NCBI RefSeq assembly: GCF_023006505.1
Contig: NZ_JALBGV010000015.1
Span: 1-64,000 of the forward strand
Length of the DNA: 64,000 nt
Direction: 5' to 3'
DNA from: Neorhizobium sp. SHOUNA12A
GTDB lineage: Bacteria; Pseudomonadota; Alphaproteobacteria; Rhizobiales; Rhizobiaceae
Positions 1-64,000 of this stretch are shown here, piece by piece; positions within the stretch are counted from its first letter, which is position 1; every line of letters starts with the position of its first letter. The notes beneath the pieces were generated by a model that saw nothing but the letters and a program-made list of their open reading frames with translations, did not search any database and was not told where the DNA came from. A program made the position numbers and the translations under genes.

Positions 1-1
1 C

Positions 2-604
2 AAGATCAACACGTCTTCCTACTACGCAACCAACGCTGTCTGGAAGGACATCGGCGGCGGCGTCTTCATGAAGGGCGATACCAACGGCGTCTATTCGTCG
101 GGTTCCAACGGTACCTACCTGATCAAGGTCGGCGGTGCTTACATCGATGCCGTCTACACCACCAAGGGTTACGACTTCTCGGCTGGTGCGACTGCTACCG
201 GCGGCATCAAGTACGGAACTGACGTCTCGGTTTCCGACCTCGACATCACCAAGCTCAAGGATTATCGCGACTCCAGCGGCGTCAGCTACCTTGGTCTCGG
301 TACGAAGGCGACTGACGAAGACCTCATGGCCGCGCTGACCTCGTTCGTCGACGGTCAGCTGGAATCGATGGCGAGTGCGGCTGCCAAGCTCGGGGCTGTT
401 TCGAAGCGCCTCGAGATGCAGACGGACTTCGTCTCGAAGCTGACGGACTCGATCGACAAGGGTGTCGGCCGACTGGTGGATGCCGACATGAACGAAGAGT
501 CGACCAGGCTCAAGGCACTGCAGACCCAGCAGCAGCTGGCGATCCAGTCGCTTTCGATCGCCAACTCCGACTCGCAGAACATCCTGTCGCTCTTCCGTCA
601 GTAA
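2..604 (+). CDS. fla: Flagellin, C-terminal part (truncated by window edge)
   Basis: This is the C-terminal 200 residues of a flagellin, the filament subunit exported by the flagellar type III apparatus. The reading frame is open from base 2, so the gene starts before the window. The end carries the flagellin D0/D1 helix (LKALQTQQQLAIQSLSIANS, then ILSLFRQ at the C-terminus). The upstream part aligns closely with residues 220-420 of the next flagellin (shared blocks such as MKGDTNGVY and TYLIKVGGAYIDA), so the two are recent tandem paralogues. An intrinsic terminator follows 24 bases after the stop, so it is probably transcribed alone. Confidence 0.95.
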   Translation, partial: KINTSSYYATNAVWKDIGGGVFMKGDTNGVYSSGSNGTYLIKVGGAYIDAVYTTKGYDFSAGATATGGIKYGTDVSVSDLDITKLKDYRDSSGVSYLGLGTKATDEDLMAALTSFVDGQLESMASAAAKLGAVSKRLEMQTDFVSKLTDSIDKGVGRLVDADMNEESTRLKALQTQQQLAIQSLSIANSDSQNILSLFRQ

Positions 605-627
605 GACGCGCAGATATCGCATCAAGG

Positions 628-658
628 AGCCGCGCCCTTCCCAGGCGCGGCTTTTTTT
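628..658 (+). terminator. Intrinsic terminator of first flagellin
   Basis: A 9-bp perfect stem (AGCCGCGCC / GGCGCGGCT) with a 7-base loop is followed directly by a run of seven T. Confidence 0.93.
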
Positions 659-676
659 ATGCCCCGGTAGTTTTTG

Positions 677-773
677 TTAACTTTCGTAAATACCGTTTAA
701 CCTTTGTTAACCATTTCCACCTTAACTGAGCTCATCGAAACGATGGGTTAACCAAGACGAAGAAGAGGTTAAC
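677..773. promoter_or_regulatory. Cluster of six TTAAC motifs upstream of flagellin 2
   Basis: TTAAC occurs at 677, 697, 707, 722, 748 and 769, four of them as GTTAAC. Two copies of TTAACC lie exactly 10 bases apart (697 and 707), and the second continues as TTAACCAT, which resembles a CtrA half site. The spacing here is TTAA-N6-TTAA, not the N7 of the CtrA consensus, so the binding protein is uncertain. The cluster covers the only promoter region available to the second flagellin. Confidence 0.5.
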
Positions 774-851
774 AGGCATCAGGCCAAGCCAACGTTCACC
801 GGTGTGATCCCGGAAATGTCCCTTCCATCTAGCCAATCAAGGGGCAATCAA

Positions 852-2120
852 ATGACCAGCATTCTTACCAATGTAGCAGCCATGGCTGCACTCCAGACTC
901 TGCGCAATCTCGATGGTCAGATGCAGACCACCCAGAGCCGGGTTTCCTCCGGCCTGCGCGTCGGTACCGCGTCCGACAACGCTGCCTACTGGTCGATCGC
1001 GACCACCATGCGTTCCGACAACGGTGCGCTTTCCGCTGTGCAGGACGCACTCGGTCTCGGCGCTGCCAAGGTCGATACGGCCTATTCCGCAATGGAAAGC
1101 GTTGTCGACGTCGTCAAGGAAATCAAGAACAAGCTCGTTACCGCCTCTGAAGCAGGCGTCGACAAGTCGAAGATCCAGGCAGAAATCTCGCAGCTCCAGG
1201 ATCAGCTGAAAAGCATCACATCCTCCGCCTCGTTCTCCGGTGAAAACTGGCTGCAGGCAGAAGTCGGTGGCGCCACGAACGCCACTACAGGCCTCATTTA
1301 TGCGGCCAACCCGGTCGTCAAGCAGGTTGTCAGCTCGTTCATCCGTGATCCGGACGGCAATGTTGCGGTCAAATCGGTGGATGTCGTCCTGAACGAAACG
1401 AATGTTCTGTTCGACTTGAGCGGCGGCCATGCCGGTCTGCTCGACGGCAATTCCTACAGCGGCTTCCGCTCGATCAACTACGACGACGGCACGACCAATC
1501 ACAAGGAATACTTCGGCAAGATCAATACAGCCGCGATATACGCAACGGACGCGATCTGGAAGGATGTTGGCGGCGGCGTCTACATGAAGGGCGATACCAA
1601 CGGCGTCTATACCTCGGGTTCCAGCGGCACCTACCTCATCAAGATCGGTGGCGCCTATATCGATGCCATCTACACCACCAAGGGCTACGACTACTCGGCC
1701 GGTGCGACCGCAACGGGCGGTATCAAATACGCCGCCAACGTTTCGATCTCCGAACTGAATATCACCAAGCTGGACGATTACCGCAATTCCAACGGTGTCA
1801 GTTACCTCGGCATGGGGACCAAGGCCACCGACGCGGACCTCATGGGGGCCCTCAACTCCTTCGTCGACGGCCAGCTCGAAGCGCTTATCAGCGCTACCGC
1901 AAAACTCGGGTCGATCTCCAAGCGTATTGATATGCAGTCCGACTTCGTCTCCAAGCTGACCGACTCCATCGACAAGGGTATCGGCCGATTGGTGGATGCG
2001 GACATGAGCGAAGAGTCGACCAAGCTCAAGGCACTGCAGACCCAGCAGCAACTGGCGATCCAGTCTCTTTCGATCGCCAACAGCAGTTCCGAGAATATTC
2101 TGTCGCTGTTCCGTCAGTAA
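852..2120 (+). CDS. fla: Flagellin
   Basis: This 422-residue flagellin is the main filament subunit class of rhizobia (complex flagella). The N-terminal D0/D1 segment MTSILTNVAAMAALQTLR and the C-terminal ILSLFRQ are typical. The middle (about 140-330) is the surface-exposed variable part. I chose the ATG at 852 because it gives the N-terminus shared with the third flagellin and has AAGGGG 8 bases upstream; an in-frame ATG at 804 would add 16 untypical residues. It is a close paralogue of the truncated flagellin upstream and is flanked by its own TTAAC-rich promoter region and its own terminator. FlbT and FlaF, encoded further on, are the usual post-transcriptional regulators of such genes. 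Confidence 0.97.
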   Translation: MTSILTNVAAMAALQTLRNLDGQMQTTQSRVSSGLRVGTASDNAAYWSIATTMRSDNGALSAVQDALGLGAAKVDTAYSAMESVVDVVKEIKNKLVTASEAGVDKSKIQAEISQLQDQLKSITSSASFSGENWLQAEVGGATNATTGLIYAANPVVKQVVSSFIRDPDGNVAVKSVDVVLNETNVLFDLSGGHAGLLDGNSYSGFRSINYDDGTTNHKEYFGKINTAAIYATDAIWKDVGGGVYMKGDTNGVYTSGSSGTYLIKIGGAYIDAIYTTKGYDYSAGATATGGIKYAANVSISELNITKLDDYRNSNGVSYLGMGTKATDADLMGALNSFVDGQLEALISATAKLGSISKRIDMQSDFVSKLTDSIDKGIGRLVDADMSEESTKLKALQTQQQLAIQSLSIANSSSENILSLFRQ

Positions 2121-2187
2121 GCGGCGCTCTAGGCTAGGAGCGGTTCGTCCCGCTCTGACGTGGCAGCAAATATTCCGGAAAATGAAG

Positions 2188-2215
2188 ACCGCGTCTCGAA
2201 AGGGACGCGGTTTTT
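2188..2215 (+). terminator. Intrinsic terminator of second flagellin
   Basis: An 8-bp stem (ACCGCGTC / GACGCGGT) with an 8-base loop is followed by TTTTT. Confidence 0.9.
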
Positions 2216-2269
2216 CCGCATTTTGGCCCGTGGCTTGCGCGAAACCTGCACGGTTGTCGGATACCGCCG

Positions 2270-2285
2270 TTAAGACTTCATTAAC
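2270..2285. promoter_or_regulatory. CtrA-type box 1 upstream of third flagellin
   Basis: TTAA, seven bases, TTAAC: a perfect match to the alphaproteobacterial CtrA consensus TTAA-N7-TTAA(C). It lies 166 bases before the third flagellin start. The match is seen in the sequence; binding is inferred. Confidence 0.6.
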
Positions 2286-2323
2286 ATCTTGCCAATCCAC
2301 AATTGCCTTTGCTAACTGTCGAC

Positions 2324-2338
2324 TTAACGATTTGTTAA
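2324..2338. promoter_or_regulatory. CtrA-type box 2 upstream of third flagellin
   Basis: A second perfect TTAA-N7-TTAA lies 54 bases after the first and 113 bases before the start codon. Two perfect boxes in one 230-base intergenic region make chance unlikely. Confidence 0.62.
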
Positions 2339-2451
2339 GAACGACAGACCGCCCGCATTCTGTGATGCTGAGTGGCGGTACGCATGATGCCTCTCGTCGT
2401 TTCCGGTGAAAATACCCCGGATTTCCAGAATATTTGACCGAGGCACGGCCT

Positions 2452-3741
2452 ATGACCAGTATCCTGACCAATCCCGCCGCTATGGCTGCCCTGCAGACGC
2501 TGCGCTCGATCGACCGCAGTATGGAAGTGACCCAGGCGCGGGTTTCCTCGGGCATGCGTGTCCAGACGGCAGCCGACAATGCCGCCTATTGGTCGATCGC
2601 AACGACGATGCGGTCGGACAATCACGCGCTTTCGACGATCCAGGACGCGCTTGGTCTCGGGGCCGCCAAGGTCGATACGGCCTACACGGCGATGGAAAGT
2701 GCGATCGACACCGTCGTCGAAATCAAGTCCAAGATCGTTGCTGCCTATGGCGTCGGCGCCAATCGCGGCAAGATCCAGGAAGAAATCGCCCAGCTCCAGG
2801 AACAGCTGAAGAGCATCTCGGACTCAGCGACCTTCTCCGGGGAGAACTGGCTTCAGGATTATATCAGCGACGGCGGGACCAACGCCCAGGAACGGCCGGT
2901 CATCAAACAGGTCGTCGCTTCGTTCACCCGCACCGCTTCCGGCGATGTCGCGGTCAAGACCGTCGATTATACGCTCGATTCCAAGACCGTCCTTTTCGAC
3001 CTCAATGGCGGCAATCTCGGGATCTTGGATTCGTCCGTCAAGTTCGTTGCCGAGAGCGAGACGCCCGTCGACATTGCCACGAGCAACGGCACGATGGGCG
3101 CGACCAACGCATCCTACGCCGTCTCGTTCCTGACGGAAAGCCAGCTGACGGCACTCGGTGCCGACACGAATACAATCGATACGAGCATCTATGCCGTCGG
3201 CGGTAATTTCTATCTGAAGGTCGCCGAAGGCAAATGGGCACAAGTGACGACGACCGATCCGGCGACGGCGCCCGCGGTAACCACGCCGGCGCATGATGAC
3301 GGCACGACAAAATATTACTTCGTCGTCACTGCCGCGAACAATCTCAACAATCGAAAACTTGGGATGTCCGTCACTAATCTCGACATCAACAAGCTGAATG
3401 ATCTCGTGGTGAAGATGAACACGATGGTCCCTGGCTCGGCGCCGAACACGGATGCCGTGCTCGATATGATGGAGCGGTTCCTCGACAAACAGCTTTTGGC
3501 CATGACCAGTGCTGCTTCGAGCCTTGGTTCGATCCAGAAGCGCATCGATTTGCAGGAGAGCTTTGTGGCCTCGCTGACGGACGTGATCGACAAGGGTGTC
3601 GGCCGGTTGGTCGATGCGGACATGAACGAAGAGTCGACCCGTCTGAAGGCGCTCCAGACCCAGCAGCAACTCGGCATTCAGTCGCTTCAGATCGCCAACA
3701 GCAACGCCGAAAACATCCTGCAGTTGTTCCGGCAGGGGTAA
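2452..3741 (+). CDS. fla: Flagellin (divergent third copy)
   Basis: A 429-residue flagellin with the same N-terminal MTSILTNPAAMAALQTLR and a C-terminal helix ending ILQLFRQG. Residues about 150-310 differ strongly from the two upstream flagellins, while both ends are conserved, as expected for a minor filament subunit that co-assembles. The ATG at 2452 was chosen over 2434 because it gives the shared N-terminus and sits 8 bases after GAGG. Its upstream region differs from that of flagellin 2: it has two TTAA-N7-TTAA boxes, so this copy may be timed separately. I saw no clear terminator after it; 268 bases follow before the next gene. Confidence 0.96.
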   Translation: MTSILTNPAAMAALQTLRSIDRSMEVTQARVSSGMRVQTAADNAAYWSIATTMRSDNHALSTIQDALGLGAAKVDTAYTAMESAIDTVVEIKSKIVAAYGVGANRGKIQEEIAQLQEQLKSISDSATFSGENWLQDYISDGGTNAQERPVIKQVVASFTRTASGDVAVKTVDYTLDSKTVLFDLNGGNLGILDSSVKFVAESETPVDIATSNGTMGATNASYAVSFLTESQLTALGADTNTIDTSIYAVGGNFYLKVAEGKWAQVTTTDPATAPAVTTPAHDDGTTKYYFVVTAANNLNNRKLGMSVTNLDINKLNDLVVKMNTMVPGSAPNTDAVLDMMERFLDKQLLAMTSAASSLGSIQKRIDLQESFVASLTDVIDKGVGRLVDADMNEESTRLKALQTQQQLGIQSLQIANSNAENILQLFRQG

Positions 3742-4009
3742 GATTGAGCGGCGCCGGTCACTCCGTCGCCCGATAATACTCGGCCGGACCTGTCCGCGAG
3801 GTTCGAGGCGATACGGCATCTTCATCCTCGCGCAAGTTTAACTTCCTACCGTTCCGTTAAAGTCCGGCGAAGTGTCTTGTGTCGCCGAGGACAGATGAAT
3901 GGCAACCTTGTCGGGATGATACGATGATTGCAGCGGTGACGATTTGCGCTTTCGGGAGGCTCATGACGAGCCCCGCACGAAAGGCGACGGCAGGGCGGGG
4001 GGGCTCACG

Positions 4010-4651
4010 ATGAGTGCTTCGATCGCCCGCTATCTGAAGGATTTCAGCGAGCCGCAGACCCTGCCTTTATCCCTGTCGGCCGATGGTTTCGGCGATGGTC
4101 TCGAAGACGATCTGGCATTTCCCGCCATGGTCGAAGAACCAATCGATATCGAAGCCGAGCGCACCGAGGCTTATGCGAAGGGTCACGAGGCAGCGTCGGA
4201 GGAACTTCAACAGCGTTTTGACGAAGAGCGGCAAGCGCTTTTGGCCGCGCATGCGCAGGAAATCGCAGCGCTGCACGAAAAATATGAAACCGAAGTGGCT
4301 ACGACGATCTCGATGGGCCTTCAGGACATTGCCGGACTGACGGCGCAGGCCGTCAGTGATCAGACGGCACGGATACTGTCGCCCCTCCTCGACGAAGCGC
4401 TCGTCGCCAAGGCGATCTCCGACATGGCCGACATCATCCGCAGCGCCATGCTCGAGGGCGACGTCGGCACATTGACGGTTCGCGGTCCGGTGCATCTGTT
4501 CGAAAAACTGAAAACTGCGCTTGGAGCGCCCACCCAACTCCTGCGCCATATCGAAGCGCCTGACCTCGATATTGCGGTCGACATCGGCGAAACCGCCCTT
4601 GTGACCCGCATGTCTGCGTGGTTGGCGGGTCTGAAGAAGGTATTGGGATGA
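4010..4651 (+). CDS. FliH-like flagellar assembly protein (putative)
   Basis: A 213-residue soluble protein that opens the motB operon. An acidic N-terminal third is followed by a charged coiled coil (about 45-100, rich in E, K, A and Q, such as EAYAKGHEAA and EIAALHEKYE) and a folded C-terminal domain. This layout matches FliH/FlbE, the regulator that ties the FliI ATPase to the export gate. I cannot see a diagnostic motif, so the name rests on layout and position. I chose the ATG at 4010 after a G-rich stretch; an in-frame ATG at 3944 would add 22 residues of unlikely composition. The stop overlaps the motB start by four bases, which indicates translational coupling. Confidence 0.55.
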   Translation: MSASIARYLKDFSEPQTLPLSLSADGFGDGLEDDLAFPAMVEEPIDIEAERTEAYAKGHEAASEELQQRFDEERQALLAAHAQEIAALHEKYETEVATTISMGLQDIAGLTAQAVSDQTARILSPLLDEALVAKAISDMADIIRSAMLEGDVGTLTVRGPVHLFEKLKTALGAPTQLLRHIEAPDLDIAVDIGETALVTRMSAWLAGLKKVLG

Positions 4652-5970
4652 GCGAAGGCGAAAACCATCACCACGGCAAGAACGAGGTCGTCATCGTCAA
4701 GCGACATGGCGGCGCACACGACGAAGGCGTCCATGGTGGCGCCTGGAAGATCGCCTATGCCGACTTCATGACTGCGATGATGGCGTTTTTCCTCGTCATG
4801 TGGCTGGTCAACGCCGCCAACGAGGAGACGAAGGCCTCGATGGCGAGCTATTTCAACCCGATCAAGCTTTCCGACGAGACCCCGGCCTCGAAGGGATTGG
4901 AAAAGCCGGTCGATGCGGCCGAGGGTCAGGAGAAGGGCGAGAAGTCGAAGGTCAAGGCGGAGGGTGACGTTCAGGGCTCCGCGGCAGCGACCGGCGAGGA
5001 CATGACCTCGACGTCCGGCGACGAACCCAATTATTCCGAAGCGGATTTCTTCGAAAATCCCTATTCCGTTCTTGCCGAAATTGCCCAGCAGGTTGGCCAG
5101 CAGGCCAATGTCAGCGCCAAGGGCGAGGGCGGCGCCAGTGACTCAGGCCCCGCGACCGGTGCCGACGGCGGTCAGGCCTATCGCGATCCGTTCGATCCGG
5201 ACTTTTGGACCAAACAGATGCAGGTGACCCGCGCCGACGGACCTGAAAAAGCCGTCAAGACCACGGCGAGCGACGATCCATTGGCCCAGATGGGGCAGGC
5301 GCCGCAATATCAGCAGGCCCCGCAGTCCACGGAAGCCAAGACACAGCTGCAACAGACCCAGATGGCCGTCGCCATCCCGACTCCGCGCCCGGATCCGACC
5401 CAGCTGGACAAGCCTCAGACGCCGTCGGGCGCCGAGGCCGTGAAACCGGCCAATCTCAAGGGCCAGAAGCCGGAGGATGGCGCGAAGGCGGAACAAGTGG
5501 CCGAGCTGAAGGCTGCCGACGAGCTGAAGAAGGAAATCCAGCAGAAGCTTTCCGGCATTGCCGGCAAGCTGGCGGAAGGTCTCGTCGTAACGCCTGCAGA
5601 AGGCGGTCTGCTCGTCTCGATTTCGGACCAGACCGACGACCCGATGTTTAATATCGGTTCGGCCGTACCGCGTCGCGAAATGGTGCTGGCAATGGAGAAG
5701 ATCGGCCAGATCCTCAAGGACCGCAAGGGCAGTATCGTCCTGCGCGGACACACCGACGGCCGTCAGTTCAAGGGCACCGAGAACGACAACTGGCGTCTTT
5801 CCATGTCCCGCGCTCACAGCGCCTACTACATGCTGGTGCATGGCGGCCTGGCGGAGGATCGTATCAAGCAGGTTTCCGGCTTCGCGGACAGGCGCCTGCA
5901 GGTCCCGGCGGATCCGCTCGCCGCTGGCAATCGGCGTATCGAAATCCTGATCGGGTCGGACGAGGGATAG
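4648..5970 (+). CDS. motB: Flagellar motor stator protein MotB
   Basis: MotB is the peptidoglycan-anchored half of the proton-driven stator, partner of MotA (not in this window). The single transmembrane helix is at residues 35-56 (WKIAYADFMTAMMAFFLVMW), with the proton-carrying Asp at about 39. The C-terminal OmpA/MotB domain (about 345-435) has the expected RGHTDGRQF and NWRLSMSRA motifs. At 440 residues it is longer than enteric MotB because of a low-complexity Gln/Pro/Lys-rich periplasmic linker (about 60-300), a feature of rhizobial MotB that works with MotC. The ATG at 4648 overlaps the preceding stop (ATGA). Confidence 0.97.
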   Translation: MSEGENHHHGKNEVVIVKRHGGAHDEGVHGGAWKIAYADFMTAMMAFFLVMWLVNAANEETKASMASYFNPIKLSDETPASKGLEKPVDAAEGQEKGEKSKVKAEGDVQGSAAATGEDMTSTSGDEPNYSEADFFENPYSVLAEIAQQVGQQANVSAKGEGGASDSGPATGADGGQAYRDPFDPDFWTKQMQVTRADGPEKAVKTTASDDPLAQMGQAPQYQQAPQSTEAKTQLQQTQMAVAIPTPRPDPTQLDKPQTPSGAEAVKPANLKGQKPEDGAKAEQVAELKAADELKKEIQQKLSGIAGKLAEGLVVTPAEGGLLVSISDQTDDPMFNIGSAVPRREMVLAMEKIGQILKDRKGSIVLRGHTDGRQFKGTENDNWRLSMSRAHSAYYMLVHGGLAEDRIKQVSGFADRRLQVPADPLAAGNRRIEILIGSDEG

Positions 5971-5972
5971 TG

Positions 5973-7244
5973 ATGGCTGTGGGCATAAAGTCCTTAGTTG
6001 CGGCTGGCCTCGTGCTCGGGGTCGCGCTCGCGCCTGCGGCATCGGCTCAGGATCGTGCGGACCTTGCGCCCTATGCGATGCTCAGGTCCCTGCAGTTCGT
6101 GCAGGATTCCGTTGTGCTCGGCGACCATTCGGCCGCCGAAATGCAACGCTTCATGCTGGAAACGATCGATCAGCGCCTGCGGACTGCCGATCCGTCGGTC
6201 TTCGAGGATCCGCGCAATGTCGACGCTGCGTTGGTCTATGCCATGAGCGGCGGCAATCCCGCGACGCTCGAATATCTCGCCTCGCGCGACGTTGCAGGCA
6301 ATTTCGACAATCGCGTTGCCGATGGGCTGAGAAAGTATCTCGGCGGCCGCGGGACGCTGATCGAAAAGAGCCTGAGCGAAATGGCCAAGGAATATCGCGA
6401 CGAGAAGATCGGCCCCTACCTTTCGCTCGTCAGCGGAAACGTGATGGTCGCCAAGGATCCGAAGGGCGCTCTGGTCTTTTATGACTGGGCGCGCTTGACC
6501 GCGCCGGGCACGATCATCGAGGAAGCCGCTTTGCGCCGATCGGTCGCGATCACCGTCGATGCCAACATGGTGGCACAGGCGCTCTCCTATTCACGCAAAT
6601 ACGCGCGGCGTTTCATCCATTCGCCCTATGCCAGCCAATTCGCCGATTTCTTCGTGCAGCTGGTCGTCGGCCACTTCGGTGAGATCACGCAGGACGATAT
6701 CGACGGAGCGGTGGAATTCATGGACGCCGACCGGCGTCGTGAGATTTTCCTGCGCATCGCTCGCTCGGCGGCAATCGCCGGCAAGAACGATCTTGCGCGC
6801 CTCGCCTCCGCAAAGGCCGAAACACTCGCCAAAAGTCCGACGCCCGAGGCGCTCGCGAAGCTTTACGGCGGATTTGCCAATATCCCTACCAAGGACATCG
6901 GGCAGGCCATCCAGGCGATAGCCGACATTCCCGAGGAAACTCTTTCGCCGCGTGACCGCGCATTGAGGCAGGCGGCAAAAACAGTGGCAGAGCAGGTCGT
7001 TAGCCGGCCCGTCGCCGACAGCCTCGCACAAGATAAAGCTATCAAACTGACTAATACAGAAGACGCGAAATCTCCAGTCGCGTTGCCCAGGAATGAGATC
7101 GCTGGGCCTGCCTCCGCCACGGAACGTCCGATGGCCGGCACCGCTGCCAAATTCGATCCGGCCTTCCAGACATTCGTCGATAGCGGTCGTTCGAAATTGA
7201 GTGCTATCGACGCAATGCTGAAGGAGGAGAACGCTTCCAAATGA
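5973..7244 (+). CDS. motC: Periplasmic motility protein MotC
   Basis: A 423-residue exported protein. It begins with a signal peptide (hydrophobic stretch LVAAGLVLGVALAPAASA, cleavage probably before QDRAD). The mature part is helical and without enzyme motifs. MotC is known in Sinorhizobium as a periplasmic protein needed for rotation that binds and stabilises the long periplasmic part of MotB; it has no counterpart in enterics. It lies 2 bases after motB and overlaps fliK by four bases. A GTG at 5970 is in frame, but the ATG at 5973 is the more likely start. Confidence 0.93.
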   Translation: MAVGIKSLVAAGLVLGVALAPAASAQDRADLAPYAMLRSLQFVQDSVVLGDHSAAEMQRFMLETIDQRLRTADPSVFEDPRNVDAALVYAMSGGNPATLEYLASRDVAGNFDNRVADGLRKYLGGRGTLIEKSLSEMAKEYRDEKIGPYLSLVSGNVMVAKDPKGALVFYDWARLTAPGTIIEEAALRRSVAITVDANMVAQALSYSRKYARRFIHSPYASQFADFFVQLVVGHFGEITQDDIDGAVEFMDADRRREIFLRIARSAAIAGKNDLARLASAKAETLAKSPTPEALAKLYGGFANIPTKDIGQAIQAIADIPEETLSPRDRALRQAAKTVAEQVVSRPVADSLAQDKAIKLTNTEDAKSPVALPRNEIAGPASATERPMAGTAAKFDPAFQTFVDSGRSKLSAIDAMLKEENASK

Positions 7245-8707
7245 TTACAGACATTCTTGGTGGTGGTAAGACTGGCGCGGCCGATGCGGCTTCGTCCACG
7301 AAGCAGGGTGTTGCCGGTCGCAAAGGCGCCGATGGTTCCTCTGGGTTCTCCGACGCTCTTTCCGGTTTTGACCGCGATGCATCTGCGAACAATAAGGACG
7401 TACCGGAGGAGGGCGCTCGCGCGTCTTCTGCGGAAGAGCGCATGGCCGGCGACGTGAAGCACGGCAAGCCAAAGCCGATCATCGACATCAAACCGGAATC
7501 ACTCCGTCGCCCGATCGAGGAGACGGAAGAAACCGCAGGCGCTCTGAAGCAGGCCGCTGCGAACGAGCCCAAGGAAAAGCAGGTGACCCCTGCCGAGAAA
7601 AAGCTTCGCGAGGCCCTGGAGGCCGCGAAAGCCGTCGCGCGGAAGTCGGACGAGGTTCAGGGCAAGCGCGCCGCCAGATCCGAAAAGGCTGCGGCGACGG
7701 AGACGGGCGGCAGCGAAGATCTCGACCTCTCCATGCTGGTCGCAGACGATGCCAAGATTACCGACATGCTCTCGCTTTTGACGAGCGGCGAAACGAGCGT
7801 CGGCGAGATCAGCGCGATGATATCGAAGAATGCGCCCGGGCAGCAGCCGAACAGGCGGGCAAAAGGTCAGGACGGTAGCGGGCACGAAGGCGATGCTCTT
7901 GCCGTCAAGGATGCCAAGCACGCCGGCGTGCGGAGTGAGGCGGACGGTGATCCGCTTTCGACGCCGCTGGATACCGACACGAGCGCTCCCGGCACCCGTG
8001 TCTTCCGTTTCAGCAATGCACGTGGCGACCAGCATGTCGATATGACTGTCGGTGGTCGAGGCGAGCGCGGCGCCATGGAGCCCAGAGTGCCGTCGAACGG
8101 GGTCGCGGAAAACGTTACCGTGCTCGACGCGCGCCGGTTCCTCGGGCTCGCAGCGAATTCGAACGGCGCCAATCTCACGGCGATGTTGTCGGGTGACCCG
8201 GAATGGGCCGGCGCCATGAGCCCCAGTTCGGCTCTTTCGAATGCCGCTGCGCAAAGCAGCACTGGCACTGTCGTGAATACTCTGAAGCTGCAGATGAACC
8301 CGCACGATCTCGGCGCGGTGACGGCCATGCTGCGGCTTCACGGCGAGGAGCTGAATGTTCATCTCACCGTCGAGACGCGGGCGGCCTACAGGCAGCTCAG
8401 CGAGGACAGCGGCGGTATTCTCGATGCGCTGCGTGCGCAGGGCTTTGCCGTCGACCAGGTGACCATCAGCATCGCGCCGACGGCAGATTCCGACGGTACC
8501 AGCAGCCAGCAGGGGCAACCCGGCCAGACGGGCCAGCAGGCCATGGCCGAAGGTGGGCGCCAAGGCCAGGCTGCCGGTCGTGGCCAGCAGCAGAATGGGG
8601 AGCGCCAGGCCGCCGATCAGGGGACGAGGAATGCAAATGACGCGGCATCGGACAATGTGGCGGGGACCGCTCCTGGCGGCGCTCGTCCTGGTCAGCTCTA
8701 CCTTTGA
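7241..8707 (+). CDS. fliK: Flagellar hook-length control protein FliK (formerly MotD)
   Basis: A 488-residue protein with a long disordered N-terminal two thirds rich in charged residues, followed by the conserved FliK C-terminal domain at about 330-410 (LKLQMNPHDLGAVTAMLRLH, then EELNVHLTVETRAAYRQLSE). The LxxxPxxLG pattern is the hallmark that switches export specificity from hook to filament. The last 60 residues are Gln/Gly-rich. In S. meliloti this gene was first called motD and then shown to be fliK. Its start overlaps the motC stop (ATGA), and its last 71 bases overlap the next gene in another frame. Confidence 0.9.
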   Translation: MITDILGGGKTGAADAASSTKQGVAGRKGADGSSGFSDALSGFDRDASANNKDVPEEGARASSAEERMAGDVKHGKPKPIIDIKPESLRRPIEETEETAGALKQAAANEPKEKQVTPAEKKLREALEAAKAVARKSDEVQGKRAARSEKAAATETGGSEDLDLSMLVADDAKITDMLSLLTSGETSVGEISAMISKNAPGQQPNRRAKGQDGSGHEGDALAVKDAKHAGVRSEADGDPLSTPLDTDTSAPGTRVFRFSNARGDQHVDMTVGGRGERGAMEPRVPSNGVAENVTVLDARRFLGLAANSNGANLTAMLSGDPEWAGAMSPSSALSNAAAQSSTGTVVNTLKLQMNPHDLGAVTAMLRLHGEELNVHLTVETRAAYRQLSEDSGGILDALRAQGFAVDQVTISIAPTADSDGTSSQQGQPGQTGQQAMAEGGRQGQAAGRGQQQNGERQAADQGTRNANDAASDNVAGTAPGGARPGQLYL

Positions 8708-9353
8708 CGTCGACGCCGGGTCGCTCTTCAGTTCTGGAGGTTGGGGAACGCAGCAGGGCGCAGCTGCGCCCGCCGCACCTCCGAGCCGAGCTGCCATCAC
8801 GCGCCGCGCGCCCGTCAGAACGCCGGCTAGCAGCGCGCCAGCCACAGGTTCATCTGTCAATTCCGGCGTCTGCGAACGGGAAATACAGGCAGCCGCGGCA
8901 AAATACGGCGTACCGGAAGGTATTCTCTATTCGGTCGGTCTAACCGAGACCGGCCGCAAGGGCAGCCTCAGCGCCTATGCCATGAATGTCGAGGGAAAGG
9001 CCTTTTTTCCACCCTCGCAGCAGGCGGCGATGACGACCTTTTACGACGCCAAGCGGCAGGGCATGAAGCTCATCGACATCGGCTGCATGCAGATCAACCA
9101 CTACTTCCACGGCGAAAATTTTTCGTCCCCGGAAGAGATGTTCGACCCGAAACGCAATGTTGAATACGCGGCAAAGTTCCTCCGGAACCTGCACGACAAA
9201 CACGAAACTTGGACGATGGCGGTGGCGCGATACCACGCCGGACCGAATAACAATCCCGCTCAGAAGCAATATGTCTGCCGGGTGATCAGCAATCTCGTCG
9301 CCACAGGCTACGGAGAGTGGACCTCCAACGCTTCCCGGTTCTGCGCCAGCTAA
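8637..9353 (+). CDS. Lytic transglycosylase (SLT domain), flagellum-associated
   Basis: A 238-residue secreted murein-cleaving enzyme. An N-terminal hydrophobic segment (about 8-27) acts as signal peptide; a Pro/Ala/Ser-rich linker follows, then an SLT domain from about 80. The likely catalytic Glu is about 104 in GLTETGRKG; GCMQINHYFHG and VARYHAGPNN are further SLT family motifs. The family cuts peptidoglycan glycan strands, and its place between fliK and rem suggests it opens the wall for rod or stator insertion. Both ATG 8631 and ATG 8637 are possible; the GGACGAGGA box favours 8637. Either way it starts inside fliK. Confidence 0.85.
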   Translation: MTRHRTMWRGPLLAALVLVSSTFDVDAGSLFSSGGWGTQQGAAAPAAPPSRAAITRRAPVRTPASSAPATGSSVNSGVCEREIQAAAAKYGVPEGILYSVGLTETGRKGSLSAYAMNVEGKAFFPPSQQAAMTTFYDAKRQGMKLIDIGCMQINHYFHGENFSSPEEMFDPKRNVEYAAKFLRNLHDKHETWTMAVARYHAGPNNNPAQKQYVCRVISNLVATGYGEWTSNASRFCAS

Positions 9354-9492
9354 GCAATCTGTAGTTGAATCGTTAAAATAAAGAATCGCAAAATTGCAGC
9401 GGTTTGCATTTATGGCAAAAATGGCCATGCAAGCCTTCTTTTACGATGCGTTAATTTTTCCACCGGAAACTTGTGTTCAAAATCGGTACACC

Positions 9493-9540
9493 CACTACAT
9501 CTAGTGCAAATCGCAGTGCGGTTATTAATCAACTATTAAT
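9493..9540 (+). promoter_or_regulatory. rem upstream region: dyad plus CtrA-type box
   Basis: The 280-base AT-rich gap before rem holds a dyad CACTA-CATC-TAGTG (9493-9506) and a direct repeat TATTAAT-CAAC-TATTAAT (9523-9540). The repeat places TTAA at 9525 and 9536, a perfect TTAA-N7-TTAA CtrA-type box. VisN/VisR is the known activator of rem in S. meliloti, so the dyad might be its site; that part is a guess. Confidence 0.5.
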
Positions 9541-9633
9541 TTGTTTGGTTAACTTCACACAGCTTGTCTCGGATTCCGCCGATTCGTACCCATAGACATA
9601 TTGAAGCACCACAAGTGATTCGGAGGCGGACGA

Positions 9634-10305
9634 ATGATCGTAGTGGTTGATGAGCGTGAGCTCGTGAAAGACGGATACACATCTCTTTTTGGACGCGAAG
9701 GAATTCCGTCCCAGGGGTTCGATCCAAAAGAATTCGGCGAATGGGTAAGCACGGCGGCTGATTCGGACATCGCCGCGGTCGAAGCCTTCCTGATCGGTCA
9801 GGGCGAGCGGACGCTCGAACTGCCGCGGGCTATCCGGGACCGGTCCATGGCACCGGTGATCGCAGTCAGCGATCAGCCCTCCCTGGAGGCGACCCTTGCC
9901 TTCTTCGACAGCGGCGTGGACGACGTGGTGCGCAAGCCCATCCATCCCCGCGAGATCCTGGCGCGTGCCGCGGCGATCCGTCGTCGGCTGAAGGCAATCT
10001 CGAATTTCACCGACATCGGTTCGATCCGGGTGTTTTCCGACGGTCGCGATCCGGAAATTGACGGCGATGTCTTCGCCCTGCCGCGCCGCGAGCGCCGCAT
10101 CCTCGAATACCTGGTCTCCAACCGCGGTCGTCGCGTTTCCAAGACTCAGATCTTCAACGCCATCTACGGCATCTTCGACGAAGAAGTCGAAGAGAACGTC
10201 GTCGAAAGCCACATCAGCAAGCTGCGCAAGAAGCTGCGCAAGAAGCTCGGCTTCGATCCGGTCGATTCCAAGCGTTTCCTTGGTTATTGCATCGACTGGA
10301 GCTGA
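9634..10305 (+). CDS. rem: Motility regulator Rem (orphan OmpR-like)
   Basis: A 223-residue transcription factor with an N-terminal receiver-like fold (1-115) and a C-terminal winged helix (about 130-220, [14 protein letters not shown] then [18 protein letters not shown]). The receiver lacks a clear phospho-acceptor Asp where one is expected (AAVEAFLIG in place of a D-x-x-M/L motif), although the later KP pair (VVRKPIHP) is kept. This fits Rem, an orphan regulator without a known kinase that activates class II flagellar genes during exponential growth below VisN/VisR. Translation from the ATG at 9634 follows a GGAGG-like box (CGGAGGCGGACGA). Its gap upstream carries a CtrA-type box. Confidence 0.92.
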
Positions 10306-10411
10306 TTTTCCAAAAGGGCCTTGCCGCATATTTTCGGCGGGAACCGTAAGCAGACAGCTTCACGCAAGGCCCGCCACTTACTCTCTCCATCAGACAAAAA
10401 GGAGATTTCCT

Positions 10412-11734
10412 ATGAGTATTTTCGGCACGATGAAAACGGCCGTCTCGGGCATGAACGCTCAGGCAAACCGTCTCGGTACTGTTGGCGATAACATCGCGAA
10501 TTCGAGCACCGTCGGTTACAAGCGTTCTTCCACGGCGTTCTCAACGCTGGTCCTGCCCTCGACTCAGGGTTCGTATTCTTCCGGCGGTGTCGAAACCAAC
10601 GTTCGCTACAGCATCGCAGACCAAGGTGGCATCCAGTACACCACCTCCTCGACCGATCTTGCCATCCAGGGCGAAGGCTTCTTCATCGTCAGCGATCCGA
10701 ACGGTACTCCTTACCTGACCCGCGCCGGTGCCTTCGTGAAGGATGCGACGGGCTTCCTCAAGAACACTGCCGGCTTCAACCTGATGGGTTATCCCTACGG
10801 CTCGAACCCGCCGGCAGCCGTCGTCAACGGCTTCAACGGTCTCGAAGAAATCAACATCAACGACTTCGGGATGGTCTCTTCGCCGTCCAGCACGGGCAGC
10901 TTCCCTGCCAACCTGGACAAGGGAGCGGCCGTTGTGCCTGCCGGCACTCGTCCGAGCGACAACGTCGCAGGCAGTGTCATCACCAACAAGAGCTCGCTGA
11001 CGGCCTACGACCATGCCGGTAGCAAAGTGCTCTACGACTTCTACTACACCAAGACCGGCATTAGCCCGGATACCTGGGAAGTTTCGGTCTATCGCCAGGA
11101 TCAGTCCACCAACGGTGGCTTTCCCTACGTAGGGGTTCCGGCTGCCAACCTAGTGAAGCAGACCGCAAACTTGGTATTCGATCCGAACACAAACAAGTTG
11201 CAGGCAGGCACCTATGCGGCCGGCCCGCCGGCGACGGGTTCCGACAAGTCCATCAAGTTCACTGACAAGACCGACGGAGCGACCCCGTCGCAACAGATCA
11301 CCATCGACCTCTCGGATATGACGCAGTTCGCAGCCGCTTTCACGCCGGGCAAGGGTATCATTGACGGCAATGCGCCGAGCCCGATCACCGATGTCGAAAT
11401 CGGCGGCGACGGTCTGGTCACGGCGGTCTACCAGGATGGTGGCCGTCGCCCTATCTACCAGGTCGCGCTCGCAACAGTTCCGAGCATCGACAAGCTGCTT
11501 CCGCAGAATGGCAACGTCTTCCTGCCGACCAATGACTCGGGCGTCGTCACCATCGGCTTCCCGCAATCCGGCGCCTTCGGCCAAGTCTATTCCGGCGCGC
11601 TTGAAAGCTCCAACGTCGATATCGCCAGCGAGCTCACTGAAATGATCGAATCGCAGCGCGTCTACACCGCGAATTCAAAGGTCTTCCAGACCGGTTCGGA
11701 CCTGATGGACGTTCTGATCAATCTGAAGAGATAA
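10412..11734 (+). CDS. flgE: Flagellar hook protein FlgE
   Basis: This 440-residue protein is the hook subunit. Its N-terminus (MSIFGTMKTAVSGMNAQ, then LGTVGDNIANSSTVGYK) carries the rod/hook signature ANSxTxGYK, and the C-terminus (SNVDIASELTEMIESQRVYT) is the paired helix of the family. The middle holds the surface D1/D2 domains. The start at 10412 follows AAAAAGGAG at 7 bases; the long in-frame extension back to 10058 runs through rem and is spurious. It is the first gene of the flgE-fliR block and a known Rem-type class II target in Sinorhizobium. Confidence 0.97.
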   Translation: MSIFGTMKTAVSGMNAQANRLGTVGDNIANSSTVGYKRSSTAFSTLVLPSTQGSYSSGGVETNVRYSIADQGGIQYTTSSTDLAIQGEGFFIVSDPNGTPYLTRAGAFVKDATGFLKNTAGFNLMGYPYGSNPPAAVVNGFNGLEEININDFGMVSSPSSTGSFPANLDKGAAVVPAGTRPSDNVAGSVITNKSSLTAYDHAGSKVLYDFYYTKTGISPDTWEVSVYRQDQSTNGGFPYVGVPAANLVKQTANLVFDPNTNKLQAGTYAAGPPATGSDKSIKFTDKTDGATPSQQITIDLSDMTQFAAAFTPGKGIIDGNAPSPITDVEIGGDGLVTAVYQDGGRRPIYQVALATVPSIDKLLPQNGNVFLPTNDSGVVTIGFPQSGAFGQVYSGALESSNVDIASELTEMIESQRVYTANSKVFQTGSDLMDVLINLKR

Positions 11735-11779
11735 TCGGACCGACGATCGAGAGAATAAGTCTCAAGAGGTTAGTAAAAA

Positions 11780-13249
11780 ATGTCGCTCGCATCAGCATTG
11801 TCTACGGCACAATCGATCTTCACCAACTCCGGCACGCAGTCGGCAGTATCGGCGAAGAACATCGCTAATGCACAGAACCCTGATTACAGCCGCCGATCCG
11901 CGATGGTCGTGACCGGCGGCAACGGGGCCATGATCGGCGACATTACACGGTCCCAGAACGAGCCGCTCCTGCGCCAGACGATCGCAAGCTCGTCGATCGC
12001 AAGCGGCCAGCGGACGGTGCTGGACGGCCTCCAGGAGATCAAGAACCTGATGGGGGGGAACGACAACGAGCTCTCCCCCGCCAAGCTCATCGCGGCATTC
12101 CGCAACAACCTCGATGCCTTCGCCGGAAAGGCGAACGATACCGGCATCGGCATCTCCTTCATTTCGAGCGCGCGGGACGTGGCGGCCGGCCTCAATATCG
12201 CTTCCGATAAGCTTCAGCAGATCCGCAAGGACGCGGACGATCAGATCAAGCAGAACGTCATCGATCTGAACGCGCTGCTTGCGAAATTCGAGACCGTCAA
12301 CAACCAGGTCAAGAACGCGGTCTCCAGCGGCGCCGACCCGAACGACTCTCTCGACGAGCGCGATGGCCTCGTCAAGAAGATCTCGGAAATCGTCGGCGTC
12401 ACGTCTTATACGCGCGGCGGCAACGACATGGTGCTCTACACCACGGACGGCACGACGCTGTTCGAGGCGGTACCGCGCAAGGTGACATTCCAGCAGACAG
12501 CCGCTTTCGACGCATCGACCTCCGGCAACGGTGTTTATATCGACGGCGTGGCGCTCAAGCCCGGAGATTCGGGCAACACCACCGCCAAGGGCTCCATTCA
12601 GGCCCATATGCAGATCCGCGACAAGATCGCACCGACCTTCCAGAGCCAGCTCGACGAAATCGCCCGCGGTCTGATCACCTCGTTTGCGGAAACCGGGCCG
12701 ACCGGCGCTTTGACGCCGACGACGGGTCTCTTCACATACAAGGATGGCGCCGGCGTCCAGCAGACGGCCATTCCCGCTGCCGGCACGATCGTTCCGGGCC
12801 TCGCCTCCAAGATCTTCGTCAATCCGGTGGTCGTCCCCCCGGCAGGCACGCCCGACAAGGTGCGCGACGGTGGCATCAACGGCGCGACCTATATCGTAAA
12901 CACGGGTGGCAGCAGTTACGGGGACCTCCTCGACAAGTACAACCAAAACCTGACCAGCCCGATGGCCTTCGATACGGACACGGAAATCGCCGATGCGCCG
13001 GACGTCCTCTCTTTTGCCGCGGACTCCATGGGCTGGCTCGAGCAGCTTCGCAGCACGGCGACCGCCGCAGACGAGACGAAGACGGCCATGCTGTCGCGCA
13101 GTCTTGAAGCATTTTCCAGCAATACGGGTGTCAGCCTCGACGAAGAACTGTCGCTGCTTCTCGATATCGAGCAGTCCTACAAGGCGGGGGCCAAGCTCAT
13201 GTCGACGGTCGACGATATGATGAAAGCCCTCTTGGATATTGCGAGCTGA
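11780..13249 (+). CDS. flgK: Hook-filament junction protein FlgK (HAP1)
   Basis: A 489-residue protein that forms the first ring between hook and filament. Family ends are clear: N-terminal SLASALSTAQSIFTNSGTQS with KNIANAQNPDYSRR, and C-terminal VSLDEELSLLLDIEQSYKAG. Length is slightly below the enteric protein (about 547), the difference lying in the exposed middle domain. It is two bases from flgL, so the junction pair is translated together. The AAGAGG box 9 bases before 11780 supports this start. Confidence 0.95.
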   Translation: MSLASALSTAQSIFTNSGTQSAVSAKNIANAQNPDYSRRSAMVVTGGNGAMIGDITRSQNEPLLRQTIASSSIASGQRTVLDGLQEIKNLMGGNDNELSPAKLIAAFRNNLDAFAGKANDTGIGISFISSARDVAAGLNIASDKLQQIRKDADDQIKQNVIDLNALLAKFETVNNQVKNAVSSGADPNDSLDERDGLVKKISEIVGVTSYTRGGNDMVLYTTDGTTLFEAVPRKVTFQQTAAFDASTSGNGVYIDGVALKPGDSGNTTAKGSIQAHMQIRDKIAPTFQSQLDEIARGLITSFAETGPTGALTPTTGLFTYKDGAGVQQTAIPAAGTIVPGLASKIFVNPVVVPPAGTPDKVRDGGINGATYIVNTGGSSYGDLLDKYNQNLTSPMAFDTDTEIADAPDVLSFAADSMGWLEQLRSTATAADETKTAMLSRSLEAFSSNTGVSLDEELSLLLDIEQSYKAGAKLMSTVDDMMKALLDIAS

Positions 13250-13251
13250 TC

Positions 13252-14355
13252 ATGAAGACCTCTTTCATTTCCACATTGTCGATCCAGACCACGATGCGAA
13301 ACTCCATCTCGAACGTTCAGCGCGAGATGGTGAAGGCGAACCAGGAGGCGGTGAGCCAGAAACACGCCGATCTCGGCGTCGCCCTCGGAGCCAATACGTC
13401 GCGCGCTCTCGATCTTTCCCGCGACATCAGCCGCACCGACTCGCTTCTGACAACCGCAGCACTCGCGACACAGCGTCTCCAAACCGCTGAGCTTTCGCTC
13501 AAGAGCATGAACGAACAGGGCTTGAAGATTCAGAGCGCGATCCTGACGCTTGGAAGCTCGGCCGACGAAACAAGCCTGGCGACGGCGCGCATGGCGATGT
13601 CCGACGCGCTCGATGCATTCACGAACTTTGCCAATACCGCGGTCCAGGGCGAGTATATCTTCTCCGGCATCAATTCCGACGTGAAGCCGATGGAGGATTA
13701 TTTCGCACCCGGATCGCCGGCCAAGGCCGCCGTCGCCGCCGAGCTCACGCAATATCTTTCCGCTAATGCGATTCCGAGCAAGGAGCAGATGACGAAGGCC
13801 CAGATGGACGGCTTTCTAGATAATCTGCAAGCCAAGTTCGACGGCTCCGCGCCGTTGACAAGCCCGCCCCATCCGGCGGCCGTCGCCGGCCAGGACTTCT
13901 GGAAGACCTTCTTCTCGGATGCCAGCGACGAAAACATGAAGAGCCGCATCAGCCCGACAGAGGTGGTCGAAAGCTCGACCAATGCCAACAGTCAGGGCAT
14001 GCGCAATTTTGCTTTCGCGTCGATCATCTCGATGGAATACCTGCAGACCGGGATGGACAAGGATGCCCGGGCCGCGGTCGCCAGCCGCACCACAAGCCTC
14101 ATCAACAAGGCGATGAACAGCGACGGCAGCATCAACCAGCAGCGGACGTCGATCGGTATCTATACCGAACGCGTCTCCAAGGCTGAGGAAAGGTTGCAGG
14201 CGCAGAAAGATATTCTGACGACCAGTCTCGGATCGATGGAGAACGTCGATCCGGAGGAGGCCGCGACCCGTCTCAATACGATGAAGACGCTTCTCGAAAC
14301 CGCATATACAGTAACGGCAAAGATACAGCAGTTGAGCCTGGCCAACTTCCTTTGA
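13252..14355 (+). CDS. flgL: Hook-filament junction protein FlgL (HAP3)
   Basis: A 367-residue flagellin-like protein forming the second junction ring. It has the coiled N-terminal segment (ISTLSIQTTMRNSISNVQRE) and a C-terminal helix (TMKTLLETAYTVTAKIQQLS, LANFL) that mimic flagellin D0/D1. TAVQGEYIFSGINSD at about 122-136 is the typical FlgL motif. It starts two bases after flgK and ends 35 bases before flaF. Confidence 0.94.
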   Translation: MKTSFISTLSIQTTMRNSISNVQREMVKANQEAVSQKHADLGVALGANTSRALDLSRDISRTDSLLTTAALATQRLQTAELSLKSMNEQGLKIQSAILTLGSSADETSLATARMAMSDALDAFTNFANTAVQGEYIFSGINSDVKPMEDYFAPGSPAKAAVAAELTQYLSANAIPSKEQMTKAQMDGFLDNLQAKFDGSAPLTSPPHPAAVAGQDFWKTFFSDASDENMKSRISPTEVVESSTNANSQGMRNFAFASIISMEYLQTGMDKDARAAVASRTTSLINKAMNSDGSINQQRTSIGIYTERVSKAEERLQAQKDILTTSLGSMENVDPEEAATRLNTMKTLLETAYTVTAKIQQLSLANFL

Positions 14356-14390
14356 TGAATAAAGGAAGGCTCGTGACGAAGGATACATGA

Positions 14391-14738
14391 ATGTACCAAT
14401 TTTCATATGCCGAGATCATGGAGGACGGCGTTGCCAACGCCAAGGATCGCGAGCGGCAGGCCCTGGATCGCTCTATCGAGCTTCTGATCGCCGCGCGCGA
14501 TGAGAAAGCCTATACGCGCACCACGGTTGAGGCGTTGTTCTATACCCGGCGTGTCTGGATCCGTTTCGTCGAGGATCTGAAACATCCGGACAACGAGTTA
14601 GCCAACGAACTTCGAGCGGATCTGATCTCGATCGCAATCTGGATACTGAAGGAATGCGAGAAGATCAGAAACCGTGAATCGACCAACTTCCAGGGCATTA
14701 TTGAAGTGACCACCATCATCAGGGATGGACTTAAATGA
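14391..14738 (+). CDS. flaF: Flagellin biosynthesis regulator FlaF
   Basis: A 115-residue helical cytoplasmic protein of the FlaF family ([20 protein letters not shown], later [20 protein letters not shown]). FlaF is restricted to alphaproteobacteria and is needed for flagellin production and secretion, acting opposite to or together with FlbT. The stop overlaps the flbT start by four bases, and the pair is embedded in the flgL-flgD run as in other Rhizobiaceae. Confidence 0.93.
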
Positions 14739-15184
14739 AAAGTACGCTTCGCATCTCTTTGAAATCCGGCGAGCGGATATTCATCAACGGCGCGGTTCTG
14801 CGCGTTGATCGCAAGGTCGCGCTGGAATTTCTCAATGACGTCACGTTCCTGCTGGAGAACCACGTTCTTCAGCCGGAAGATGCGACAACGCCGCTTCGGC
14901 AGCTCTATTTCATCGCCCAGATGATGCTCATCAATCCGGATGGCAAGGAACAGTCGAACGCGCTGTTCCGCAAGTCGGTCGCCATGCTGCTGACCTGCTT
15001 TACCGATGATGAGATGCTGGCCGAACTGAAGCGCATCGACGGTATGGTTGCATCGGGTCGCGCCTTCGACGCTCTGAAGGCGATCCGCGCGCTCTACTCC
15101 ATCGAAGACCGTATCCTCAACAATCGGGAAATCGCGCCGGCGACAGTCGAGCGGATTCGCAAGGAGATCGCACCGTGGCGGTAG
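14735..15184 (+). CDS. flbT: Flagellin mRNA regulator FlbT
   Basis: A 149-residue protein of the FlbT family ([20 protein letters not shown], then [19 protein letters not shown]). In Caulobacter FlbT binds the flagellin 5' leader and links flagellin translation to hook completion; in some rhizobia it acts positively. Its likely targets are the three flagellins at the start of the window. It overlaps flaF by four bases and flgD by ten. Confidence 0.94.
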
Positions 15185-15606
15185 ACTCGATCAATACCAA
15201 GAACCCCTACGCCGCCGGCGACGGCAAGGCGGCATCGTCCGACAAGTCGGCCGCAGGCCTGAACTACGACAACTTCCTGAAGCTGCTTATCGCGCAGATG
15301 AAGTATCAGGATCCGACCGATCCGATGGATGCGAGCCAGCAGATTTCCCAGCTCGCAACCTTCTCGCAAGTCGAGCAGTCGGTGAAGATGAACTCGAACC
15401 TGCAATCGCTGATCCAGGCGTCCTCGTTCTCGCAGGCTGCCGACATGATCGGCAAGACGATCACCAGCGCCGACGACAAGACCACCGGTGTCATCAAACA
15501 GGTGGAAATCTATTCCGACGGTCTGGTGGCGATCACCGAGAAGGGTGATAAGGTTCTCATCCAGCCGGGGATCGTTCTTTCGAATCAGCCTGCAGCGAGT
15601 AGCTAA
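15175..15606 (+). CDS. flgD: Hook cap assembly protein FlgD (short form)
   Basis: FlgD caps the growing hook and guides FlgE polymerisation. This copy has 143 residues. It contains the export and cap signature [20 protein letters not shown] and [18 protein letters not shown] but lacks most of the C-terminal Ig/tudor region found in the 231-residue enteric protein; short FlgD is usual in rhizobia as I recall. The start is a GTG at 15175, preceded by AAGGAG and overlapping flbT by ten bases. Confidence 0.9.
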
Positions 15607-15661
15607 GAGCGGGAATACCTCGGCATGACGCCGAAACTTTAAAGCAGACGGAGCCGGCGCA

Positions 15662-15928
15662 ATGAATGAGGCCGATGCCCTTGATATCATGCAGGCGGCG
15701 ATCTGGACGATCCTGATCGCCTCCGGTCCCGCGGTCCTTGTGGCGATGGTCGTGGGTGTCGTTATTGCATTTCTCCAGGCTCTGACGCAGATCCAGGAAA
15801 TGACGCTGACGTTCGTGCCGAAAATCGTCGCCATCATGATCACGATCGGCATTACTGCGCCTTTTATCGGCGGCCAGATCAATCTTTTTGCTCATCTGGT
15901 ATTTTCGCGGGTGCAATCGGGGTTCTGA
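15662..15928 (+). CDS. fliQ: Flagellar export gate protein FliQ
   Basis: An 88-residue protein with two transmembrane helices (about 13-40 and 50-75) that matches FliQ, a subunit of the FliPQR type III export gate. The motif ALTQIQEMTLTFVPKI is the family signature. FliR and FlhA follow; FliP and FlhB are not in this window. ATG 15662 is preceded by CGGAGCCGGCGCA. Confidence 0.95.
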   Translation: MNEADALDIMQAAIWTILIASGPAVLVAMVVGVVIAFLQALTQIQEMTLTFVPKIVAIMITIGITAPFIGGQINLFAHLVFSRVQSGF

Positions 15929-16004
15929 CCCGGTTGTGGCCTGCCTGATCTTTTTCGCTTACCCACCTTCGCGCAAGCTTCGCCCTTTAGGCAGGACATG
16001 AACT

Positions 16005-16023
16005 GGCAGGAGTACTTCCTGCC
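16005..16023 (+). other. Short hairpin 28 bases before flhA
   Basis: A 7-bp perfect stem GGCAGGA / TCCTGCC with a 5-base loop lies in the 122-base gap between fliQ and flhA. There is no T run, so it is not a terminator; it may shape translation or mRNA decay before flhA. Confidence 0.4.
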
Positions 16024-16050
16024 GCCATCTCATGAAGAGACGGGAAAGTC

Positions 16051-18138
16051 ATGGCGCAACCACCTTCACTATCCATTCCGAAAGTAGCTCCGAGCGGTCG
16101 CGATCTCGGATTTGCGGGCGGCATCGTCGCCATCCTCTGCATCCTTTTCCTGCCGATCCCGCCGTTCCTGATCGACCTTGGCCTTGCCTTCTCGATCGCG
16201 TTCTCGGTGCTGATCCTGATGGTGGCGCTCTGGATCCAGAGGCCGCTGGACTTCTCGTCCTTCCCGACCATCCTGCTGATTGCCACCATGATACGGTTGT
16301 CGCTCAACATCGCGACGACGCGCGTGATCCTGTCGCACGGCAACGAGGGCCATGGCGCGGCCGGCAACGTGATCCAGGGCTTCGCGGGCCTCGTCATGTC
16401 CGGCGACTTCGTGATCGGTGTGATCGTCTTCATGATCCTCGTCACGGTGAACTTCATCGTCATCACCAAGGGTGCCACCCGTATCGCGGAAGTCGGCGCC
16501 CGCTTCACTCTCGATGCCATCCCCGGCAAACAGATGTCGATCGATGCGGACCTTTCGGCCGGCATCATCGACGAGAAGGAAGCGCAACGCCGCCGCTCCG
16601 AGCTCGAAGAAGAAAGCTCCTTCTTCGGGGCCATGGACGGTGCATCGAAATTCGTGCGCGGCGACGCGATCGCCGGTCTCATCATCACCGCCATCAACAT
16701 CTTCGGCGGCATCATCATCGGTTACTTCCGCCACGGCATGCAGATCGGCGAAGCCGCCGATGTCTTCGTGAAGCTGTCCGTCGGTGACGGTATCGTCACG
16801 CAGATCCCGGCCCTTATCGTTTCGCTCGCCGCCGGCCTCCTGGTCACCCGCGGCGGCACCGCCGGCTCCACCGACAAGGCCGTCATCGACCAGCTGAGCG
16901 GCTATCCGCGCGCTCTTTCGATGTCGGCTGGTCTGATGGCTCTTCTGGCGATCATCCCTGGACTGCCGTTCCTGCCCTTTATGACACTCGGCGGCCTGAT
17001 GGGTTTCGGCGCCTGGCTCGTTCCGCGCCGTATCGAGGCGGAGAACAAGGCGCGTCGCGAAGACGAAGAGCAGAAGGTCGTCCAGACCAAGGAAGCGGAA
17101 AAGGACTCGGTCAAATCGGTCCTCAAGACCTCCGAAATCGAGCTCGCTCTCGGCAAGCAGGTCTCCACCCGGTTGCTTGGTGCCCATCAGGAACTTGCCT
17201 TCCGTGTCGGCAAGATGCGCAAGAAGTTCGCGACGCAATACGGTTTCGTGGTCCCGGAAATCAAGGTTACCGACGACATCTCGATCCAGGAAAAGTCCTA
17301 CCAGATCCGCATCCATGGCACGACGATCGCTTCGAACGCTCTGCGGGTCGGCGACGTCCTCGTGGTGACCGGATCCGGTCGCAAGCCGAGCATCCCGGGC
17401 GACGAGATCCGGGAACCCGCCTTCGGCATGCCGGCGGTGTCGATCCTCGAAACCTTTGCCGAAGACTTGAAGCGTGAGGGTTTCCATCCGATCGACAACG
17501 TCTCGGTCGTGCTGACCCACCTGTCGGAAGTCATCCGCAACAACCTTCCGCAGCTTCTGTCCTATAAGGACGTCAAGATCCTGATCGAGCGTCTCGATCC
17601 GGAGTACAAGAAGCTCGCCGACGAGATCTGCTCGTCGCATATGTCCTATTCCGGCCTGCAGGCGGTGCTGAAGCTTCTGCTTGCCGAGCGCGTGTCGATC
17701 CGCAACCTGCATCTCATCCTGGAAGCGGTGGCTGAGCTTGCTCCGCATGTCCGCAAGACGGAGCAGATCGTCGAACATGTGCGCGTGCGCATGTCGCAGC
17801 AGCTCTGCGGCGACCTGGCCGACAACGGCGTGCTGCGTGTGCTCCGTCTCGGCAACAAATGGGACATGCTGTTCCATCAGGCGCTGAAGCGGGACGGCAA
17901 GGGCGAAGTGGTCGAATTCGACATCGATCCGCGCACGCTCGAAGAGTTCAGCGAACAGGCGACCAAGGTCATCCGTGAATTCATGGACCGCGGCCTGCCT
18001 TTCGTGCTCGTCACCTCGCCGGAAACGCGCTCCTACGTCCGCATGATCATCGAGCGGCTGTTCGCAACCCTGCCCGTCCTTTCCCATGTAGAACTCGCCA
18101 AGGGTCTCGAAATCAAAATACTCGGCGCCATTTCGTGA
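16051..18138 (+). CDS. flhA: Flagellar export gate protein FlhA
   Basis: A 695-residue integral membrane protein, the central substrate-docking and proton-coupling part of the flagellar type III export apparatus. Eight predicted membrane segments fill the first half (about 20-330), including the family signature [19 protein letters not shown]. The soluble cytoplasmic domain (about 345-695) forms the nonameric ring that receives chaperone-substrate complexes. The length is standard. A long antisense open frame covers the whole gene but has no coding features. Confidence 0.97.
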
Positions 18139-18166
18139 TAGGCTGTCCGCAAAGGACGATTCTCGC

Positions 18167-18919
18167 ATGATTACCGACCCGCAGGGGACCATTCTCGCAC
18201 TTTTCCTTGCGTTCTGCCGTATGGGGACGTGCGTGATGGTTCTCCCGGGGCTGGGAAGCGGTCGCGTTCCGGTGCAGGTGCGGTTGTTTGTGGCCGTCGC
18301 TCTGTCGATGGCCGTGCTGCCGGTTCTCTGGGATCAGATCTACCCGAAAGCGTCGGAGCCGACGGCCACCTATCTTGGCCTGATCTTCACCGAAGCCGCG
18401 ATCGGCACCGTTTATGGATTGATCGCCCGGCTTTATACACTCGGCATGCAGTTTGCCGGCACGGTCCTGACCCTCTCGATCGGTTTCACGGCGCCTGGCG
18501 GCCACGACGTTTTCGAAGACTCGCAGGAAAACTCGCTGACTATCCTGCTGACGCTGAGCGGACTGCTCCTCCTGTTCATGATGGATTTCCATCACATCGT
18601 ATTCCGCGCGCTGGTCGATTCTTACACGGCAACGCCGGTCGGTGCGGTGATCGATCCGCAGAAGATACTGATCACCCTGACGGATACCCTGAGGGCGTCG
18701 ACCGTGATCATGCTGCGGCTGGCAAGCCCATTCCTGATCTTTGGCCTGATGTTCAACGTGGCAATCGGCCTCATCAACAAGATGGCGCCGCAGATCCCGA
18801 TCTTCTTCATCTCGACGCCCTTCATATTGATGGGCGGGCTTTTCCTTCTCTATCTGTCGATCGCCGCCTTCATTCGCCAGTATGCGGATGGCTTCGCGCC
18901 GATCTTCAGGTCCTTCTAG
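18167..18919 (+). CDS. fliR: Flagellar export gate protein FliR
   Basis: A 250-residue membrane protein with about six hydrophobic segments and FliR features (LAFCRMGTCVMVLPGLGSGR near the N-terminus and ASPFLIFGLMFNVAIGLINK near the C-terminus). It completes the FliPQR-FlhA gate started by fliQ and flhA. It begins 28 bases after flhA and ends 9 bases before the FliJ-like gene, so they are probably one transcript. Confidence 0.95.
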   Translation: MITDPQGTILALFLAFCRMGTCVMVLPGLGSGRVPVQVRLFVAVALSMAVLPVLWDQIYPKASEPTATYLGLIFTEAAIGTVYGLIARLYTLGMQFAGTVLTLSIGFTAPGGHDVFEDSQENSLTILLTLSGLLLLFMMDFHHIVFRALVDSYTATPVGAVIDPQKILITLTDTLRASTVIMLRLASPFLIFGLMFNVAIGLINKMAPQIPIFFISTPFILMGGLFLLYLSIAAFIRQYADGFAPIFRSF

Positions 18920-18928
18920 GAGGCGCCA

Positions 18929-19330
18929 ATGGCAGGCCCAGTCAAGCGGTCGGACAAGCTCAAGCGTCTCGTTGCGGTCCAGCGGCATCTCGAGACGATG
19001 GCCGAACACGAGCTTGCGGCCACCACTCGCTATCGCGCGGAGGTCAATCAGTCGATGGAGGAAGTCATAGATGCGATCGGCTCGATGAACCCGGTCCATC
19101 GACAGTTCTCGCAGCATTATTCAGAGCGGTTCGGTCGCCTGACGACGAAGGAACGCCAGCTTGCCGGCGTTCAGCAGATCCAGGAAATGAAGGTTCTCAA
19201 GGAGCGCACCAAGGCAGACCGCCTGGAAGAGAACATGAAGGACGCTCGTGATCATGAAGACCGCGAAGCCGCGGACGACTCGATCTATGAGCTCATCGAT
19301 ATCACGCTCGCCCTCGATCAGGTCAAATAG
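18929..19330 (+). CDS. FliJ-like coiled-coil flagellar protein (putative)
   Basis: A 133-residue, highly charged, almost entirely helical protein (KRLVAVQRHLETMAEHELAA, later QIQEMKVLKERTKADRLEEN). Length, charge and helical hairpin layout match FliJ, the stalk-like component of the FliI ATPase complex that also recycles chaperones. No sequence motif proves this. GGAGG lies 5 bases before the ATG at 18929, and the gene follows fliR by 9 bases. Such an orf at this place is conserved in rhizobial flagellar clusters as I remember them, usually as hypothetical. Confidence 0.55.
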   Translation: MAGPVKRSDKLKRLVAVQRHLETMAEHELAATTRYRAEVNQSMEEVIDAIGSMNPVHRQFSQHYSERFGRLTTKERQLAGVQQIQEMKVLKERTKADRLEENMKDARDHEDREAADDSIYELIDITLALDQVK

Positions 19331-19488
19331 ACTCGCCAGCCTCCAGCAAGCTTCGAACGTCATAGTCTCGTCATTGCACTGATTGCCGGCTCGAATCGAG
19401 ATCGGCGGGATCACGTGCCATTTCAAACTGTTGCTGCGCTCGGGCACCTTTGGGGATGCAGTCCGCGGCAGTCATGAAGGGAGCTGAC

Positions 19489-20040
19489 GTGGCGATTTCA
19501 CCTCCGAGCGATCTGGTCATGGACGTCGTCCGCGCTGCGGACCCGACTGCCGTTCAGGAAGCGCAGGCCAAGCTGAAGGCGAATAAGGCGGCCTTTGCCG
19601 CGACCAGCCTTGCCGAAGTCGGCAAGGGTTTTGGTGCTGCCATGAAATTCATCGATACACCCGGCACGACGGCGGGTCTCGGCAATCCGGAGGCGCCGAA
19701 CAAGGTTGCCGAAATGCCGGAGGAATATCGCAAGTTCGAAGCCTCGGTGCTTTCGACCTTCGTGAATTCCATGCTCCCGAAGGAGACCGAGGACGTTTAC
19801 GGCAAGGGCTCTGCCGGGGAATTCTGGAAGAGCATGATGGCTGAGAAGATTGCCGACGAGATGTCGAAAAAGGGCGGCGTCGGTATTGCCGAGCAGATGT
19901 ATTCGCAGGCGGTCGCCCGTGCGGAACGTCAGGCCACGGTCAATCCGACCACCAATGAAACTGATCGTAGCCGCGCAATAAGCATGATCACCGATTTCGA
20001 GCGGCAGGTTCTCGGCGTCGGCAAGAAGAGTGAGGCCTGA
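19489..20040 (+). CDS. flgJ: Rod-binding protein (single-domain FlgJ / CheL type)
   Basis: A 183-residue protein with the rod-binding domain of FlgJ N-termini at about 85-145 (YRKFEASVLSTFVNSMLPKE, then GSAGEFWKSMMAEKIADEMS and GIAEQMY). It lacks the muramidase half of enteric FlgJ, as in other alphaproteobacteria where the murein enzyme is separate; the SLT protein at 8637 is a candidate partner. I chose the GTG at 19489 because AAGGGAG sits 5 bases before it and the protein then starts MAISPPSDLV. In-frame ATG 19474, ATG 19456 and TTG 19450 are alternatives. Confidence 0.8.
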   Translation: MAISPPSDLVMDVVRAADPTAVQEAQAKLKANKAAFAATSLAEVGKGFGAAMKFIDTPGTTAGLGNPEAPNKVAEMPEEYRKFEASVLSTFVNSMLPKETEDVYGKGSAGEFWKSMMAEKIADEMSKKGGVGIAEQMYSQAVARAERQATVNPTTNETDRSRAISMITDFERQVLGVGKKSEA

Positions 20041-20041
20041 T

Positions 20042-20431
20042 ATGCATCAGACTGGGGCAGAAAATATGGAAGTCGTTTCGAATGATTATCGCATCAAGAC
20101 CGTGCTTGGCCGGTTGGAGCTGATAATCGACAACGAAAATCAGCGGATCGGCCGCGATCCGGAATTCGACCTGAAAGTGTCGAACGCGCACAAAAGCCGC
20201 TGCCTATACGAATTGACCATGCTGTTCCGCGGCACCGACCCGAAGCAGCTCGCCACCGGCCATATCGATCAGATGCACGGATTGAAGAGCAAGCTGGCCC
20301 TCAATGCCCGCCGGGTCGAGGCGCATCTCCACGCCGTCCGCGCCGTCGCGGATCTTCTGAAGAACGCTGCCCGTGACGCGGACGACGACGGTACCTACAC
20401 CCAAGAACAGTTCACCTACGGCGAGGCCTGA
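20042..20431 (+). CDS. FlgN-like export chaperone (putative)
   Basis: A helical cytoplasmic protein of 129 residues (ATG 20042), or 121 from the ATG at 20066. Spaced Leu and the C-terminal pattern (HAVRAVADLLKNAARDADDD, then TYTQEQFTYGEA) recall FlgN, the chaperone for FlgK and FlgL; its position among flagellar genes supports this. No decisive motif is visible, so the call is a suggestion. It starts one base after the rod-binding gene and overlaps the next start (TGATG). Confidence 0.5.
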   Translation: MHQTGAENMEVVSNDYRIKTVLGRLELIIDNENQRIGRDPEFDLKVSNAHKSRCLYELTMLFRGTDPKQLATGHIDQMHGLKSKLALNARRVEAHLHAVRAVADLLKNAARDADDDGTYTQEQFTYGEA

Positions 20432-20976
20432 TGGTCAAGCTCCTTCTCACCGGTCTATGGGTCTGCATCGTCACGCTTGCGGCGGTGTATTTCTCCGTGC
20501 AGATGTCCGCAGCGCCGGCGCCGGTCGATGAAGCGGCCAGGCGCAAGGAGCTTCAGACGCTGGTGCGCGGGGAATCCATCACCATTCCGATGATCGCGGA
20601 CGGCGCGATCACCGGTTATTTCCTGGGCCGCGTCTCGTTCATGATGGACAAGGAAAAGATCAAGAACACCAAGCTCCCGATCACCGAACTGACGACCGAC
20701 GAGCTTTTCACGCTGCTGATCGGCAACCAGATGGTCGATCTCAGCAAGCCCGGCGCTTTCAATATCGAGAAGTTCCGCACGGCCATCAAGGATGACTTCA
20801 ACAAGAAGCTCGGCGACGGGCTGGTGGCAGAGGTCCTGGTCGAGCAGCTCGACTATCTCTCGAAGGAAGACATCCGCAACAATGCCTCGCGCGGCAACAA
20901 GAACCCGAACCCGGGCAAGAAGATTGTCGAGGGTGTGAAGATCGACGATCCGAAAGCCGCGCCCGCGGGTCACTGA
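20431..20976 (+). CDS. FliL-like single-pass membrane protein, flagellar cluster
   Basis: A 181-residue protein with one N-terminal membrane helix (about 3-25, LLTGLWVCIVTLAAVYF) and a periplasmic domain. The C-terminal helix (FRTAIKDDFNKKLGDGLVAE) followed by a strand (VLVEQLDYLS) is reminiscent of FliL, the stator-stabilising ring protein, but similarity is weak and a true fliL normally sits in another rhizobial flagellar cluster. It ends in a Pro/Lys-rich tail. It is translationally coupled to the FlgN-like gene and is the last gene before a strong terminator. Confidence 0.5.
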   Translation: MVKLLLTGLWVCIVTLAAVYFSVQMSAAPAPVDEAARRKELQTLVRGESITIPMIADGAITGYFLGRVSFMMDKEKIKNTKLPITELTTDELFTLLIGNQMVDLSKPGAFNIEKFRTAIKDDFNKKLGDGLVAEVLVEQLDYLSKEDIRNNASRGNKNPNPGKKIVEGVKIDDPKAAPAGH

Positions 20977-21019
20977 CGCGCACCGAGGCATCGCGGCGGC
21001 GGTCACGATAGAGCATAAC

Positions 21020-21046
21020 GGCCGGCCGCGATGGTCGGCCTTTTTG
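21020..21046 (+). terminator. Terminator closing the flagellar block
   Basis: An 8-bp stem (GGCCGGCC / GGTCGGCC, one G-T pair) with a GCGAT loop is followed by TTTTT. It lies 43 bases after the FliL-like gene. Confidence 0.9.
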
Positions 21047-21164
21047 TTGTGAAGCCCCGAAAATACGGGCATCGCTTGCATTTTACCGATCGATTTAAAG
21101 GCGATTTCAGAGCGCGCTGTTAGACCTTGGGGAGAATTGGTCTTGCCCCATGGGGAGCGCATCG

Positions 21165-21809
21165 ATGAACGCATCCGGAGACTTCCTGGCATCCGCGTCA
21201 CCCCGGACCCTGTTCGGTTTGCGTGTCTGCGATCTCGGGTGGAACGCCACGCTCGGCCTCGTGGAAAGCCTGATCGCCTTGCGCGGCAACCGCTCCACCC
21301 TCGGCTTCCTGGATGAACGGACTACTCTCCGCCAGATGGTCGATCCTGCCTACCGCAGTCAGCTGGGCCGCAGGGTGCTTCTGCCGGGCGGCGGCCGTGC
21401 TTTCAGCCTCCTCACCAAGGCGCGGCATGAGAAGCCCGCACCGGTGCGTTTTTCGGCCACGACCTTCGTGCCAGCCCTGCTGAGCTTCATGGAAAAGAGC
21501 CACTGCATCGGCATAGCCGGCGAGGATACGGGACGTGTCGAAGCGCTCCGCGAGCATTTCGCCCGCCATGCGCCCTGGCATGACATGGCGGTGGTCGCGC
21601 TGGACCCGGAGATCTCGCAGCGCTTCGATCTCGTCCTCGTCGATGCGGCAAGCCTTGCTCAGGAACGGCGGATCGAGCGCCGGCTCGCTTCGGTCCGCAC
21701 CGGATTGGTGGTCATGGCCGGGGCCGGACTGTCCACCTTCATTGAAGGCAAACCTGTGCGTGTGGTGCCAAAGGCGGATGTTCCTTCGCCGCAACCGTCT
21801 TTCGCCTGA
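21165..21809 (+). CDS. Degenerate WecG/TagA/CpsF-type glycosyltransferase
   Basis: About 214 residues that follow the WecG/TagA/CpsF (GT26) pattern: the strand-helix start FGLRVCDLGWNATLGLVESL, LGRRVLLPGGGRAFSLL in the place of the acceptor-binding loop, and TFVPALLSFMEKSHCIGIAG. In active members the TFVPALL segment is preceded by an N-G-x-D type motif; here it reads RFSATTFVPALL, so the Asp is missing, and the N-terminal Asn/Asp motif is replaced by FLDERTTLRQM. It is also shorter than the family (about 245). I infer it is inactive or has a changed role. Starts at 21165 or 21150 are both possible. A polysaccharide co-polymerase gene follows. Confidence 0.6.
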   Translation: MNASGDFLASASPRTLFGLRVCDLGWNATLGLVESLIALRGNRSTLGFLDERTTLRQMVDPAYRSQLGRRVLLPGGGRAFSLLTKARHEKPAPVRFSATTFVPALLSFMEKSHCIGIAGEDTGRVEALREHFARHAPWHDMAVVALDPEISQRFDLVLVDAASLAQERRIERRLASVRTGLVVMAGAGLSTFIEGKPVRVVPKADVPSPQPSFA

Positions 21810-21904
21810 CAAGTTAACCCTTTCTTTGCCATGAAATTTTAGACTGCCTTAATCAGAGGGCTGCCTGCGGGATGTCGGCAGCACCAGATCAGCGCGGTCA
21901 TCCC

Positions 21905-23674
21905 ATGTATCAGTCGGCGAAAATCGAAGACGACCGAAACCCCAAACCGGCAGCATCGCTCGCCGGCGCCGGTTCCGTGTCGACCGGATTGCGATCCGCC
22001 GTCCTCAAGGTCGGCGCCCTCACGCTGATCGGCGTCTTCTTGCCGCTGCTGTTCATTGATACGTTTCCGCATAAATTCAACGTTGAAACCAGGCTGAAGA
22101 TCGAAACGGCGAGCGAGGCGGCGGTCAATACAGCTGCCGCCTCATTGCGCTCGAAGGCCAGCCTCGACAATGTCATCCGTGCCCTGAACCTTGGCCGCGA
22201 CAGTGAATTCTCTGCCGACCGTCCGAGTGTCGTCAGGATCGTGTCCGATATCGTATCCGGCGAGACGATGACGGTATCGGAGGCTGAAAACAGGTTACGC
22301 GCGCGACTTTCCCAGGCGATTGCCACGAGCTACGACCGCCGCACCGGGCGGCTTGTGATTTCCGTTACGGCGGAAGAGCCGGGCGAGGCGGCGCGCATCG
22401 CGAACATGCTCGGCAACACTTTCCACGACGAGATCGCCTTCTCCGGCACAGCGTCGTCCGCGCCGGTGGCGGAGAAGCTGCGCCAGACGCTCGAGCATGC
22501 AGAAGCAGCCCTTGCCGGTTTCATCGCCGAAACGGATGCGCAGAAGCTTGCCGAACTGCGCCGGACCGAGGACAACGGGCAGCAGCTTGTCGCAGAGATA
22601 AACGAGGCGACGGCGCAGCTGGGCGACCTGAGACAAAAGGCGGCACAGGCCTCCGCCATGAAGCTCTCGGACGTGCTGAACAAGCCTCTGCCGGACAGTC
22701 TCGAATATACCGGCCTCGATTATCAGCGACAGCGGCATGTCGAGGCAAAGCTTGCCGTCGACCAGCTTTCGAGTGATCTCGGCCCGCGCCACCCGCGGCT
22801 TGCCGCGGCTCAGGCAGCTCTGGCGGATGTCAAAAACGACATTCAGGACGCGCTGAAACAGCTTGGCGCCTCGCTTCGCCAGCAGGAGGCGGCAGCCGCC
22901 AGACATTTGGCCGATCTAAAGGCGAAGCAGGTAAAGAAGCCTGACGACAAGGAAATTACCGAATCCGCGGCGCGGCTGACGGCGCTCGAGGCTGCGGTCG
23001 ACGAGGCACGGCGGAATTATCTCGACGCGCTTCACGGCACCGAGACGAAGGCATCAACGGCCAAGGTGACCGTGCTGGTTCCGGCTGAGGCAGCAGCGGC
23101 GGCAGCCCTTGGCCCCTCATTGGCAGAGGTTTCGGGCATCGGTGCGCTGATCGGTTTCTCCCTCGGCATCGGGCTCGCCTTCATGACCCGGGGCAGGAGC
23201 TTCTCCACGCCTTCGGCAATCTCGACGGAGGAACTGGATCTCACCGACGAGCCCGCGCTGATGATCGATCGGCACCTGCTGGCGGAGCATCTGGACGAGC
23301 AGGACTTTTTTTCCGAGGAAGACGACCCGGCCAACGATCAGCCTGGCTACGATTGGCCAGCTTATGAGCCGCAGCGGCCCTGGCGCCCGCGCCATCCGGC
23401 GCCGGCCAATGACAGCCCGCTTGCTGATCATATCCGCGGGATGCTGATGGCCAATCGTCGCCCCGCAGCGGAGGCTGAGCTTCCGCCGCTGGTTGCGGCC
23501 GTCATGGCCGGCCGTCTTGCCGATGCCCCGTCCTATGGCGCAGCCCATCGTCCGGCTCCCTCGCCGGAAGAGGTCCGCAAGGCCGAAGAACTTCGCGAGC
23601 TTCGCCGCGACATGGCGGAATTGCGCGAACGAGTGCAGGTCTATTCTGCGCGCCGGAATACCTCCCGGGGATAA
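21905..23674 (+). CDS. Wzz/GumC-type polysaccharide co-polymerase without kinase domain
   Basis: A 589-residue inner-membrane protein (longer by 11 if ATG 21872 is used). One membrane helix near residues 40-57 (LTLIGVFLPLLFIDTF) starts a periplasmic region with the Wzz/GumC fold (about 60-200) and a long coiled coil (about 190-370). A second helix follows near 405-425 (SGIGALIGFSLGIGLAF). The cytoplasmic C-terminal 165 residues are acidic and Pro-rich and contain no Walker A motif, so the BY-kinase part of ExoP-like proteins is absent. The family controls chain length and export of exopolysaccharide. It pairs with the degenerate glycosyltransferase 95 bases upstream, but no other polysaccharide gene is near. 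Confidence 0.75.
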   Translation: MYQSAKIEDDRNPKPAASLAGAGSVSTGLRSAVLKVGALTLIGVFLPLLFIDTFPHKFNVETRLKIETASEAAVNTAAASLRSKASLDNVIRALNLGRDSEFSADRPSVVRIVSDIVSGETMTVSEAENRLRARLSQAIATSYDRRTGRLVISVTAEEPGEAARIANMLGNTFHDEIAFSGTASSAPVAEKLRQTLEHAEAALAGFIAETDAQKLAELRRTEDNGQQLVAEINEATAQLGDLRQKAAQASAMKLSDVLNKPLPDSLEYTGLDYQRQRHVEAKLAVDQLSSDLGPRHPRLAAAQAALADVKNDIQDALKQLGASLRQQEAAAARHLADLKAKQVKKPDDKEITESAARLTALEAAVDEARRNYLDALHGTETKASTAKVTVLVPAEAAAAAALGPSLAEVSGIGALIGFSLGIGLAFMTRGRSFSTPSAISTEELDLTDEPALMIDRHLLAEHLDEQDFFSEEDDPANDQPGYDWPAYEPQRPWRPRHPAPANDSPLADHIRGMLMANRRPAAEAELPPLVAAVMAGRLADAPSYGAAHRPAPSPEEVRKAEELRELRRDMAELRERVQVYSARRNTSRG

Positions 23675-23792
23675 GACCTGCGACATCGAATCCGCTTGCA
23701 TTTGCTGTCTGCGACCAGCATAGGGCGTTGGCGGGCAAATTCAGAACATGCTCCATGTATACATTGGTGGCGGTTTCAAGCGGGAGGTGCGC

Positions 23793-24692
23793 ATGGCTGT
23801 GGTAATCGATGGTAAAGAAGTGGCGGCATCCGTCATCGCTGCCGTGACCCAGGCGTCGGGCTCTCTCGAATACGAAACCGGCGTGAAGCCGGGCCTTGCG
23901 GTCGTCATCGTCGGCGACGATCCGGCCAGCCATGCCTATGTCAATTCCAAGAGCAAGATGGCCAAGCAGTGTGGGTTCAACTCGATCCAGCACAGCCTGC
24001 CTGAAGACACCACCCAGGAGACGCTGGAAAAGCTGGTGGCGGAGCTCAACGCCGATCCGGCCATCAACGGCATCCTCGTCCAGCTGCCGCTGCCGAAACA
24101 CCTGAACGCAGAGCCTGTCATCTTGTCGATCTCGCCGGAAAAGGACGTCGATGGCCTGCACGTCGTCAACGCCGGCAAGATCGCCACAGGCGACCTGGAG
24201 ACCGGCTTGATCTCCTGCACCCCTGCCGGCGCCATGCTGCTGGTCAACCGTATACATGGCCGTGATCTGTCGGGCCTCAACGCCGTCGTCATCGGTCGTT
24301 CCAACCTGTTCGGCAAGCCGATGGGCCTGCTGCTCCTTGCAGCCAATGCGACCGTTACCATGGCGCATTCGAAAACGAAGGATCTCGCGGGCGTCTGCCG
24401 CAATGCCGATATCCTGGTCGCCGCCGTCGGCCGCCCGCAGATGGTCAAGGCCGACTGGGTGAAGCCCGGGGCAACCGTCATTGACGTCGGCATCAACCGC
24501 GTTGCCGCCCCCGACAAGGGCGAGGGCAAGTCCCGGCTGGTCGGCGATGTGGCCTATGCGGAAGCCGCTGAAGTCGCTGGCGCCATCACCCCGGTCCCCG
24601 GCGGCGTCGGCCCAATGACCATCGCCATGCTGATGGCCAACACCGTCATTGCCGCTTATCGCACGGCCGGCAAAACCGCACCCAGATTCTGA
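23793..24692 (+). CDS. folD: Methylenetetrahydrofolate dehydrogenase/cyclohydrolase FolD
   Basis: FolD (299 residues) converts 5,10-methylene-THF to 10-formyl-THF in two steps, using NADP. Catalytic features are visible: the [13 protein letters not shown] segment with the active Tyr and Lys, QLPLPKHL, the signature [15 protein letters not shown], and the nucleotide-binding [14 protein letters not shown]. The ATG at 23793 has GGGAGG 6 bases before it; the 15-residue extension to 23748 is spurious. In other rhizobia this gene lies in various contexts; here it stands alone before the agl operon. Confidence 0.97.
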
Positions 24693-24741
24693 TCCCGCGG
24701 GGACGGATTTTTTCATTTGTTCCACGCGGCCTGCGCAGGGG

Positions 24742-24772
24742 TTGACTCCTCAGCGAGAGCGTTAAATCTCTC
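24742..24772 (+). promoter_or_regulatory. Possible agl promoter with inverted repeat
   Basis: A TTGACT hexamer (24742-24747) lies just before an inverted repeat GAGAG-CGTTAAAT-CTCTC (24755-24772). The repeat would overlap the spacer and -10 region of a promoter for aglE, 58 bases before the start codon. A LacI-type AglR controls agl genes in S. meliloti, but no aglR is adjacent here, so the binding factor is unknown. Confidence 0.35.
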
Positions 24773-24829
24773 CCATGTTGTAAACTCCCGGCAAGGTAGC
24801 AAAAGTCGGGACAACGGGAGGATTATTTC

Positions 24830-26191
24830 ATGAAGGCATCATTTTGGATCGGTACGGCGCTGGCAGCGCTTCTTGCCGGTGGCGCGGTCGCCCAGGAGCT
24901 GAAATTCGCGCCCGGCCAGGATTCTAAATTTACCTGGAAGAGCTATGAGGATTTCAAGGCTGCCCACGCCAACCTCAAAGGGCAGAGCCTGACGCTTTTC
25001 GGCCCCTGGCGCGGCGAGGACGAAGTGCTGTTTAACAGCGTTCTGGCCTATTTCAACGCCGCGACCGGCATCAACGGCCGCTATTCTTCCTCGGAAAACT
25101 ACGAGCAGCAGATCGTCATCGACACGCAGGCCGGTTCTCCGCCGAACATCGCCATCATTCCGCAGCCCGGCCTTCTGGCCGATCTTGCCGCCAAGGGGTT
25201 CCTGACCTCGCTCGGCCAGGAGAACTCCGACTGGGTCAAGACCAACTACGGCTCTGGCGGAGACTGGATCCGTTATGGCACCTACAAGGGCAAGGACGGC
25301 AAGGAGGCCTATTTCGGCTTCCCCTTCAAGGCCGATTTCAAGTCCATGGTCTGGTATGTGCCCGAAAACTTCGAGGAGGCCGGCTACGAAGTTCCGAAGA
25401 CCATGGAAGACCTGATCAAGCTCAGCGACCAGATCGTCAAGGACGGCGGGGTTCCGTGGTGCATCGGTCTCGGCTCCGGCGGCGCGACGGGCTGGCCGGC
25501 GACCGACTGGGTCGAGGATATGATGTTGCGCACCCAGAAGCCGGAAGTCTACGACAAGTGGGTGAGCAATGAAGTCAAGTTCAATGATCCGGCTGTTATT
25601 GGCGCGATTGATGAATTCGGCAAGTTCGCCAAGAATCCCAAATATGTGAGCGGCGGCGTCGCGGCCGTTGCCTCCACCGATTTCCGCGACAGCCCGAAGG
25701 GCCTCTTCGGCATTCCGCCGAAATGCTACCTGCATCACCAGGCATCCTTCGTGCCGTCCTTTTTCCCGCCGGATACCAAGCTCGGCACCGATGCCGACTT
25801 CTTCTACCTGCCGACCTATGCTTCGAAGCCGGAGCTCGGAACGCCGGTCCTCGGCGCCGGCACGATGTTTGCCATCACCAAGGATTCGCCTACCGCCAAG
25901 GCGTTCATCGAATTCCTGAAAACGCCGATTGCCCACGAGGTCTGGATGGCGCAGTCATCGTTCCTGACGCCGTTCAAGGGCGCCAATCCGAATGCCTATG
26001 CCAATGATGTCCTGAAGAAGCAGGGCGAACTTCTGACCACCGCCACGACCTTCCGCTTCGACGCCTCCGACCTGATGCCCGGCAAGATCGGCGCCGGCGC
26101 GTTCTGGACCGGCATGGTCGACTATGTCGGCGGCAAGGACGCAAAGACTGTCGCGACCGACATCCAGAAGGCTTGGGACGGTCTGAAATAA
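24830..26191 (+). CDS. aglE: Alpha-glucoside ABC transporter, periplasmic binding protein
   Basis: A 453-residue extracytoplasmic solute-binding protein of cluster B (sugar type), with a signal peptide ending AALLAGGAVA-QELKF. Its order before two permeases, a glucosidase and an ATPase is the aglEFGAK operon known from S. meliloti, which takes up sucrose, maltose and trehalose. A GGGAGG box sits 7 bases before the ATG. A strong hairpin follows the stop and probably favours accumulation of this transcript segment. Confidence 0.93.
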   Translation: MKASFWIGTALAALLAGGAVAQELKFAPGQDSKFTWKSYEDFKAAHANLKGQSLTLFGPWRGEDEVLFNSVLAYFNAATGINGRYSSSENYEQQIVIDTQAGSPPNIAIIPQPGLLADLAAKGFLTSLGQENSDWVKTNYGSGGDWIRYGTYKGKDGKEAYFGFPFKADFKSMVWYVPENFEEAGYEVPKTMEDLIKLSDQIVKDGGVPWCIGLGSGGATGWPATDWVEDMMLRTQKPEVYDKWVSNEVKFNDPAVIGAIDEFGKFAKNPKYVSGGVAAVASTDFRDSPKGLFGIPPKCYLHHQASFVPSFFPPDTKLGTDADFFYLPTYASKPELGTPVLGAGTMFAITKDSPTAKAFIEFLKTPIAHEVWMAQSSFLTPFKGANPNAYANDVLKKQGELLTTATTFRFDASDLMPGKIGAGAFWTGMVDYVGGKDAKTVATDIQKAWDGLK

Positions 26192-26218
26192 GCCTCCCCC
26201 AGTAGGCTCTCAAATACG

Positions 26219-26241
26219 ACCGCGCCGGATGCCGGCGCGGT
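26219..26241 (+). other. Strong hairpin between aglE and aglF
   Basis: A perfect 10-bp GC-rich stem (ACCGCGCCGG / CCGGCGCGGT) with a 3-base loop and no T run. In transport operons such elements protect the binding-protein mRNA from 3' decay and lower downstream expression. Confidence 0.7.
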
Positions 26242-26283
26242 ACAATAAAAAGCTACGCATAAAACGGTGAAAAGGGGAGAGCC

Positions 26284-27297
26284 ATGATATCGCAGATCGT
26301 TTCAGCCGTCGGCGTCGTGATCGCCGGCGTTTTCGTCTGTGCCTTATATTACTGGCTCTCCGATAAGATCCTGCAGATCGTCTTTCCCGTGCCGGTGGAC
26401 AATGTCCGCGCCGCTTCCGTCAACCTCAACCGCCGCGCCATGGTGCGTCCCTGGTTGTTTCTCGGCCCTGCGCTGCTCCTGCTGGTCGTCTATCTCGTTT
26501 ATCCGGTCGTCGCGACCTTCTTCCTTTCCTTCTACGATCGGTCGGGCGGCAATTTCGTCGGCCTTGCGAACTATCGCTGGGCCATCCAGGACGCGCAGTT
26601 CCGCCAGTCCATCTTCAACAACATCCTCTGGCTCGCAGTGGTGCCCGCAGCATGTACCTTCTTCGGCCTCGTCATCGCCGTGCTGACCGACCGCATCTGG
26701 TGGGGCAACCTCGCCAAAAGCCTGATCTTCATGCCGATGGCGATTTCCTTCGTCGGCGCTTCGGTCATCTGGAAGTTCATCTACGAATATCGCGGCGGCA
26801 GCGAAACGCAGATTGGCCTGCTTAACGCCATCGTGCAGGCCATTGGCGGCTCTCCGCAGGTGTGGATCTCGCTGCCGTTCTGGAACAACTTTTTCCTGAT
26901 GGCGATCCTCATCTGGATCCAGACGGGCTTTGCCATGGTCATCCTCTCGGCGGCACTTCGTGGCATCCCCGAGGAGACGATCGAGGCGGCGGTGATCGAC
27001 GGCGCCAATGGCTGGCAGATCTTCTGGAAGATCATGGTGCCGCAGATCTGGGGCACGATCGCCGTCGTCTGGACGACGATCACCATTCTGGTGCTGAAGG
27101 TCTTCGATATCGTGCTGACCATGACCAACGGCCAGTGGAACACCATGGTTCTGGCGAACCTGATGTTCGACTGGATGTTCCGCGGAGGGGGCGACAGTGG
27201 CCGAAGTGCGGTCATCGCGCTGGTCATCATGGCTGCCGTCACCCCGATCATGATCTGGAACATCCGCCAGGCGAACAAGGAAATGGGAGGCCATTGA
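26284..27297 (+). CDS. aglF: Alpha-glucoside ABC transporter permease AglF
   Basis: A 337-residue MalF-type permease. The first 60 residues carry an extra membrane helix and loop before the core of six helices starts near 55 (PWLFLGPALLLLVVYLVYPV). The EAA loop that contacts the ATPase is at about 238-265 (EAAVIDGANGWQIFWKIMVP). It pairs with AglG and AglK to import alpha-glucosides. GGGGAG lies 6 bases before the start; the gene ends two bases before aglG. Confidence 0.93.
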   Translation: MISQIVSAVGVVIAGVFVCALYYWLSDKILQIVFPVPVDNVRAASVNLNRRAMVRPWLFLGPALLLLVVYLVYPVVATFFLSFYDRSGGNFVGLANYRWAIQDAQFRQSIFNNILWLAVVPAACTFFGLVIAVLTDRIWWGNLAKSLIFMPMAISFVGASVIWKFIYEYRGGSETQIGLLNAIVQAIGGSPQVWISLPFWNNFFLMAILIWIQTGFAMVILSAALRGIPEETIEAAVIDGANGWQIFWKIMVPQIWGTIAVVWTTITILVLKVFDIVLTMTNGQWNTMVLANLMFDWMFRGGGDSGRSAVIALVIMAAVTPIMIWNIRQANKEMGGH

Positions 27298-27298
27298 G

Positions 27299-28459
27299 AT
27301 GAGCGCAGTTGTAAGCCTTCGCCGTATCGGCCTTCCACGCCTCATCGTCCACGCCTCCGTCCTCGTCATCTGCTTCATCTGGCTGATCCCGACGCTCGGC
27401 ATCCTCGTCACCTCCTTCCGCGAAGCGGGCCAGATCACCGCATCGGGCTGGTGGACGGCCTTCACGGGCGCTGCCGAGACGAGTGCTGCACGCCTCGGCG
27501 AACCTTCGACAGCCAAGCAGAATGGCGCGACTTATGTTATTTCGGGTTCGGTCTTCGAAGGCGGGAAGGGGGGCAGCGTGCGCGCCTTCGGCACCCGCGT
27601 CGCCGCTCCAACCGAGTTTGCAGCAGGAAAGCCGGCCGATATCGGCGACGGCGAGACGCTGACCATCAATGAAGACGGCAGTTATACCTATTCCAAGAAT
27701 GCGCCGTTCGAGAGCGGGCGCGGTAAACGCGTCTACCTCTCCGTCGCGACGCCGCCATCCTTCACCACCGAAAATTACCGCACGGTGCTGACCTCTCAAG
27801 GGATAGGCCAGTCCTTCGTCAACTCCCTGACGGTCGCGGTTCCCGCAACCATTATTCCCATCCTGATCGCAGCCTTTGCCGCCTACGCTCTGTCCTGGAT
27901 GGAATTTCCCGGGCGCGCCCTCATCATCGCCCTGGTGGTCGGGCTGATCGTCGTGCCTTTGCAGATGTCGCTCATTCCGCTTCTGAAGATGTACAACGAG
28001 ATCGGCAATTTCTTCGGCGTGCCGTCTCGCAGTTATGCGGGCATCTGGCTTGCGCACTCCGCCTTCGGCATGCCGCTCGCGATCTATCTCCTGCGCAACT
28101 ATATTTCCGGTCTGCCGCGGGAAATCATCGAATCCGCCCGCGTAGATGGCGCCAGCGATTTCGAGATCTTCGTCAAGATCATCCTTCCGCTCTCATTTCC
28201 GGCGCTCGCATCCTTCTCGATCTTCCAGTTCCTGTGGACGTGGAACGACCTCCTCGTCGCCATGGTCTTCCTCGGAACCGGCAAGGATCAGCTGGTCCTC
28301 ACCGGCGCTCTGAACGCGCTTCTGGGTTCAATGGGTGGAAAGTGGGAAATCCTGACGGCTTCGGCCTTCATAACGATCGTCGTGCCGATTATCGTCTTTT
28401 TCGCGCTTCAGCGGTATCTCGTCCGCGGACTGCTTGCCGGCTCCGTCAAGGGCGGCTGA
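27299..28459 (+). CDS. aglG: Alpha-glucoside ABC transporter permease AglG with large periplasmic insertion
   Basis: A 386-residue MalG-type permease. The first helix is at about 13-38 (LIVHASVLVICFIWLIPTLG). About 110 residues then follow outside the membrane (about 50-160, with YVISGSVFEGGKGG and TINEDGSYTYSKN) before the core helices resume at FVNSLTVAVPATIIPILIAA. Ordinary MalG is near 300 residues, so this is an inserted, probably beta-rich, periplasmic domain. The EAA loop is at about 278-300 (ESARVDGASDFEIFVKIILP). An insertion of this kind is, as I recall, shared by rhizobial AglG. Confidence 0.92.
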   Translation: MSAVVSLRRIGLPRLIVHASVLVICFIWLIPTLGILVTSFREAGQITASGWWTAFTGAAETSAARLGEPSTAKQNGATYVISGSVFEGGKGGSVRAFGTRVAAPTEFAAGKPADIGDGETLTINEDGSYTYSKNAPFESGRGKRVYLSVATPPSFTTENYRTVLTSQGIGQSFVNSLTVAVPATIIPILIAAFAAYALSWMEFPGRALIIALVVGLIVVPLQMSLIPLLKMYNEIGNFFGVPSRSYAGIWLAHSAFGMPLAIYLLRNYISGLPREIIESARVDGASDFEIFVKIILPLSFPALASFSIFQFLWTWNDLLVAMVFLGTGKDQLVLTGALNALLGSMGGKWEILTASAFITIVVPIIVFFALQRYLVRGLLAGSVKGG

Positions 28460-28487
28460 TCAACATCGAACGACAACAGGATATTGA

Positions 28488-30143
28488 ATGAGCGTTTCAG
28501 CAGAAGCCCCCGCAGCACCGGACAAGGACTGGTGGCGTGGGGCCGTTATTTATCAGATTTACCCGCGCTCCTACCAGGACTCGAACGGCGACGGCATCGG
28601 CGATCTGAAGGGCATCACCGCCCGCCTGCCGCATGTCGCAGCGCTTGGCGCCGATGCGATCTGGATCTCGCCCTTCTTTCCGTCGCCGATGCGGGATTTC
28701 GGCTATGACGTCTCGAACTATACGGATGTCGATCCGATGTTCGGCTCGCTGTCGGATTTCGACGGTCTGATTTCCGAAGCGCACCGGCTCGGCATCAAGG
28801 TGATGATCGATCTCGTGATGTCGCACAGCTCCGACCAGCACCACTGGTTCATCGAGAGCCGGTCGAGCCGCGTCAACCCCAAGTCGGACTGGTATGTCTG
28901 GGCCGACGCCAAACCGGATGGCACGCCACCCAACAACTGGCTATCGATCTTCGGCGGGTCGGCCTGGCATTGGGACCCGACGCGCATGCAATATTACATG
29001 CACAACTTCCTGACCTCGCAGCCGGATCTCAATCTGCACAATGCCGAAGTCCAGGATGCGCTGCTCGACATGACCCGCTTCTGGCTGAAGCGCGGCGTAG
29101 ACGGGTTCCGGCTCGACACGATCAACTTCTATTTCCACGACAAGGACCTGCGCGATAACCCGGCGCTCGATCCCTCGCGCCGTAACGCCTCCACCGCGCC
29201 GGCCGTGAACCCCTATAATTTCCAGGAGCATCTCTACGACAAGAACCGCCCGGAGAACCTGGAATTCCTGCGGCGTTTCCGCGCCGTGCTCGACGAGTTC
29301 CCGGCGATCGCCGCCGTCGGCGAGGTTGGTGACAGCCAACGGGGCCTGGAGATCGTCGGCGAGTATACGTCCGGCAACGACAAGATGCAGATGTGCTACG
29401 CGTTCGAATTCCTGGCGCCTGATCCGCTGACGCCGGCGCGTGTCTCCGAAGTGCAAAAGGCATTCTCTATCGCTGCACCGGATGGCTGGGCCTGCTGGGC
29501 CTTTTCCAACCACGATGTGGTGCGCCATGTCAGCAGATGGGGCCACGACGTTCTCGATCGCGACAGTTACGCCAAGATGGCGTCCGCCATCCTGATGTCC
29601 CAGCGCGGCTCGGTCTGCATCTATCAGGGCGAGGAACTCGGATTGACCGAGGCCGACATCGCCTATGCCGACCTTCAGGATCCCTACGGCATTCAGTTCT
29701 GGCCGGAATTCAAGGGCCGCGACGGTTGCCGCACGCCGATGGTCTGGGACAGCCAAGCACTGCAGGCTGGCTTCTCCACGGCGGAGAAAACCTGGCTGCC
29801 TATCCCGGTCGAGCATCAGCTTCGGGCCGTCGGCGCTCAGTACGGCGATCCAGCATCTGTTCTGGAACAGTACCGACGGTTCCTCGCCTTCCGCAAGCAG
29901 CACCCGGCTTTTGCCAAGGGCGAGATCAAATTCCTGGCCGAGGACGGCGCCGTTCTCGGCTACAAGCGCCAATACGGCAACGAGACGGTGCTCTGCCTAT
30001 TCAACATGAGCGCGGCGGAAACGGCAACCGAGCTGCCGACCGGCGATTGGGAAGTGCTGACTGGCCACGGCTTCGACAGTGGGCTGGAAGGCAGGCGAGT
30101 GGAGCTACCGGCCTGGGGGGCGTTCTTCGCCCATCACGCATAA
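28488..30143 (+). CDS. aglA: Alpha-glucosidase (GH13) AglA
   Basis: A 551-residue cytoplasmic GH13 alpha-glucosidase that hydrolyses imported maltose, sucrose or related sugars. Region I is DLVMSHSSDQH (108-118); the nucleophile is Asp210 in GVDGFRLDTINF; the acid/base is Glu279 in AAVGEVGD; the third acidic residue is Asp343 in FSNHDVVRH. The (beta/alpha)8 start ARLPHVAALGADAIWISPFF is clear. The product glucose feeds the Entner-Doudoroff genes just downstream. It starts 28 bases after aglG and is followed at 18 bases by aglK. Confidence 0.95.
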   Translation: MSVSAEAPAAPDKDWWRGAVIYQIYPRSYQDSNGDGIGDLKGITARLPHVAALGADAIWISPFFPSPMRDFGYDVSNYTDVDPMFGSLSDFDGLISEAHRLGIKVMIDLVMSHSSDQHHWFIESRSSRVNPKSDWYVWADAKPDGTPPNNWLSIFGGSAWHWDPTRMQYYMHNFLTSQPDLNLHNAEVQDALLDMTRFWLKRGVDGFRLDTINFYFHDKDLRDNPALDPSRRNASTAPAVNPYNFQEHLYDKNRPENLEFLRRFRAVLDEFPAIAAVGEVGDSQRGLEIVGEYTSGNDKMQMCYAFEFLAPDPLTPARVSEVQKAFSIAAPDGWACWAFSNHDVVRHVSRWGHDVLDRDSYAKMASAILMSQRGSVCIYQGEELGLTEADIAYADLQDPYGIQFWPEFKGRDGCRTPMVWDSQALQAGFSTAEKTWLPIPVEHQLRAVGAQYGDPASVLEQYRRFLAFRKQHPAFAKGEIKFLAEDGAVLGYKRQYGNETVLCLFNMSAAETATELPTGDWEVLTGHGFDSGLEGRRVELPAWGAFFAHHA

Positions 30144-30161
30144 CGATAAAGGGGAGGAATC

Positions 30162-31250
30162 ATGGCTGGCGTCATTCTGAAAGATATCCGCAAGGCCTAT
30201 GGCCAAGTGAAGGTGCTGCACGGGATCGACCTGGAGATCAACCAGGGCGAGTTCGTGGTGTTTGTTGGGCCGTCCGGTTGCGGCAAGTCCACGCTGCTGC
30301 GGATGATCTCCGGCCTTGAAAGCATCACCGCCGGCGAGATGTTCATCGATGGCCAGGTCGTCAATGACGTGCCGCCGTCGCGGCGCGGCATCGCCATGGT
30401 CTTCCAATCCTACGCGCTTTATCCGCATATGACGGTCTATGACAACATGGCCTTCGGCATGCGGATCGCCAAGGAAAGCCGTGACGAGATCGACCGCCGG
30501 GTGCGCGCGGCGGCCGATATCCTCCAGCTCACGCCCTATCTCGACCGCCTTCCGAAGGCGCTGTCCGGCGGCCAGCGCCAGCGCGTCGCCATCGGTCGCG
30601 CCATCTGCCGCGATCCGAAGGTGTTTCTGTTCGACGAACCGCTTTCCAATCTCGACGCCGCACTGCGCGTCGCCACCCGCATCGAGATCGCCAAGCTGAA
30701 GGATTCAATGCCGGATACGACGATGGTTTACGTGACGCACGACCAGGTGGAGGCGATGACGCTCGCCGATCGCATCGTCGTGCTCTCGGCCGGCCGCATC
30801 GAACAGGTCGGCGCCCCGCTCGAACTCTACGAGCGGCCGCAGAACCTCTTCGTCGCCCGCTTCATCGGCTCGCCGGCGATGAATATCATCCCGGCCACCA
30901 TTGCCGAAACCGGCGAGATGACCGCGGTTGCGCTGAAGGGTGGAAAATCAGTGCGCATGCCGGTGCCGACGGCGGCTTCGGAAAAGGGCAAGACGGCCAG
31001 TTTCGGGGTGCGGCCGGAAGATTTGTCGATTGCCTCGGGCGAGGACTACCTCTTCGAAGGCCAGATCGGGATCATCGAGGCGCTCGGCGAGGTGACGCTA
31101 CTTTACATCGAAGGATTGGCTGATCAGGAGCCGATCATCGCCAAGATCCCCGGCATTCTGCAGGTGAAGAAGGGCGAGACGATGCGCTTCTCAGCAGACC
31201 TCAAGAAACTGCACCTTTTCGATGCAGAAGGTAAGGCCTACCGCATCTAG
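30162..31250 (+). CDS. aglK: Alpha-glucoside ABC transporter ATPase AglK
   Basis: A 362-residue MalK/UgpC-type ATPase that drives AglF-AglG. Walker A (GPSGCGKST, about 36-44), signature LSGGQRQRVAIGRA (about 134-147), Walker B VFLFDEPLSNLD and the switch His in VTHDQVEA are all intact. The C-terminal 130 residues form the regulatory TOBE domains (FGVRPEDLSI). It is the last gene of the agl operon; no clear terminator follows in the next 170 bases. Confidence 0.95.
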   Translation: MAGVILKDIRKAYGQVKVLHGIDLEINQGEFVVFVGPSGCGKSTLLRMISGLESITAGEMFIDGQVVNDVPPSRRGIAMVFQSYALYPHMTVYDNMAFGMRIAKESRDEIDRRVRAAADILQLTPYLDRLPKALSGGQRQRVAIGRAICRDPKVFLFDEPLSNLDAALRVATRIEIAKLKDSMPDTTMVYVTHDQVEAMTLADRIVVLSAGRIEQVGAPLELYERPQNLFVARFIGSPAMNIIPATIAETGEMTAVALKGGKSVRMPVPTAASEKGKTASFGVRPEDLSIASGEDYLFEGQIGIIEALGEVTLLYIEGLADQEPIIAKIPGILQVKKGETMRFSADLKKLHLFDAEGKAYRI

Positions 31251-31427
31251 GAGTAACCATCCGTTTACTGTGATCTTGCGATATGCAATTGGAGTTGTTC
31301 TGATTTGGGACTTCAAAACTCTCTGTTAAATTTCGCCGGCTAGGCTTCTCCTGTAAAGCAATGGAGGGATGTCGTGAGCGCGGCTCCAAGTAACAAAAAT
31401 CACTTTTTGAACAAGGAAGAGTCTTTC

Positions 31428-31784
31428 ATGTACGACCGGGAAGCCCGGTTCAAAATGGAAGACACGATGAATGCGGCGCGGATCGAATATACCGAAAATG
31501 GCGTGATGAACATGGCGCAGCGTCGCTGCGACGTCATTCGGATCTCGATGAGCGGCGCCGTTCTCGGCATCCTGACCCAATATAATCTGCCGAAGCAGTT
31601 TTATCTCGACATTCCCGACGCGCGCATTTCCAAGGTCGGTTGCCTGCTGATGCGCACCAATGCCAACAACACGATCGAGGTTCGTTTCCTGTCTCTTCTC
31701 ACCAAGAAGGAGCTTGATCGCATCTTCATATTCTCGACGCATCCGAACCATCGCGACCGGACGATGGATATCCGCTCCTGGTAA
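31428..31784 (+). CDS. PilZ-like protein with degenerate motif (putative)
   Basis: A 118-residue protein. QRRCDVIRISMSGAVLG (about 33-49) resembles the PilZ RxxxR followed by (D/N)xSxxG, but the Asp/Asn of the second part is Arg (RISMSG), and the spacing is compressed. The rest is beta-rich. PilZ domains bind cyclic di-GMP; this version may have lost that ability or be only PilZ-shaped. The ATG at 31428 follows AAGGAAGAG and is preferred over the GTG at 31374, which would add 18 residues. It stands alone between the agl operon and a terminator. Confidence 0.55.
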   Translation: MYDREARFKMEDTMNAARIEYTENGVMNMAQRRCDVIRISMSGAVLGILTQYNLPKQFYLDIPDARISKVGCLLMRTNANNTIEVRFLSLLTKKELDRIFIFSTHPNHRDRTMDIRSW

Positions 31785-31809
31785 CGCGGCTCGTGGCTTG
31801 ACATGGAAG

Positions 31810-31834
31810 CGGCGGCTCCAGGGCCGCCGTTTTT
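31810..31834 (+). terminator. Terminator after the PilZ-like gene
   Basis: A 7-bp stem CGGCGGC / GCCGCCG with a 6-base loop is followed by TTTTTG. It lies between two convergent genes. Confidence 0.88.
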
Positions 31835-31857
31835 GTTTCTACCGGCAATCGGCCTGT

Positions 31858-33675
31858 TTACGCAAACACGCTGGCGCCCATGTCCGCGGTGCCGACATGG
31901 CGGCGGAAGGGGGCGAAGAGTTCGCGGCCCATGCCGAACTCATTGTCGGAAAGGTCGACGACGACCGGTGTACGAGCCTCAAACTCCGCGGCGTCCACCA
32001 GCACTTCCAGTGTGCCTGCGACAGCGTCGAGGCGGATCATGTCGCCGTCCTTGATCTTGGCGATCGGGCCGCCATCGCAGGCTTCCGGGGTGATGTGGAT
32101 TGCCGCCGGCACCTTGCCGGAGGCGCCGGACATGCGCCCGTCGGTCACTAACGCCACCTTGAACCCACGGTCCTGCAGCACGCCGAGCGGCGGGGTGAGG
32201 CGGTGCAGTTCCGGCATGCCGTTCGCCTTCGGTCCCTGGAAGCGGACGACGGCGATGAAATCCTTGTTGAGCTCGCCGCGCTTGAACGCTTCCTGCAGCC
32301 CATGTTGGTCGTGGAAGACGATCGCCGGCGCTTGGATGATGTGGCGTTCCGGCTTGACGGCGGAAATCTTGATGACCGCCTTGCCGAGGTTGCCCTTCAG
32401 CATCTTGAGGCCACCATTTGACTGGAAGGGGGTCTCGATCGGCGCCAGGACTTTCAGATCGCCGCTCTGATCCGGGATCGCTTCGCGGGTGACCTGACCG
32501 TTGGCGTCCAACTTCGCCTCGACCGTATAGGCTTCCAGCCCATGGCCGAAGACCGTGCGCACGTCGTCATGCACCATGCCAGTCTTCAGGAGCTGTTTGA
32601 TCAGGAAGCCCATTCCGCCGGCGGCATGAAAATGGTTCACGTCGGCAAGCCCGTTCGGATAGACGCGCGCAAGCAACGGCACCACGTCGGAGAGCTCGGA
32701 AATATCCTGCCAGGTCAGCAGGATGCCGGCAGCGCGGGCCATGGCGACGAGGTGGAGGGTGTGATTGGTCGATCCGCCGGTCGCATGCAGGCCGACGACG
32801 CCGTTGACCACGGAGCGCTCGTCAATCATCTCGCCGGCAGGCGTGAATTCATTGCCGAGCGCCGTAATCGCCAGCGCCCGCTTGGCGGCCTCGCGGGTCA
32901 GCGCTTCGCGCAGCGGCGTGCCCGGATTGACGAAGGAGGCGCCGGGCATGTGGAAGCCCATGATCTCCATCAGCATCTGGTTGGAATTGGCGGTGCCGTA
33001 GAAGGTGCAGGTGCCGGGGCCGTGATAGGATTTCGATTCCGCCTCGAGCAGTTCGGCGCGGCCGACCTTGCCCTCCGCATAAAGCTGGCGGATGCGCGAC
33101 TTCTCGTCGTTCGGAAGCCCCGTGGTCATCGGGCCGGTGGGAATGAAGACGGAGGGCAGGTGCCCGAAGCTGAGCGCCGCGATGACCAGGCCCGGCACGA
33201 TCTTGTCGCAGATGCCGAGGAAGACGGCCGCGTCGAACATGTTGTGCGACAGGCCGATGCCGGCCGCCATGGCGATCGCATCGCGCGAGAACAGCGACAG
33301 TTCCATGCCCGGTTGCCCTTGGGTGACGCCGTCGCACATGGCCGGCACGCCACCGGCGACCTGGGCGATGCCACCGGCTTCCCGTGCCGCCTCGCGAATG
33401 ATCGGCGGGAAGGTCTCATAGGGCTGGTGCGCCGAGAGCATGTCGTTATAGGCGGTGATGATGCCGAGGTTCGGGATGACGTCTCCTGCAAGCGCGTCCT
33501 TCTCGGCGGGGGAACAGACCGCAAAGCCATGGGCGAGATTGCCGCAGGAGAGCGTCGATCTGTGTGGCCCCTGCGTAGCCGCCCGCCGCACACGGTCGAG
33601 ATAGGCCTCGCGATGGGGTTTCGAGCGTTCGACGATACGGGCGGTGATTGCCTCGATGCTGGAATGAGCGGCCAT
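31858..33675 (-). CDS. edd: 6-Phosphogluconate dehydratase
   Basis: Edd (605 residues) dehydrates 6-phosphogluconate to KDPG, the committed step of the Entner-Doudoroff pathway. It belongs to the IlvD/Edd family with an Fe-S cluster; recognisable segments are [38 protein letters not shown] and [17 protein letters not shown]. Length is standard. It is the third gene of the minus-strand zwf-pgl-edd set and starts 97 bases after pgl ends. Rhizobia depend on this pathway for glucose, so the adjacent agl operon is a natural supplier. Confidence 0.96.
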
Positions 33676-33772
33676 GGTCTTGTCCTCTTGTGCTCAACCC
33701 CGGCTTGGGAGGGACAGGACCTTGGGGAGGGCCCTAAGCCACCGGGATTGCTCGCGTTGAAAAGTCGGCGCT

Positions 33773-34471
33773 TTAAGGCGCCCAGAAAATCTGCAGCGGC
33801 GATGCGGCGCGGTTGAGCACGGCGCGGATCGGCATGTCCGTTTCGTCGGAGCCGGCCTTTGCCGCTTCGAGCACGTCCTTCTTGCCCTGGCCTTCGATAT
33901 GCAGCGCCAGGAAACGGGCATCCGAAAGGCTGGCGAACGAGAAGGTCAGTCGCTCTTCGCCGGCACCTTCCGCCTGCATCGTCAGAACGCCGCGCGGCCC
34001 GGAAAGATCGAGTGCTCGGGCAAGATTATTCCCATGCGGGAAAAAGGATGCCGTGTGGCCGTCGCCGCCCATGCCGAGGATCGCCACGTCGAAAGGATGG
34101 CCGATACCGGCGGTCTTTTCGGTCGCGATCACGGCCGCTTCATCGATCGACGGCGCCTCGTAGTAGAGCGGGATGAAATGTGCCGTCGCCGCCTTGTCCT
34201 TCAGAAGATGCGTCGACACCAGAAGGTGGTTGGAACGCGAGCTGTCCGCCGGCACGAACCGTTCGTCGACCAGCGTCACCGAAACCTTGCCCCAGTCGAT
34301 ATCGCGGGTCGCCAGCGCCTCGAAGAACTTCTTCGGCGTCGAACCGCCCGAAACTGCGATCGAGGCCGCGCCCCGGTCGCGGATCGCTGTTTCAAGATGT
34401 GCCGCAACCTCGTCCGCCAGGCTGGCGGCGAGGGCTGCGGCATCCGCAAATTCATGCATCTTCGCGGTCAT
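33773..34471 (-). CDS. pgl: 6-Phosphogluconolactonase
   Basis: Pgl (232 residues) hydrolyses 6-phosphogluconolactone made by Zwf. Family motifs are IAVSGGSTPKKFFEAL (about 40-55), VTLVDERFVP and GHPFDVAILGMGGDGHTASF. The ATG at 34471 was chosen, with GAGGG 9 bases before it; a TTG at 34480 would add three residues and overlap the zwf stop. It is translationally coupled to zwf. Confidence 0.94.
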   Translation of the reverse strand: MTAKMHEFADAAALAASLADEVAAHLETAIRDRGAASIAVSGGSTPKKFFEALATRDIDWGKVSVTLVDERFVPADSSRSNHLLVSTHLLKDKAATAHFIPLYYEAPSIDEAAVIATEKTAGIGHPFDVAILGMGGDGHTASFFPHGNNLARALDLSGPRGVLTMQAEGAGEERLTFSFASLSDARFLALHIEGQGKKDVLEAAKAGSDETDMPIRAVLNRAASPLQIFWAP

Positions 34472-34476
34472 GACCC

Positions 34477-35949
34477 TCAACCCTCATGCCATGTCCGGCC
34501 GTCGCGCTCGATGAGGGCGATGGCCTGGCTCGGACCCCAGGTGCCGGCGGTGTAACCCTGCACCTGCTGGCCGGCGGCTTCCCAGCCTTTGAGGATCGGA
34601 TCCACCCAGCGCCATGCGGCTTCCACCTCGTCGCGGCGCATGAACAGCGTCTGGTTGGAGCGGATCGTGTCGGTGAGCAGCCGCTCGTAGGCGTCCGGAT
34701 TGCGCACCGAGAAGGCTTCCGCAAAGCTCATGTCGAGCGACACATTGCGCAGCCGCATGCCGCCCGGGCCCGGATCCTTAATCATCAGCGACTGCTTGAC
34801 GCCTTCGTCCGGCTGCAGGCGGATGATCAGCTGGTTGGCCGAAATGCGCCCGGCAGCCGCATCGAAGATATTGTGCGGGATCGGCTTGAAGGTGATGACG
34901 ATCTCGGACATGCGCGCTGCAAGCCGCTTGCCGGTGCGGATGTAGAAGGGAACGCCGGCCCAGCGCCAGTTGCCGATCTCGGCCTTGATGGCGACGAAGG
35001 TCTCGGTGTTGGAAATGCCGCCTTCGAGTTCGTCGAGATAACCCTTGACCGGACCGCCCGCGGATGCGCCGGCGCGGTACTGGCCTCGCACCGTCATCTG
35101 CTCGACATTGGCCTCGGTGATCGGCTTCAGGGCGCGCAGCACCTTGAGCTTCTCGTCGCGCACCGACTCCGAATTCATGGAGGAGGGCACTTCCATGGCG
35201 ACAAGGCAGAGGAGCTGCAGGATGTGGTTCTGCACCATGTCGCGGAGCGCACCCGCCGTATCGTAATAACCGGCGCGGCCTTCTAGGCCGACGGCTTCGG
35301 CGACCGTGATTTGCACGTGGTCGATATGGTCGGCGTTCCACAGCGGCTCATAAAGCGCGTTGGCGAAACGCAGCGCCATCAGGTTCTGCACCGTCTCCTT
35401 GCCGAGATAGTGGTCGATGCGGAAAATCTGGTCTTCGTGGAAGGCCTTGCCGATCATGTCGTTGAGCTGCAGCGCCGATGCGAGGTCGCGGCCGATCGGC
35501 TTTTCGACGACGATGCGGGTCGACCTGGTGATCAGCTTGTGGTCACGGATCTTTTCGGAAATCGGGCCGAAAATGCCCGGCGCCACGGCCAGATAGAAGA
35601 CGCGGATACGCTCCTTGCCATCGTCGAGCAGTTTCTTCAGTTCCGCCCAGCCTCCTTCGGCCTTTGCATCGACCGAGATGTAATAGATCCGCTGGAGGAA
35701 TTTCTGGACTTCCGCTTCGTCGTATTCGCCCTGCTTCAGATGCTCTTTCAGGGCATCCTGGGCGAACTTGCGGTAATCCTCGTGCGAAAGCGCGCTGCGC
35801 GAGGCGCCGATGATGCGGGTTGGCTCGGTGAACTGCCCCTCGATCTGCCGGTGGTAGAGGGCCGGAAGGAGCTTGCGTTCCGCAAGGTCGCCGGTACCGC
35901 CGAACACGATACAATCAAAGGGTTCAACTGGGATGATCTGGCTGCTCAT
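34477..35949 (-). CDS. zwf: Glucose-6-phosphate 1-dehydrogenase
   Basis: Zwf (490 residues) oxidises glucose 6-phosphate with NADP. The nucleotide fold starts [20 protein letters not shown] (GxxGDLA), and the active-site motif is [21 protein letters not shown] chose ATG 35949 ([12 protein letters not shown]); the upstream in-frame extension to 36078 has no family features. It heads the zwf-pgl-edd operon. In the 101 bases upstream I see an AT-rich stretch but no clear operator. Confidence 0.97.
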
Positions 35950-36050
35950 CGCTGTTCTTTCGTCCTGCATGGTTGGGTGCATACTTATTCTAATCGATTT
36001 AAAAACGCTAGCCCGAATTGGCTTCCGAAGTGTGTTGCGGACCCCTCTTG

Positions 36051-37352
36051 TCAGAGCCTGTCGCGCAGCGCAAACCACGTGAGGGCGAGGAAAAGCAGTG
36101 GGGTCCGCATGTGACGCCCGCCTGGGAAGGCGGGAATTTTGAGTGCGGCGAGGTGGTCGAGATCCGTCGCCTTGCCGCCGACCATATCAGCATAAAGTTT
36201 GCCACAATAGTTTGACAGCATCACACCATGGCCGGAATAACCGCCGATCGAGGTGACGCCGGGCATGACTTCGCGCACGAAAGGCTGGCGCGGCATGGTG
36301 ATCCCGACATTTCCGCCCCAGGCATGGGTGATTTCAACGCCCTTCAGCGCCGGGTAGGTGTCGACGATCTGCCTGCGGATGGCCGTCGCGGTGTCCGCCG
36401 GATTGCTTGAGGTATAGACCTCCCGGCCGCCGAACAGCAGCCGATTGTCCCGGCTCTTGCGGAAATAGCGCACCACGAACCGCGAATCAGCAACGGCCTC
36501 GCCACCGGGAAGGACGGACGGAAAATCGTCGAGCGGCGCGGTCGCGGCGATGAAGGAGCCGATTGGCATGATATGCGCGGATGTAACCGGTTCGAGATCG
36601 CCGATATAGGCATTGGTGGCGATCAGCACCCGGTCGGCAGTCAGCGTGCCCCTGGGCGTCCGGACCAGGATCTTGCCGCCCGGTCCATTTCTGGTTTTTT
36701 CGATGCCCGTGGCGCGGGTCATCTCGAAAATCTGCGCGCCGGCCGCCTGCGCCACCCCGGCAAGTCCGACCAGCAGCTTCAGCGGCTGGATATGGCCGGT
36801 GCCGGTATCGCGCACCCCGCAATAATAATCTTTCGTGCCGAGCCGCTCGGCAGTCTCCCGGCCATCCATGAAGGAGATGTGCGGATAACCGTAGCGCTCC
36901 GCTGCGATCTCGGCGGTCGCCCGATAATCCTTCTCGTGGCCCCGTTTGTGGGAAACGTTCATCTGTCCCGGCATGTACTCCATGTCGATGCCGTGGGTCT
37001 CGGCAAAGTCGAGGAGATGCCGCTTGGCGTTTTCGGCCATGTCGAACAGTGCCCTGGAGCGCTCGTAGCCGATCTCCTTTTCAAGATCCTCCGGCCACCA
37101 GCGCTGTCCGGTTCCCATCTGTCCGCCATTGCGGCCGGAGGCGCCGTCGCCGAACCGGCTGGCCTCGATCAGTGCGACGGAGATGCCCGCCTTTGCCAGA
37201 TTGTAGGCTGCCTGCAGGCCGGTATAGCCGCCGCCGATGACCGCCACGTCGACCGTCTTCGATCCGTCGAGCGCCGGATAGGTCGGCCGCTCGCGGACTG
37301 TTGCCTGATACCAGGAAATCCCCGGTGCGATCGGGCTCTGCCATTCATCCAA
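36051..37352 (-). CDS. FAD-dependent amine oxidase of the DAO family (PuuB-like)
   Basis: About 433 residues of a D-amino-acid-oxidase-type flavoenzyme. The FAD site is VDVAVIGGGYTGLQAAYNLA, followed by SGRNGGQMGTGQRW; GYSGHGVMLSNYCGKLYADM near the C-terminus is typical of gamma-glutamylputrescine oxidases. In the Puu pathway this enzyme oxidises gamma-glutamylputrescine. Its neighbour is a GlnA-like ligase, which fits. The start is unclear: the frame stays open upstream inside the ligase gene, and I prefer the TTG at 37352, 7 bases after GAGGG and 11 bases after the ligase stop. Confidence 0.8.
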   Translation of the reverse strand: MDEWQSPIAPGISWYQATVRERPTYPALDGSKTVDVAVIGGGYTGLQAAYNLAKAGISVALIEASRFGDGASGRNGGQMGTGQRWWPEDLEKEIGYERSRALFDMAENAKRHLLDFAETHGIDMEYMPGQMNVSHKRGHEKDYRATAEIAAERYGYPHISFMDGRETAERLGTKDYYCGVRDTGTGHIQPLKLLVGLAGVAQAAGAQIFEMTRATGIEKTRNGPGGKILVRTPRGTLTADRVLIATNAYIGDLEPVTSAHIMPIGSFIAATAPLDDFPSVLPGGEAVADSRFVVRYFRKSRDNRLLFGGREVYTSSNPADTATAIRRQIVDTYPALKGVEITHAWGGNVGITMPRQPFVREVMPGVTSIGGYSGHGVMLSNYCGKLYADMVGGKATDLDHLAALKIPAFPGGRHMRTPLLFLALTWFALRDRL

Positions 37353-37362
37353 CGAGCAGCCC

Positions 37363-38802
37363 TCACACGTTGAGAAGCAGGAATTCCCGCTCCCAGGGGC
37401 TGATAACCTGCATGAAGGTCTCGAATTCGCCGCGCTTGACGCCCGCATAGAGGCCGATGAATTCCGAGCTGAAGACGCTGGCAAGCGCCGGATCGGATTC
37501 GAGCAGCGACACGGCTTCGAGCAGGCCGCGCGGCAGTTCGATCGACCCCTCGTTGGCTGTATCCTCGGTCGGCGGTCCCGGCTCGATCGCGTTCATGATG
37601 CCGAGCAGGCCGCAGCCGAGTGAGGCCGCAAGCGCCAGATAGGGATTGGCGTCCGAGCTTGGCAGGCGGTTTTCCACGCGGCGGGCATTCGCATCCGAGA
37701 CCGGCACGCGGAAGGCGGTGGTCCGGTTGTCGTAACCCCAGGCATTGTTGACCGGCGCCGACATGTCGGGCGTCAGGCGGCGGTAGGAGTTCACATAGGG
37801 GGCCATCATGGCGAGCGTCTTCGGCACATAGGTCTGCATGCCGCCGATGAAGTGGAAAAATTCCTTGGAAGCCGAACCGTCCGGGTTCGAGAAGACGTTC
37901 TTGCCGGTCTTGATGTCGACCACCGACTGGTGGATGTGCATTGCCGAACCCGCCTGGCCCTGCATGGGCTTGGCCATGAACGTGGCGTAGATGCCGTGTT
38001 TCATGGCCGCCTCGCGGATGGTGCGCTTGAACATGAACACCTGGTCGGCGAGTTCGATAGGATCGCCATGGCGCAGGTTGATTTCGAGCTGCGCCGGGCC
38101 TTCCTCGTGGATCAGCGTATCGATCTCGAGGCCCTGCTTTTCCGAGAAATGGTAGATGTCGTCGATCAGCTCGTCGAATTCGTTGATGCCGGCGATCGAA
38201 TAACCCTGGCCGCCGAGGATGGAGCGGCCGGACCGGCCTTTCGGCGGATGCAGCGGATAGTCCGGGTCGTCGTTCTTGGCGACGAGATAAAATTCGATTT
38301 CCGGCGCCACGACCGGTTTCCAGCCCCGCTCCTCATAGAGTTTGAGGATGTTCTTCAGCACGTTGCGCGGCGTATAGGGAACCGCCTTGCCTTCGGTATC
38401 AACGATGTCGCAGATCACCTGTGCGGTCGGGTCGGTTTCCCAGGGTACAACCGAAAGCGTCGAAAGATCCGGCACCAGCTTCAAATCGCTGTCGCGCGGT
38501 TCGTAGCGGAAGGTGCCGGTCTCTTCCGGGTATTCGCCGGAAATGGTGTGCCGGTAGAGGGCCGACGGCAGCGCCAGCGAGGTATTCGAGGTGAACTTCG
38601 AGGACGGCATCATCTTGCCGCGCGGCACGCCGGCGAGATCGGGCGTGATGCACTCGATATCCTCTATCCCCCGTGCCCGAAGCCACGCGGCGGCCTCCCG
38701 CCAGTCCGCGACACCTCTGAGCGAAGTGAGCGTCGGCTGGGCAGTCGCGGCTTTCGCCACGGTGCCGGTTGCGAGGGCGGGAGCGTTTTTTTTGCGCGGC
38801 AT
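37363..38802 (-). CDS. Glutamine synthetase family ligase (gamma-glutamylpolyamine synthetase-like)
   Basis: A 479-residue GlnA-fold ligase. Metal and ATP-site motifs are present: VAPEIEFYLV (about 165), LIHEEGPAQLEINLRHGD, GSAMHIHQSVVD and ENRLPSSDANPYLALAASLG. It lacks the adenylylation Tyr motif expected in housekeeping GlnA and has a 35-residue Ala/Lys-rich N-terminal extension. Together with the PuuB-like oxidase 11 bases downstream, and with the potFGHI putrescine importer in the same window, this suggests a polyamine gamma-glutamylation step. A role with another amine (ethanolamine, for example) cannot be excluded. Confidence 0.8.
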   Translation of the reverse strand: MPRKKNAPALATGTVAKAATAQPTLTSLRGVADWREAAAWLRARGIEDIECITPDLAGVPRGKMMPSSKFTSNTSLALPSALYRHTISGEYPEETGTFRYEPRDSDLKLVPDLSTLSVVPWETDPTAQVICDIVDTEGKAVPYTPRNVLKNILKLYEERGWKPVVAPEIEFYLVAKNDDPDYPLHPPKGRSGRSILGGQGYSIAGINEFDELIDDIYHFSEKQGLEIDTLIHEEGPAQLEINLRHGDPIELADQVFMFKRTIREAAMKHGIYATFMAKPMQGQAGSAMHIHQSVVDIKTGKNVFSNPDGSASKEFFHFIGGMQTYVPKTLAMMAPYVNSYRRLTPDMSAPVNNAWGYDNRTTAFRVPVSDANARRVENRLPSSDANPYLALAASLGCGLLGIMNAIEPGPPTEDTANEGSIELPRGLLEAVSLLESDPALASVFSSEFIGLYAGVKRGEFETFMQVISPWEREFLLLNV

Positions 38803-38928
38803 GACACATCGGGGTGAGGTTGATCGGATGTTCCATCATAACCACGGATTGGCGAATGGCGAGGGGGAGACGCCATTGACTTTGAGTTGCCGATCGAAAA
38901 CAGCAGATATCGAAACAGGGAGCATGCG

Positions 38929-40110
38929 GTGACGCGGAAATTCGATGTCGTGGTTTTGGGCGCCGGCGGGGCCGGCATGATGTGCGCCATTCGCGCAGCC
39001 GGGCGCGGCCGTTCGGTGCTCGTGCTAGACCACGCCAAGGCGCCGGGCGAAAAGATCCGCATTTCCGGCGGCGGCCGCTGCAACTTTACCAATATCCATG
39101 CAAGCGCGAAAAACTATCTCTCCGCCAATCCGCATTTCGCCAAGTCGGCGCTCGCCCGGTACACGCCGCGCGATTTTCTGGACATGGTCGAACGCCACGG
39201 CATTCCTTGGCACGAAAAGACGCTCGGCCAGCTCTTCTGCGACGACAGCGCCAAGGACATTATCCGCATGCTGCTGTCCGAGATGAAAGCGGCGAACGTC
39301 GTGCTTGAACTGCAGAAGCAGGTCACGTCGATCGAAAAGACGCCAGAAGGTTTCCGCATCGGCACCTCCGATGGACCGGTGGAGGCGGCATCCCTGGTGG
39401 TTGCGACCGGCGGCAAGTCGATCCCCAAGATGGGCGCCACCGGTTTTGCCTACGATATAGCCCGGCAGTTCGGGCTGAAGATCGTCGAGACGCGGCCGGC
39501 GCTCGTGCCCCTGACGCTCGATCCGAACCTGCTCGAAAAGCTCTCGCCGCTTTCCGGCATCTCGGTGCCCGCCGAGGTCCGTCACGGCAGCACAGCGTTT
39601 CGCGAGGCACTGCTCTTCACCCACCGGGGTTTGAGCGGTCCGTCGATCCTGCAGATCTCCTCCTATTGGCGGGAAGGCGACGACGTGACGCTGGTCATCG
39701 AGCCCGATCTTGATATCGCAGCGATGCTCAAGACAGCCCGCAAGACCAACGGTCGCCAGGCGGCGCAAACGGTGCTGGCGGAGGTGCTGCCGAAACGACT
39801 GGCGCAATTCTTCGTCGAGGCGCGCGGCCTGACGGCCCATCTCGCCGATCTTTCCGGCAAGGCGATCGAGGGCCTGGCCGCCTCGATCCAGACCTGGCCC
39901 ATCCGGCCCGCCGGCTCCGAAGGTTACCGGACGGCCGAGGTGACGCTCGGCGGCATCGATACGTCCGAACTGGACTCGAAGACAATGCAGGCAAAGGCGG
40001 TATCCGGCCTTTATTTCATCGGCGAATGCGTGGATGTGACCGGTTGGCTCGGCGGCTACAATTTCCAATGGGCCTGGGCTTCGGGCCATGTTTGTGGGGA
40101 CGCATTGTAG
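38929..40110 (+). CDS. HI0933/YhiN-type flavoprotein
   Basis: A 393-residue NAD(P)/FAD-dependent oxidoreductase of the HI0933 family (BaiN/YhiN), recognised from FDVVVLGAGGAGMMCAIRAA at the FAD site, EKIRISGGGRCNFTN, LVVATGGKSIPKMGATGFAY, and the C-terminal GLYFIGECVDVTGWLGGYNF. Substrates are mostly unknown for this family. The start is the GTG at 38929, 6 bases after AGGGAG; the TTG at 38887 is an unlikely alternative. It is transcribed divergently from the GS-like gene. Confidence 0.88.
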   Translation: MTRKFDVVVLGAGGAGMMCAIRAAGRGRSVLVLDHAKAPGEKIRISGGGRCNFTNIHASAKNYLSANPHFAKSALARYTPRDFLDMVERHGIPWHEKTLGQLFCDDSAKDIIRMLLSEMKAANVVLELQKQVTSIEKTPEGFRIGTSDGPVEAASLVVATGGKSIPKMGATGFAYDIARQFGLKIVETRPALVPLTLDPNLLEKLSPLSGISVPAEVRHGSTAFREALLFTHRGLSGPSILQISSYWREGDDVTLVIEPDLDIAAMLKTARKTNGRQAAQTVLAEVLPKRLAQFFVEARGLTAHLADLSGKAIEGLAASIQTWPIRPAGSEGYRTAEVTLGGIDTSELDSKTMQAKAVSGLYFIGECVDVTGWLGGYNFQWAWASGHVCGDAL

Positions 40111-40149
40111 TATAGGTTGATTCAGCAGTTGTTAATGTGAGCGCCCCAT

Positions 40150-40189
40150 CCTGCCTTAATGCCAGCCAATTCCTGTGGTTTAAGGCAGG
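40150..40189. repeat. 10-bp inverted repeat with 20-base loop
   Basis: CCTGCCTTAA (40150-40159) and TTAAGGCAGG (40180-40189) form a perfect dyad 39 bases after the flavoprotein stop. No T run follows, so it may be a bipartite operator or an mRNA 3' hairpin. Confidence 0.5.
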
Positions 40190-40251
40190 CATGCGCTTCC
40201 TGCCGGTGGCGGCTGGAGCGCCAGAGCAACTTGCCTTGGAGTGCCGTTTCC

Positions 40252-40389
40252 ATGCAGAGACCCAGCCGTGCCCGCGCAATCGCAATCGCTAAGGTTCAGG
40301 ATAACCAGAAGCTCATTCGCCTGCGTTTTCTCGCGATCGCCATCGGTGCAACGGCCGCGCTCCTCGCGCTTCCGACGCTTTTCTTCTAA
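40252..40389 (+). CDS. Small single-pass membrane peptide (putative)
   Basis: A 45-residue ORF. The first half is basic (QRPSRARAIAIAKVQDNQKL), and the second half is a strongly hydrophobic helix (LRFLAIAIGATAALLALPTLFF) ending at the stop. A GGAG 10 bases before the ATG is weak support. Basic-in, helix-out layout is typical of real small membrane proteins, but the call is uncertain. Between here and 40609 (220 bases) I see only a small hairpin CGCTC-GCG-GAGCG and an AT-rich promoter-like stretch before the chemoreceptor gene. Confidence 0.4.
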   Translation: MQRPSRARAIAIAKVQDNQKLIRLRFLAIAIGATAALLALPTLFF

Positions 40390-40609
40390 GAGCTTCCGCT
40401 CTTCGATCTCATCGCGCGCCTGAATGGCGGCGGTCTCAAGCCACGCTCGCGGAGCGCTGGCGTCTTGTTTTGCGCATTTCCGACCTACGGTTTGCGTCAG
40501 CTCCGCACCTCGGCGGCCTCTTTAATTCAATACATTCAAATTTAGTAATTTTTCACTTCCGCCAGCGATATTCGGTCAGTTCATAGTTTTGTGGGGAAGC
40601 TGGCCTTTT

Positions 40610-42445
40610 ATGATCAAAATCCTGCCGTCATCCGTGGTATCGCGGATCGTTCTTCTCTGCCTCTTGATGATCTTCCTCGCGGTGATAGCCGTTGGCGGTC
40701 TCACCTATGCATACCTGCGCGGCGATATCATGGATACGGCGAGGGGAGATGCGCGCAAGGCGATACGCACCATGAGCCTGCTTTACGATCTTGAGCTGGA
40801 TGGCGCCAAAAGCGAGATCCGCGACGGCGCGGTCATCCGTGTCAGCCAAGGCGAGGGGACGGTGAAAGATCATGACATGGTCGATCGTACGGCAACTGCC
40901 ATCGGTGGCGTCGCAACCCTGTTCGAAAAGAAGGGCACTGACTATGTCCGGATATCGACCAATGTGAAGACGGAAAAGGGCGAGCGGGCGGTCGGCACCA
41001 AGCTTGCCGCGGAGCACCCGGCGCAGCCGTTTCTGGCGCGCGGAGAGGCTTATTTCGGTCCCGCGGTGTTGTTCGGCAAGGATTTCATGACGGGTTATTT
41101 CCCGATCACCAATGCTTCGAACAACGTCATCGGCCTACTTTTCATAGGCATTCCGATGGAAGTCTATTTCGCCCATATCGCTACCGCGGGCTATGTCGTC
41201 ATCGGCACGTCGCTCGCCGCTCTCCTCGTCGTCGGCATTGCAAGCCTGTTCGCCCTTCGTATGCTGCTCCGGCCGCTCGGCGTGCTGACCGGCACTGTAC
41301 ATGCGCTTGCCCAAGGCAATGACGCCACCGAAATACCCTATGCTGAACGCCGCAACGAATTCGGCAATATCGCCCGCGCCTTGGAAGTCTTCCGGGAAGC
41401 GGCGCGTGAGAAGCAACAGATGGAAAGCCGCAGTGCCGAGGATCGCGCCGAAGCGGAGGCCGAACGCCTTCGCAACGATGCCGAAAAACAACGTGTCGAC
41501 CGTCAGATCGATACGGCCGTCAGCGAATTGGGTGCGGCTTTGGCCCGCCTAGCTGATGGCGATCTGTCGAGCACGATCGAGACGCAGTTCTCCGGTCGGC
41601 TGGAACAACTGCGCACCGACTTCAATGGCTCTATCATCCGGCTGCGCGATACGCTTTCTCACATCCGCCAAAGCACACTCTCCATCCAGAAGAGCAGTGC
41701 CGATCTCAGCCATTCCTCGGAAGAGCTTTCGCGACGCACCGAAACCCAGGCAGCTTCCCTCGAAGAGACGGCCGCCGCCGTTGATGAGATCACCGCAACG
41801 GTCCGTTCTTCGGCCGAACGCGCCCACGAGGCCAACCGCGCCGTTTCGCTTACCAAGAAAAGTGCCGACAGTTCCGGCACGGTGGTAAGCAATGCGGTCG
41901 GCGCCATGGGACGTATCGAGGAGGCTTCGGGGAAGATCGAGTTGATCATCGAGGTGATCGACGACATCGCTTTCCAGACCAACCTGCTGGCGCTCAATGC
42001 CGGCATCGAGGCGGCCCGGGCCGGCGAGGCCGGCAAGGGTTTTGCGGTCGTGGCGCAGGAAGTTCGCGAACTGGCGCAACGTTCCGCCAGTGCCGCCAAG
42101 GAAATCAAGGACCTGATCACCCAGTCGAGCCGGGAGGTCGGCTCCGGTGCCGGCCTGGTGCAGGAGGCGGGCGAAGTGCTGGCGGCGATCAGCCAGCAGA
42201 TCACCGGCGTCAGCCAGCACGTGGAAATGATCGCGACCGCCAGCCAGGATCAGTCGGCCGCATTGCAGGACATCAACAACTCCGTCAACCGCATGGACCA
42301 GATGACCCAGCAGAACGGCGCGATGGTCGGCGAAACCACGGAAGCGAGCCGACGCCTTGCAAGCGAAGCGGATGCCCTGCTTCAACTGGTAGAGCAGTTC
42401 CGCATCGATACGAGCAGTCGTTCCCGTTACTCTCGCGCTGCGTAA
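40610..42445 (+). CDS. Methyl-accepting chemotaxis protein with Cache sensor
   Basis: A 611-residue chemoreceptor. The first helix (about 10-32) and second helix (about 190-215) flank a periplasmic Cache-type sensor (about 35-185, ending [20 protein letters not shown]). HAMP follows (about 212-265), then the signalling domain with the conserved hairpin tip [20 protein letters not shown]. No C-terminal CheR-binding pentapeptide is visible (ends RYSRAA). Synteny with aceA and potF matches S. meliloti mcpV, a receptor for short carboxylates, so that orthology is plausible but inferred. The start at 40610 (MIKILPSS) is preferred over TTG 40589. Confidence 0.93.
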
Positions 42446-42635
42446 TATTTGCGGATGTCAAAGTAGGGGTGACGCCGCCTTTACGTCTGCTCCTGAACCG
42501 CAGCAGGCTGGCGAACCAGCTCGGATAGGGCTGGGCGTAACGTTCATAAAAATCGTTTTCCGCGGCTACGTCACGACGGATGGACTTTGTTCCGAAGGGA
42601 TAGGAAAAGGCGGCTGCGACGATGTTCTCATGCAT
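42285..42635 (-). CDS. Small hypothetical protein antisense to MCP end (doubtful)
   Basis: A 116-codon minus-strand ORF, divergent from the LysR gene. Its first 70 residues (such as [15 protein letters not shown] and [20 protein letters not shown]) lie in non-coding sequence and look protein-like; the rest is antisense to the end of the chemoreceptor gene and looks random. A GGAG lies 9 bases before the ATG. It may be the remnant of a short LysR-controlled gene with a lost stop, or spurious. Confidence 0.25.
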
Positions 42636-42725
42636 CGGAATTGCTCCGTTTGTGGAAATCGTCTCCTCTATTAAACCTCAAAAACTGCTTCTTGTACCGC
42701 CGATTTCCCGCTATGTCTTTCACTC

Positions 42726-43589
42726 ATGAAAAACATCAACTGGGATGCCTACGAGCTTTTCATGCAGGTCGCCCGGCTTGGCGGCCTGTCCGGTGCTGCC
42801 GGCATCACCGGATTGAGCCCCGCGACGATCGGCCGGAGGATGCTCGATCTGGAAGAGGCAGTCGGGCGGCCGTTGTTTTTACGCAGCCGTACCGGCTATC
42901 AGCTGACCGCCGACGGGTCTGCGTTGCTTGCCCAGATTCTGGAGATGGAAGGCGCCGCCCGCCGCATCGAGAGCTGGAAACGGGAAGGCGCCGGTTCGAC
43001 ACTGGTGCGGGTCGCCTGCGGCACCTGGCTTGCCTGGATGTTCACCCGCAATCTCTCGCTTATCCGCACTGAGCGCGATGACTTCCGCCTCGATTTCTAT
43101 GTCGCCGAGCGACGAGCGAGCCTTGTGCATCGGGAAAGCGATATCGGCATCCGCGCGTTCGAACCGGACGAGCCGAACCTCGCGGCGACCAGGCTCGGGG
43201 AAGTCGCCTATGCGGCCTATCGGGCCCGCAACGCCCATCCCTCGGCTGCCGAACGCTGGCTTGCGGTCTCGGAGGAGGACGCGATTTCCGCCTATTTGCG
43301 CTGGCCGCATCAGGAACGGGGAGGTCAGGTGGTCGTCACCGTCAACCGCCCGCGTTCTCTGCGTGATCTGGCACTTGGCGGCGCCGGGACCGCGGTCCTG
43401 CCCTGTTTCGTCGGCGATCAGGACATGCGGCTGGAGCGCGTCGGAGGAGAGATCGAAAGCCTGCGCCACAATCAGTGGATCGTCATGAACAACGACGATC
43501 GCCACCGCCGGGATATCCGCGCGGTGGTCGATCGGATGGTGAAGTTCGTCCGCGGCCACGGCCCGCTTTTCGCAGGCCGCCAGCCTTAA
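42726..43589 (+). CDS. LysR-family transcriptional regulator
   Basis: A 287-residue regulator with an N-terminal winged helix (about 5-62, WDAYELFMQVARLGGLSGAA, then SPATIGRRMLDLEEAVGRPL and LFLRSRTGYQLTADG) and a C-terminal effector domain of the periplasmic-binding-protein type (about 90-280). The effector part is somewhat short. The ligand is unknown. It lies between the chemoreceptor gene and the aceA gene and is divergent from the doubtful small ORF at 42285. Confidence 0.85.
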   Translation: MKNINWDAYELFMQVARLGGLSGAAGITGLSPATIGRRMLDLEEAVGRPLFLRSRTGYQLTADGSALLAQILEMEGAARRIESWKREGAGSTLVRVACGTWLAWMFTRNLSLIRTERDDFRLDFYVAERRASLVHRESDIGIRAFEPDEPNLAATRLGEVAYAAYRARNAHPSAAERWLAVSEEDAISAYLRWPHQERGGQVVVTVNRPRSLRDLALGGAGTAVLPCFVGDQDMRLERVGGEIESLRHNQWIVMNNDDRHRRDIRAVVDRMVKFVRGHGPLFAGRQP

Positions 43590-43602
43590 ACCTGTCTTTC
43601 GA

Positions 43603-43842
43603 TCACTGCATCCGGTTGGTGACGACGACCGGGATCATCAGGTCGCCCCAATGACCGCCGCCGCCATGGTGCCGGGCGGAACGGACGAGCTCCACCGAAA
43701 CCCCGGCCTCGACCGCCTTCATGATTGCATGGTTGAGGCGGTGCAGATCGTTGGCAAGCGTGCGGATTGCTGCCTGCTGGTCGGGCGTCATCGCCGTCGA
43801 CTGCTCTTCTGCGCGTTCCTTGACGTGGGTCTGGATGTTCAT
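43603..43842 (-). CDS. Small hypothetical protein linked to aceA
   Basis: A 79-residue protein. A helical N-terminal part (TPDQQAAIRTLANDLHRLNH) is followed by a His/Gly-rich stretch (RSARHHGGGGHWGDLMIPVV) of unknown function. A near-perfect AAGGAGGAG lies 7 bases before the ATG, so translation is likely strong. It follows aceA by 32 bases on the same strand and is probably co-transcribed. A gene of this kind accompanies aceA in other rhizobia as I remember. The His-rich loop could bind a metal. Confidence 0.75.
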   Translation of the reverse strand: MNIQTHVKERAEEQSTAMTPDQQAAIRTLANDLHRLNHAIMKAVEAGVSVELVRSARHHGGGGHWGDLMIPVVVTNRMQ

Positions 43843-43874
43843 GTCGGTTCTCCTCCTTGTGATGGGGTTCAGGC

Positions 43875-45164
<1,290 letters not shown>

Positions 45165-45296
45165 TGCTTTCCTCCTATGTAAATCGGCGAGCCAAGGTAT
45201 GGCGCTTTTGATGTGACTGAATTTACAGAAAAGAATGCTGCACTGCCAGAAAAGATACAGAAATGCGGGTATGAAAGGGGTTAGGTTGTCTTGTCT

Positions 45297-45316
45297 TTCA
45301 CAAAGGGTTCTGTGAA
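45297..45316. promoter_or_regulatory. Inverted repeat between aceA and its divergent regulator
   Basis: TTCACA-AAGGGTTC-TGTGAA is a perfect 6-bp dyad with an 8-base spacer, placed 133 bases before aceA and 48 bases before the regulator. Position makes it a candidate operator for the regulator or for a global factor. Confidence 0.5.
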
Positions 45317-45363
45317 GATGTCACAATGGTAAATGCGGCGGGCTGGCCGATTTTGTAAAAGCG

Positions 45364-46791
45364 GTGACAAAAGTGGCGGAGCGAAAGATTTTTGCCGGCC
45401 CGCGGGTACGGCGGGTGCGATTGGGGCTTGGGCTCACCCAGACGGCAATGGCCGAAGCGCTCGGCATTTCGCCCTCCTATCTCAACCTCATCGAGCGCAA
45501 CCAGCGGCCGCTCACGGTCCAGCTCCTCTTGAAGCTTGCCTCGGTCTACAAGGTCGATCTCGATACGCTGCAGGGGGAAGGTGGCGGTCTTGCAGGGCGG
45601 CTGCGCGAGGTGTTCGCCGATCCGCTGCTGGCAGGCGAGATCCCGGGGGATCAGGAAATCATCGAGGTGGCGGAGGCCGCCCCCAACGCGGCGCTGGGGC
45701 TGATGAAGCTCTATCGCGCTTATCGCGAGCAAGCTGCCCGGCTTTCCGATCTTTCCGATCTGCTGGCCCGCGAGGGTCACGAGACCTCGATCGCCGGCAC
45801 GCGCCTGCCGATCGACGAGGTGCGCGAGACGCTGCAGCGTCGCCCTAACTTTTTCCCGCGTATCGAGGATGCGGCCGAAACTTTCATGGCTAGGCTCGGG
45901 ACCGGCGACGAACTGCCTGGCGCCTTGAAGGTCTGGGCGAAGAACGAGCACGGCATCGTGGTGCGTACGCTGCCGGTTCATGCCATGCCGAACCTGCGCC
46001 GGCGGTACGACCGCCATTCCATGCGGCTGTTTCTGTCAGAACGGCTCTCGCCCTTCGACCGGACGCGCGAGCTTGCCATGGAAGTGGCGCTGCTTGCATT
46101 AGGCCAGGAGATCGCCACCGAACTCGACGATCTAAACCTCTCCACCAACGAGGCGCGACGCATCGGCCGCTTCGAGCTCGCCCGTTATGCCGCTCATGCG
46201 CTGATGATGCCTTATGGGGCTTTTCTCACGGCAGCCCAGCGCGCCCGATACGACCTCGACGTATTGCGCTCCCGTTTCGACGTGTCGTTTGAGCAGGCCG
46301 CCAACCGGCTCACGTCGCTTGCCCGGCCCGGCACTCCGGGCATCCCGTTTTTCATGATGGAAGTCGATCACGCCGGTAACGCCATCCGCCGCGCCGGTGC
46401 GCAAGGGTTCCCGCAGGCCCGTTTCGGCGGGCTCTGTCCGAAGCTAGGCCTTCATGCCGCCTTCCTTCAGCCGGGACAGGTTCTCGTCGATCGGGTCGAG
46501 ATGCCGGATGGCGCCGCATTCCTGACGCTGTCGCGCACGCTCGAAGGCCCGCAGGCGGGATTCGGCGAGCGTATCCGCCGTACGGCAATTCTTCTCGGCT
46601 GCGATCTGTCGAGCGGAGGCGACACCGTCTATGGCGAGGCACTGCCGGGGGCCGTCGGAACGGTGCTTGCCGGCACCGCCTGCCGGCTCTGCGAAAGGCA
46701 GGGTTGCCTCTCCCGCGCCGAGCCTCCGGTCACGAGACCGCTCGGTCTGGATGAGATGGTGACCGGTCTCAGCGCCTTCGATTTCCAATGA
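45364..46791 (+). CDS. XRE-family regulator of short-chain acyl metabolism (ScfR/RamB type)
   Basis: A 475-residue regulator. It has an N-terminal Cro/C1 helix-turn-helix (about 12-70, LGLTQTAMAEALGISPSYLN), a middle IrrE/ImmA-like domain in which the HExxH metal motif is not preserved (AMEVALLALGQEIA), and a C-terminal DUF2083 domain with Cys residues (CRLCERQGC) that may bind metal. RamB/ScfR proteins control glyoxylate-cycle genes such as aceA in response to acyl-CoA. It is divergent from aceA. The start is GTG 45364 or GTG 45373; family alignments I remember begin near the second (AERKIFAGPRVR). Confidence 0.85.
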   Translation: MTKVAERKIFAGPRVRRVRLGLGLTQTAMAEALGISPSYLNLIERNQRPLTVQLLLKLASVYKVDLDTLQGEGGGLAGRLREVFADPLLAGEIPGDQEIIEVAEAAPNAALGLMKLYRAYREQAARLSDLSDLLAREGHETSIAGTRLPIDEVRETLQRRPNFFPRIEDAAETFMARLGTGDELPGALKVWAKNEHGIVVRTLPVHAMPNLRRRYDRHSMRLFLSERLSPFDRTRELAMEVALLALGQEIATELDDLNLSTNEARRIGRFELARYAAHALMMPYGAFLTAAQRARYDLDVLRSRFDVSFEQAANRLTSLARPGTPGIPFFMMEVDHAGNAIRRAGAQGFPQARFGGLCPKLGLHAAFLQPGQVLVDRVEMPDGAAFLTLSRTLEGPQAGFGERIRRTAILLGCDLSSGGDTVYGEALPGAVGTVLAGTACRLCERQGCLSRAEPPVTRPLGLDEMVTGLSAFDFQ

Positions 46792-46914
46792 GTTTTGCGG
46801 CGGCGCACATTCCCCCTTGTAGGGTGTAGAATTACTTTTTACTCTCGCGGAAAAATATAAGGGAATTAGGCGCGATTTGACGATTGCGCAGACAAAACTG
46901 GAACAGGAGAGATC

Positions 46915-48012
46915 ATGAAAAGTCATTTGCTCAGCCTTGCCGCCGCAGTTGCCGCGGCGGCTTTCGCCGCGACGGCTGCTCTGGCCCAGGAGCGTGAAGT
47001 CCGCGTCTACAATTGGTCGGACTATATCGACGAATCGATCCTGGGGGATTTCACCAAGGAGACCGGCATCAAGGTCATCTACGACGTGTTCGACAACAAC
47101 GAGATGCTGGAGACCAAGCTTCTGGCTGGCGGCTCCGGTTACGATGTCGTCGTGCCGACCGGCCCGTTCCTCGCCCGCCAGATCCAGGCCAAGGTGTTCC
47201 AGAAGCTCGACAAGTCGAAACTGCCCAATCTTTCCAACATGTGGCCGGTGGTTACCGAGCGGCTGGCGAAATACGATCCCGGCAATCAGTATGCCGTCAA
47301 CTACATGTGGGGCACCACCGGCATCGGCTATAACGTCGACAAGGTGAAGGCCGCACTCGGCGACGTGCCGATCGACAGCTGGAATGTTCTCTTCAAGCCG
47401 GAAAACGCCGCAAAACTGAAGTCCTGCGGCATCAACATCCTCGACGCATCCGACGAGACTTTTGCGATCGCGCTGAACTATCTCGGCAAGAATCCCGACA
47501 GCAAGGACACCAAGGACCTCGAAGCCGGCGGCGCCGTCTACTCGAAAATTCGCAAGTCGGTGAAGACCTTCAATTCGTCGGCCTATATCGATGAACTCGC
47601 CAATGGCGACAGCTGCATCACGATCGGCTGGTCGGGCGACGTGTTGCAGGCCAAGACCCGCGCCGAGGAAGCCAAGAACGGCGTCAAGATCCGGTTCGTC
47701 ATTCCCAAGGAAGGCACGTATATGTGGTTCGACAACCTCGCGATCCCCGCGGACGCGAAGCATGTCGACGAGGCGCATGCCTTCATCAACTACCTGATGA
47801 AGCCGGAAGTCATCGCCAAGGCTTCCAACTTCGTTCAATACGCCAACGGCAACCTGGCTTCGCAGAAGTTCATCGACAAGGAAGTCTTGGAAAATCCCTC
47901 CGCCTATCCACCGGAAGACGTCGTCAAGAAGCTCTTCACCATTTCGCCATACGGGCCGCGCGAGCAGCGGGTCCTGAACCGGGTCTGGACGCAGATCAAG
48001 ACCGGTAGCTGA
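46915..48012 (+). CDS. potF: Putrescine ABC transporter, periplasmic binding protein
   Basis: PotF (365 residues) binds putrescine in the periplasm. The signal peptide ends ATAALAQE; polyamine-binding features are VYNWSDYIDESIL and KLLAGGSGYDVVVPTGPFLA, and YMWGTTGIGYN is characteristic. A strong hairpin with a GAAA loop follows the stop. The gene starts the potFGHI operon, at 123 bases from the upstream regulator, with AGGAGA 5 bases before the ATG. Confidence 0.96.
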   Translation: MKSHLLSLAAAVAAAAFAATAALAQEREVRVYNWSDYIDESILGDFTKETGIKVIYDVFDNNEMLETKLLAGGSGYDVVVPTGPFLARQIQAKVFQKLDKSKLPNLSNMWPVVTERLAKYDPGNQYAVNYMWGTTGIGYNVDKVKAALGDVPIDSWNVLFKPENAAKLKSCGINILDASDETFAIALNYLGKNPDSKDTKDLEAGGAVYSKIRKSVKTFNSSAYIDELANGDSCITIGWSGDVLQAKTRAEEAKNGVKIRFVIPKEGTYMWFDNLAIPADAKHVDEAHAFINYLMKPEVIAKASNFVQYANGNLASQKFIDKEVLENPSAYPPEDVVKKLFTISPYGPREQRVLNRVWTQIKTGS

Positions 48013-48020
48013 TCAAGGGC

Positions 48021-48044
48021 GGGGCAGGCGGAAACGTCTGCCCC
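48021..48044 (+). other. Strong hairpin between potF and potG
   Basis: A 10-bp stem (GGGGCAGGCG / CGTCTGCCCC, one G-T pair) capped by a GAAA tetraloop, without a T run. It resembles the aglE-aglF hairpin in position and probable role. Confidence 0.7.
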
Positions 48045-48085
48045 GATTACTTTCGGGCGGCCATCGGGGCGAAATGGGGTAAGGC

Positions 48086-49243
48086 ATGGCGAAATCTCTT
48101 GGGCCGGTTAAACGCAAATTTTCTCCCTGGGCTGATCCTTCAGCGGTTCCGTTCATCCGTTTCGAAAACATCACCAAGCGGTTCGGCACCTTCACCGCCG
48201 TGGATAACCTGACGCTCGATATCTACGAGCGGGAGTTCTTCTCGCTGCTCGGGCCGTCCGGTTGCGGCAAGACGACGCTGATGCGCATGCTCGCCGGCTT
48301 CGAGGAGCCGACCGAAGGCCGAATCCTGCTGCAGGGCAAGGATATTTCCGGCGTGCCACCCTATCGCCGGCCCACCAACATGATGTTCCAGTCCTACGCG
48401 CTCTTCCCGCATATGACGGTCGAAAAGAATGTCGCCTTCGGCCTGGAGCAGGACAATCTTCCGAAGGGTGAGGTCGCCGCCCGTGTCGAGGAGATGCTGA
48501 AGCTCGTCAAGCTGGAGCAGTTCGCCAAACGCAAGCCGAACCAGCTTTCCGGCGGTCAGCGCCAGCGCGTCGCGCTCGCCCGGTCTCTCGCCAAGCGCCC
48601 CAAGGTGCTGCTGCTCGACGAACCGCTCGGTGCGCTCGACAAGAAGCTGCGCGAAGAGACGCAGTTCGAGCTGATGGACCTGCAGACCAAGCTCGGCCTC
48701 ACCTTCCTGATCGTCACCCACGACCAGGAAGAGGCGATGACCGTGTCCGATCGTATCGCGGTCATGGACAAGGGCCTGATCATGCAGGTGGCAACGCCGG
48801 CCGAGATCTACGAAGCGCCGAACAGCCGCTACGTTGCGGATTTCATCGGCGACATCAATATCCTCGAAGGCACGGTCACCTCGACGGACAGCGCCCTCGG
48901 CATGCCCGGCTCGGTCAGGATCGACTGCGACGGGATCGCCGTCTCCGTCGAGCAGGAATGCCAGGCGGTGAAGGGTGACAAGGTCGCCTTCGCGGTGCGG
49001 CCGGAAAAGGTGCGTATCTCGCCCGATCAGCCGGCCGATATCTCGGCCAATGCGGTTTATGGCGAAGTCTGGGACATCGGTTATCTCGGCGACTTCTCGG
49101 TTTTCCTCGTCAAGCTCGCGGATGGCCGGGTGGTGCGTGCGGCGCAGGCCAACGTCTCCCGCCTCGTCGACCGGCCGATCACATTCGGCGACATGGTGTG
49201 GCTCACCTGGCCGCTCGATGCCGGCCTCGTGTTGACGCGTTGA
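48086..49243 (+). CDS. potG: Putrescine ABC transporter ATPase
   Basis: A 385-residue PotG/PotA-type ATPase. Walker A GPSGCGKTT, signature LSGGQRQRVALARS, Walker B VLLLDEPLGALD, switch His in VTHDQEEAMTV. The C-terminal TOBE-2 domain (about 285-380, FAVRPEKVRISPD) is present. It powers PotH-PotI. A GGGGTAAGGC stretch lies 2 to 11 bases before the start. Confidence 0.96.
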   Translation: MAKSLGPVKRKFSPWADPSAVPFIRFENITKRFGTFTAVDNLTLDIYEREFFSLLGPSGCGKTTLMRMLAGFEEPTEGRILLQGKDISGVPPYRRPTNMMFQSYALFPHMTVEKNVAFGLEQDNLPKGEVAARVEEMLKLVKLEQFAKRKPNQLSGGQRQRVALARSLAKRPKVLLLDEPLGALDKKLREETQFELMDLQTKLGLTFLIVTHDQEEAMTVSDRIAVMDKGLIMQVATPAEIYEAPNSRYVADFIGDINILEGTVTSTDSALGMPGSVRIDCDGIAVSVEQECQAVKGDKVAFAVRPEKVRISPDQPADISANAVYGEVWDIGYLGDFSVFLVKLADGRVVRAAQANVSRLVDRPITFGDMVWLTWPLDAGLVLTR

Positions 49244-49258
49244 GCGGGGGACAGGGAG

Positions 49259-50176
49259 ATGGCAAGCGTTTCCGAAACCCACCCCGCCAACAAACCCAAT
49301 CCCGCCCGCTGGCTGGTGGTCGCGGTTCCCTATCTCTGGCTGCTGCTGTTTTTCGCAGCGCCTTTCCTGATCATCTTCAAGATATCGTTGTCGGAGACGA
49401 CGATCGCCATGCCGCCCTATACGCCGCTCTTTGAAGGGTTTGGCGCATTCGGCGACTTCGTCTCGGAACTCGACTTCGACAACTACCTCTTCCTGACCGG
49501 CGACCCTCTTTACATCGAAGCCTACCTGTCTTCGCTGCGCATCGCCGTGATCTCAACCTTCCTGCTGCTGCTGATCGGTTATCCGATGGCGCTCGCCATG
49601 GCCCGCGCGCCGACGATGCTGCGGCCGACGTTGGTCATGCTGGTCATCCTGCCGTTCTGGACGTCGTTCCTGATCCGCGTCTATGCCTGGATCGGCATCC
49701 TGAAGCCCGACGGACTGCTGACGCTGCTGTTCCGGTCGGTCGGCCTTCTTGGCGTAGACGATCAGGTGCAGATCTTGCGCACCGATTATGCGGTCTTCAT
49801 CGGCATCGTTTATTCCTACCTGCCCTTCATGGTCCTGCCGCTCTATTCGGCACTGGAGAAGATGGACAATACGTTGTTGGAGGCCGCAAGCGATCTTGGC
49901 TGCCCGCCCTGGAAGGCGTTCTGGAAGATCACCTTCCCGCTGTCGCTGCCTGGCGTTATTGCCGGTTCGATGATCTGCTTCATTCCGATTACCGGCGAGT
50001 TCGTCATTCCGGATCTGCTCGGCGGCGCCGATACGCTGATGATCGGCAAGACGCTGTGGACGGAATTTTTCGGCAACCGCGACTGGCCGCTGGCATCGGC
50101 CGTGGCGGTCATCCTGCTGATCATGCTGGTCGTGCCAATCATGATTTTCCAGAACCAGCAGAAGAAGGTGGCTTGA
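49259..50176 (+). CDS. potH: Putrescine ABC transporter permease PotH
   Basis: A 305-residue permease of the PotB/PotH type with six membrane segments, beginning WLVVAVPYLWLLLFFAAPFL. The ATPase-contact EAA loop is about 212-232 (LLEAASDLGCPPWKAFWKIT). It starts 15 bases after potG with an AGGGAG box and ends one base before potI, forming the channel with PotI. Confidence 0.95.
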   Translation: MASVSETHPANKPNPARWLVVAVPYLWLLLFFAAPFLIIFKISLSETTIAMPPYTPLFEGFGAFGDFVSELDFDNYLFLTGDPLYIEAYLSSLRIAVISTFLLLLIGYPMALAMARAPTMLRPTLVMLVILPFWTSFLIRVYAWIGILKPDGLLTLLFRSVGLLGVDDQVQILRTDYAVFIGIVYSYLPFMVLPLYSALEKMDNTLLEAASDLGCPPWKAFWKITFPLSLPGVIAGSMICFIPITGEFVIPDLLGGADTLMIGKTLWTEFFGNRDWPLASAVAVILLIMLVVPIMIFQNQQKKVA

Positions 50177-50177
50177 G

Positions 50178-50996
50178 ATGAAATCATCCCGCTTCGACGC
50201 CACCGTCCTTACCCTCGGTTTCGCATTCCTCTACATCCCGATCATCATCCTGGTGGTCTATTCCTTCAATGCTTCCAAGCTGGTCACCGTCTGGGGCGGC
50301 TTTTCGCTGCAGTGGTACCGCACCATGTGGTCGAACCAGGGCCTCATGGACGCCGCCTGGGTGACCGCACGCGTTGGCGTCATCAGCGCCACGATCGGCA
50401 CGGTGCTGGGCACGCTTGCGGCGCTTGCCCTGGTGCGGTTCACGCGCTTTCACGGCCGGATGCTATTTTCCGGGATGATCTATGCGCCGCTCGTCATGCC
50501 GGAAGTGATTACCGGCCTGTCGCTGCTGTTGCTGTTCGTCGCCGTCGGTATCGATCGCGGTTTCTGGACGGTCGTTATCGCGCATACGACATTCACCATG
50601 TGCTACGTGGCGATCGTCGTGCAGTCTCGGCTGCTGACCTTCGACCTCAGCCTGGAGGAGGCGGCGCTCGATCTCGGCTGTCCGCCAGTCAAGACTTTCT
50701 TCAAGATCACCCTGCCGCTGATCTTCCCCGCCGTGATCGCCGGCTGGATGCTGGCTTTCACCCTGTCGCTGGACGACCTCGTCATCGCGAGCTTCACGAC
50801 CGGTCCGGGTGCCACGACGCTGCCGATCAAGATCTACAGTCAGGTGCGCCTGGGCGTGACACCGGAAATCAATGCGATCTGCACCATCCTGATCGGACTG
50901 GTGACGATCGGCGTCATCATCGCCTCGATCAGCACCAAACAGACGGAAATGCGCCGCATCCGCGACGAGCATGTCGCCGCTCGCGGCACGACCTGA
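50178..50996 (+). CDS. potI: Putrescine ABC transporter permease PotI
   Basis: A 272-residue permease of the PotC/PotI type. Start FDATVLTLGFAFLYIPIIIL, EAA loop about 157-178 (EEAALDLGCPPVKTFFKITL) and SLDDLVIASFTTGPGATTLP near the C-terminus are typical. It is the last gene of potFGHI and converges on the small DUF6460-type gene with only three bases between stops. Confidence 0.95.
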   Translation: MKSSRFDATVLTLGFAFLYIPIIILVVYSFNASKLVTVWGGFSLQWYRTMWSNQGLMDAAWVTARVGVISATIGTVLGTLAALALVRFTRFHGRMLFSGMIYAPLVMPEVITGLSLLLLFVAVGIDRGFWTVVIAHTTFTMCYVAIVVQSRLLTFDLSLEEAALDLGCPPVKTFFKITLPLIFPAVIAGWMLAFTLSLDDLVIASFTTGPGATTLPIKIYSQVRLGVTPEINAICTILIGLVTIGVIIASISTKQTEMRRIRDEHVAARGTT

Positions 50997-50999
50997 CGA

Positions 51000-51245
51000 T
51001 CATTCGCCCCGCGGCGGCAGGAAGATATAGATGAGCAGCCACGCCGGCAGCACGATCACGGCGCCGAGCACGATGCGTGGCACCGACCAGATATAGGCGT
51101 TTTCGAGCCCGACCCTGATATCGTCCGGCGTCAGATGCAGGAGCGCCAGTAGCGTCGGCATGGTGATGCCGAAGAAGCTGAGCACTGCGCCCATGATGAG
51201 GCAGGCGAGCAGCGCCTTGCATAGACTGATCAGGAATCTCGACAC
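51000..51245 (-). CDS. Small two-helix membrane protein (DUF6460-type, putative)
   Basis: An 81-residue protein with two hydrophobic segments (about 7-27 and 54-75, VPRIVLGAVIVLPAWLLIYI). Between them is TPDDIRVGLENAYIWSVPR, which may form an amphipathic loop. It resembles the short rhizobial DUF6460 proteins I remember; function is unknown. It follows the AsmA-like gene on the same strand by 28 bases and is probably in its operon. Confidence 0.6.
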   Translation of the reverse strand: MSRFLISLCKALLACLIMGAVLSFFGITMPTLLALLHLTPDDIRVGLENAYIWSVPRIVLGAVIVLPAWLLIYIFLPPRGE

Positions 51246-51273
51246 CAGATAACCCCCATCCGGTTGATTCGGT

Positions 51274-53133
51274 TCATTGTAGGGGCTTTGCCGGAGTTTG
51301 CGAAACAGGCCAGATGACCGGGTTCGGCCAGGAGCCGCCGATGAAGACCATCAGCGGTGCCGCCTTGGTGCCCTGCGCAATCGGCTCGATGGTTGCGGAG
51401 AGCGCGAGGCTGCTGTTGATGTAGGGAACAACGCCGGAAAGCGTCAGGTTCTCGGAAGGGCCGGTGATCTTTCCTTCGCGGATATCCGCCGAACCATCCG
51501 CGAGATTGGCAGAGATGTCGATATGGTCGAATTCCAGGCTGCCGCTGCCGGCATCGCTCAAGGGAAAATAGGGTTTTTGAGCTGCAAGCTGCCGGACGCC
51601 GGCAAGGTTGACGCCGGAAAGCGAGCCGCGGTCCGTCCGAAAGCGTAGGGTGCCTTTCGCATTGCGCCAAGCTTCCGGTTCCAGCGGCCGATCGACGTCG
51701 AGCGCCAGATCCAGCGACCCGCGCGCCGCCGGAAGCGGGCCGGCGAGGCCAAGTTCCTTGACGATATTGCCGAAATCCGCGTCCTGGATGGCAAGGCGCA
51801 ACGCCACGGCTCCGGCCGCACCGCCCTTCACCGTGGCGATCCGGCCGGTCAGTCGGCCGGTCTCGAAATCGCTGTCGGCGATGTCGATGCGCGATTGCTC
51901 GCCGACGTTCATGATGCTTACTGCGGCTTCCGAAAGCTGGAAAGGCCCGAGCGTCGCCTGCTGGGCGGAAAGCCTCAGGTCGAGTTCCAGGCCGGCGAGA
52001 TGGCCATTGCCCTGACTGGTGTCACCCATGGCGCGCGGCGCGATGGCGGCAAGCGCTGCGGAAAGATCCATCCGGTCGAAGGCGAGCGTACCGGTGAGCC
52101 TCGCCGGCCGGTCAGGCGACAGCACGAGATCGAGTATGCCGGTCGCCTTGGTGTCGTTCAGCCCGAGGGACAGGTTGTCCAAACGCAAGATGTCTTCGTT
52201 GGTGACGAGCCGGGTATTCAACGAGAAGCTCTTCAGGCGTTCGACACCGGCAAAGTTCAGCCCGGCCCAGCGCATCGCCGTCAAAAGGTCGGGAACTGTC
52301 AGTTCGGCATCGCCGGAAAGAAACGCATGCGCCGCCAGATTGGCGACGCCGCGGAACTGGCCATGAAAGAGAGCGGATGCCATCGTGCCGGAGATGTTGC
52401 CGCTTTTGCCCGAGAGCAGCAGCAGCGGCTGCGTCGAACTCATATCCAGCGTCAGCGCCTGGCCGTTGAGATTGGCATCTGCCTTCAGTTCCAAGCCCCG
52501 GGACAGCCAGGGCCAGTCGAGCGTGCCGTTGATCGACTGGAACCGCGTGATCCGGCCGCTGGCGATGTCGGAGATCTCGAATGTCCCGTTGCTGATGCGG
52601 ACATCGCCCATCCGCGCATCGTCATCCGTCGCCAGTGCCTGACTGCTGCCGTCCGGCCGCGCATCGCGCACGGCGCGGCTGAGCAGCCCGTCATTCGCCC
52701 AGTCGAGCCTGCCGTCGGCCTCCCTGAGGACATAGATCTCCGGGTTTGTGAGGCGAAAATCCTTGAACTCCGGCCGCCCGAGCAGAGCCTGCAGAAGATC
52801 GAAAGAAGCCGAAAGCCGCGAGACCCGGCCGAGCACCCGCTCGCCACCCTCCGCCTGCTTGCGGATGGTGATCTCCCTGAGCGTGATCCTGGGCTCCGGC
52901 CAGAAGCGAATATCCGGCGTCCCCTCAATCGTTACATCGTGGCCGGTCCATTCGGCGACCGCCCGCTCCATGCTTTCGCGCACTACGGTCGATGAAATCA
53001 GGAACGGCGCGATGAGCTGGAAAAGCGAAAAGAGGCACACTGCGATGATGGCGCCGATCAGAACGCGGCGCGATCGCCGGCCCAGCGGGCGGCTCAGGTT
53101 CTTCCGTAGATGTCCGAACGGGTTGGTGAGCAT
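51274..53133 (-). CDS. AsmA-family protein
   Basis: A 619-residue inner-membrane-anchored protein. It has one N-terminal helix (about 25-45, VLIGAIIAVCLFSLFQLIAP) followed by a long periplasmic beta-rich region. The early motif VTIEGTPDIRFWPEPRITLR and the C-terminal RGSLDLALDVDRPLEPEAWR segment are AsmA-like. AsmA/TamB proteins are thought to help move phospholipids between membranes. I chose the ATG giving MLTNPFGHLRKNL; a TTG at 53172 adds 13 residues. It has no close functional tie to its neighbours. Confidence 0.8.
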   Translation of the reverse strand: MLTNPFGHLRKNLSRPLGRRSRRVLIGAIIAVCLFSLFQLIAPFLISSTVVRESMERAVAEWTGHDVTIEGTPDIRFWPEPRITLREITIRKQAEGGERVLGRVSRLSASFDLLQALLGRPEFKDFRLTNPEIYVLREADGRLDWANDGLLSRAVRDARPDGSSQALATDDDARMGDVRISNGTFEISDIASGRITRFQSINGTLDWPWLSRGLELKADANLNGQALTLDMSSTQPLLLLSGKSGNISGTMASALFHGQFRGVANLAAHAFLSGDAELTVPDLLTAMRWAGLNFAGVERLKSFSLNTRLVTNEDILRLDNLSLGLNDTKATGILDLVLSPDRPARLTGTLAFDRMDLSAALAAIAPRAMGDTSQGNGHLAGLELDLRLSAQQATLGPFQLSEAAVSIMNVGEQSRIDIADSDFETGRLTGRIATVKGGAAGAVALRLAIQDADFGNIVKELGLAGPLPAARGSLDLALDVDRPLEPEAWRNAKGTLRFRTDRGSLSGVNLAGVRQLAAQKPYFPLSDAGSGSLEFDHIDISANLADGSADIREGKITGPSENLTLSGVVPYINSSLALSATIEPIAQGTKAAPLMVFIGGSWPNPVIWPVSQTPAKPLQ

Positions 53134-53329
53134 GATCACACGCGCATTATAGGAAATGCTGGGTTCGCGCAAATCCGGGAAACTTCCCTGGCGGTCTCCT
53201 TTATAATGCGGTGCAACATGCTATAAAAACCGATACGCTGCGACCTCGCAGGATCTGGCGTGGATGGAGATGGGGCAGAACCCTGGTTCCGATGTCGGGG
53301 TGGGGTTCTCCGAGGGTGGAGGAATGGGA

Positions 53330-55282
53330 ATGGGCAATGAACAGCCGCTCTGGAAGCCCTCGAAAGAAGCGCAGCAGAAAACCCCGCTTTATCATTTCAT
53401 CAGCTGGTGCGCCGAGCGCTTTGGCAAAAGTTTTCCCGACTATGATGCGTTCTACGCGTGGTCGATCGGCGAGCGCGCCGATTTCTGGTCCGCGGTCTGG
53501 GAATTCTGCGGCGTCAAGGGCGAGCGTGGCGACCGAGTGCTGATCAACGGCGAAGACATGCTTGCCGCCCGCTTTTTCCCTGATGCCACGCTGAATTTCG
53601 CAGAAAATCTACTTTCCGGAACAGGCGCCGGAGACGCGCTGATCTTCCGCGGCGAGGACAAGGCGAGCTATCGCTGGTCCTGGGATAGGCTTCGCGCCGA
53701 AGTCTCCCGCCTGCAGCAGGCCTTCAGGGGGCTTGGCATCGAGAAGGGCGACCGTGTCGCCGCGATGATGCCGAATATGCCGGAAACCGTTGCCTGCATG
53801 CTGGCCGCCGCCTCGATCGGAGCCATCTGGTCTTCCTGTTCACCTGATTTTGGCGAACAGGGCGTGCTCGACCGTTTCAGCCAGATCGACCCAAAACTGT
53901 TCATCACCTGCGACGGTTACTGGTACAATGGCAAGCTCCAGGACGTCGCCGCCAAGGTGAGGGCAGTTTCCGAGGTGCTGAAGACGCCGGTTCTGGTCGT
54001 GCCTTATGCGGGCGACGCGCTGACACTGGCCGCATCGCTTGCCGATGGCCGCATGCTTGCGGATTTCACGGCGCTTTATGAAGCAAGGGCCGTCGACTTC
54101 GAGCCGTTGCCGTTCTCCCATCCGCTCTACATTCTCTTCTCGTCCGGTACGACCGGGGTGCCGAAATGCATCGTCCATTCGGCCGGCGGCACGCTGCTAC
54201 AGCATCTCAAGGAACATCGCTTCCATTGCGGCCTCGAGCCCGGCGAAAAGCTGTTTTATTTCACCACCTGCGGCTGGATGATGTGGAATTGGCTGGCGTC
54301 AGGCCTTGCAGCCGGCGCCACGCTCTGCCTGTTCGACGGTTCGCCGTTTGCGCCGGATGGCAACGTCCTGTTCGACTATGCCGAAGCTGAAAAGTTCGCG
54401 GTGTTCGGCACCTCGGCAAAATATATCGACGCGGTCCGCAAGGGCGGCATCGCACCGAAGCAGAGCCACGATCTGGCCGCGCTCAGGCTCGTCATCTCCA
54501 CCGGTTCGCCGCTCTCGCCGGAAGGTTTTTCCTTTGTCTACGAAGGCATCAAATCCGACGTGCATCTGGCCTCGATTTCGGGCGGTACCGACATCGTTTC
54601 CACCTTCGTGCTCGGCAATCCCCTGAAGCCGGTCTGGCGTGGCGAGATCCAGGGGCCAGGCCTGGGGCTTGCCGTCGACGTCTGGAACGACGATGGCAAG
54701 CCGGTGCGCCGGGAAAAGGGCGAGCTCGTCTGCACCAAGGCCTTCCCGTGCATGCCGCTCATGTTCTGGAACGATCCCGGAGGCCAGAAATATCGCGCCG
54801 CCTATTTCGAGCGCTTCGAGAATGTCTGGTGCCACGGCGATTTCGCCGAATGGACCGAACATGACGGCATCGTCATCCACGGCCGTTCGGACGCGACGCT
54901 CAATCCGGGCGGCGTGCGGATCGGCACCGCCGAGATCTACAATCAGGTGGAGCAAATGGAGGAGGTCGTGGAAGCCATCTGCATCGGCCAGGACTGGGAC
55001 GACGACGTCCGCGTCATCCTGTTCGTCCGCCTCGCGAACGGCCTGGCGCTGAGTGACGATCTTGCCAGGGCGATCAAGGCCCGCATCCGCACCGGCGCAT
55101 CGCCGCGCCACGTGCCGGCCAAGGTCATCCAGGTCGCCGATATCCCCCGCACCAAGTCCGGTAAGATTGTCGAACTCGCAGTCCGCGACGTCGTGCACGG
55201 CCGGGCGGTCAGGAACAAGGAGACGCTCGCCAACCCGGAAGCGCTTGATCTGTTCGACGGCCTTGCCGAGTTGAAAAGCTGA
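53330..55282 (+). CDS. acsA2: Acetoacetyl-CoA synthetase
   Basis: This 650-residue ligase activates acetoacetate to acetoacetyl-CoA, needed to use PHB and acetoacetate. ANL-family motifs: ILFSSGTTGVPKCIVHS (A3), GDFAEWTEHDGIVIHGRSDA, and the adenylation Lys in PRTKSGKIVELAV near the C-terminus. YFTTCGWMMWNWLASGLAAG is typical of acetoacetate-CoA ligase. The ATG at 53330 is chosen since GGAGG lies about 7 bases before it and it gives the family length; earlier ATGs at 53264, 53270 and 53324 exist. In S. meliloti the orthologue lies between pot and cbrA, as here. Confidence 0.93.
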   Translation: MGNEQPLWKPSKEAQQKTPLYHFISWCAERFGKSFPDYDAFYAWSIGERADFWSAVWEFCGVKGERGDRVLINGEDMLAARFFPDATLNFAENLLSGTGAGDALIFRGEDKASYRWSWDRLRAEVSRLQQAFRGLGIEKGDRVAAMMPNMPETVACMLAAASIGAIWSSCSPDFGEQGVLDRFSQIDPKLFITCDGYWYNGKLQDVAAKVRAVSEVLKTPVLVVPYAGDALTLAASLADGRMLADFTALYEARAVDFEPLPFSHPLYILFSSGTTGVPKCIVHSAGGTLLQHLKEHRFHCGLEPGEKLFYFTTCGWMMWNWLASGLAAGATLCLFDGSPFAPDGNVLFDYAEAEKFAVFGTSAKYIDAVRKGGIAPKQSHDLAALRLVISTGSPLSPEGFSFVYEGIKSDVHLASISGGTDIVSTFVLGNPLKPVWRGEIQGPGLGLAVDVWNDDGKPVRREKGELVCTKAFPCMPLMFWNDPGGQKYRAAYFERFENVWCHGDFAEWTEHDGIVIHGRSDATLNPGGVRIGTAEIYNQVEQMEEVVEAICIGQDWDDDVRVILFVRLANGLALSDDLARAIKARIRTGASPRHVPAKVIQVADIPRTKSGKIVELAVRDVVHGRAVRNKETLANPEALDLFDGLAELKS

Positions 55283-55359
55283 ATGGCCGGGTATCCTCGA
55301 TGAGGCGAGATGTATCGATGCGGTACATCTCCAGCATAAATTCCAGAAATGGAGCGCCG

Positions 55360-55374
55360 TTAACGCGCTATTAA
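55360..55374. promoter_or_regulatory. CtrA-type box between acsA2 and cbrA
   Basis: TTAA-CGCGCTA-TTAA, a perfect TTAA-N7-TTAA. It lies 78 bases after acsA2 and about 85 bases before the compact hairpin/terminator of the candidate sRNA, so it cannot serve either flanking coding gene's 5' end: acsA2 ends before it, and cbrA is read towards it. Confidence 0.55.
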
Positions 55375-55404
55375 GCCGCTTTGATCAAAAGTGGAGCAAC
55401 ATGG

Positions 55405-55520
55405 TTTCGTCTCGTGTATGAAATACGCCTAGCCGCGAGCTTTCATAGACATGACGTCTCCACCGACCCTCGTTGGACAGCATTAAACTTCAAAGGCAGC
55501 TTCGGCTGCCTTTCTTTTCA
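55405..55520 (+). ncRNA. Candidate small RNA in the acsA2-cbrA gap
   Basis: The 345-base gap between acsA2 and cbrA (55283-55627) has no convincing protein gene. It holds a CtrA-type box (55360-55374), then a stem TCCACCGA / TCGTTGGA with a CCC loop (55459-55477, one mismatch), an unstructured AT-rich linker, and an intrinsic terminator (55492-55520). This arrangement, internal hairpin, single-stranded linker, terminator with T-rich tail, is that of an Hfq-type sRNA of roughly 80-115 bases. The 5' end is a guess from the box. I do not assign a known family. Confidence 0.4.
55492..55520 (+). terminator. Intrinsic terminator with UUCG tetraloop
   Basis: AAAGGCAGC-TTCG-GCTGCCTTT, a 9-bp perfect stem with the extra-stable C(UUCG)G loop, followed by TCTTTTC. 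It lies 210 bases after acsA2, far for that gene, which supports a separate short transcript ending here. Confidence 0.88.
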
Positions 55521-55627
55521 CGTTATTCTCAACTCTGAGATGCCGATAGGTTCGATCTCAACCGTGTCCCGTTGGCGAGAAACAGGGTATTACCTGCGGC
55601 ATGCCAAATCCGGTTACAATCTCCTGA

Positions 55628-58600
55628 TCAGTTCGCCAGCACCCGCGGCGAAGGGAAGGTGATCTCCACCAGCGTGCCCTCGTTCGGCGCCGAAGTGATC
55701 GCGAAGGCGGCGCGATTTGCGTCGACCATCGCCTTTGTCAGCGGCAGGCCAAGACCGGTACCGTCGCCGCGCTTGTGCGAGGCGCTCGATACCTGGCGGA
55801 ACGGCTTCATGGCAAGCTCCAGCTCCGAGCGGGTCATGCCGATGCCGGTATCGCGGACACGAAGTACCACGTTTCCATTGGTCTCGTAGGCGGTGGAGAC
55901 GACGATCTGGCCGCCCGAGGGCGTGAAGCGGATGGCGTTCGACAGGATGTTCAGCACGATCTGCTTGATCGAGCGCGGATCGGCGACCACCTGCGGCACG
56001 GCATGCGAGAGCGCCGTGCGGATGATGACGCGCTGGCTGTTTGCCTGCGGCTGCACCAGCGAGACGGCTTCCGACACCGCCTCGTTGAGGCCGACGGCGA
56101 CGAAATCGAGCTCCATCTCGCCTGCCTCGATCTTGGAAATGTCGAGGAGGTCGTTGACGATATCGAGCACATGCCGGCCGGAGCGGCTGATGTCGTTGGC
56201 ATATTCGACGTAACGCGCATGGCCGATCTGGCCGAAGCGCTCGCTCGCCATCATGTCGGCAAAGCCGATGATCGCGTTGAGCGGCGTGCGGATTTCATGG
56301 CTCACATGGGCGAGGAATTCGCTCTTATGGGCATTTGCGGTCTCGGCGGCGCGCTTGGCGGTACGCAGCTCGTCTTCGGTGCGCTTCCACTGGGTGATGT
56401 CGCGGATGACGGCGCAATAACCGTTCGAGGAGGTCAGCTTGCCGATCGTCATGAACAGCGGCAGGAATCCGCCGGAAGCTTCGCGGCCGATCACTTCGCG
56501 GCCGTCGTTGAGGACGCTGGCGACGCCGTGGCCGGCAAGGCCTGCGAGATAATCGAGGATCGCCCGCTGGCTCTCGTGCGCAAACAGCGTGACGAAGGGT
56601 TTGCCGCTGATCTCTTCATTGTCGTAGTTGAAGAGCGCGCTCGCCGCCCGGTTCACCGAGCGGATGTCGCCTTCCGCACCGATGATGACCACGCCGTCGG
56701 TGGCGGTTTCCAGGATCGCGCGCAGTTCCGTTACCTCGACCTGCAGCTTTGCCAGCTGGTCGGCGGCGCGGGGTGCGCGCAACGGAATGACTTCTGCCGC
56801 TTGGCCGTCCTCGGTGGAGCCCTGTACCTCGGCCACGACCGGCATCAGCGCCAGCATGAGGACAGTCGAATTGTCCCAGCGGACGGATTGAAGGCGTGCC
56901 GTCACCGGCACCAGTTCGTCGTCGGCGCGCACCACGACCATGCCGCCGGCCTCCGCCGTCTTGCCTTCGAGATCCTGGCGCTGCAGCAATGCATCGAGAC
57001 CGCCGACGTCCGCCAGTTCGTCGATCGAAGCATAACCGGTCAGCCGCAGGAATTCCGGATTTCCGTGGATCAAAAGGTCGCCGCTGTGCACGAGAAGCGC
57101 CACCGGCATCTGGTCGACGATCTCCGCGGAAAGGCCGATCCGCTCGCGGACCGGGATCATCTGGCTCAACAGTTCACGATCGGACAGCTCCGGATGCGGG
57201 TCGGCGGGCGCCTCTGCGGCATCTTCCACCTCTTCAGTGGGCTCGATCGGCGCGTCGGCAAAAGCCTCGTTCGCTTCTTCGGCGAATGCGATCGCCTCTT
57301 CCTCGGAAATCTCTTCTGAAACGGGGGCGACAGGTTCCTCGCGCACAGTCTCATGTTCGAGCTGGGTGAGCTCTATCGCGGTCGGCTCGTTCGGTTCGAC
57401 AGCGGGTACCTCCGCCTCGGTCGAGGTCTCCGGCTTCTTTTCCTCGTTGCGGCGGCCGACGAAATTGTCGAGCTGGCGGGCGATCTCGCGGAAAGCAGCC
57501 TGTTCGACGGGGGTCAGCCCGTCGCGGCGGTTGGAGCGACGCTCCTCGAGCTGGATGACCTTGTCGGAATGGCGGCGGCCGGCGTTTTCGACGATCCGGA
57601 GCGCCGGGCGTTCGCCGGCCGGCCAGTCGAGCAGCGAAGGGATCTGCCGGCCGGACATGGACGGCTGCGGCCTGTCCTCCGGGGCAGGCTCCAACGGCAG
57701 GTCTTTCGCAAGCAAGTCTTCGGATGGTGTCGCATCGGCGGATATGTCCTCGGCGACCGCAGGCTGCTCGGCATCTTCCGCGAGTTCCGGCTCTTCGAAC
57801 GCGGCGTGCTCCTCGGCCGCAGAAGTCTCTGCAGCCGGTTTTGCACTCGCGGAGCTTTCAGCGTTTGCGTCTTCGGCCGAGCCTATCCCAGCTGGCGCAC
57901 CGATGGCTTCGTCCTGCCCGACGGCCAAACCGTCTCCTGGCGCCAAGTCCGCTGCATCGGCGGGCATCTCATAGGCTTCGGAAACAGTCTCAGCTTCCGG
58001 TTCGGCCACATCCTCCGGCACGGCGCGGGTCAGCGTCAGGCCAACTGCGTTCGGATCCTCGGCTGCATCGCCGATGCGCACGATGCCGAAACCGCGAAAA
58101 CCGTCGAACTCGCGGGTACGGGTATAGGTCGGCAGCGCGGCGAGATCGACCGGCACCATCAAAGACGTGCCCTCGACAGGCCACCAGATCGTCTTGCCGG
58201 ACCAGGTATCGCGCTTGTTGAGCAGTTCGGTGATCTTGCCCTCGGGGTCAAGGTAGAAGAGGGCGGCGAGATCGGTAAAGGCCATGCCGTTGATATCGGC
58301 GGCATGCGGGCCGACAGCGTCGGCAAATTCGCTCGAAACTTCCCTGAACCGGCCCTCGGCATCGATCTTCCAGACGAAACGGGTCGCGCGCCCGTCGCGG
58401 CGGAAAACGAAACCGTCCGGTTCCGGCGCGGCAATTTCGGCGGCTGCGGGTTCGGCTGCAGGCGCTGCCTCCACCATCTCAGGCTCGCCAGCCACGGTTT
58501 CTTCGGTGGCGGTTTCGGAAACGACCTCTTCCTCCGCCCCGATCGTTGCTGCCGAGGAAACAGCATCGATTTCCGCGGTCGGTGCTGCCGTTTCAGGCGC

Positions 58601-59527
58601 GACCTGTTCAATCGGTTCTTCGGAAGCAGCGGCGTGGACGGGAGCAAAATTTTCGCTGGGTTCCAGCAAAATTTCTTCTTCAGGCTCTTCCGTATCGACG
58701 ATCTCCGACACGGCGGCAATCACATCGGCAAACCCGTCGGCAGGCGCCGGCTCGGCCGCGAAGTCCGCGGTGTCATCGCTTGCGGCAAGTTTGGCCACGG
58801 CGTCCTCGGCATTCGCCGGCGCGTCATCGCGCGGCTCGTAGCCGTTCGCGGCGCTAGCCCGGCCCTGTTCGGTCTCGACCGTGAATAGGAGATGCAGGGC
58901 CGGTTCGTTGGAAAGCTTGCCGATCGCAGCCGGCAGGTAGCCCTTGGAGGTCGGGATGGGGCGCTTGACGAGGCGGCTCGGATCGGCGCCCGCCATGGTC
59001 GTCATCATCTTGGCGGTGTGGGTGGAAACGCCGAGCCCCGCGAACTCGGCCGAGGCGGCGAGCACCTCGCCGTTTTCGTCGATCACCGCCATATGCGTAT
59101 CGGGATCGTCGAAGCCTTCGATCATCCGGGCCGCAGAGGCCGAGGGTGAGAGCCTGCCTCGTTCCACCGGCGCGCTGAACAGCACCGCCGCTTCGCCCTG
59201 AACCTGAACAAGTTCGCAGACCGCCTGCACGGGAATGCGCTGGAAACCGGAAGCGACGCGGATCGTCAGGTTGCGGATGTCGCCGACTTCGCCGAGCTGG
59301 CGCGCAGCCGCTTCGATCTGGCGGAAGGCGATATCGACGCGGTTCGGACCCTGGTCGAGAAAATCGTAGATGGAGCCGAAGCCGAAAAGATCGGCGCCGC
59401 GCCCGTTCGCCCAGAGAGGGCTTTGCATGTCCGGAGAAAACAGCACGATCGCTTCGCCCGCCGCAAAACGATCGCGGACGCGCTCGTGCACGGCAATATC
59501 GATGAACGGGTATTGGACTGCGGACAT
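55628..59527 (-). CDS. cbrA: Sensor histidine kinase CbrA (PdhS family, giant)
   Basis: A 1299-residue histidine kinase without membrane helices. The N-terminal 225 residues contain PAS-like sequence. An acidic Ala/Glu-rich linker (about 230-380), a PAS-like domain (about 385-500), a second and longer acidic linker (about 500-800), and two more PAS domains (about 815-925 and 955-1060) follow. HisKA has the phosphorylated His at 1077 (EFLAHVSHEIRTPLNAIIGF), and HATPase has DTGIGM and GDGTGLGLPL. In S. meliloti CbrA acts on DivK and so on CtrA, controlling cell cycle, motility and exopolysaccharide. The ATG at 59527 is preferred to TTG 59533. A CtrA-type box lies 44 bases upstream. Long antisense ORFs in this gene are shadows. 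Confidence 0.92.
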   Translation of the reverse strand: MSAVQYPFIDIAVHERVRDRFAAGEAIVLFSPDMQSPLWANGRGADLFGFGSIYDFLDQGPNRVDIAFRQIEAAARQLGEVGDIRNLTIRVASGFQRIPVQAVCELVQVQGEAAVLFSAPVERGRLSPSASAARMIEGFDDPDTHMAVIDENGEVLAASAEFAGLGVSTHTAKMMTTMAGADPSRLVKRPIPTSKGYLPAAIGKLSNEPALHLLFTVETEQGRASAANGYEPRDDAPANAEDAVAKLAASDDTADFAAEPAPADGFADVIAAVSEIVDTEEPEEEILLEPSENFAPVHAAASEEPIEQVAPETAAPTAEIDAVSSAATIGAEEEVVSETATEETVAGEPEMVEAAPAAEPAAAEIAAPEPDGFVFRRDGRATRFVWKIDAEGRFREVSSEFADAVGPHAADINGMAFTDLAALFYLDPEGKITELLNKRDTWSGKTIWWPVEGTSLMVPVDLAALPTYTRTREFDGFRGFGIVRIGDAAEDPNAVGLTLTRAVPEDVAEPEAETVSEAYEMPADAADLAPGDGLAVGQDEAIGAPAGIGSAEDANAESSASAKPAAETSAAEEHAAFEEPELAEDAEQPAVAEDISADATPSEDLLAKDLPLEPAPEDRPQPSMSGRQIPSLLDWPAGERPALRIVENAGRRHSDKVIQLEERRSNRRDGLTPVEQAAFREIARQLDNFVGRRNEEKKPETSTEAEVPAVEPNEPTAIELTQLEHETVREEPVAPVSEEISEEEAIAFAEEANEAFADAPIEPTEEVEDAAEAPADPHPELSDRELLSQMIPVRERIGLSAEIVDQMPVALLVHSGDLLIHGNPEFLRLTGYASIDELADVGGLDALLQRQDLEGKTAEAGGMVVVRADDELVPVTARLQSVRWDNSTVLMLALMPVVAEVQGSTEDGQAAEVIPLRAPRAADQLAKLQVEVTELRAILETATDGVVIIGAEGDIRSVNRAASALFNYDNEEISGKPFVTLFAHESQRAILDYLAGLAGHGVASVLNDGREVIGREASGGFLPLFMTIGKLTSSNGYCAVIRDITQWKRTEDELRTAKRAAETANAHKSEFLAHVSHEIRTPLNAIIGFADMMASERFGQIGHARYVEYANDISRSGRHVLDIVNDLLDISKIEAGEMELDFVAVGLNEAVSEAVSLVQPQANSQRVIIRTALSHAVPQVVADPRSIKQIVLNILSNAIRFTPSGGQIVVSTAYETNGNVVLRVRDTGIGMTRSELELAMKPFRQVSSASHKRGDGTGLGLPLTKAMVDANRAAFAITSAPNEGTLVEITFPSPRVLAN

Positions 59528-59570
59528 AGGCAAAACCTACAGGACGTTTGTGACCGGATTTCTACGTAGT

Positions 59571-59585
59571 TTAACGGATTGTTAA
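59571..59585. promoter_or_regulatory. CtrA-type box upstream of cbrA
   Basis: TTAA-CGGATTG-TTAA is a perfect TTAA-N7-TTAA at 44-58 bases before the cbrA start on the minus strand. At this distance it is at or near the promoter, so CtrA could activate or repress cbrA. Confidence 0.58.
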
Positions 59586-59660
59586 TAACCTTCCCCTGCC
59601 TTCGGGTCGAGAGCGGCGCCATCCAAACCTCCGACAGGGTTAATTCCGGGATTCATTTTA

Positions 59661-59708
59661 TTGTGCACCGCACAATGATATTGCAATGCACAACGAGATG
59701 GTCTATAT
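59661..59708 (+). promoter_or_regulatory. Phasin promoter with TTGTGC-ACC-GCACAA operator
   Basis: A perfect palindrome TTGTGC-ACC-GCACAA (59661-59675) is followed by a related half (TTGCAATGCACAA, 59681-59693). The latter overlaps a -35 candidate TTGCAA (59681) that is 16 bases from CTATAT (59703-59708), the rhizobial -10 consensus. TGC/GCA-rich sites are typical for the PHB regulator PhaR (AniA), which represses phasin genes; the assignment is inferred. Confidence 0.65.
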
Positions 59709-59721
59709 AAGAGGCATGACA

Positions 59722-59740
59722 TCTTCGGTTCTGCCGAAGA
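59722..59740 (+). other. Leader hairpin of the phasin mRNA
   Basis: TCTTCGG-TTCTG-CCGAAGA, a 7-bp stem in the predicted 5' leader, 25 bases before the phasin ATG. Phasin leaders are sRNA targets in S. meliloti (MmgR), so the structure may matter for control. Confidence 0.45.
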
Positions 59741-59764
59741 AATCGCCAACGAGGACCTGAAACG

Positions 59765-60211
59765 ATGGCATACAAGACCGACGATATCTTTTCCTTCTCC
59801 GCTTTCGATCCGTCCAAGATGACCGAAGGCTTCCGCGACTTCGCTGAAAAGGGTGCCACCCAGTCTCGCGAAGCCTATGCTAAGATGAAATCCGCTGCCG
59901 AGGAAGCCACCAAGACGGTGGAATCCACAATGCAGTCGGCGCAGGCTGGCTCTGTCGAACTCGGCCTCAAGGCGATCGACGCGCTGCGTACCAATGCTGA
60001 AAACTCGCTGACCCATATGGAATCCTTGCTCGGCGTGAAGTCCTTTGCCGAACTGATCGAGCTGCAGACTGGTTTCATCCGCAAGCAGGCTGAAATCACG
60101 GTTGAGCAGGCCAAGTCCATGCAGGACACCGCCCGCAAGATCGTCGAAGACGTGACGAAGCCCGGCAAGGAAGCCGCTGAAAAGGTCATGACGACCTTCA
60201 AGGCTGCCTAA
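59765..60211 (+). CDS. phaP: Phasin (PHB granule protein)
   Basis: A 148-residue phasin of the Phasin_2 family. It is helical and amphipathic with the repeating pattern SRAYA/AKMKSAAEEATKTVEST typical of granule coat proteins, plus KSFAELIELQTGFIRKQAEI. It coats polyhydroxybutyrate granules. It is divergent from cbrA, and its promoter carries a TTGTGC palindrome. The terminator at 60238 closes the unit. Acetoacetyl-CoA synthetase is on the other side of cbrA, so PHB functions cluster here. Confidence 0.92.
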   Translation: MAYKTDDIFSFSAFDPSKMTEGFRDFAEKGATQSREAYAKMKSAAEEATKTVESTMQSAQAGSVELGLKAIDALRTNAENSLTHMESLLGVKSFAELIELQTGFIRKQAEITVEQAKSMQDTARKIVEDVTKPGKEAAEKVMTTFKAA

Positions 60212-60237
60212 TTTTTAGAGCCCGATTTGAAGGAGAA

Positions 60238-60262
60238 GGCCGGAGCATGCTCCGGCCTCTTC
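60238..60262 (+). terminator. Terminator of phasin gene
   Basis: A perfect 20-base palindrome GGCCGGAGCATGCTCCGGCC is followed by TCTTCTATTT. The T run is broken, so efficiency may be moderate. Confidence 0.8.
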
Positions 60263-60302
60263 TATTTGCGGGAAAGGACTTTCTATTTGCGGGATAGGAC
60301 TT
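60261..60302 (+). repeat. Two tandem 21-base repeats
   Basis: TCTATTTGCGGGAAAGGACTT at 60261-60281 is repeated at 60282-60302 with one change (A to T). They sit between the phasin terminator and tRNA-His. Confidence 0.85.
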
Positions 60303-60357
60303 GCAAAAAAAGTCCGATCGCCGTATGTGACCCCCCAACGGCGCCCAAGGCGCTTGT

Positions 60358-60434
60358 GCGGTTGTAGCTCAGTTGGTTAGAGCGCAGGTTTGTGGCACCT
60401 GAGGTCGGAGGTTCGAGACCCCCCAACCGTACCA
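60358..60434 (+). tRNA. tRNA-His (GTG), CCA encoded
   Basis: A 77-base tRNA with anticodon GTG (loop TTGTGGC, 60388-60394 region) in a CAGGT/ACCTG stem, D arm GCTC...GAGC, and T loop TTCGAGA. The acceptor stem is GCGGTTG / CAACCGT with a G-T first pair; the discriminator is A73 and CCA is encoded. There is no G-1 base. A73 without G-1 is the known alphaproteobacterial form of tRNA-His. The T stem GGAGG/CCCCC has one A-C mismatch. Confidence 0.95.
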
Positions 60435-60562
60435 TTTTTCCAAAAGCCTAATTTTTTTGATATCCAGCCGAGCAGATTTGCGGCAGGATTCCTGCGTTTG
60501 AATTGTCGCGGAACAAAGCGACGAGCCGATGAAATTATCGGATGTGAGGCGTTCCCGCCCGC

Positions 60563-61207
60563 TCACCAGCGCAGCAGGCGCGGTCCCAGAAGCGAGCCGG
60601 CAATGCCGGTCAGCAGGATCCCGAGCGAGTACCAGATGAGCACGAAGGGCATGCCGTTCTCGGTGCAGAACCAGGAATAGACCCAGGCGCCGGCAGCACC
60701 CGCCGCGATGCCGGCGATGAAGCCGGTCAGCTTCAGATCAGTCGGTGCACCATGGCGCAGGACCCACACGTTTCCTGCAAATACCGGAAGCGCGAAGAGG
60801 AAGATCAGCAGCGGGCAATGCAGCGCCGACGATCCGATGATCATTTTGGAATAGTTTTCGGCCGGCGACATCATCAGCTGGATCACGGCGACCACAGCCA
60901 TGATCGCAACGATCGCCGCCGCGGTCTGGAAGAACCGTCCCCTGGAACCGTCAGGCCGTGCCAGATGATAGGCGGCGAGGAAAGCGGCGATCGCCAGCAG
61001 CGCATTGTAGGCGGATTTGATCCAGAACACCGGCAGCATCAGCGCTTCCGCCATGTCGATGCGCAGGCCGAGGATCGCCAGCATCAGTACCAGCGACACG
61101 ACGAGCGCCGGCAGGACGCCGAGCACGAAGCGGCGCGCCAGCGCATGCCGCGGCACCGGCTTCAGGTCGCCTACCAGGCTGTCGATGATGTCGTCCGTCT
61201 TTCTCAC
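60563..61207 (-). CDS. nrsF: NrsF-type anti-sigma factor (DUF1109)
   Basis: A 214-residue membrane protein with about six helices (such as FVLGVLPALVVSLVLMLAIL, YNALLAIAAFLAAYHLA, and LKLTGFIAGIAAGAAGAWVY). This DUF1109 family is the negative regulator of SigF (NrsF) in Caulobacter and other proteobacteria. Its Cys residues in the loops (LHCPLL and WFCTENGMP) are conserved-looking and are the residues known to sense oxidants in homologues. The gene overlaps the sigma-factor stop by four bases, so the two are translated together. Confidence 0.9.
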   Translation of the reverse strand: MRKTDDIIDSLVGDLKPVPRHALARRFVLGVLPALVVSLVLMLAILGLRIDMAEALMLPVFWIKSAYNALLAIAAFLAAYHLARPDGSRGRFFQTAAAIVAIMAVVAVIQLMMSPAENYSKMIIGSSALHCPLLIFLFALPVFAGNVWVLRHGAPTDLKLTGFIAGIAAGAAGAWVYSWFCTENGMPFVLIWYSLGILLTGIAGSLLGPRLLRW

Positions 61208-61752
61208 TTTCCGCCTCGCAGTTTCTCCGCCAGTGCCTTGAGCCCTCGGTGAATGCCGACCTTGACCGCCGATTCCGACTGACCGGTCCGGCTCGCCGTG
61301 TCGGCCACCGACTGGCCTTCGAGCTTCACCTGACGGATCAATTCCCGCTGTTTCGCCGGCAGGCTTTCCAGAAGCCGCTCGACATCCATCCGCGCGGAGA
61401 TCGCTTCCTCATGGTCGTCGCTCTCGAAATCCTCGCCGAGCTCCGTTTCCGCCATCATCCGGCCGCCGCGGCCGCGATGGTGGTCGATCAGCTTGTAGCG
61501 GGCGATCGAGAAGAACCATGCCGTGAACGGTCGCTCGCGATCGTAGGTCTCCCGGCGCGAATGCAATGCCAGCAATGTCTCCTGGACAAGATCTTCCATG
61601 TCCGCTTTCGTTGCAGCAGCCATCCGGCGGCTGTAATATCCGACTAGCAGGACACGCACCGCGTTGAGCAAACGCCGATAGGCTGCCTCGTCCCCATCGA
61701 GGGACAGAAGCATCATAGCCTTCAGGGCTTCTTCCGAATGGGCGCTCGTCAT
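61204..61752 (-). CDS. sigF: ECF sigma factor (SigF / ECF16 type)
   Basis: A 182-residue sigma-70 family ECF factor. Region 2 is at about 20-85 (DMEDLVQETLLALHSRRETY and RPFTAWFFSIARYKLIDH); region 4 is about 125-178 (LESLPAKQRELIRQVKLEGQ, then SVADTASRTGQSESAVKVGI). The pairing with DUF1109 defines the ECF16/SigF group, which responds to metal or oxidant stress. Its promoter (61768-61793 on the minus strand) matches its own likely target, so it is autoregulated. The predicted transcript start is within about 10 bases of the ATG. Confidence 0.93.
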   Translation of the reverse strand: MTSAHSEEALKAMMLLSLDGDEAAYRRLLNAVRVLLVGYYSRRMAAATKADMEDLVQETLLALHSRRETYDRERPFTAWFFSIARYKLIDHHRGRGGRMMAETELGEDFESDDHEEAISARMDVERLLESLPAKQRELIRQVKLEGQSVADTASRTGQSESAVKVGIHRGLKALAEKLRGGK

Positions 61753-61767
61753 GCTGTTTCAATGATC

Positions 61768-61793
61768 ATTCGGAAAAGCACGTAAACGGTTAC
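61768..61793 (-). promoter_or_regulatory. ECF promoter of sigF-nrsF
   Basis: On the minus strand GTAACC (61793-61788), 15 bases, CGAAT (61772-61768). It matches GTAAC-N15/16-CGAA known for SigF of Caulobacter and has a counterpart on the other strand. Confidence 0.75.
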
Positions 61794-61848
61794 AGGTGGA
61801 ATGGAAAATATTTCGAATGCTTTCGGCCTATCACATAACCGTGAAGCT

Positions 61849-61874
61849 GTAACGACTTTCTGCGTGGGTCGAAT
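61849..61874 (+). promoter_or_regulatory. ECF promoter of the MXKDX gene
   Basis: GTAACG (61849-61854), 15 bases, CGAAT (61870-61874), the same layout as the sigF promoter. The expected leader is about 57 bases and contains AGGAGG before the ATG at 61938. Confidence 0.75.
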
Positions 61875-61937
61875 TGATGGTTGTGAGCCCTCGGCAGGCA
61901 GCCGGCGGACACATCGATTGATCCAGGAGGACATCCC

Positions 61938-62198
61938 ATGACCAAGCTTCTTTCCAGCCTTGCAGCCTGCACCTTCGTCGTCGGCCTTTCGCTTGCCGGC
62001 GCGGCGAACGCCCAGAGCAGCACGAGCACCGACACGATGAAGAAGGACACCATGAAAACCGACACCATGAAGCAGAATTCGATGAAGAAGGATTCCATGG
62101 CGACCGGCACCAAGACCGACTGCATGCACAAGGCCGGCATGGAAAAGAACACGATGAAGAAGTCCGAGATGATGAAGGCCTGCGACGCAATGAAATAA
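61938..62198 (+). CDS. Secreted Met/Lys-rich MXKDX pentapeptide protein (MrpX-like)
   Basis: An 86-residue protein with a signal peptide (SSLAACTFVVGLSLAGAANA) and a mature part made of pentapeptide repeats DTMKK, DTMKT, DTMKQ, NSMKK, DSMAT. It is rich in Met and Lys and ends with further Met residues and two Cys (DCMHKAGM and MMKACDAMK). This resembles the MXKDX repeat family and MrpX of Azospira, a periplasmic scavenger of hypochlorite whose Met residues are oxidised and then repaired. The ECF promoter and the oxidoreductase genes downstream support the same role. AGGAGG lies 7 bases before the ATG. Confidence 0.85.
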   Translation: MTKLLSSLAACTFVVGLSLAGAANAQSSTSTDTMKKDTMKTDTMKQNSMKKDSMATGTKTDCMHKAGMEKNTMKKSEMMKACDAMK

Positions 62199-62217
62199 TG
62201 CCGTGAAATGATCTGAC

Positions 62218-62251
62218 CGCGGCCGCTGAAACTTTTTGTCCGGCGGCCGCG
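62218..62251 (+). other. 9-bp inverted repeat between MXKDX and cytochrome b genes
   Basis: CGCGGCCGC (62218-62226), a 16-base loop, and GCGGCCGCG (62243-62251) form a strong stem 20 bases after the MXKDX stop. No T run follows. It could be an attenuator or protect the upstream mRNA, giving high scavenger and low reductase output. Confidence 0.65.
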
Positions 62252-62293
62252 TCTATCTGCTGGAGCCCACTTCCCGCATTCGGAGGAAATACC

Positions 62294-63148
62294 ATGGCCA
62301 CGATCGATGCCGGCGTTGCGACCGGCCGGACGGTCATTTACCGCCACAGCCTGCTGGTGCGCCTCTCGCACTGGGTGAATGTGCTCTGCATGACCGTGCT
62401 GCTGTTCAGCGGCCTGCAGATATTCAATGCGCATCCGGCGCTCTATTGGGGCCAGTACGGTGCCGATAACGATCCGTCCTTCATTTCCATGGAGGCGGTC
62501 GAGGATGGCGACAAGGCCAAGGGCGTGACCCGCGTCGGTTCGCTGTCCTTCAACACGACGGGGGTTCTCGGCCTCTCGCAGGTCGACGGCGAGGCGACCG
62601 CGCGCGGTTTCCCCGAATGGCTGACGATCCCGAGCTATCAGGACCTCGCGACCGGCCGGCGCTGGCATTTCTTCTTTGCGTGGCTGTTCGTGATCAACGG
62701 TTTCATCTATCTTGCCTACGGGCTGCTGAGCCGGCATTTCCGCCGCGATCTCTTACCCGCGGGAAATGAACTGACGCCCGCCCACATCGGCCATGAAATC
62801 GTCAATCACGCCCGGCTGCGGTTTCCGAAAGGGCCGGAGGCGCGGCATTACAACACGCTGCAGAAGCTAACCTATGTTGCGGTTATCTTCCTGCTCCTGC
62901 CGTTGATGATCCTCACGGGGCTCACCATGTCGCCCGGCTTCGACGCTGTGGCACCCTGGCTGCTCGATATATTCGGCGGCAGGCAGTCAGCCCGCACGAT
63001 CCACTTCCTGACGGCCTTTTCCCTCACCGCCTTCGTGGTTGTCCACGTCGCGATGGTGATCCTGTCGGGCGTCTTCAACAATCTGCGTTCGATGATCACC
63101 GGTTACTACGCCATAGACCATGGGGACATAAAGGGAGACAAGCTATGA
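62294..63148 (+). CDS. Cytochrome b561-type membrane protein
   Basis: A 284-residue membrane protein with at least four helices. Likely haem-ligand His residues lie in YRHSLLVRLSHWVNVLCMTV (helix 1), RRWHFFFAWLFVINGFIYLA (helix 2) and TIHFLTAFSLTAFVVVHVAM (last helix). It overlaps the oxidoreductase start by four bases, so the two form one complex: the cytochrome probably passes electrons from quinol to the periplasmic molybdo-enzyme. It differs in size and fold pattern from the usual MsrQ/YedZ. The ATG follows CGGAGG at 9 bases. Confidence 0.82.
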   Translation: MATIDAGVATGRTVIYRHSLLVRLSHWVNVLCMTVLLFSGLQIFNAHPALYWGQYGADNDPSFISMEAVEDGDKAKGVTRVGSLSFNTTGVLGLSQVDGEATARGFPEWLTIPSYQDLATGRRWHFFFAWLFVINGFIYLAYGLLSRHFRRDLLPAGNELTPAHIGHEIVNHARLRFPKGPEARHYNTLQKLTYVAVIFLLLPLMILTGLTMSPGFDAVAPWLLDIFGGRQSARTIHFLTAFSLTAFVVVHVAMVILSGVFNNLRSMITGYYAIDHGDIKGDKL

Positions 63149-63921
63149 GCCGCATCATCACCCGCCGCCGCTTCCTGATCGGCGCGACCATGACGGCTTC
63201 GGCGCTCGGCCTGAGCGGCTGCGACGCGCTTGTCGAAAGCGACCGGACGAAATCCGTCCTCAAGATCGCCGAGGGTTTTTCGATGAAGACCCAGCGTTTC
63301 CTTCTCGGCGACAATGCGCTGGCGCGCGAGTTCACCGAGGCGGATCTCTCGCCGGTGTTTCGCGCCAACGGCACCAGCATGCCGGACAATCCGCAATATC
63401 TCGACTGGATGAACCAGCAGTTCTCGACCTGGAAGCTGGATGTTGGCGGTCTGGTCGACAAGCCGATGCAGCTGTCGCTTGCCGACCTGAAGGCGCTGCC
63501 GGCCCGCACCCAGATCACCCGGCACGATTGCGTCGAAGGCTGGAGCGCCATCGGCAAATGGACCGGCGTGCCGCTGGGTGCGCTGCTCAAGACGGTCGGC
63601 CTGAAGCCGGAAGCTCGCTACATCGTCTTCCATTGTGCCGACGAATACGAAAAGACGCTCGATGGCACCGGCTGGTATTACGAGAGCATCGATCTGGTGG
63701 ATGCCTTCCATCCGCAGACCATCCTTGCCCACACGATGAACGGCCGCGACCTTGAAGTTGCCCATGGCGCGCCGCTGCGGCTGCGTGTCGAGCGCCAGCT
63801 TGGCTATAAACAGGCGAAATATCTGACACGCATCGAAGCGGTTGCCGATCTCGGCCGTCTTTACGGAGGCAGCGGCGGTTTCTGGGAGGATCGCGGTTAC
63901 GAATGGTATGCCGGGATCTGA
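63145..63921 (+). CDS. Molybdopterin oxidoreductase (sulfite oxidase / MsrP-like), Tat lipoprotein
   Basis: A 258-residue molybdo-enzyme of the sulfite oxidase fold. The N-terminus has a twin-arginine motif (TRRRFLIG) and a lipobox-like LSGC (Cys26), so it is probably exported folded and may be lipid-anchored. The Mo-ligand Cys is at about 129 (RHDCVEGWSAIGKWTGVPL). HPQTILAHTMNGRDL and GAPLRLRVERQLGYKQAKY are family motifs. MsrP repairs oxidised Met in periplasmic proteins; given the Met-rich neighbour, that is the best guess. It is coupled to the cytochrome gene. Confidence 0.83.
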   Translation: MSRIITRRRFLIGATMTASALGLSGCDALVESDRTKSVLKIAEGFSMKTQRFLLGDNALAREFTEADLSPVFRANGTSMPDNPQYLDWMNQQFSTWKLDVGGLVDKPMQLSLADLKALPARTQITRHDCVEGWSAIGKWTGVPLGALLKTVGLKPEARYIVFHCADEYEKTLDGTGWYYESIDLVDAFHPQTILAHTMNGRDLEVAHGAPLRLRVERQLGYKQAKYLTRIEAVADLGRLYGGSGGFWEDRGYEWYAGI

Positions 63922-63929
63922 GGAGGTGC

Positions 63930-64000
63930 TCAGGTTTCCGCCCGTGCCGGAGCAACCCTCGGAAGCCGGATGATGAACCGGGTGCCGCGGGCCCCGCCGG
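63930..64000 (-). CDS. Histidine kinase, C-terminal end (truncated by window edge)
   Basis: Only the last 23 codons are visible, on the minus strand, ending at a TGA at 63930-63932. They read GTRFIIRLPR then a short Ala/Pro/Arg-rich tail. G-x-x-F-x-x-x-L-P is the usual end of a HATPase domain in a sensor kinase. The gene converges on the oxidoreductase with 8 bases between stops. Confidence 0.6.
   Translation of the reverse strand, partial: GGARGTRFIIRLPRVAPARAET

Follow-up and report, generated by a model that had tools for sequence, protein, structure and literature searches.

A gene for a methionine-rich secreted peptide lies beside genes for a membrane cytochrome and a molybdo-enzyme in Neorhizobium sp. 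SHOUNA12A, a soil bacterium. The question is what these genes do together and how they relate to the methionine sulfoxide repair systems described elsewhere. The original prediction placed them under an oxidant-type ECF factor, as an independent or divergent version of the MrpX-type defence. We analysed the locus in a window of 64,000 nucleotides, the whole stretch of DNA considered here. It adds a member to a kind of system that has been described from a few other bacteria, and it probably works as a methionine sink for oxidants in the envelope, driven by the respiratory chain.

Layout and regulation of the locus

A single operon holds the genes for the Met-rich MxKDx peptide, for a b561 cytochrome with four histidines and for a molybdo-enzyme that resembles a Tat-exported lipoprotein; it is divergent from an ECF sigma/NrsF gene pair (Table 1). 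Domain matches to TIGR02953, PF01292 and PF00174 confirm peptide, cytochrome and enzyme where they had been predicted. The MrpX-type assignment under an NrsF-controlled ECF factor is likewise borne out by TIGR02953, PF06532, the sigma domains and the paired promoters. The sigma factor and NrsF genes lie just beyond positions 61938–63921, to which the prediction referred. The cytochrome and enzyme genes overlap by 4 bases.

Table 1. Genes and predicted promoters of the locus, in window positions.
Feature	Position	Strand	Basis
NrsF-family anti-sigma factor, 214 aa	60563..61207	-	PF06532, E 9.5e-70; Cys131, Cys181
ECF sigma factor, 182 aa	61204..61752	-	Sigma70 r2 and r4_2; 4-base overlap with nrsF
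Predicted ECF16-type promoter, sigma/anti-sigma operon	61769..61794	-	TGTAAC-N16-CGAA
Predicted ECF16-type promoter, peptide operon	61848..61873	+	TGTAAC-N16-CGAA
Secreted Met-rich MxKDx-repeat peptide (MrpX/BcrX-like), 86 aa	61938..62198	+	NCBIfam penta_MxKDx, TIGR02953
b561-type membrane cytochrome, 284 aa	62294..63148	+	PF01292, E 1e-26
Sulfite-oxidase-fold molybdo-enzyme, Tat-exported, lipoprotein-like, 258 aa	63145..63921	+	PF00174, E 2.1e-37

From its NrsF partner and the promoters, the sigma factor is predicted to be of the ECF16 type; the locus has both the two anti-sigma cysteines and the promoter type of ECF16/NrsF systems. The 6.56 Mb genome has just two copies of TGTAAC-N16-CGAAT, back to back in this divergent gap. 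The spacer is one base shorter than the N17 of the published ECF16 promoter form of Brucella, (T/C)GTAAC-N17-CGAA (PMC8315932). The exact Brucella bcrX promoter sequence was not found in 394 family genomes or in the genome contigs searched.

For comparison we used 96 neighbourhoods of the enzyme–cytochrome pair, a fetched subset of the matches to which some genomes contribute two loci: 17 first loci less two fusions (L043, L049), 60 of 91 places, 20 of 41 places, and UTI89. Reading frames in these neighbourhoods were called mechanically and are often over-long at the 5' end. Regulators were assigned by phmmer similarity to the window sigma factor and NrsF or to an E. coli plasmid two-component pair, and distant two-component systems are thus counted. 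Among the NrsF proteins of the 14 sigma+NrsF loci, one per locus, Cys131 is conserved in all and Cys181 in 11. The promoter motif is found at 13 of these 14 loci (28 copies in 145 kb), upstream of the operon at 11, both counts including the window, and on both sides of the gap, as in the window, at eight. The exceptions are L130, which has no motif, and three loci with none upstream by the rule used. The motif was not found in 17 two-component loci (151 kb); at the 59 loci without either regulator there are 10 copies in 600 kb.

The peptide and the proposed methionine sink

The window peptide scores 65.3 bits with the TIGR02953 model (cut-off 41). Its sequence reads as a Sec-type signal and charged MxKDx repeats, with 12 methionines in all. 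In Rhizobium sp. BT03, peptide, cytochrome and enzyme stand in identical order beside the same regulators. The two peptides differ with dS 0.43 and dN 0.18, which indicates a conserved, loosely constrained gene. Within 1.1 kb of an enzyme–cytochrome pair, the density of Met-rich secreted peptides is 0.18 per kb, compared to 0.006 per kb farther away, an enrichment of about 30-fold (42 at the 96 loci, 3 in 526 kb farther out). A stricter first count gave 37 and 2, before over-long 5' frame ends were allowed for. Given this enrichment and the recurrence in BT03, the arrangement is not due to chance. In the window's genus, the enzyme is found at E <= 1e-40 in 31 of 57 genomes, the window's own included.

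We propose the following mechanism, in which oxidant induction, sink function and sulfoxide reduction are inferred by analogy with published relatives. Hypochlorous acid, a peroxide or a similar oxidant would alter NrsF, probably at the periplasmic Cys181, and free the sigma factor. The freed factor would fire both back-to-back promoters, raising its own operon with the anti-sigma factor as well as that of peptide, cytochrome and enzyme. The secreted peptide would expose many methionines that are oxidised first, and the lipoprotein molybdo-enzyme would reduce its methionine sulfoxides, perhaps also those of other envelope proteins. Electrons may reach the enzyme from the quinol pool by way of the b561 cytochrome. 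With its methionines repaired by quinol-derived electrons, the peptide would act catalytically.

The main competitor is general envelope repair. Here the pair would mend a wide range of oxidised proteins of the envelope, and the peptide, not being the main sink, would serve as a minor co-substrate or as an oxidation sensor. We regard this as unlikely. A linked peptide is missing at 54 of the 96 loci, so the enzyme cannot depend on one everywhere, and UPEC mutants in the pair alone are reported to be peroxide-sensitive (PMC8550376). Against it, the peptide gene of the window comes first in its operon and has an ECF-type promoter of its own, and peptides are strongly enriched beside the pair. 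The genome encodes its own MsrP and MsrQ for general repair, an observation that leaves either role possible.

Family of the enzyme and its cytochrome

In the cytochrome, His26, His125, His237 and His251 are conserved in 96 of 96 aligned relatives, and it is probably a di-haem protein of the b561 type. The N-terminus of the enzyme reads as a Tat-like TRRRFL with a lipobox LSGC. Its Cys129, in RHDCVEGWS, is the presumed molybdenum ligand and is likewise conserved in 96 of 96 aligned relatives. An AlphaFold model of the enzyme, from an alignment of 5 rows, has a mean pLDDT of 35.8, too low for use.

The enzyme had been called distinct from classic MsrP, and this stands. It scores 99.8 bits with the MsrP model, below the cut-off of 207, and so falls outside that family, while the MsrP encoded elsewhere in the same genome scores 480. 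The tree was built from 76 of 123 collected rows (24 of the remaining A-/e-type rows were picked randomly and the others dropped) and rooted at the midpoint, with a long-branch warning at the SoxC, sulfite-oxidase, L242 and L247 rows. In it, a supported branch sets the window enzyme apart from MsrP, from SoxC/sulfite oxidase and from YuiH-like enzymes, a label that we take to fit the rows annotated "sulfite oxidase-like oxidoreductase". The MsrP branch (support 100/100) excludes it. Two rows first placed with sulfite oxidases (L026, L031) landed inside MsrP.

Both MsrP/MsrQ and the window pair join a membrane protein to a Moco enzyme, and the two enzymes share their Pfam domain. MsrQ, however, belongs to PF01794, both in the copy encoded elsewhere in the host genome and in E. 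marmotae, and has no BLASTP similarity worth naming to the PF01292 cytochrome of the window. One annotated msrPQ operon (L241) has neither peptide nor ECF factor. Model scores, tree and the PF01292 partner rule out a classic MsrPQ.

Sulfite or sulfur-compound oxidation, with the enzyme as a sulfite dehydrogenase that feeds electrons to b561, is very improbable. The enzyme shares the fold family, and ECF sigma factors control SorT in Sinorhizobium meliloti (PMC3511301). Those factors are, however, termed ECF26, the SorT operon has a cytochrome c, and the accessible text of that paper names no Met-rich peptide. The scores are far under the cut-offs of the SorA (64.8 against 600 bits), SoxC (55.0 against 420) and SorT (48.8 against 570) models. 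Grouping with sulfite dehydrogenases had been named as a refutation of the original prediction; in the tree, the enzyme does not group with the sulfite enzymes included, one SoxC and one annotated sulfite oxidase, SorA and SorT being absent. These two rows sit on long branches beyond a 98/86 branch, together with the YuiH-like rows. On scores and tree together, we reject a sulfite dehydrogenase.

A role in metal handling, with a copper- or silver-binding peptide whose methionines the pair keeps reduced, deserves equally little weight: some related peptides are extremely Met-rich (MMKKRMMRKQMM type, L047), Caulobacter sigma-F responds to chromium and cadmium (PMC3511200) and one peptide-less relative (L048) has cueR and a metal ATPase at a distance of about 4 kb, but the window repeat is without MxxM or His-rich clusters, no metal gene stands among the neighbours examined, and the published inducers of the closest relatives are oxidants (PMC8315932, PMC8550376).

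Relation to known systems

The locus has its closest published counterpart, by gene order, in bcrS-abcS/bcrXQP of Brucella melitensis, an alphaproteobacterial pathogen, unlike the soil bacterium of the window. The same layout was published there in 2021: an ECF16 sigma factor with an NrsF-type anti-sigma factor, divergent TGTAAC...CGAA promoters, and the order peptide, membrane cytochrome, molybdo-enzyme (PMC8315932). HOCl induces the bcrXQP operon, BcrS drives it directly, and mutants that lack the operon survive HOCl less well; as far as the cited account goes, there is no H2O2 phenotype (PMC8315932). BcrQ and BcrP are called MsrQ and MsrP homologues in print, and our comparison with them is by description, not by sequence (PMC8315932).

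For the perchlorate-island SigF/NrsF-yedYZ-mrpX system of the Azospira suillum type, Dechloromonas hortensis MA-1 (L199/L212) stands in for Azospira sequences, and the role of Azospira sigF/nrsF/mrpX/yedY1 is taken from what citing papers relate. We take 4YDD and 2VXH to be Azospira proteins. The D. hortensis island shares with the window an ECF sigma factor with NrsF, paired promoter motifs, an MxKDx peptide, a PF01292 cytochrome and a short PF00174 enzyme. With D. hortensis as reference, the window pair is of the YedY1/YedZ1 type: its enzyme and the island enzyme (L185) stand together on one side of the tree, and both cytochromes belong to PF01292. The island enzyme is of another subclade, with identities to the window of 26% for the cytochrome and 37% for the enzyme. 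The island cytochrome has about 200 aa compared to 284 aa, and the island peptide follows the enzyme, whereas in the window it precedes the cytochrome. A search for the perchlorate reductase family gave 0 of 120 genomes over the cut-off.

The OrhK/OrhR cassette of UPEC (c3566–c3568; UTI89, L145) and its plasmid-borne relatives also combine a b561 cytochrome, a short molybdo-enzyme and an adjoining Met-rich peptide. They differ from the window in having a two-component regulator instead of ECF/NrsF, and the enzyme is e-type. The peptide of the UPEC cassette comes last and scores 35.2 bits with the MxKDx model, below the cut-off of 41. The system is published as peroxide-responsive, and deletion of c3566/c3567 lowers peroxide resistance (PMC8550376). 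The published inducers thus differ, HOCl in Brucella (PMC8315932) and H2O2 in UPEC (PMC8550376).

The b561 cytochrome and the short lipoprotein enzyme had been offered as a contrast with the known system, but the D. hortensis and UPEC OrhRK cassettes have both. For this reason "independent version" is too strong: these cassettes use the same enzyme family, which rules out an independent re-invention. A divergent branch of one enzyme family fits, in agreement with the identities of 26% and 37% to D. hortensis.

The UPEC and D. hortensis systems are likely mislabelled, their cytochromes being of the b561 type, and electron delivery would therefore differ from that in MsrPQ. More widely, the pairs of window, perchlorate island and UPEC may form a second, separately evolved periplasmic methionine sulfoxide reductase machine, not MsrPQ, a reading for which we see even chances. 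It would consist of a lipid-anchored molybdo-enzyme fed by b561, in two old subclades and a fused form. Peptide and ECF16/NrsF or two-component sensor would have been attached several times independently, with the peptide mostly on opposite sides in the two subclades. BcrP/BcrQ of Brucella would then be expected in the subclade of the window and YedY1/YedZ1 of Azospira suillum in the other, each with a PF01292 partner. In the literature searched, we did not find these pairs described as a family of their own, nor the two subclades, nor the repeated attachment of peptide and ECF or two-component regulator. Cytochrome–enzyme fusions are limited to L043, L049 and L246; L044 was ruled out as a fusion, with cytochrome and enzyme in different frames.

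On our reading, Rhizobium would join the bacteria that have a methionine-sink defence. Should the b561 pair be a repair machine in its own right, studies of oxidant survival ought to examine it separately from MsrPQ. Across the 96 neighbourhoods, enzyme subclade, peptide side and sensor are naturally combined in different ways, and the sink idea can be tested on these combinations.

Locus composition and distinction from MsrPQ

Two divergent operons occupy the final 3.5 kb of the window, and the start of the molybdo-enzyme gene overlaps the end of the cytochrome gene. Read from the sequence, the N-terminus of the enzyme carries a twin-arginine signal and then a lipobox cysteine, and a simple pattern match finds a lipobox of this sort in 78 of 96 enzyme relatives. 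Across the 96 aligned relatives, His26, His125, His237 and His251 of the cytochrome and Cys129 of the enzyme are invariant; we take these residues to act as ligands. The CVEGW around Cys129 is exact in 87 of the 96, with CIEGW in seven rows of the e-type, the subclade of the Dechloromonas hortensis and UPEC enzymes, and CEQGW in two rows of the A-type, the subclade of the window enzyme. As far as can be told, the histidine kinase and GGDEF/EAL response regulator downstream lie outside the peptide-cytochrome-enzyme unit.

Features of the window locus, its neighbours and related loci (L-numbers denote fetched sequence stretches)
Feature	Location	Coordinates	Strand	Remark
NrsF-family anti-sigma factor	window	60563-61207	-	PF06532, E 9.5e-70
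ECF sigma factor	window	61204-61752	-	overlaps nrsF
Secreted MxKDx-repeat peptide, 86 residues	window	61938-62198	+	TIGR02953, 65.3 bits, cut-off 41
Cytochrome, 284 residues	window	62294-63148	+	PF01292, E 1e-26
Molybdo-enzyme, 258 residues	window	63145-63921	+	PF00174, E 2.1e-37
PAS/histidine kinase, 1301 residues	window	55628-59533	-	adjoins locus
Phasin	window	59765-60211	+	adjoins locus
Histidine kinase and GGDEF/EAL response regulator	L033 (contig C66, just beyond window)	5930-10156	opposite	convergent with operon
Fused cytochrome-enzyme	L043	6387-8126
Fused cytochrome-enzyme	L049	3828-5582
Fused cytochrome-enzyme	L246	957-2732
Met-rich basic peptide	L047 (Methylorubrum plasmid)	4808-5044		before A-type pair
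Two-component cassette	L046 (pEntH10407)	4313-5962		peptide often annotated 'hypothetical protein'
Two-component cassette	L145 (UTI89)	205-4176		peptide often annotated 'hypothetical protein'

The original prediction held the enzyme to be distinct from classic MsrP, and this is borne out. Against the MsrP model the enzyme reaches 99.8 bits, short of the cut-off of 207, and in a 76-row tree it lies across a 98/87 branch from MsrP (100/100) and from the YuiH-like rows. The phylogenetic check proposed with that prediction also sets it apart from the SoxC and sulfite-oxidase rows across this branch, though these are long-branched and their own placement is unsure; L026 and L031, tentatively grouped with them, landed within MsrP. 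The window enzyme shares its side with two large groups, the A-type, to which it belongs, and the e-type (100/100). A form in which cytochrome and enzyme are fused (100/100) also lies there and joins the A-type rows at 89/81. The three fusions, single proteins of about 580-590 residues from a Bradyrhizobium and a Rhodococcus plasmid and from one genome of the window's class, form a branch of their own.

Elsewhere the same genome encodes a true MsrP (480 bits) with a ferric-reductase-type MsrQ (PF01794) behind it. It also has a third enzyme, which belongs with those annotated 'sulfite oxidase-like'; this enzyme and the rows so annotated we label YuiH-like. Classic MsrPQ was rejected for the window pair on the sub-cut-off MsrP score, the tree position and the PF01292 rather than PF01794 partner. 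BLASTP gave no similarity worth naming between the window cytochrome and the genome's own MsrQ (E 0.094), nor between the UPEC cytochrome and an MsrQ (E 0.14); PMC8550376 gives the latter cytochrome 23.1% identity to MsrQ.

Relation to known cassettes

The locus itself belongs to an already known kind of system. The b561 cytochrome and short enzyme had been thought to distinguish it from the Azospira-type MrpX-YedY1/YedZ1 system. This does not hold: the D. hortensis and UPEC cassettes carry both, and the two components are therefore a property of the known kind and no distinguishing mark of the window. With 75.9 and 73.4 bits, the D. hortensis and UPEC enzymes also fall below the cut-off for MsrP. 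Compared with D. hortensis, the window cytochrome is 26% identical (2e-17) and the enzyme 37% (5e-50), while the UPEC (UTI89) proteins are 56% and 58% identical, respectively.

Chlorite dismutase was looked for in 38 genomes, those with e-type enzymes among 399 searched from the order of genome G854, and matched in three. In G1322, one of these, the match (111 bits) and the cassette share a contig and are 15 kb apart. The PcrA encoded there closely resembles the solved enzyme 4YDD (1968 bits), as the Cld does 2VXH (551 bits), and the contig matches the record of D. hortensis MA-1 (L212), where sigma factor, NrsF, PF01292 cytochrome, PF00174 enzyme and MxKDx peptide (92.9 bits) lie beside PcrA and Cld. 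With D. hortensis PcrA we found 29 loci, five of which show identities of only about 30%. Since only four (L201, L202, L203 and L212) display sigma factor, NrsF and the e-type cytochrome and enzyme within the fetched stretch, the pair is a feature of some, not demonstrably every, perchlorate island. Five loci with a perchlorate-reductase-like gene (L207, L210, L215, L216, L218) have sigma factor and NrsF, L210 also a peptide, with the pair absent from the fetched stretch; the remaining 20 lack the set in their stretches, many of which are short.

The UTI89 cassette consists of response regulator, histidine kinase, b561 cytochrome, e-type enzyme and a Met-rich 80-residue peptide. An e-type cassette with a two-component system was located at 76 places in 73 of 5426 E. 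coli genomes, always on a plasmid and never on a chromosome. A wider search for the enzyme gene alone found it in 350 of these genomes, with 288 chromosomal places and about 77% identity among the matches listed. On chromosomes the cassette occurs in this roughly 77%-identical form.

The Brucella paper (PMC8315932), the UPEC paper (PMC8550376) and a review call the pair MsrQP-like. In the literature searched, which includes few subscription papers, we found no description of it as a separate b561-based family, nor of the opposite peptide placement in its two subclades. The family-level reading of these pairs is of more interest than the single locus.

Promoters and NrsF

Two copies of TGTAAC-N15..18-CGAA are present in the 64 kb window, placed back to back between the sigma factor and peptide genes; shuffled windows hold a mean of 0.14 copies, and two were reached in 3 of 100 shuffles. 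The 6.56 Mb genome contains just two copies of TGTAAC-N16-CGAAT and none of its reversed control. Because both copies sit here, the locus is the predicted sole target of the sigma factor, counting exact matches only. ECF16 promoters are described as GTAACC-N16-CGAA in Caulobacter (PMC3511200) and (T/C)GTAAC-N17-CGAA in Brucella (PMC8315932), a spacing one base longer than TGTAAC-N16-CGAA of the window.

The motif is present at 13 of the 14 loci with sigma factor and NrsF, window included (28 copies in 145 kb), L130 being without any. It lies upstream of the operon at 11 and has one copy per strand, as in the window, at eight. Two of six loci with a sigma but no NrsF match have it; no copy occurs in the 151 kb of the 17 two-component loci, and ten occur in the 600 kb of the 59 loci that have neither regulator. 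Residues 131 and 181 of the window NrsF are cysteines, as described for Caulobacter NrsF (PMC3511200); Cys131 is conserved in 14/14 and Cys181 in 11/14 (one NrsF per locus).

Proposed mechanism

Our analysis favours a catalytic methionine sink as the best reading of the locus. An oxidant would release the sigma factor, the peptide would take the oxidation that envelope proteins would otherwise suffer, and the enzyme, anchored in the envelope, would re-reduce the peptide with electrons from quinol via b561. For the Brucella counterpart, which shares the A-type order of peptide, cytochrome and enzyme, HOCl induction, direct sigma control and an HOCl-sensitive mutant are reported (PMC8315932); for UPEC, peroxide induction and sensitivity are reported (PMC8550376). 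Two findings speak against a single mechanism for all: the Brucella mutants have no H2O2 phenotype (PMC8315932), and a linked peptide is missing at 54 of the 96 loci.

Family spread and module variation

The enzyme family is common. Its profile (A1) matched at E <=1e-40 in 78 of 398 phylum-wide genomes, and 31 of 57 genomes of the window's genus, its own included, have the enzyme. The 96 annotated neighbourhoods are the fetched stretches minus two fusions. At 42 of them a secreted Met-rich peptide is encoded no more than 1.1 kb from the pair, as against three in the 526 kb that these stretches contain farther out; a stricter initial count gave 37 and two. The peptide is upstream in 13/13 A-type cases and downstream in 27/29 e-type cases, the exceptions being L088 and L095, where it is upstream. 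ECF/NrsF and two-component regulators accompany 6 and 3 of 45 A-type loci and 8 and 14 of 51 e-type loci, respectively. Regulators and peptide are gained and lost repeatedly: a quick 102-row tree requires a minimum of 8 changes for ECF, 7 for two-component systems and 13 for peptide presence, gains and losses pooled.

The peptides themselves vary. The L047 peptide is extremely Met-rich and basic (MMKKRMMRKQMM type) and has no match in Pfam or to the NCBIfam MxKDx model; a similar one precedes the A-type pair of L121. Three A-type pairs of one family (f185; L098, L100 and L101) have a divergent two-component system and Met-Asp-rich peptides, which are acidic, whereas most other peptides of the set are lysine-rich.
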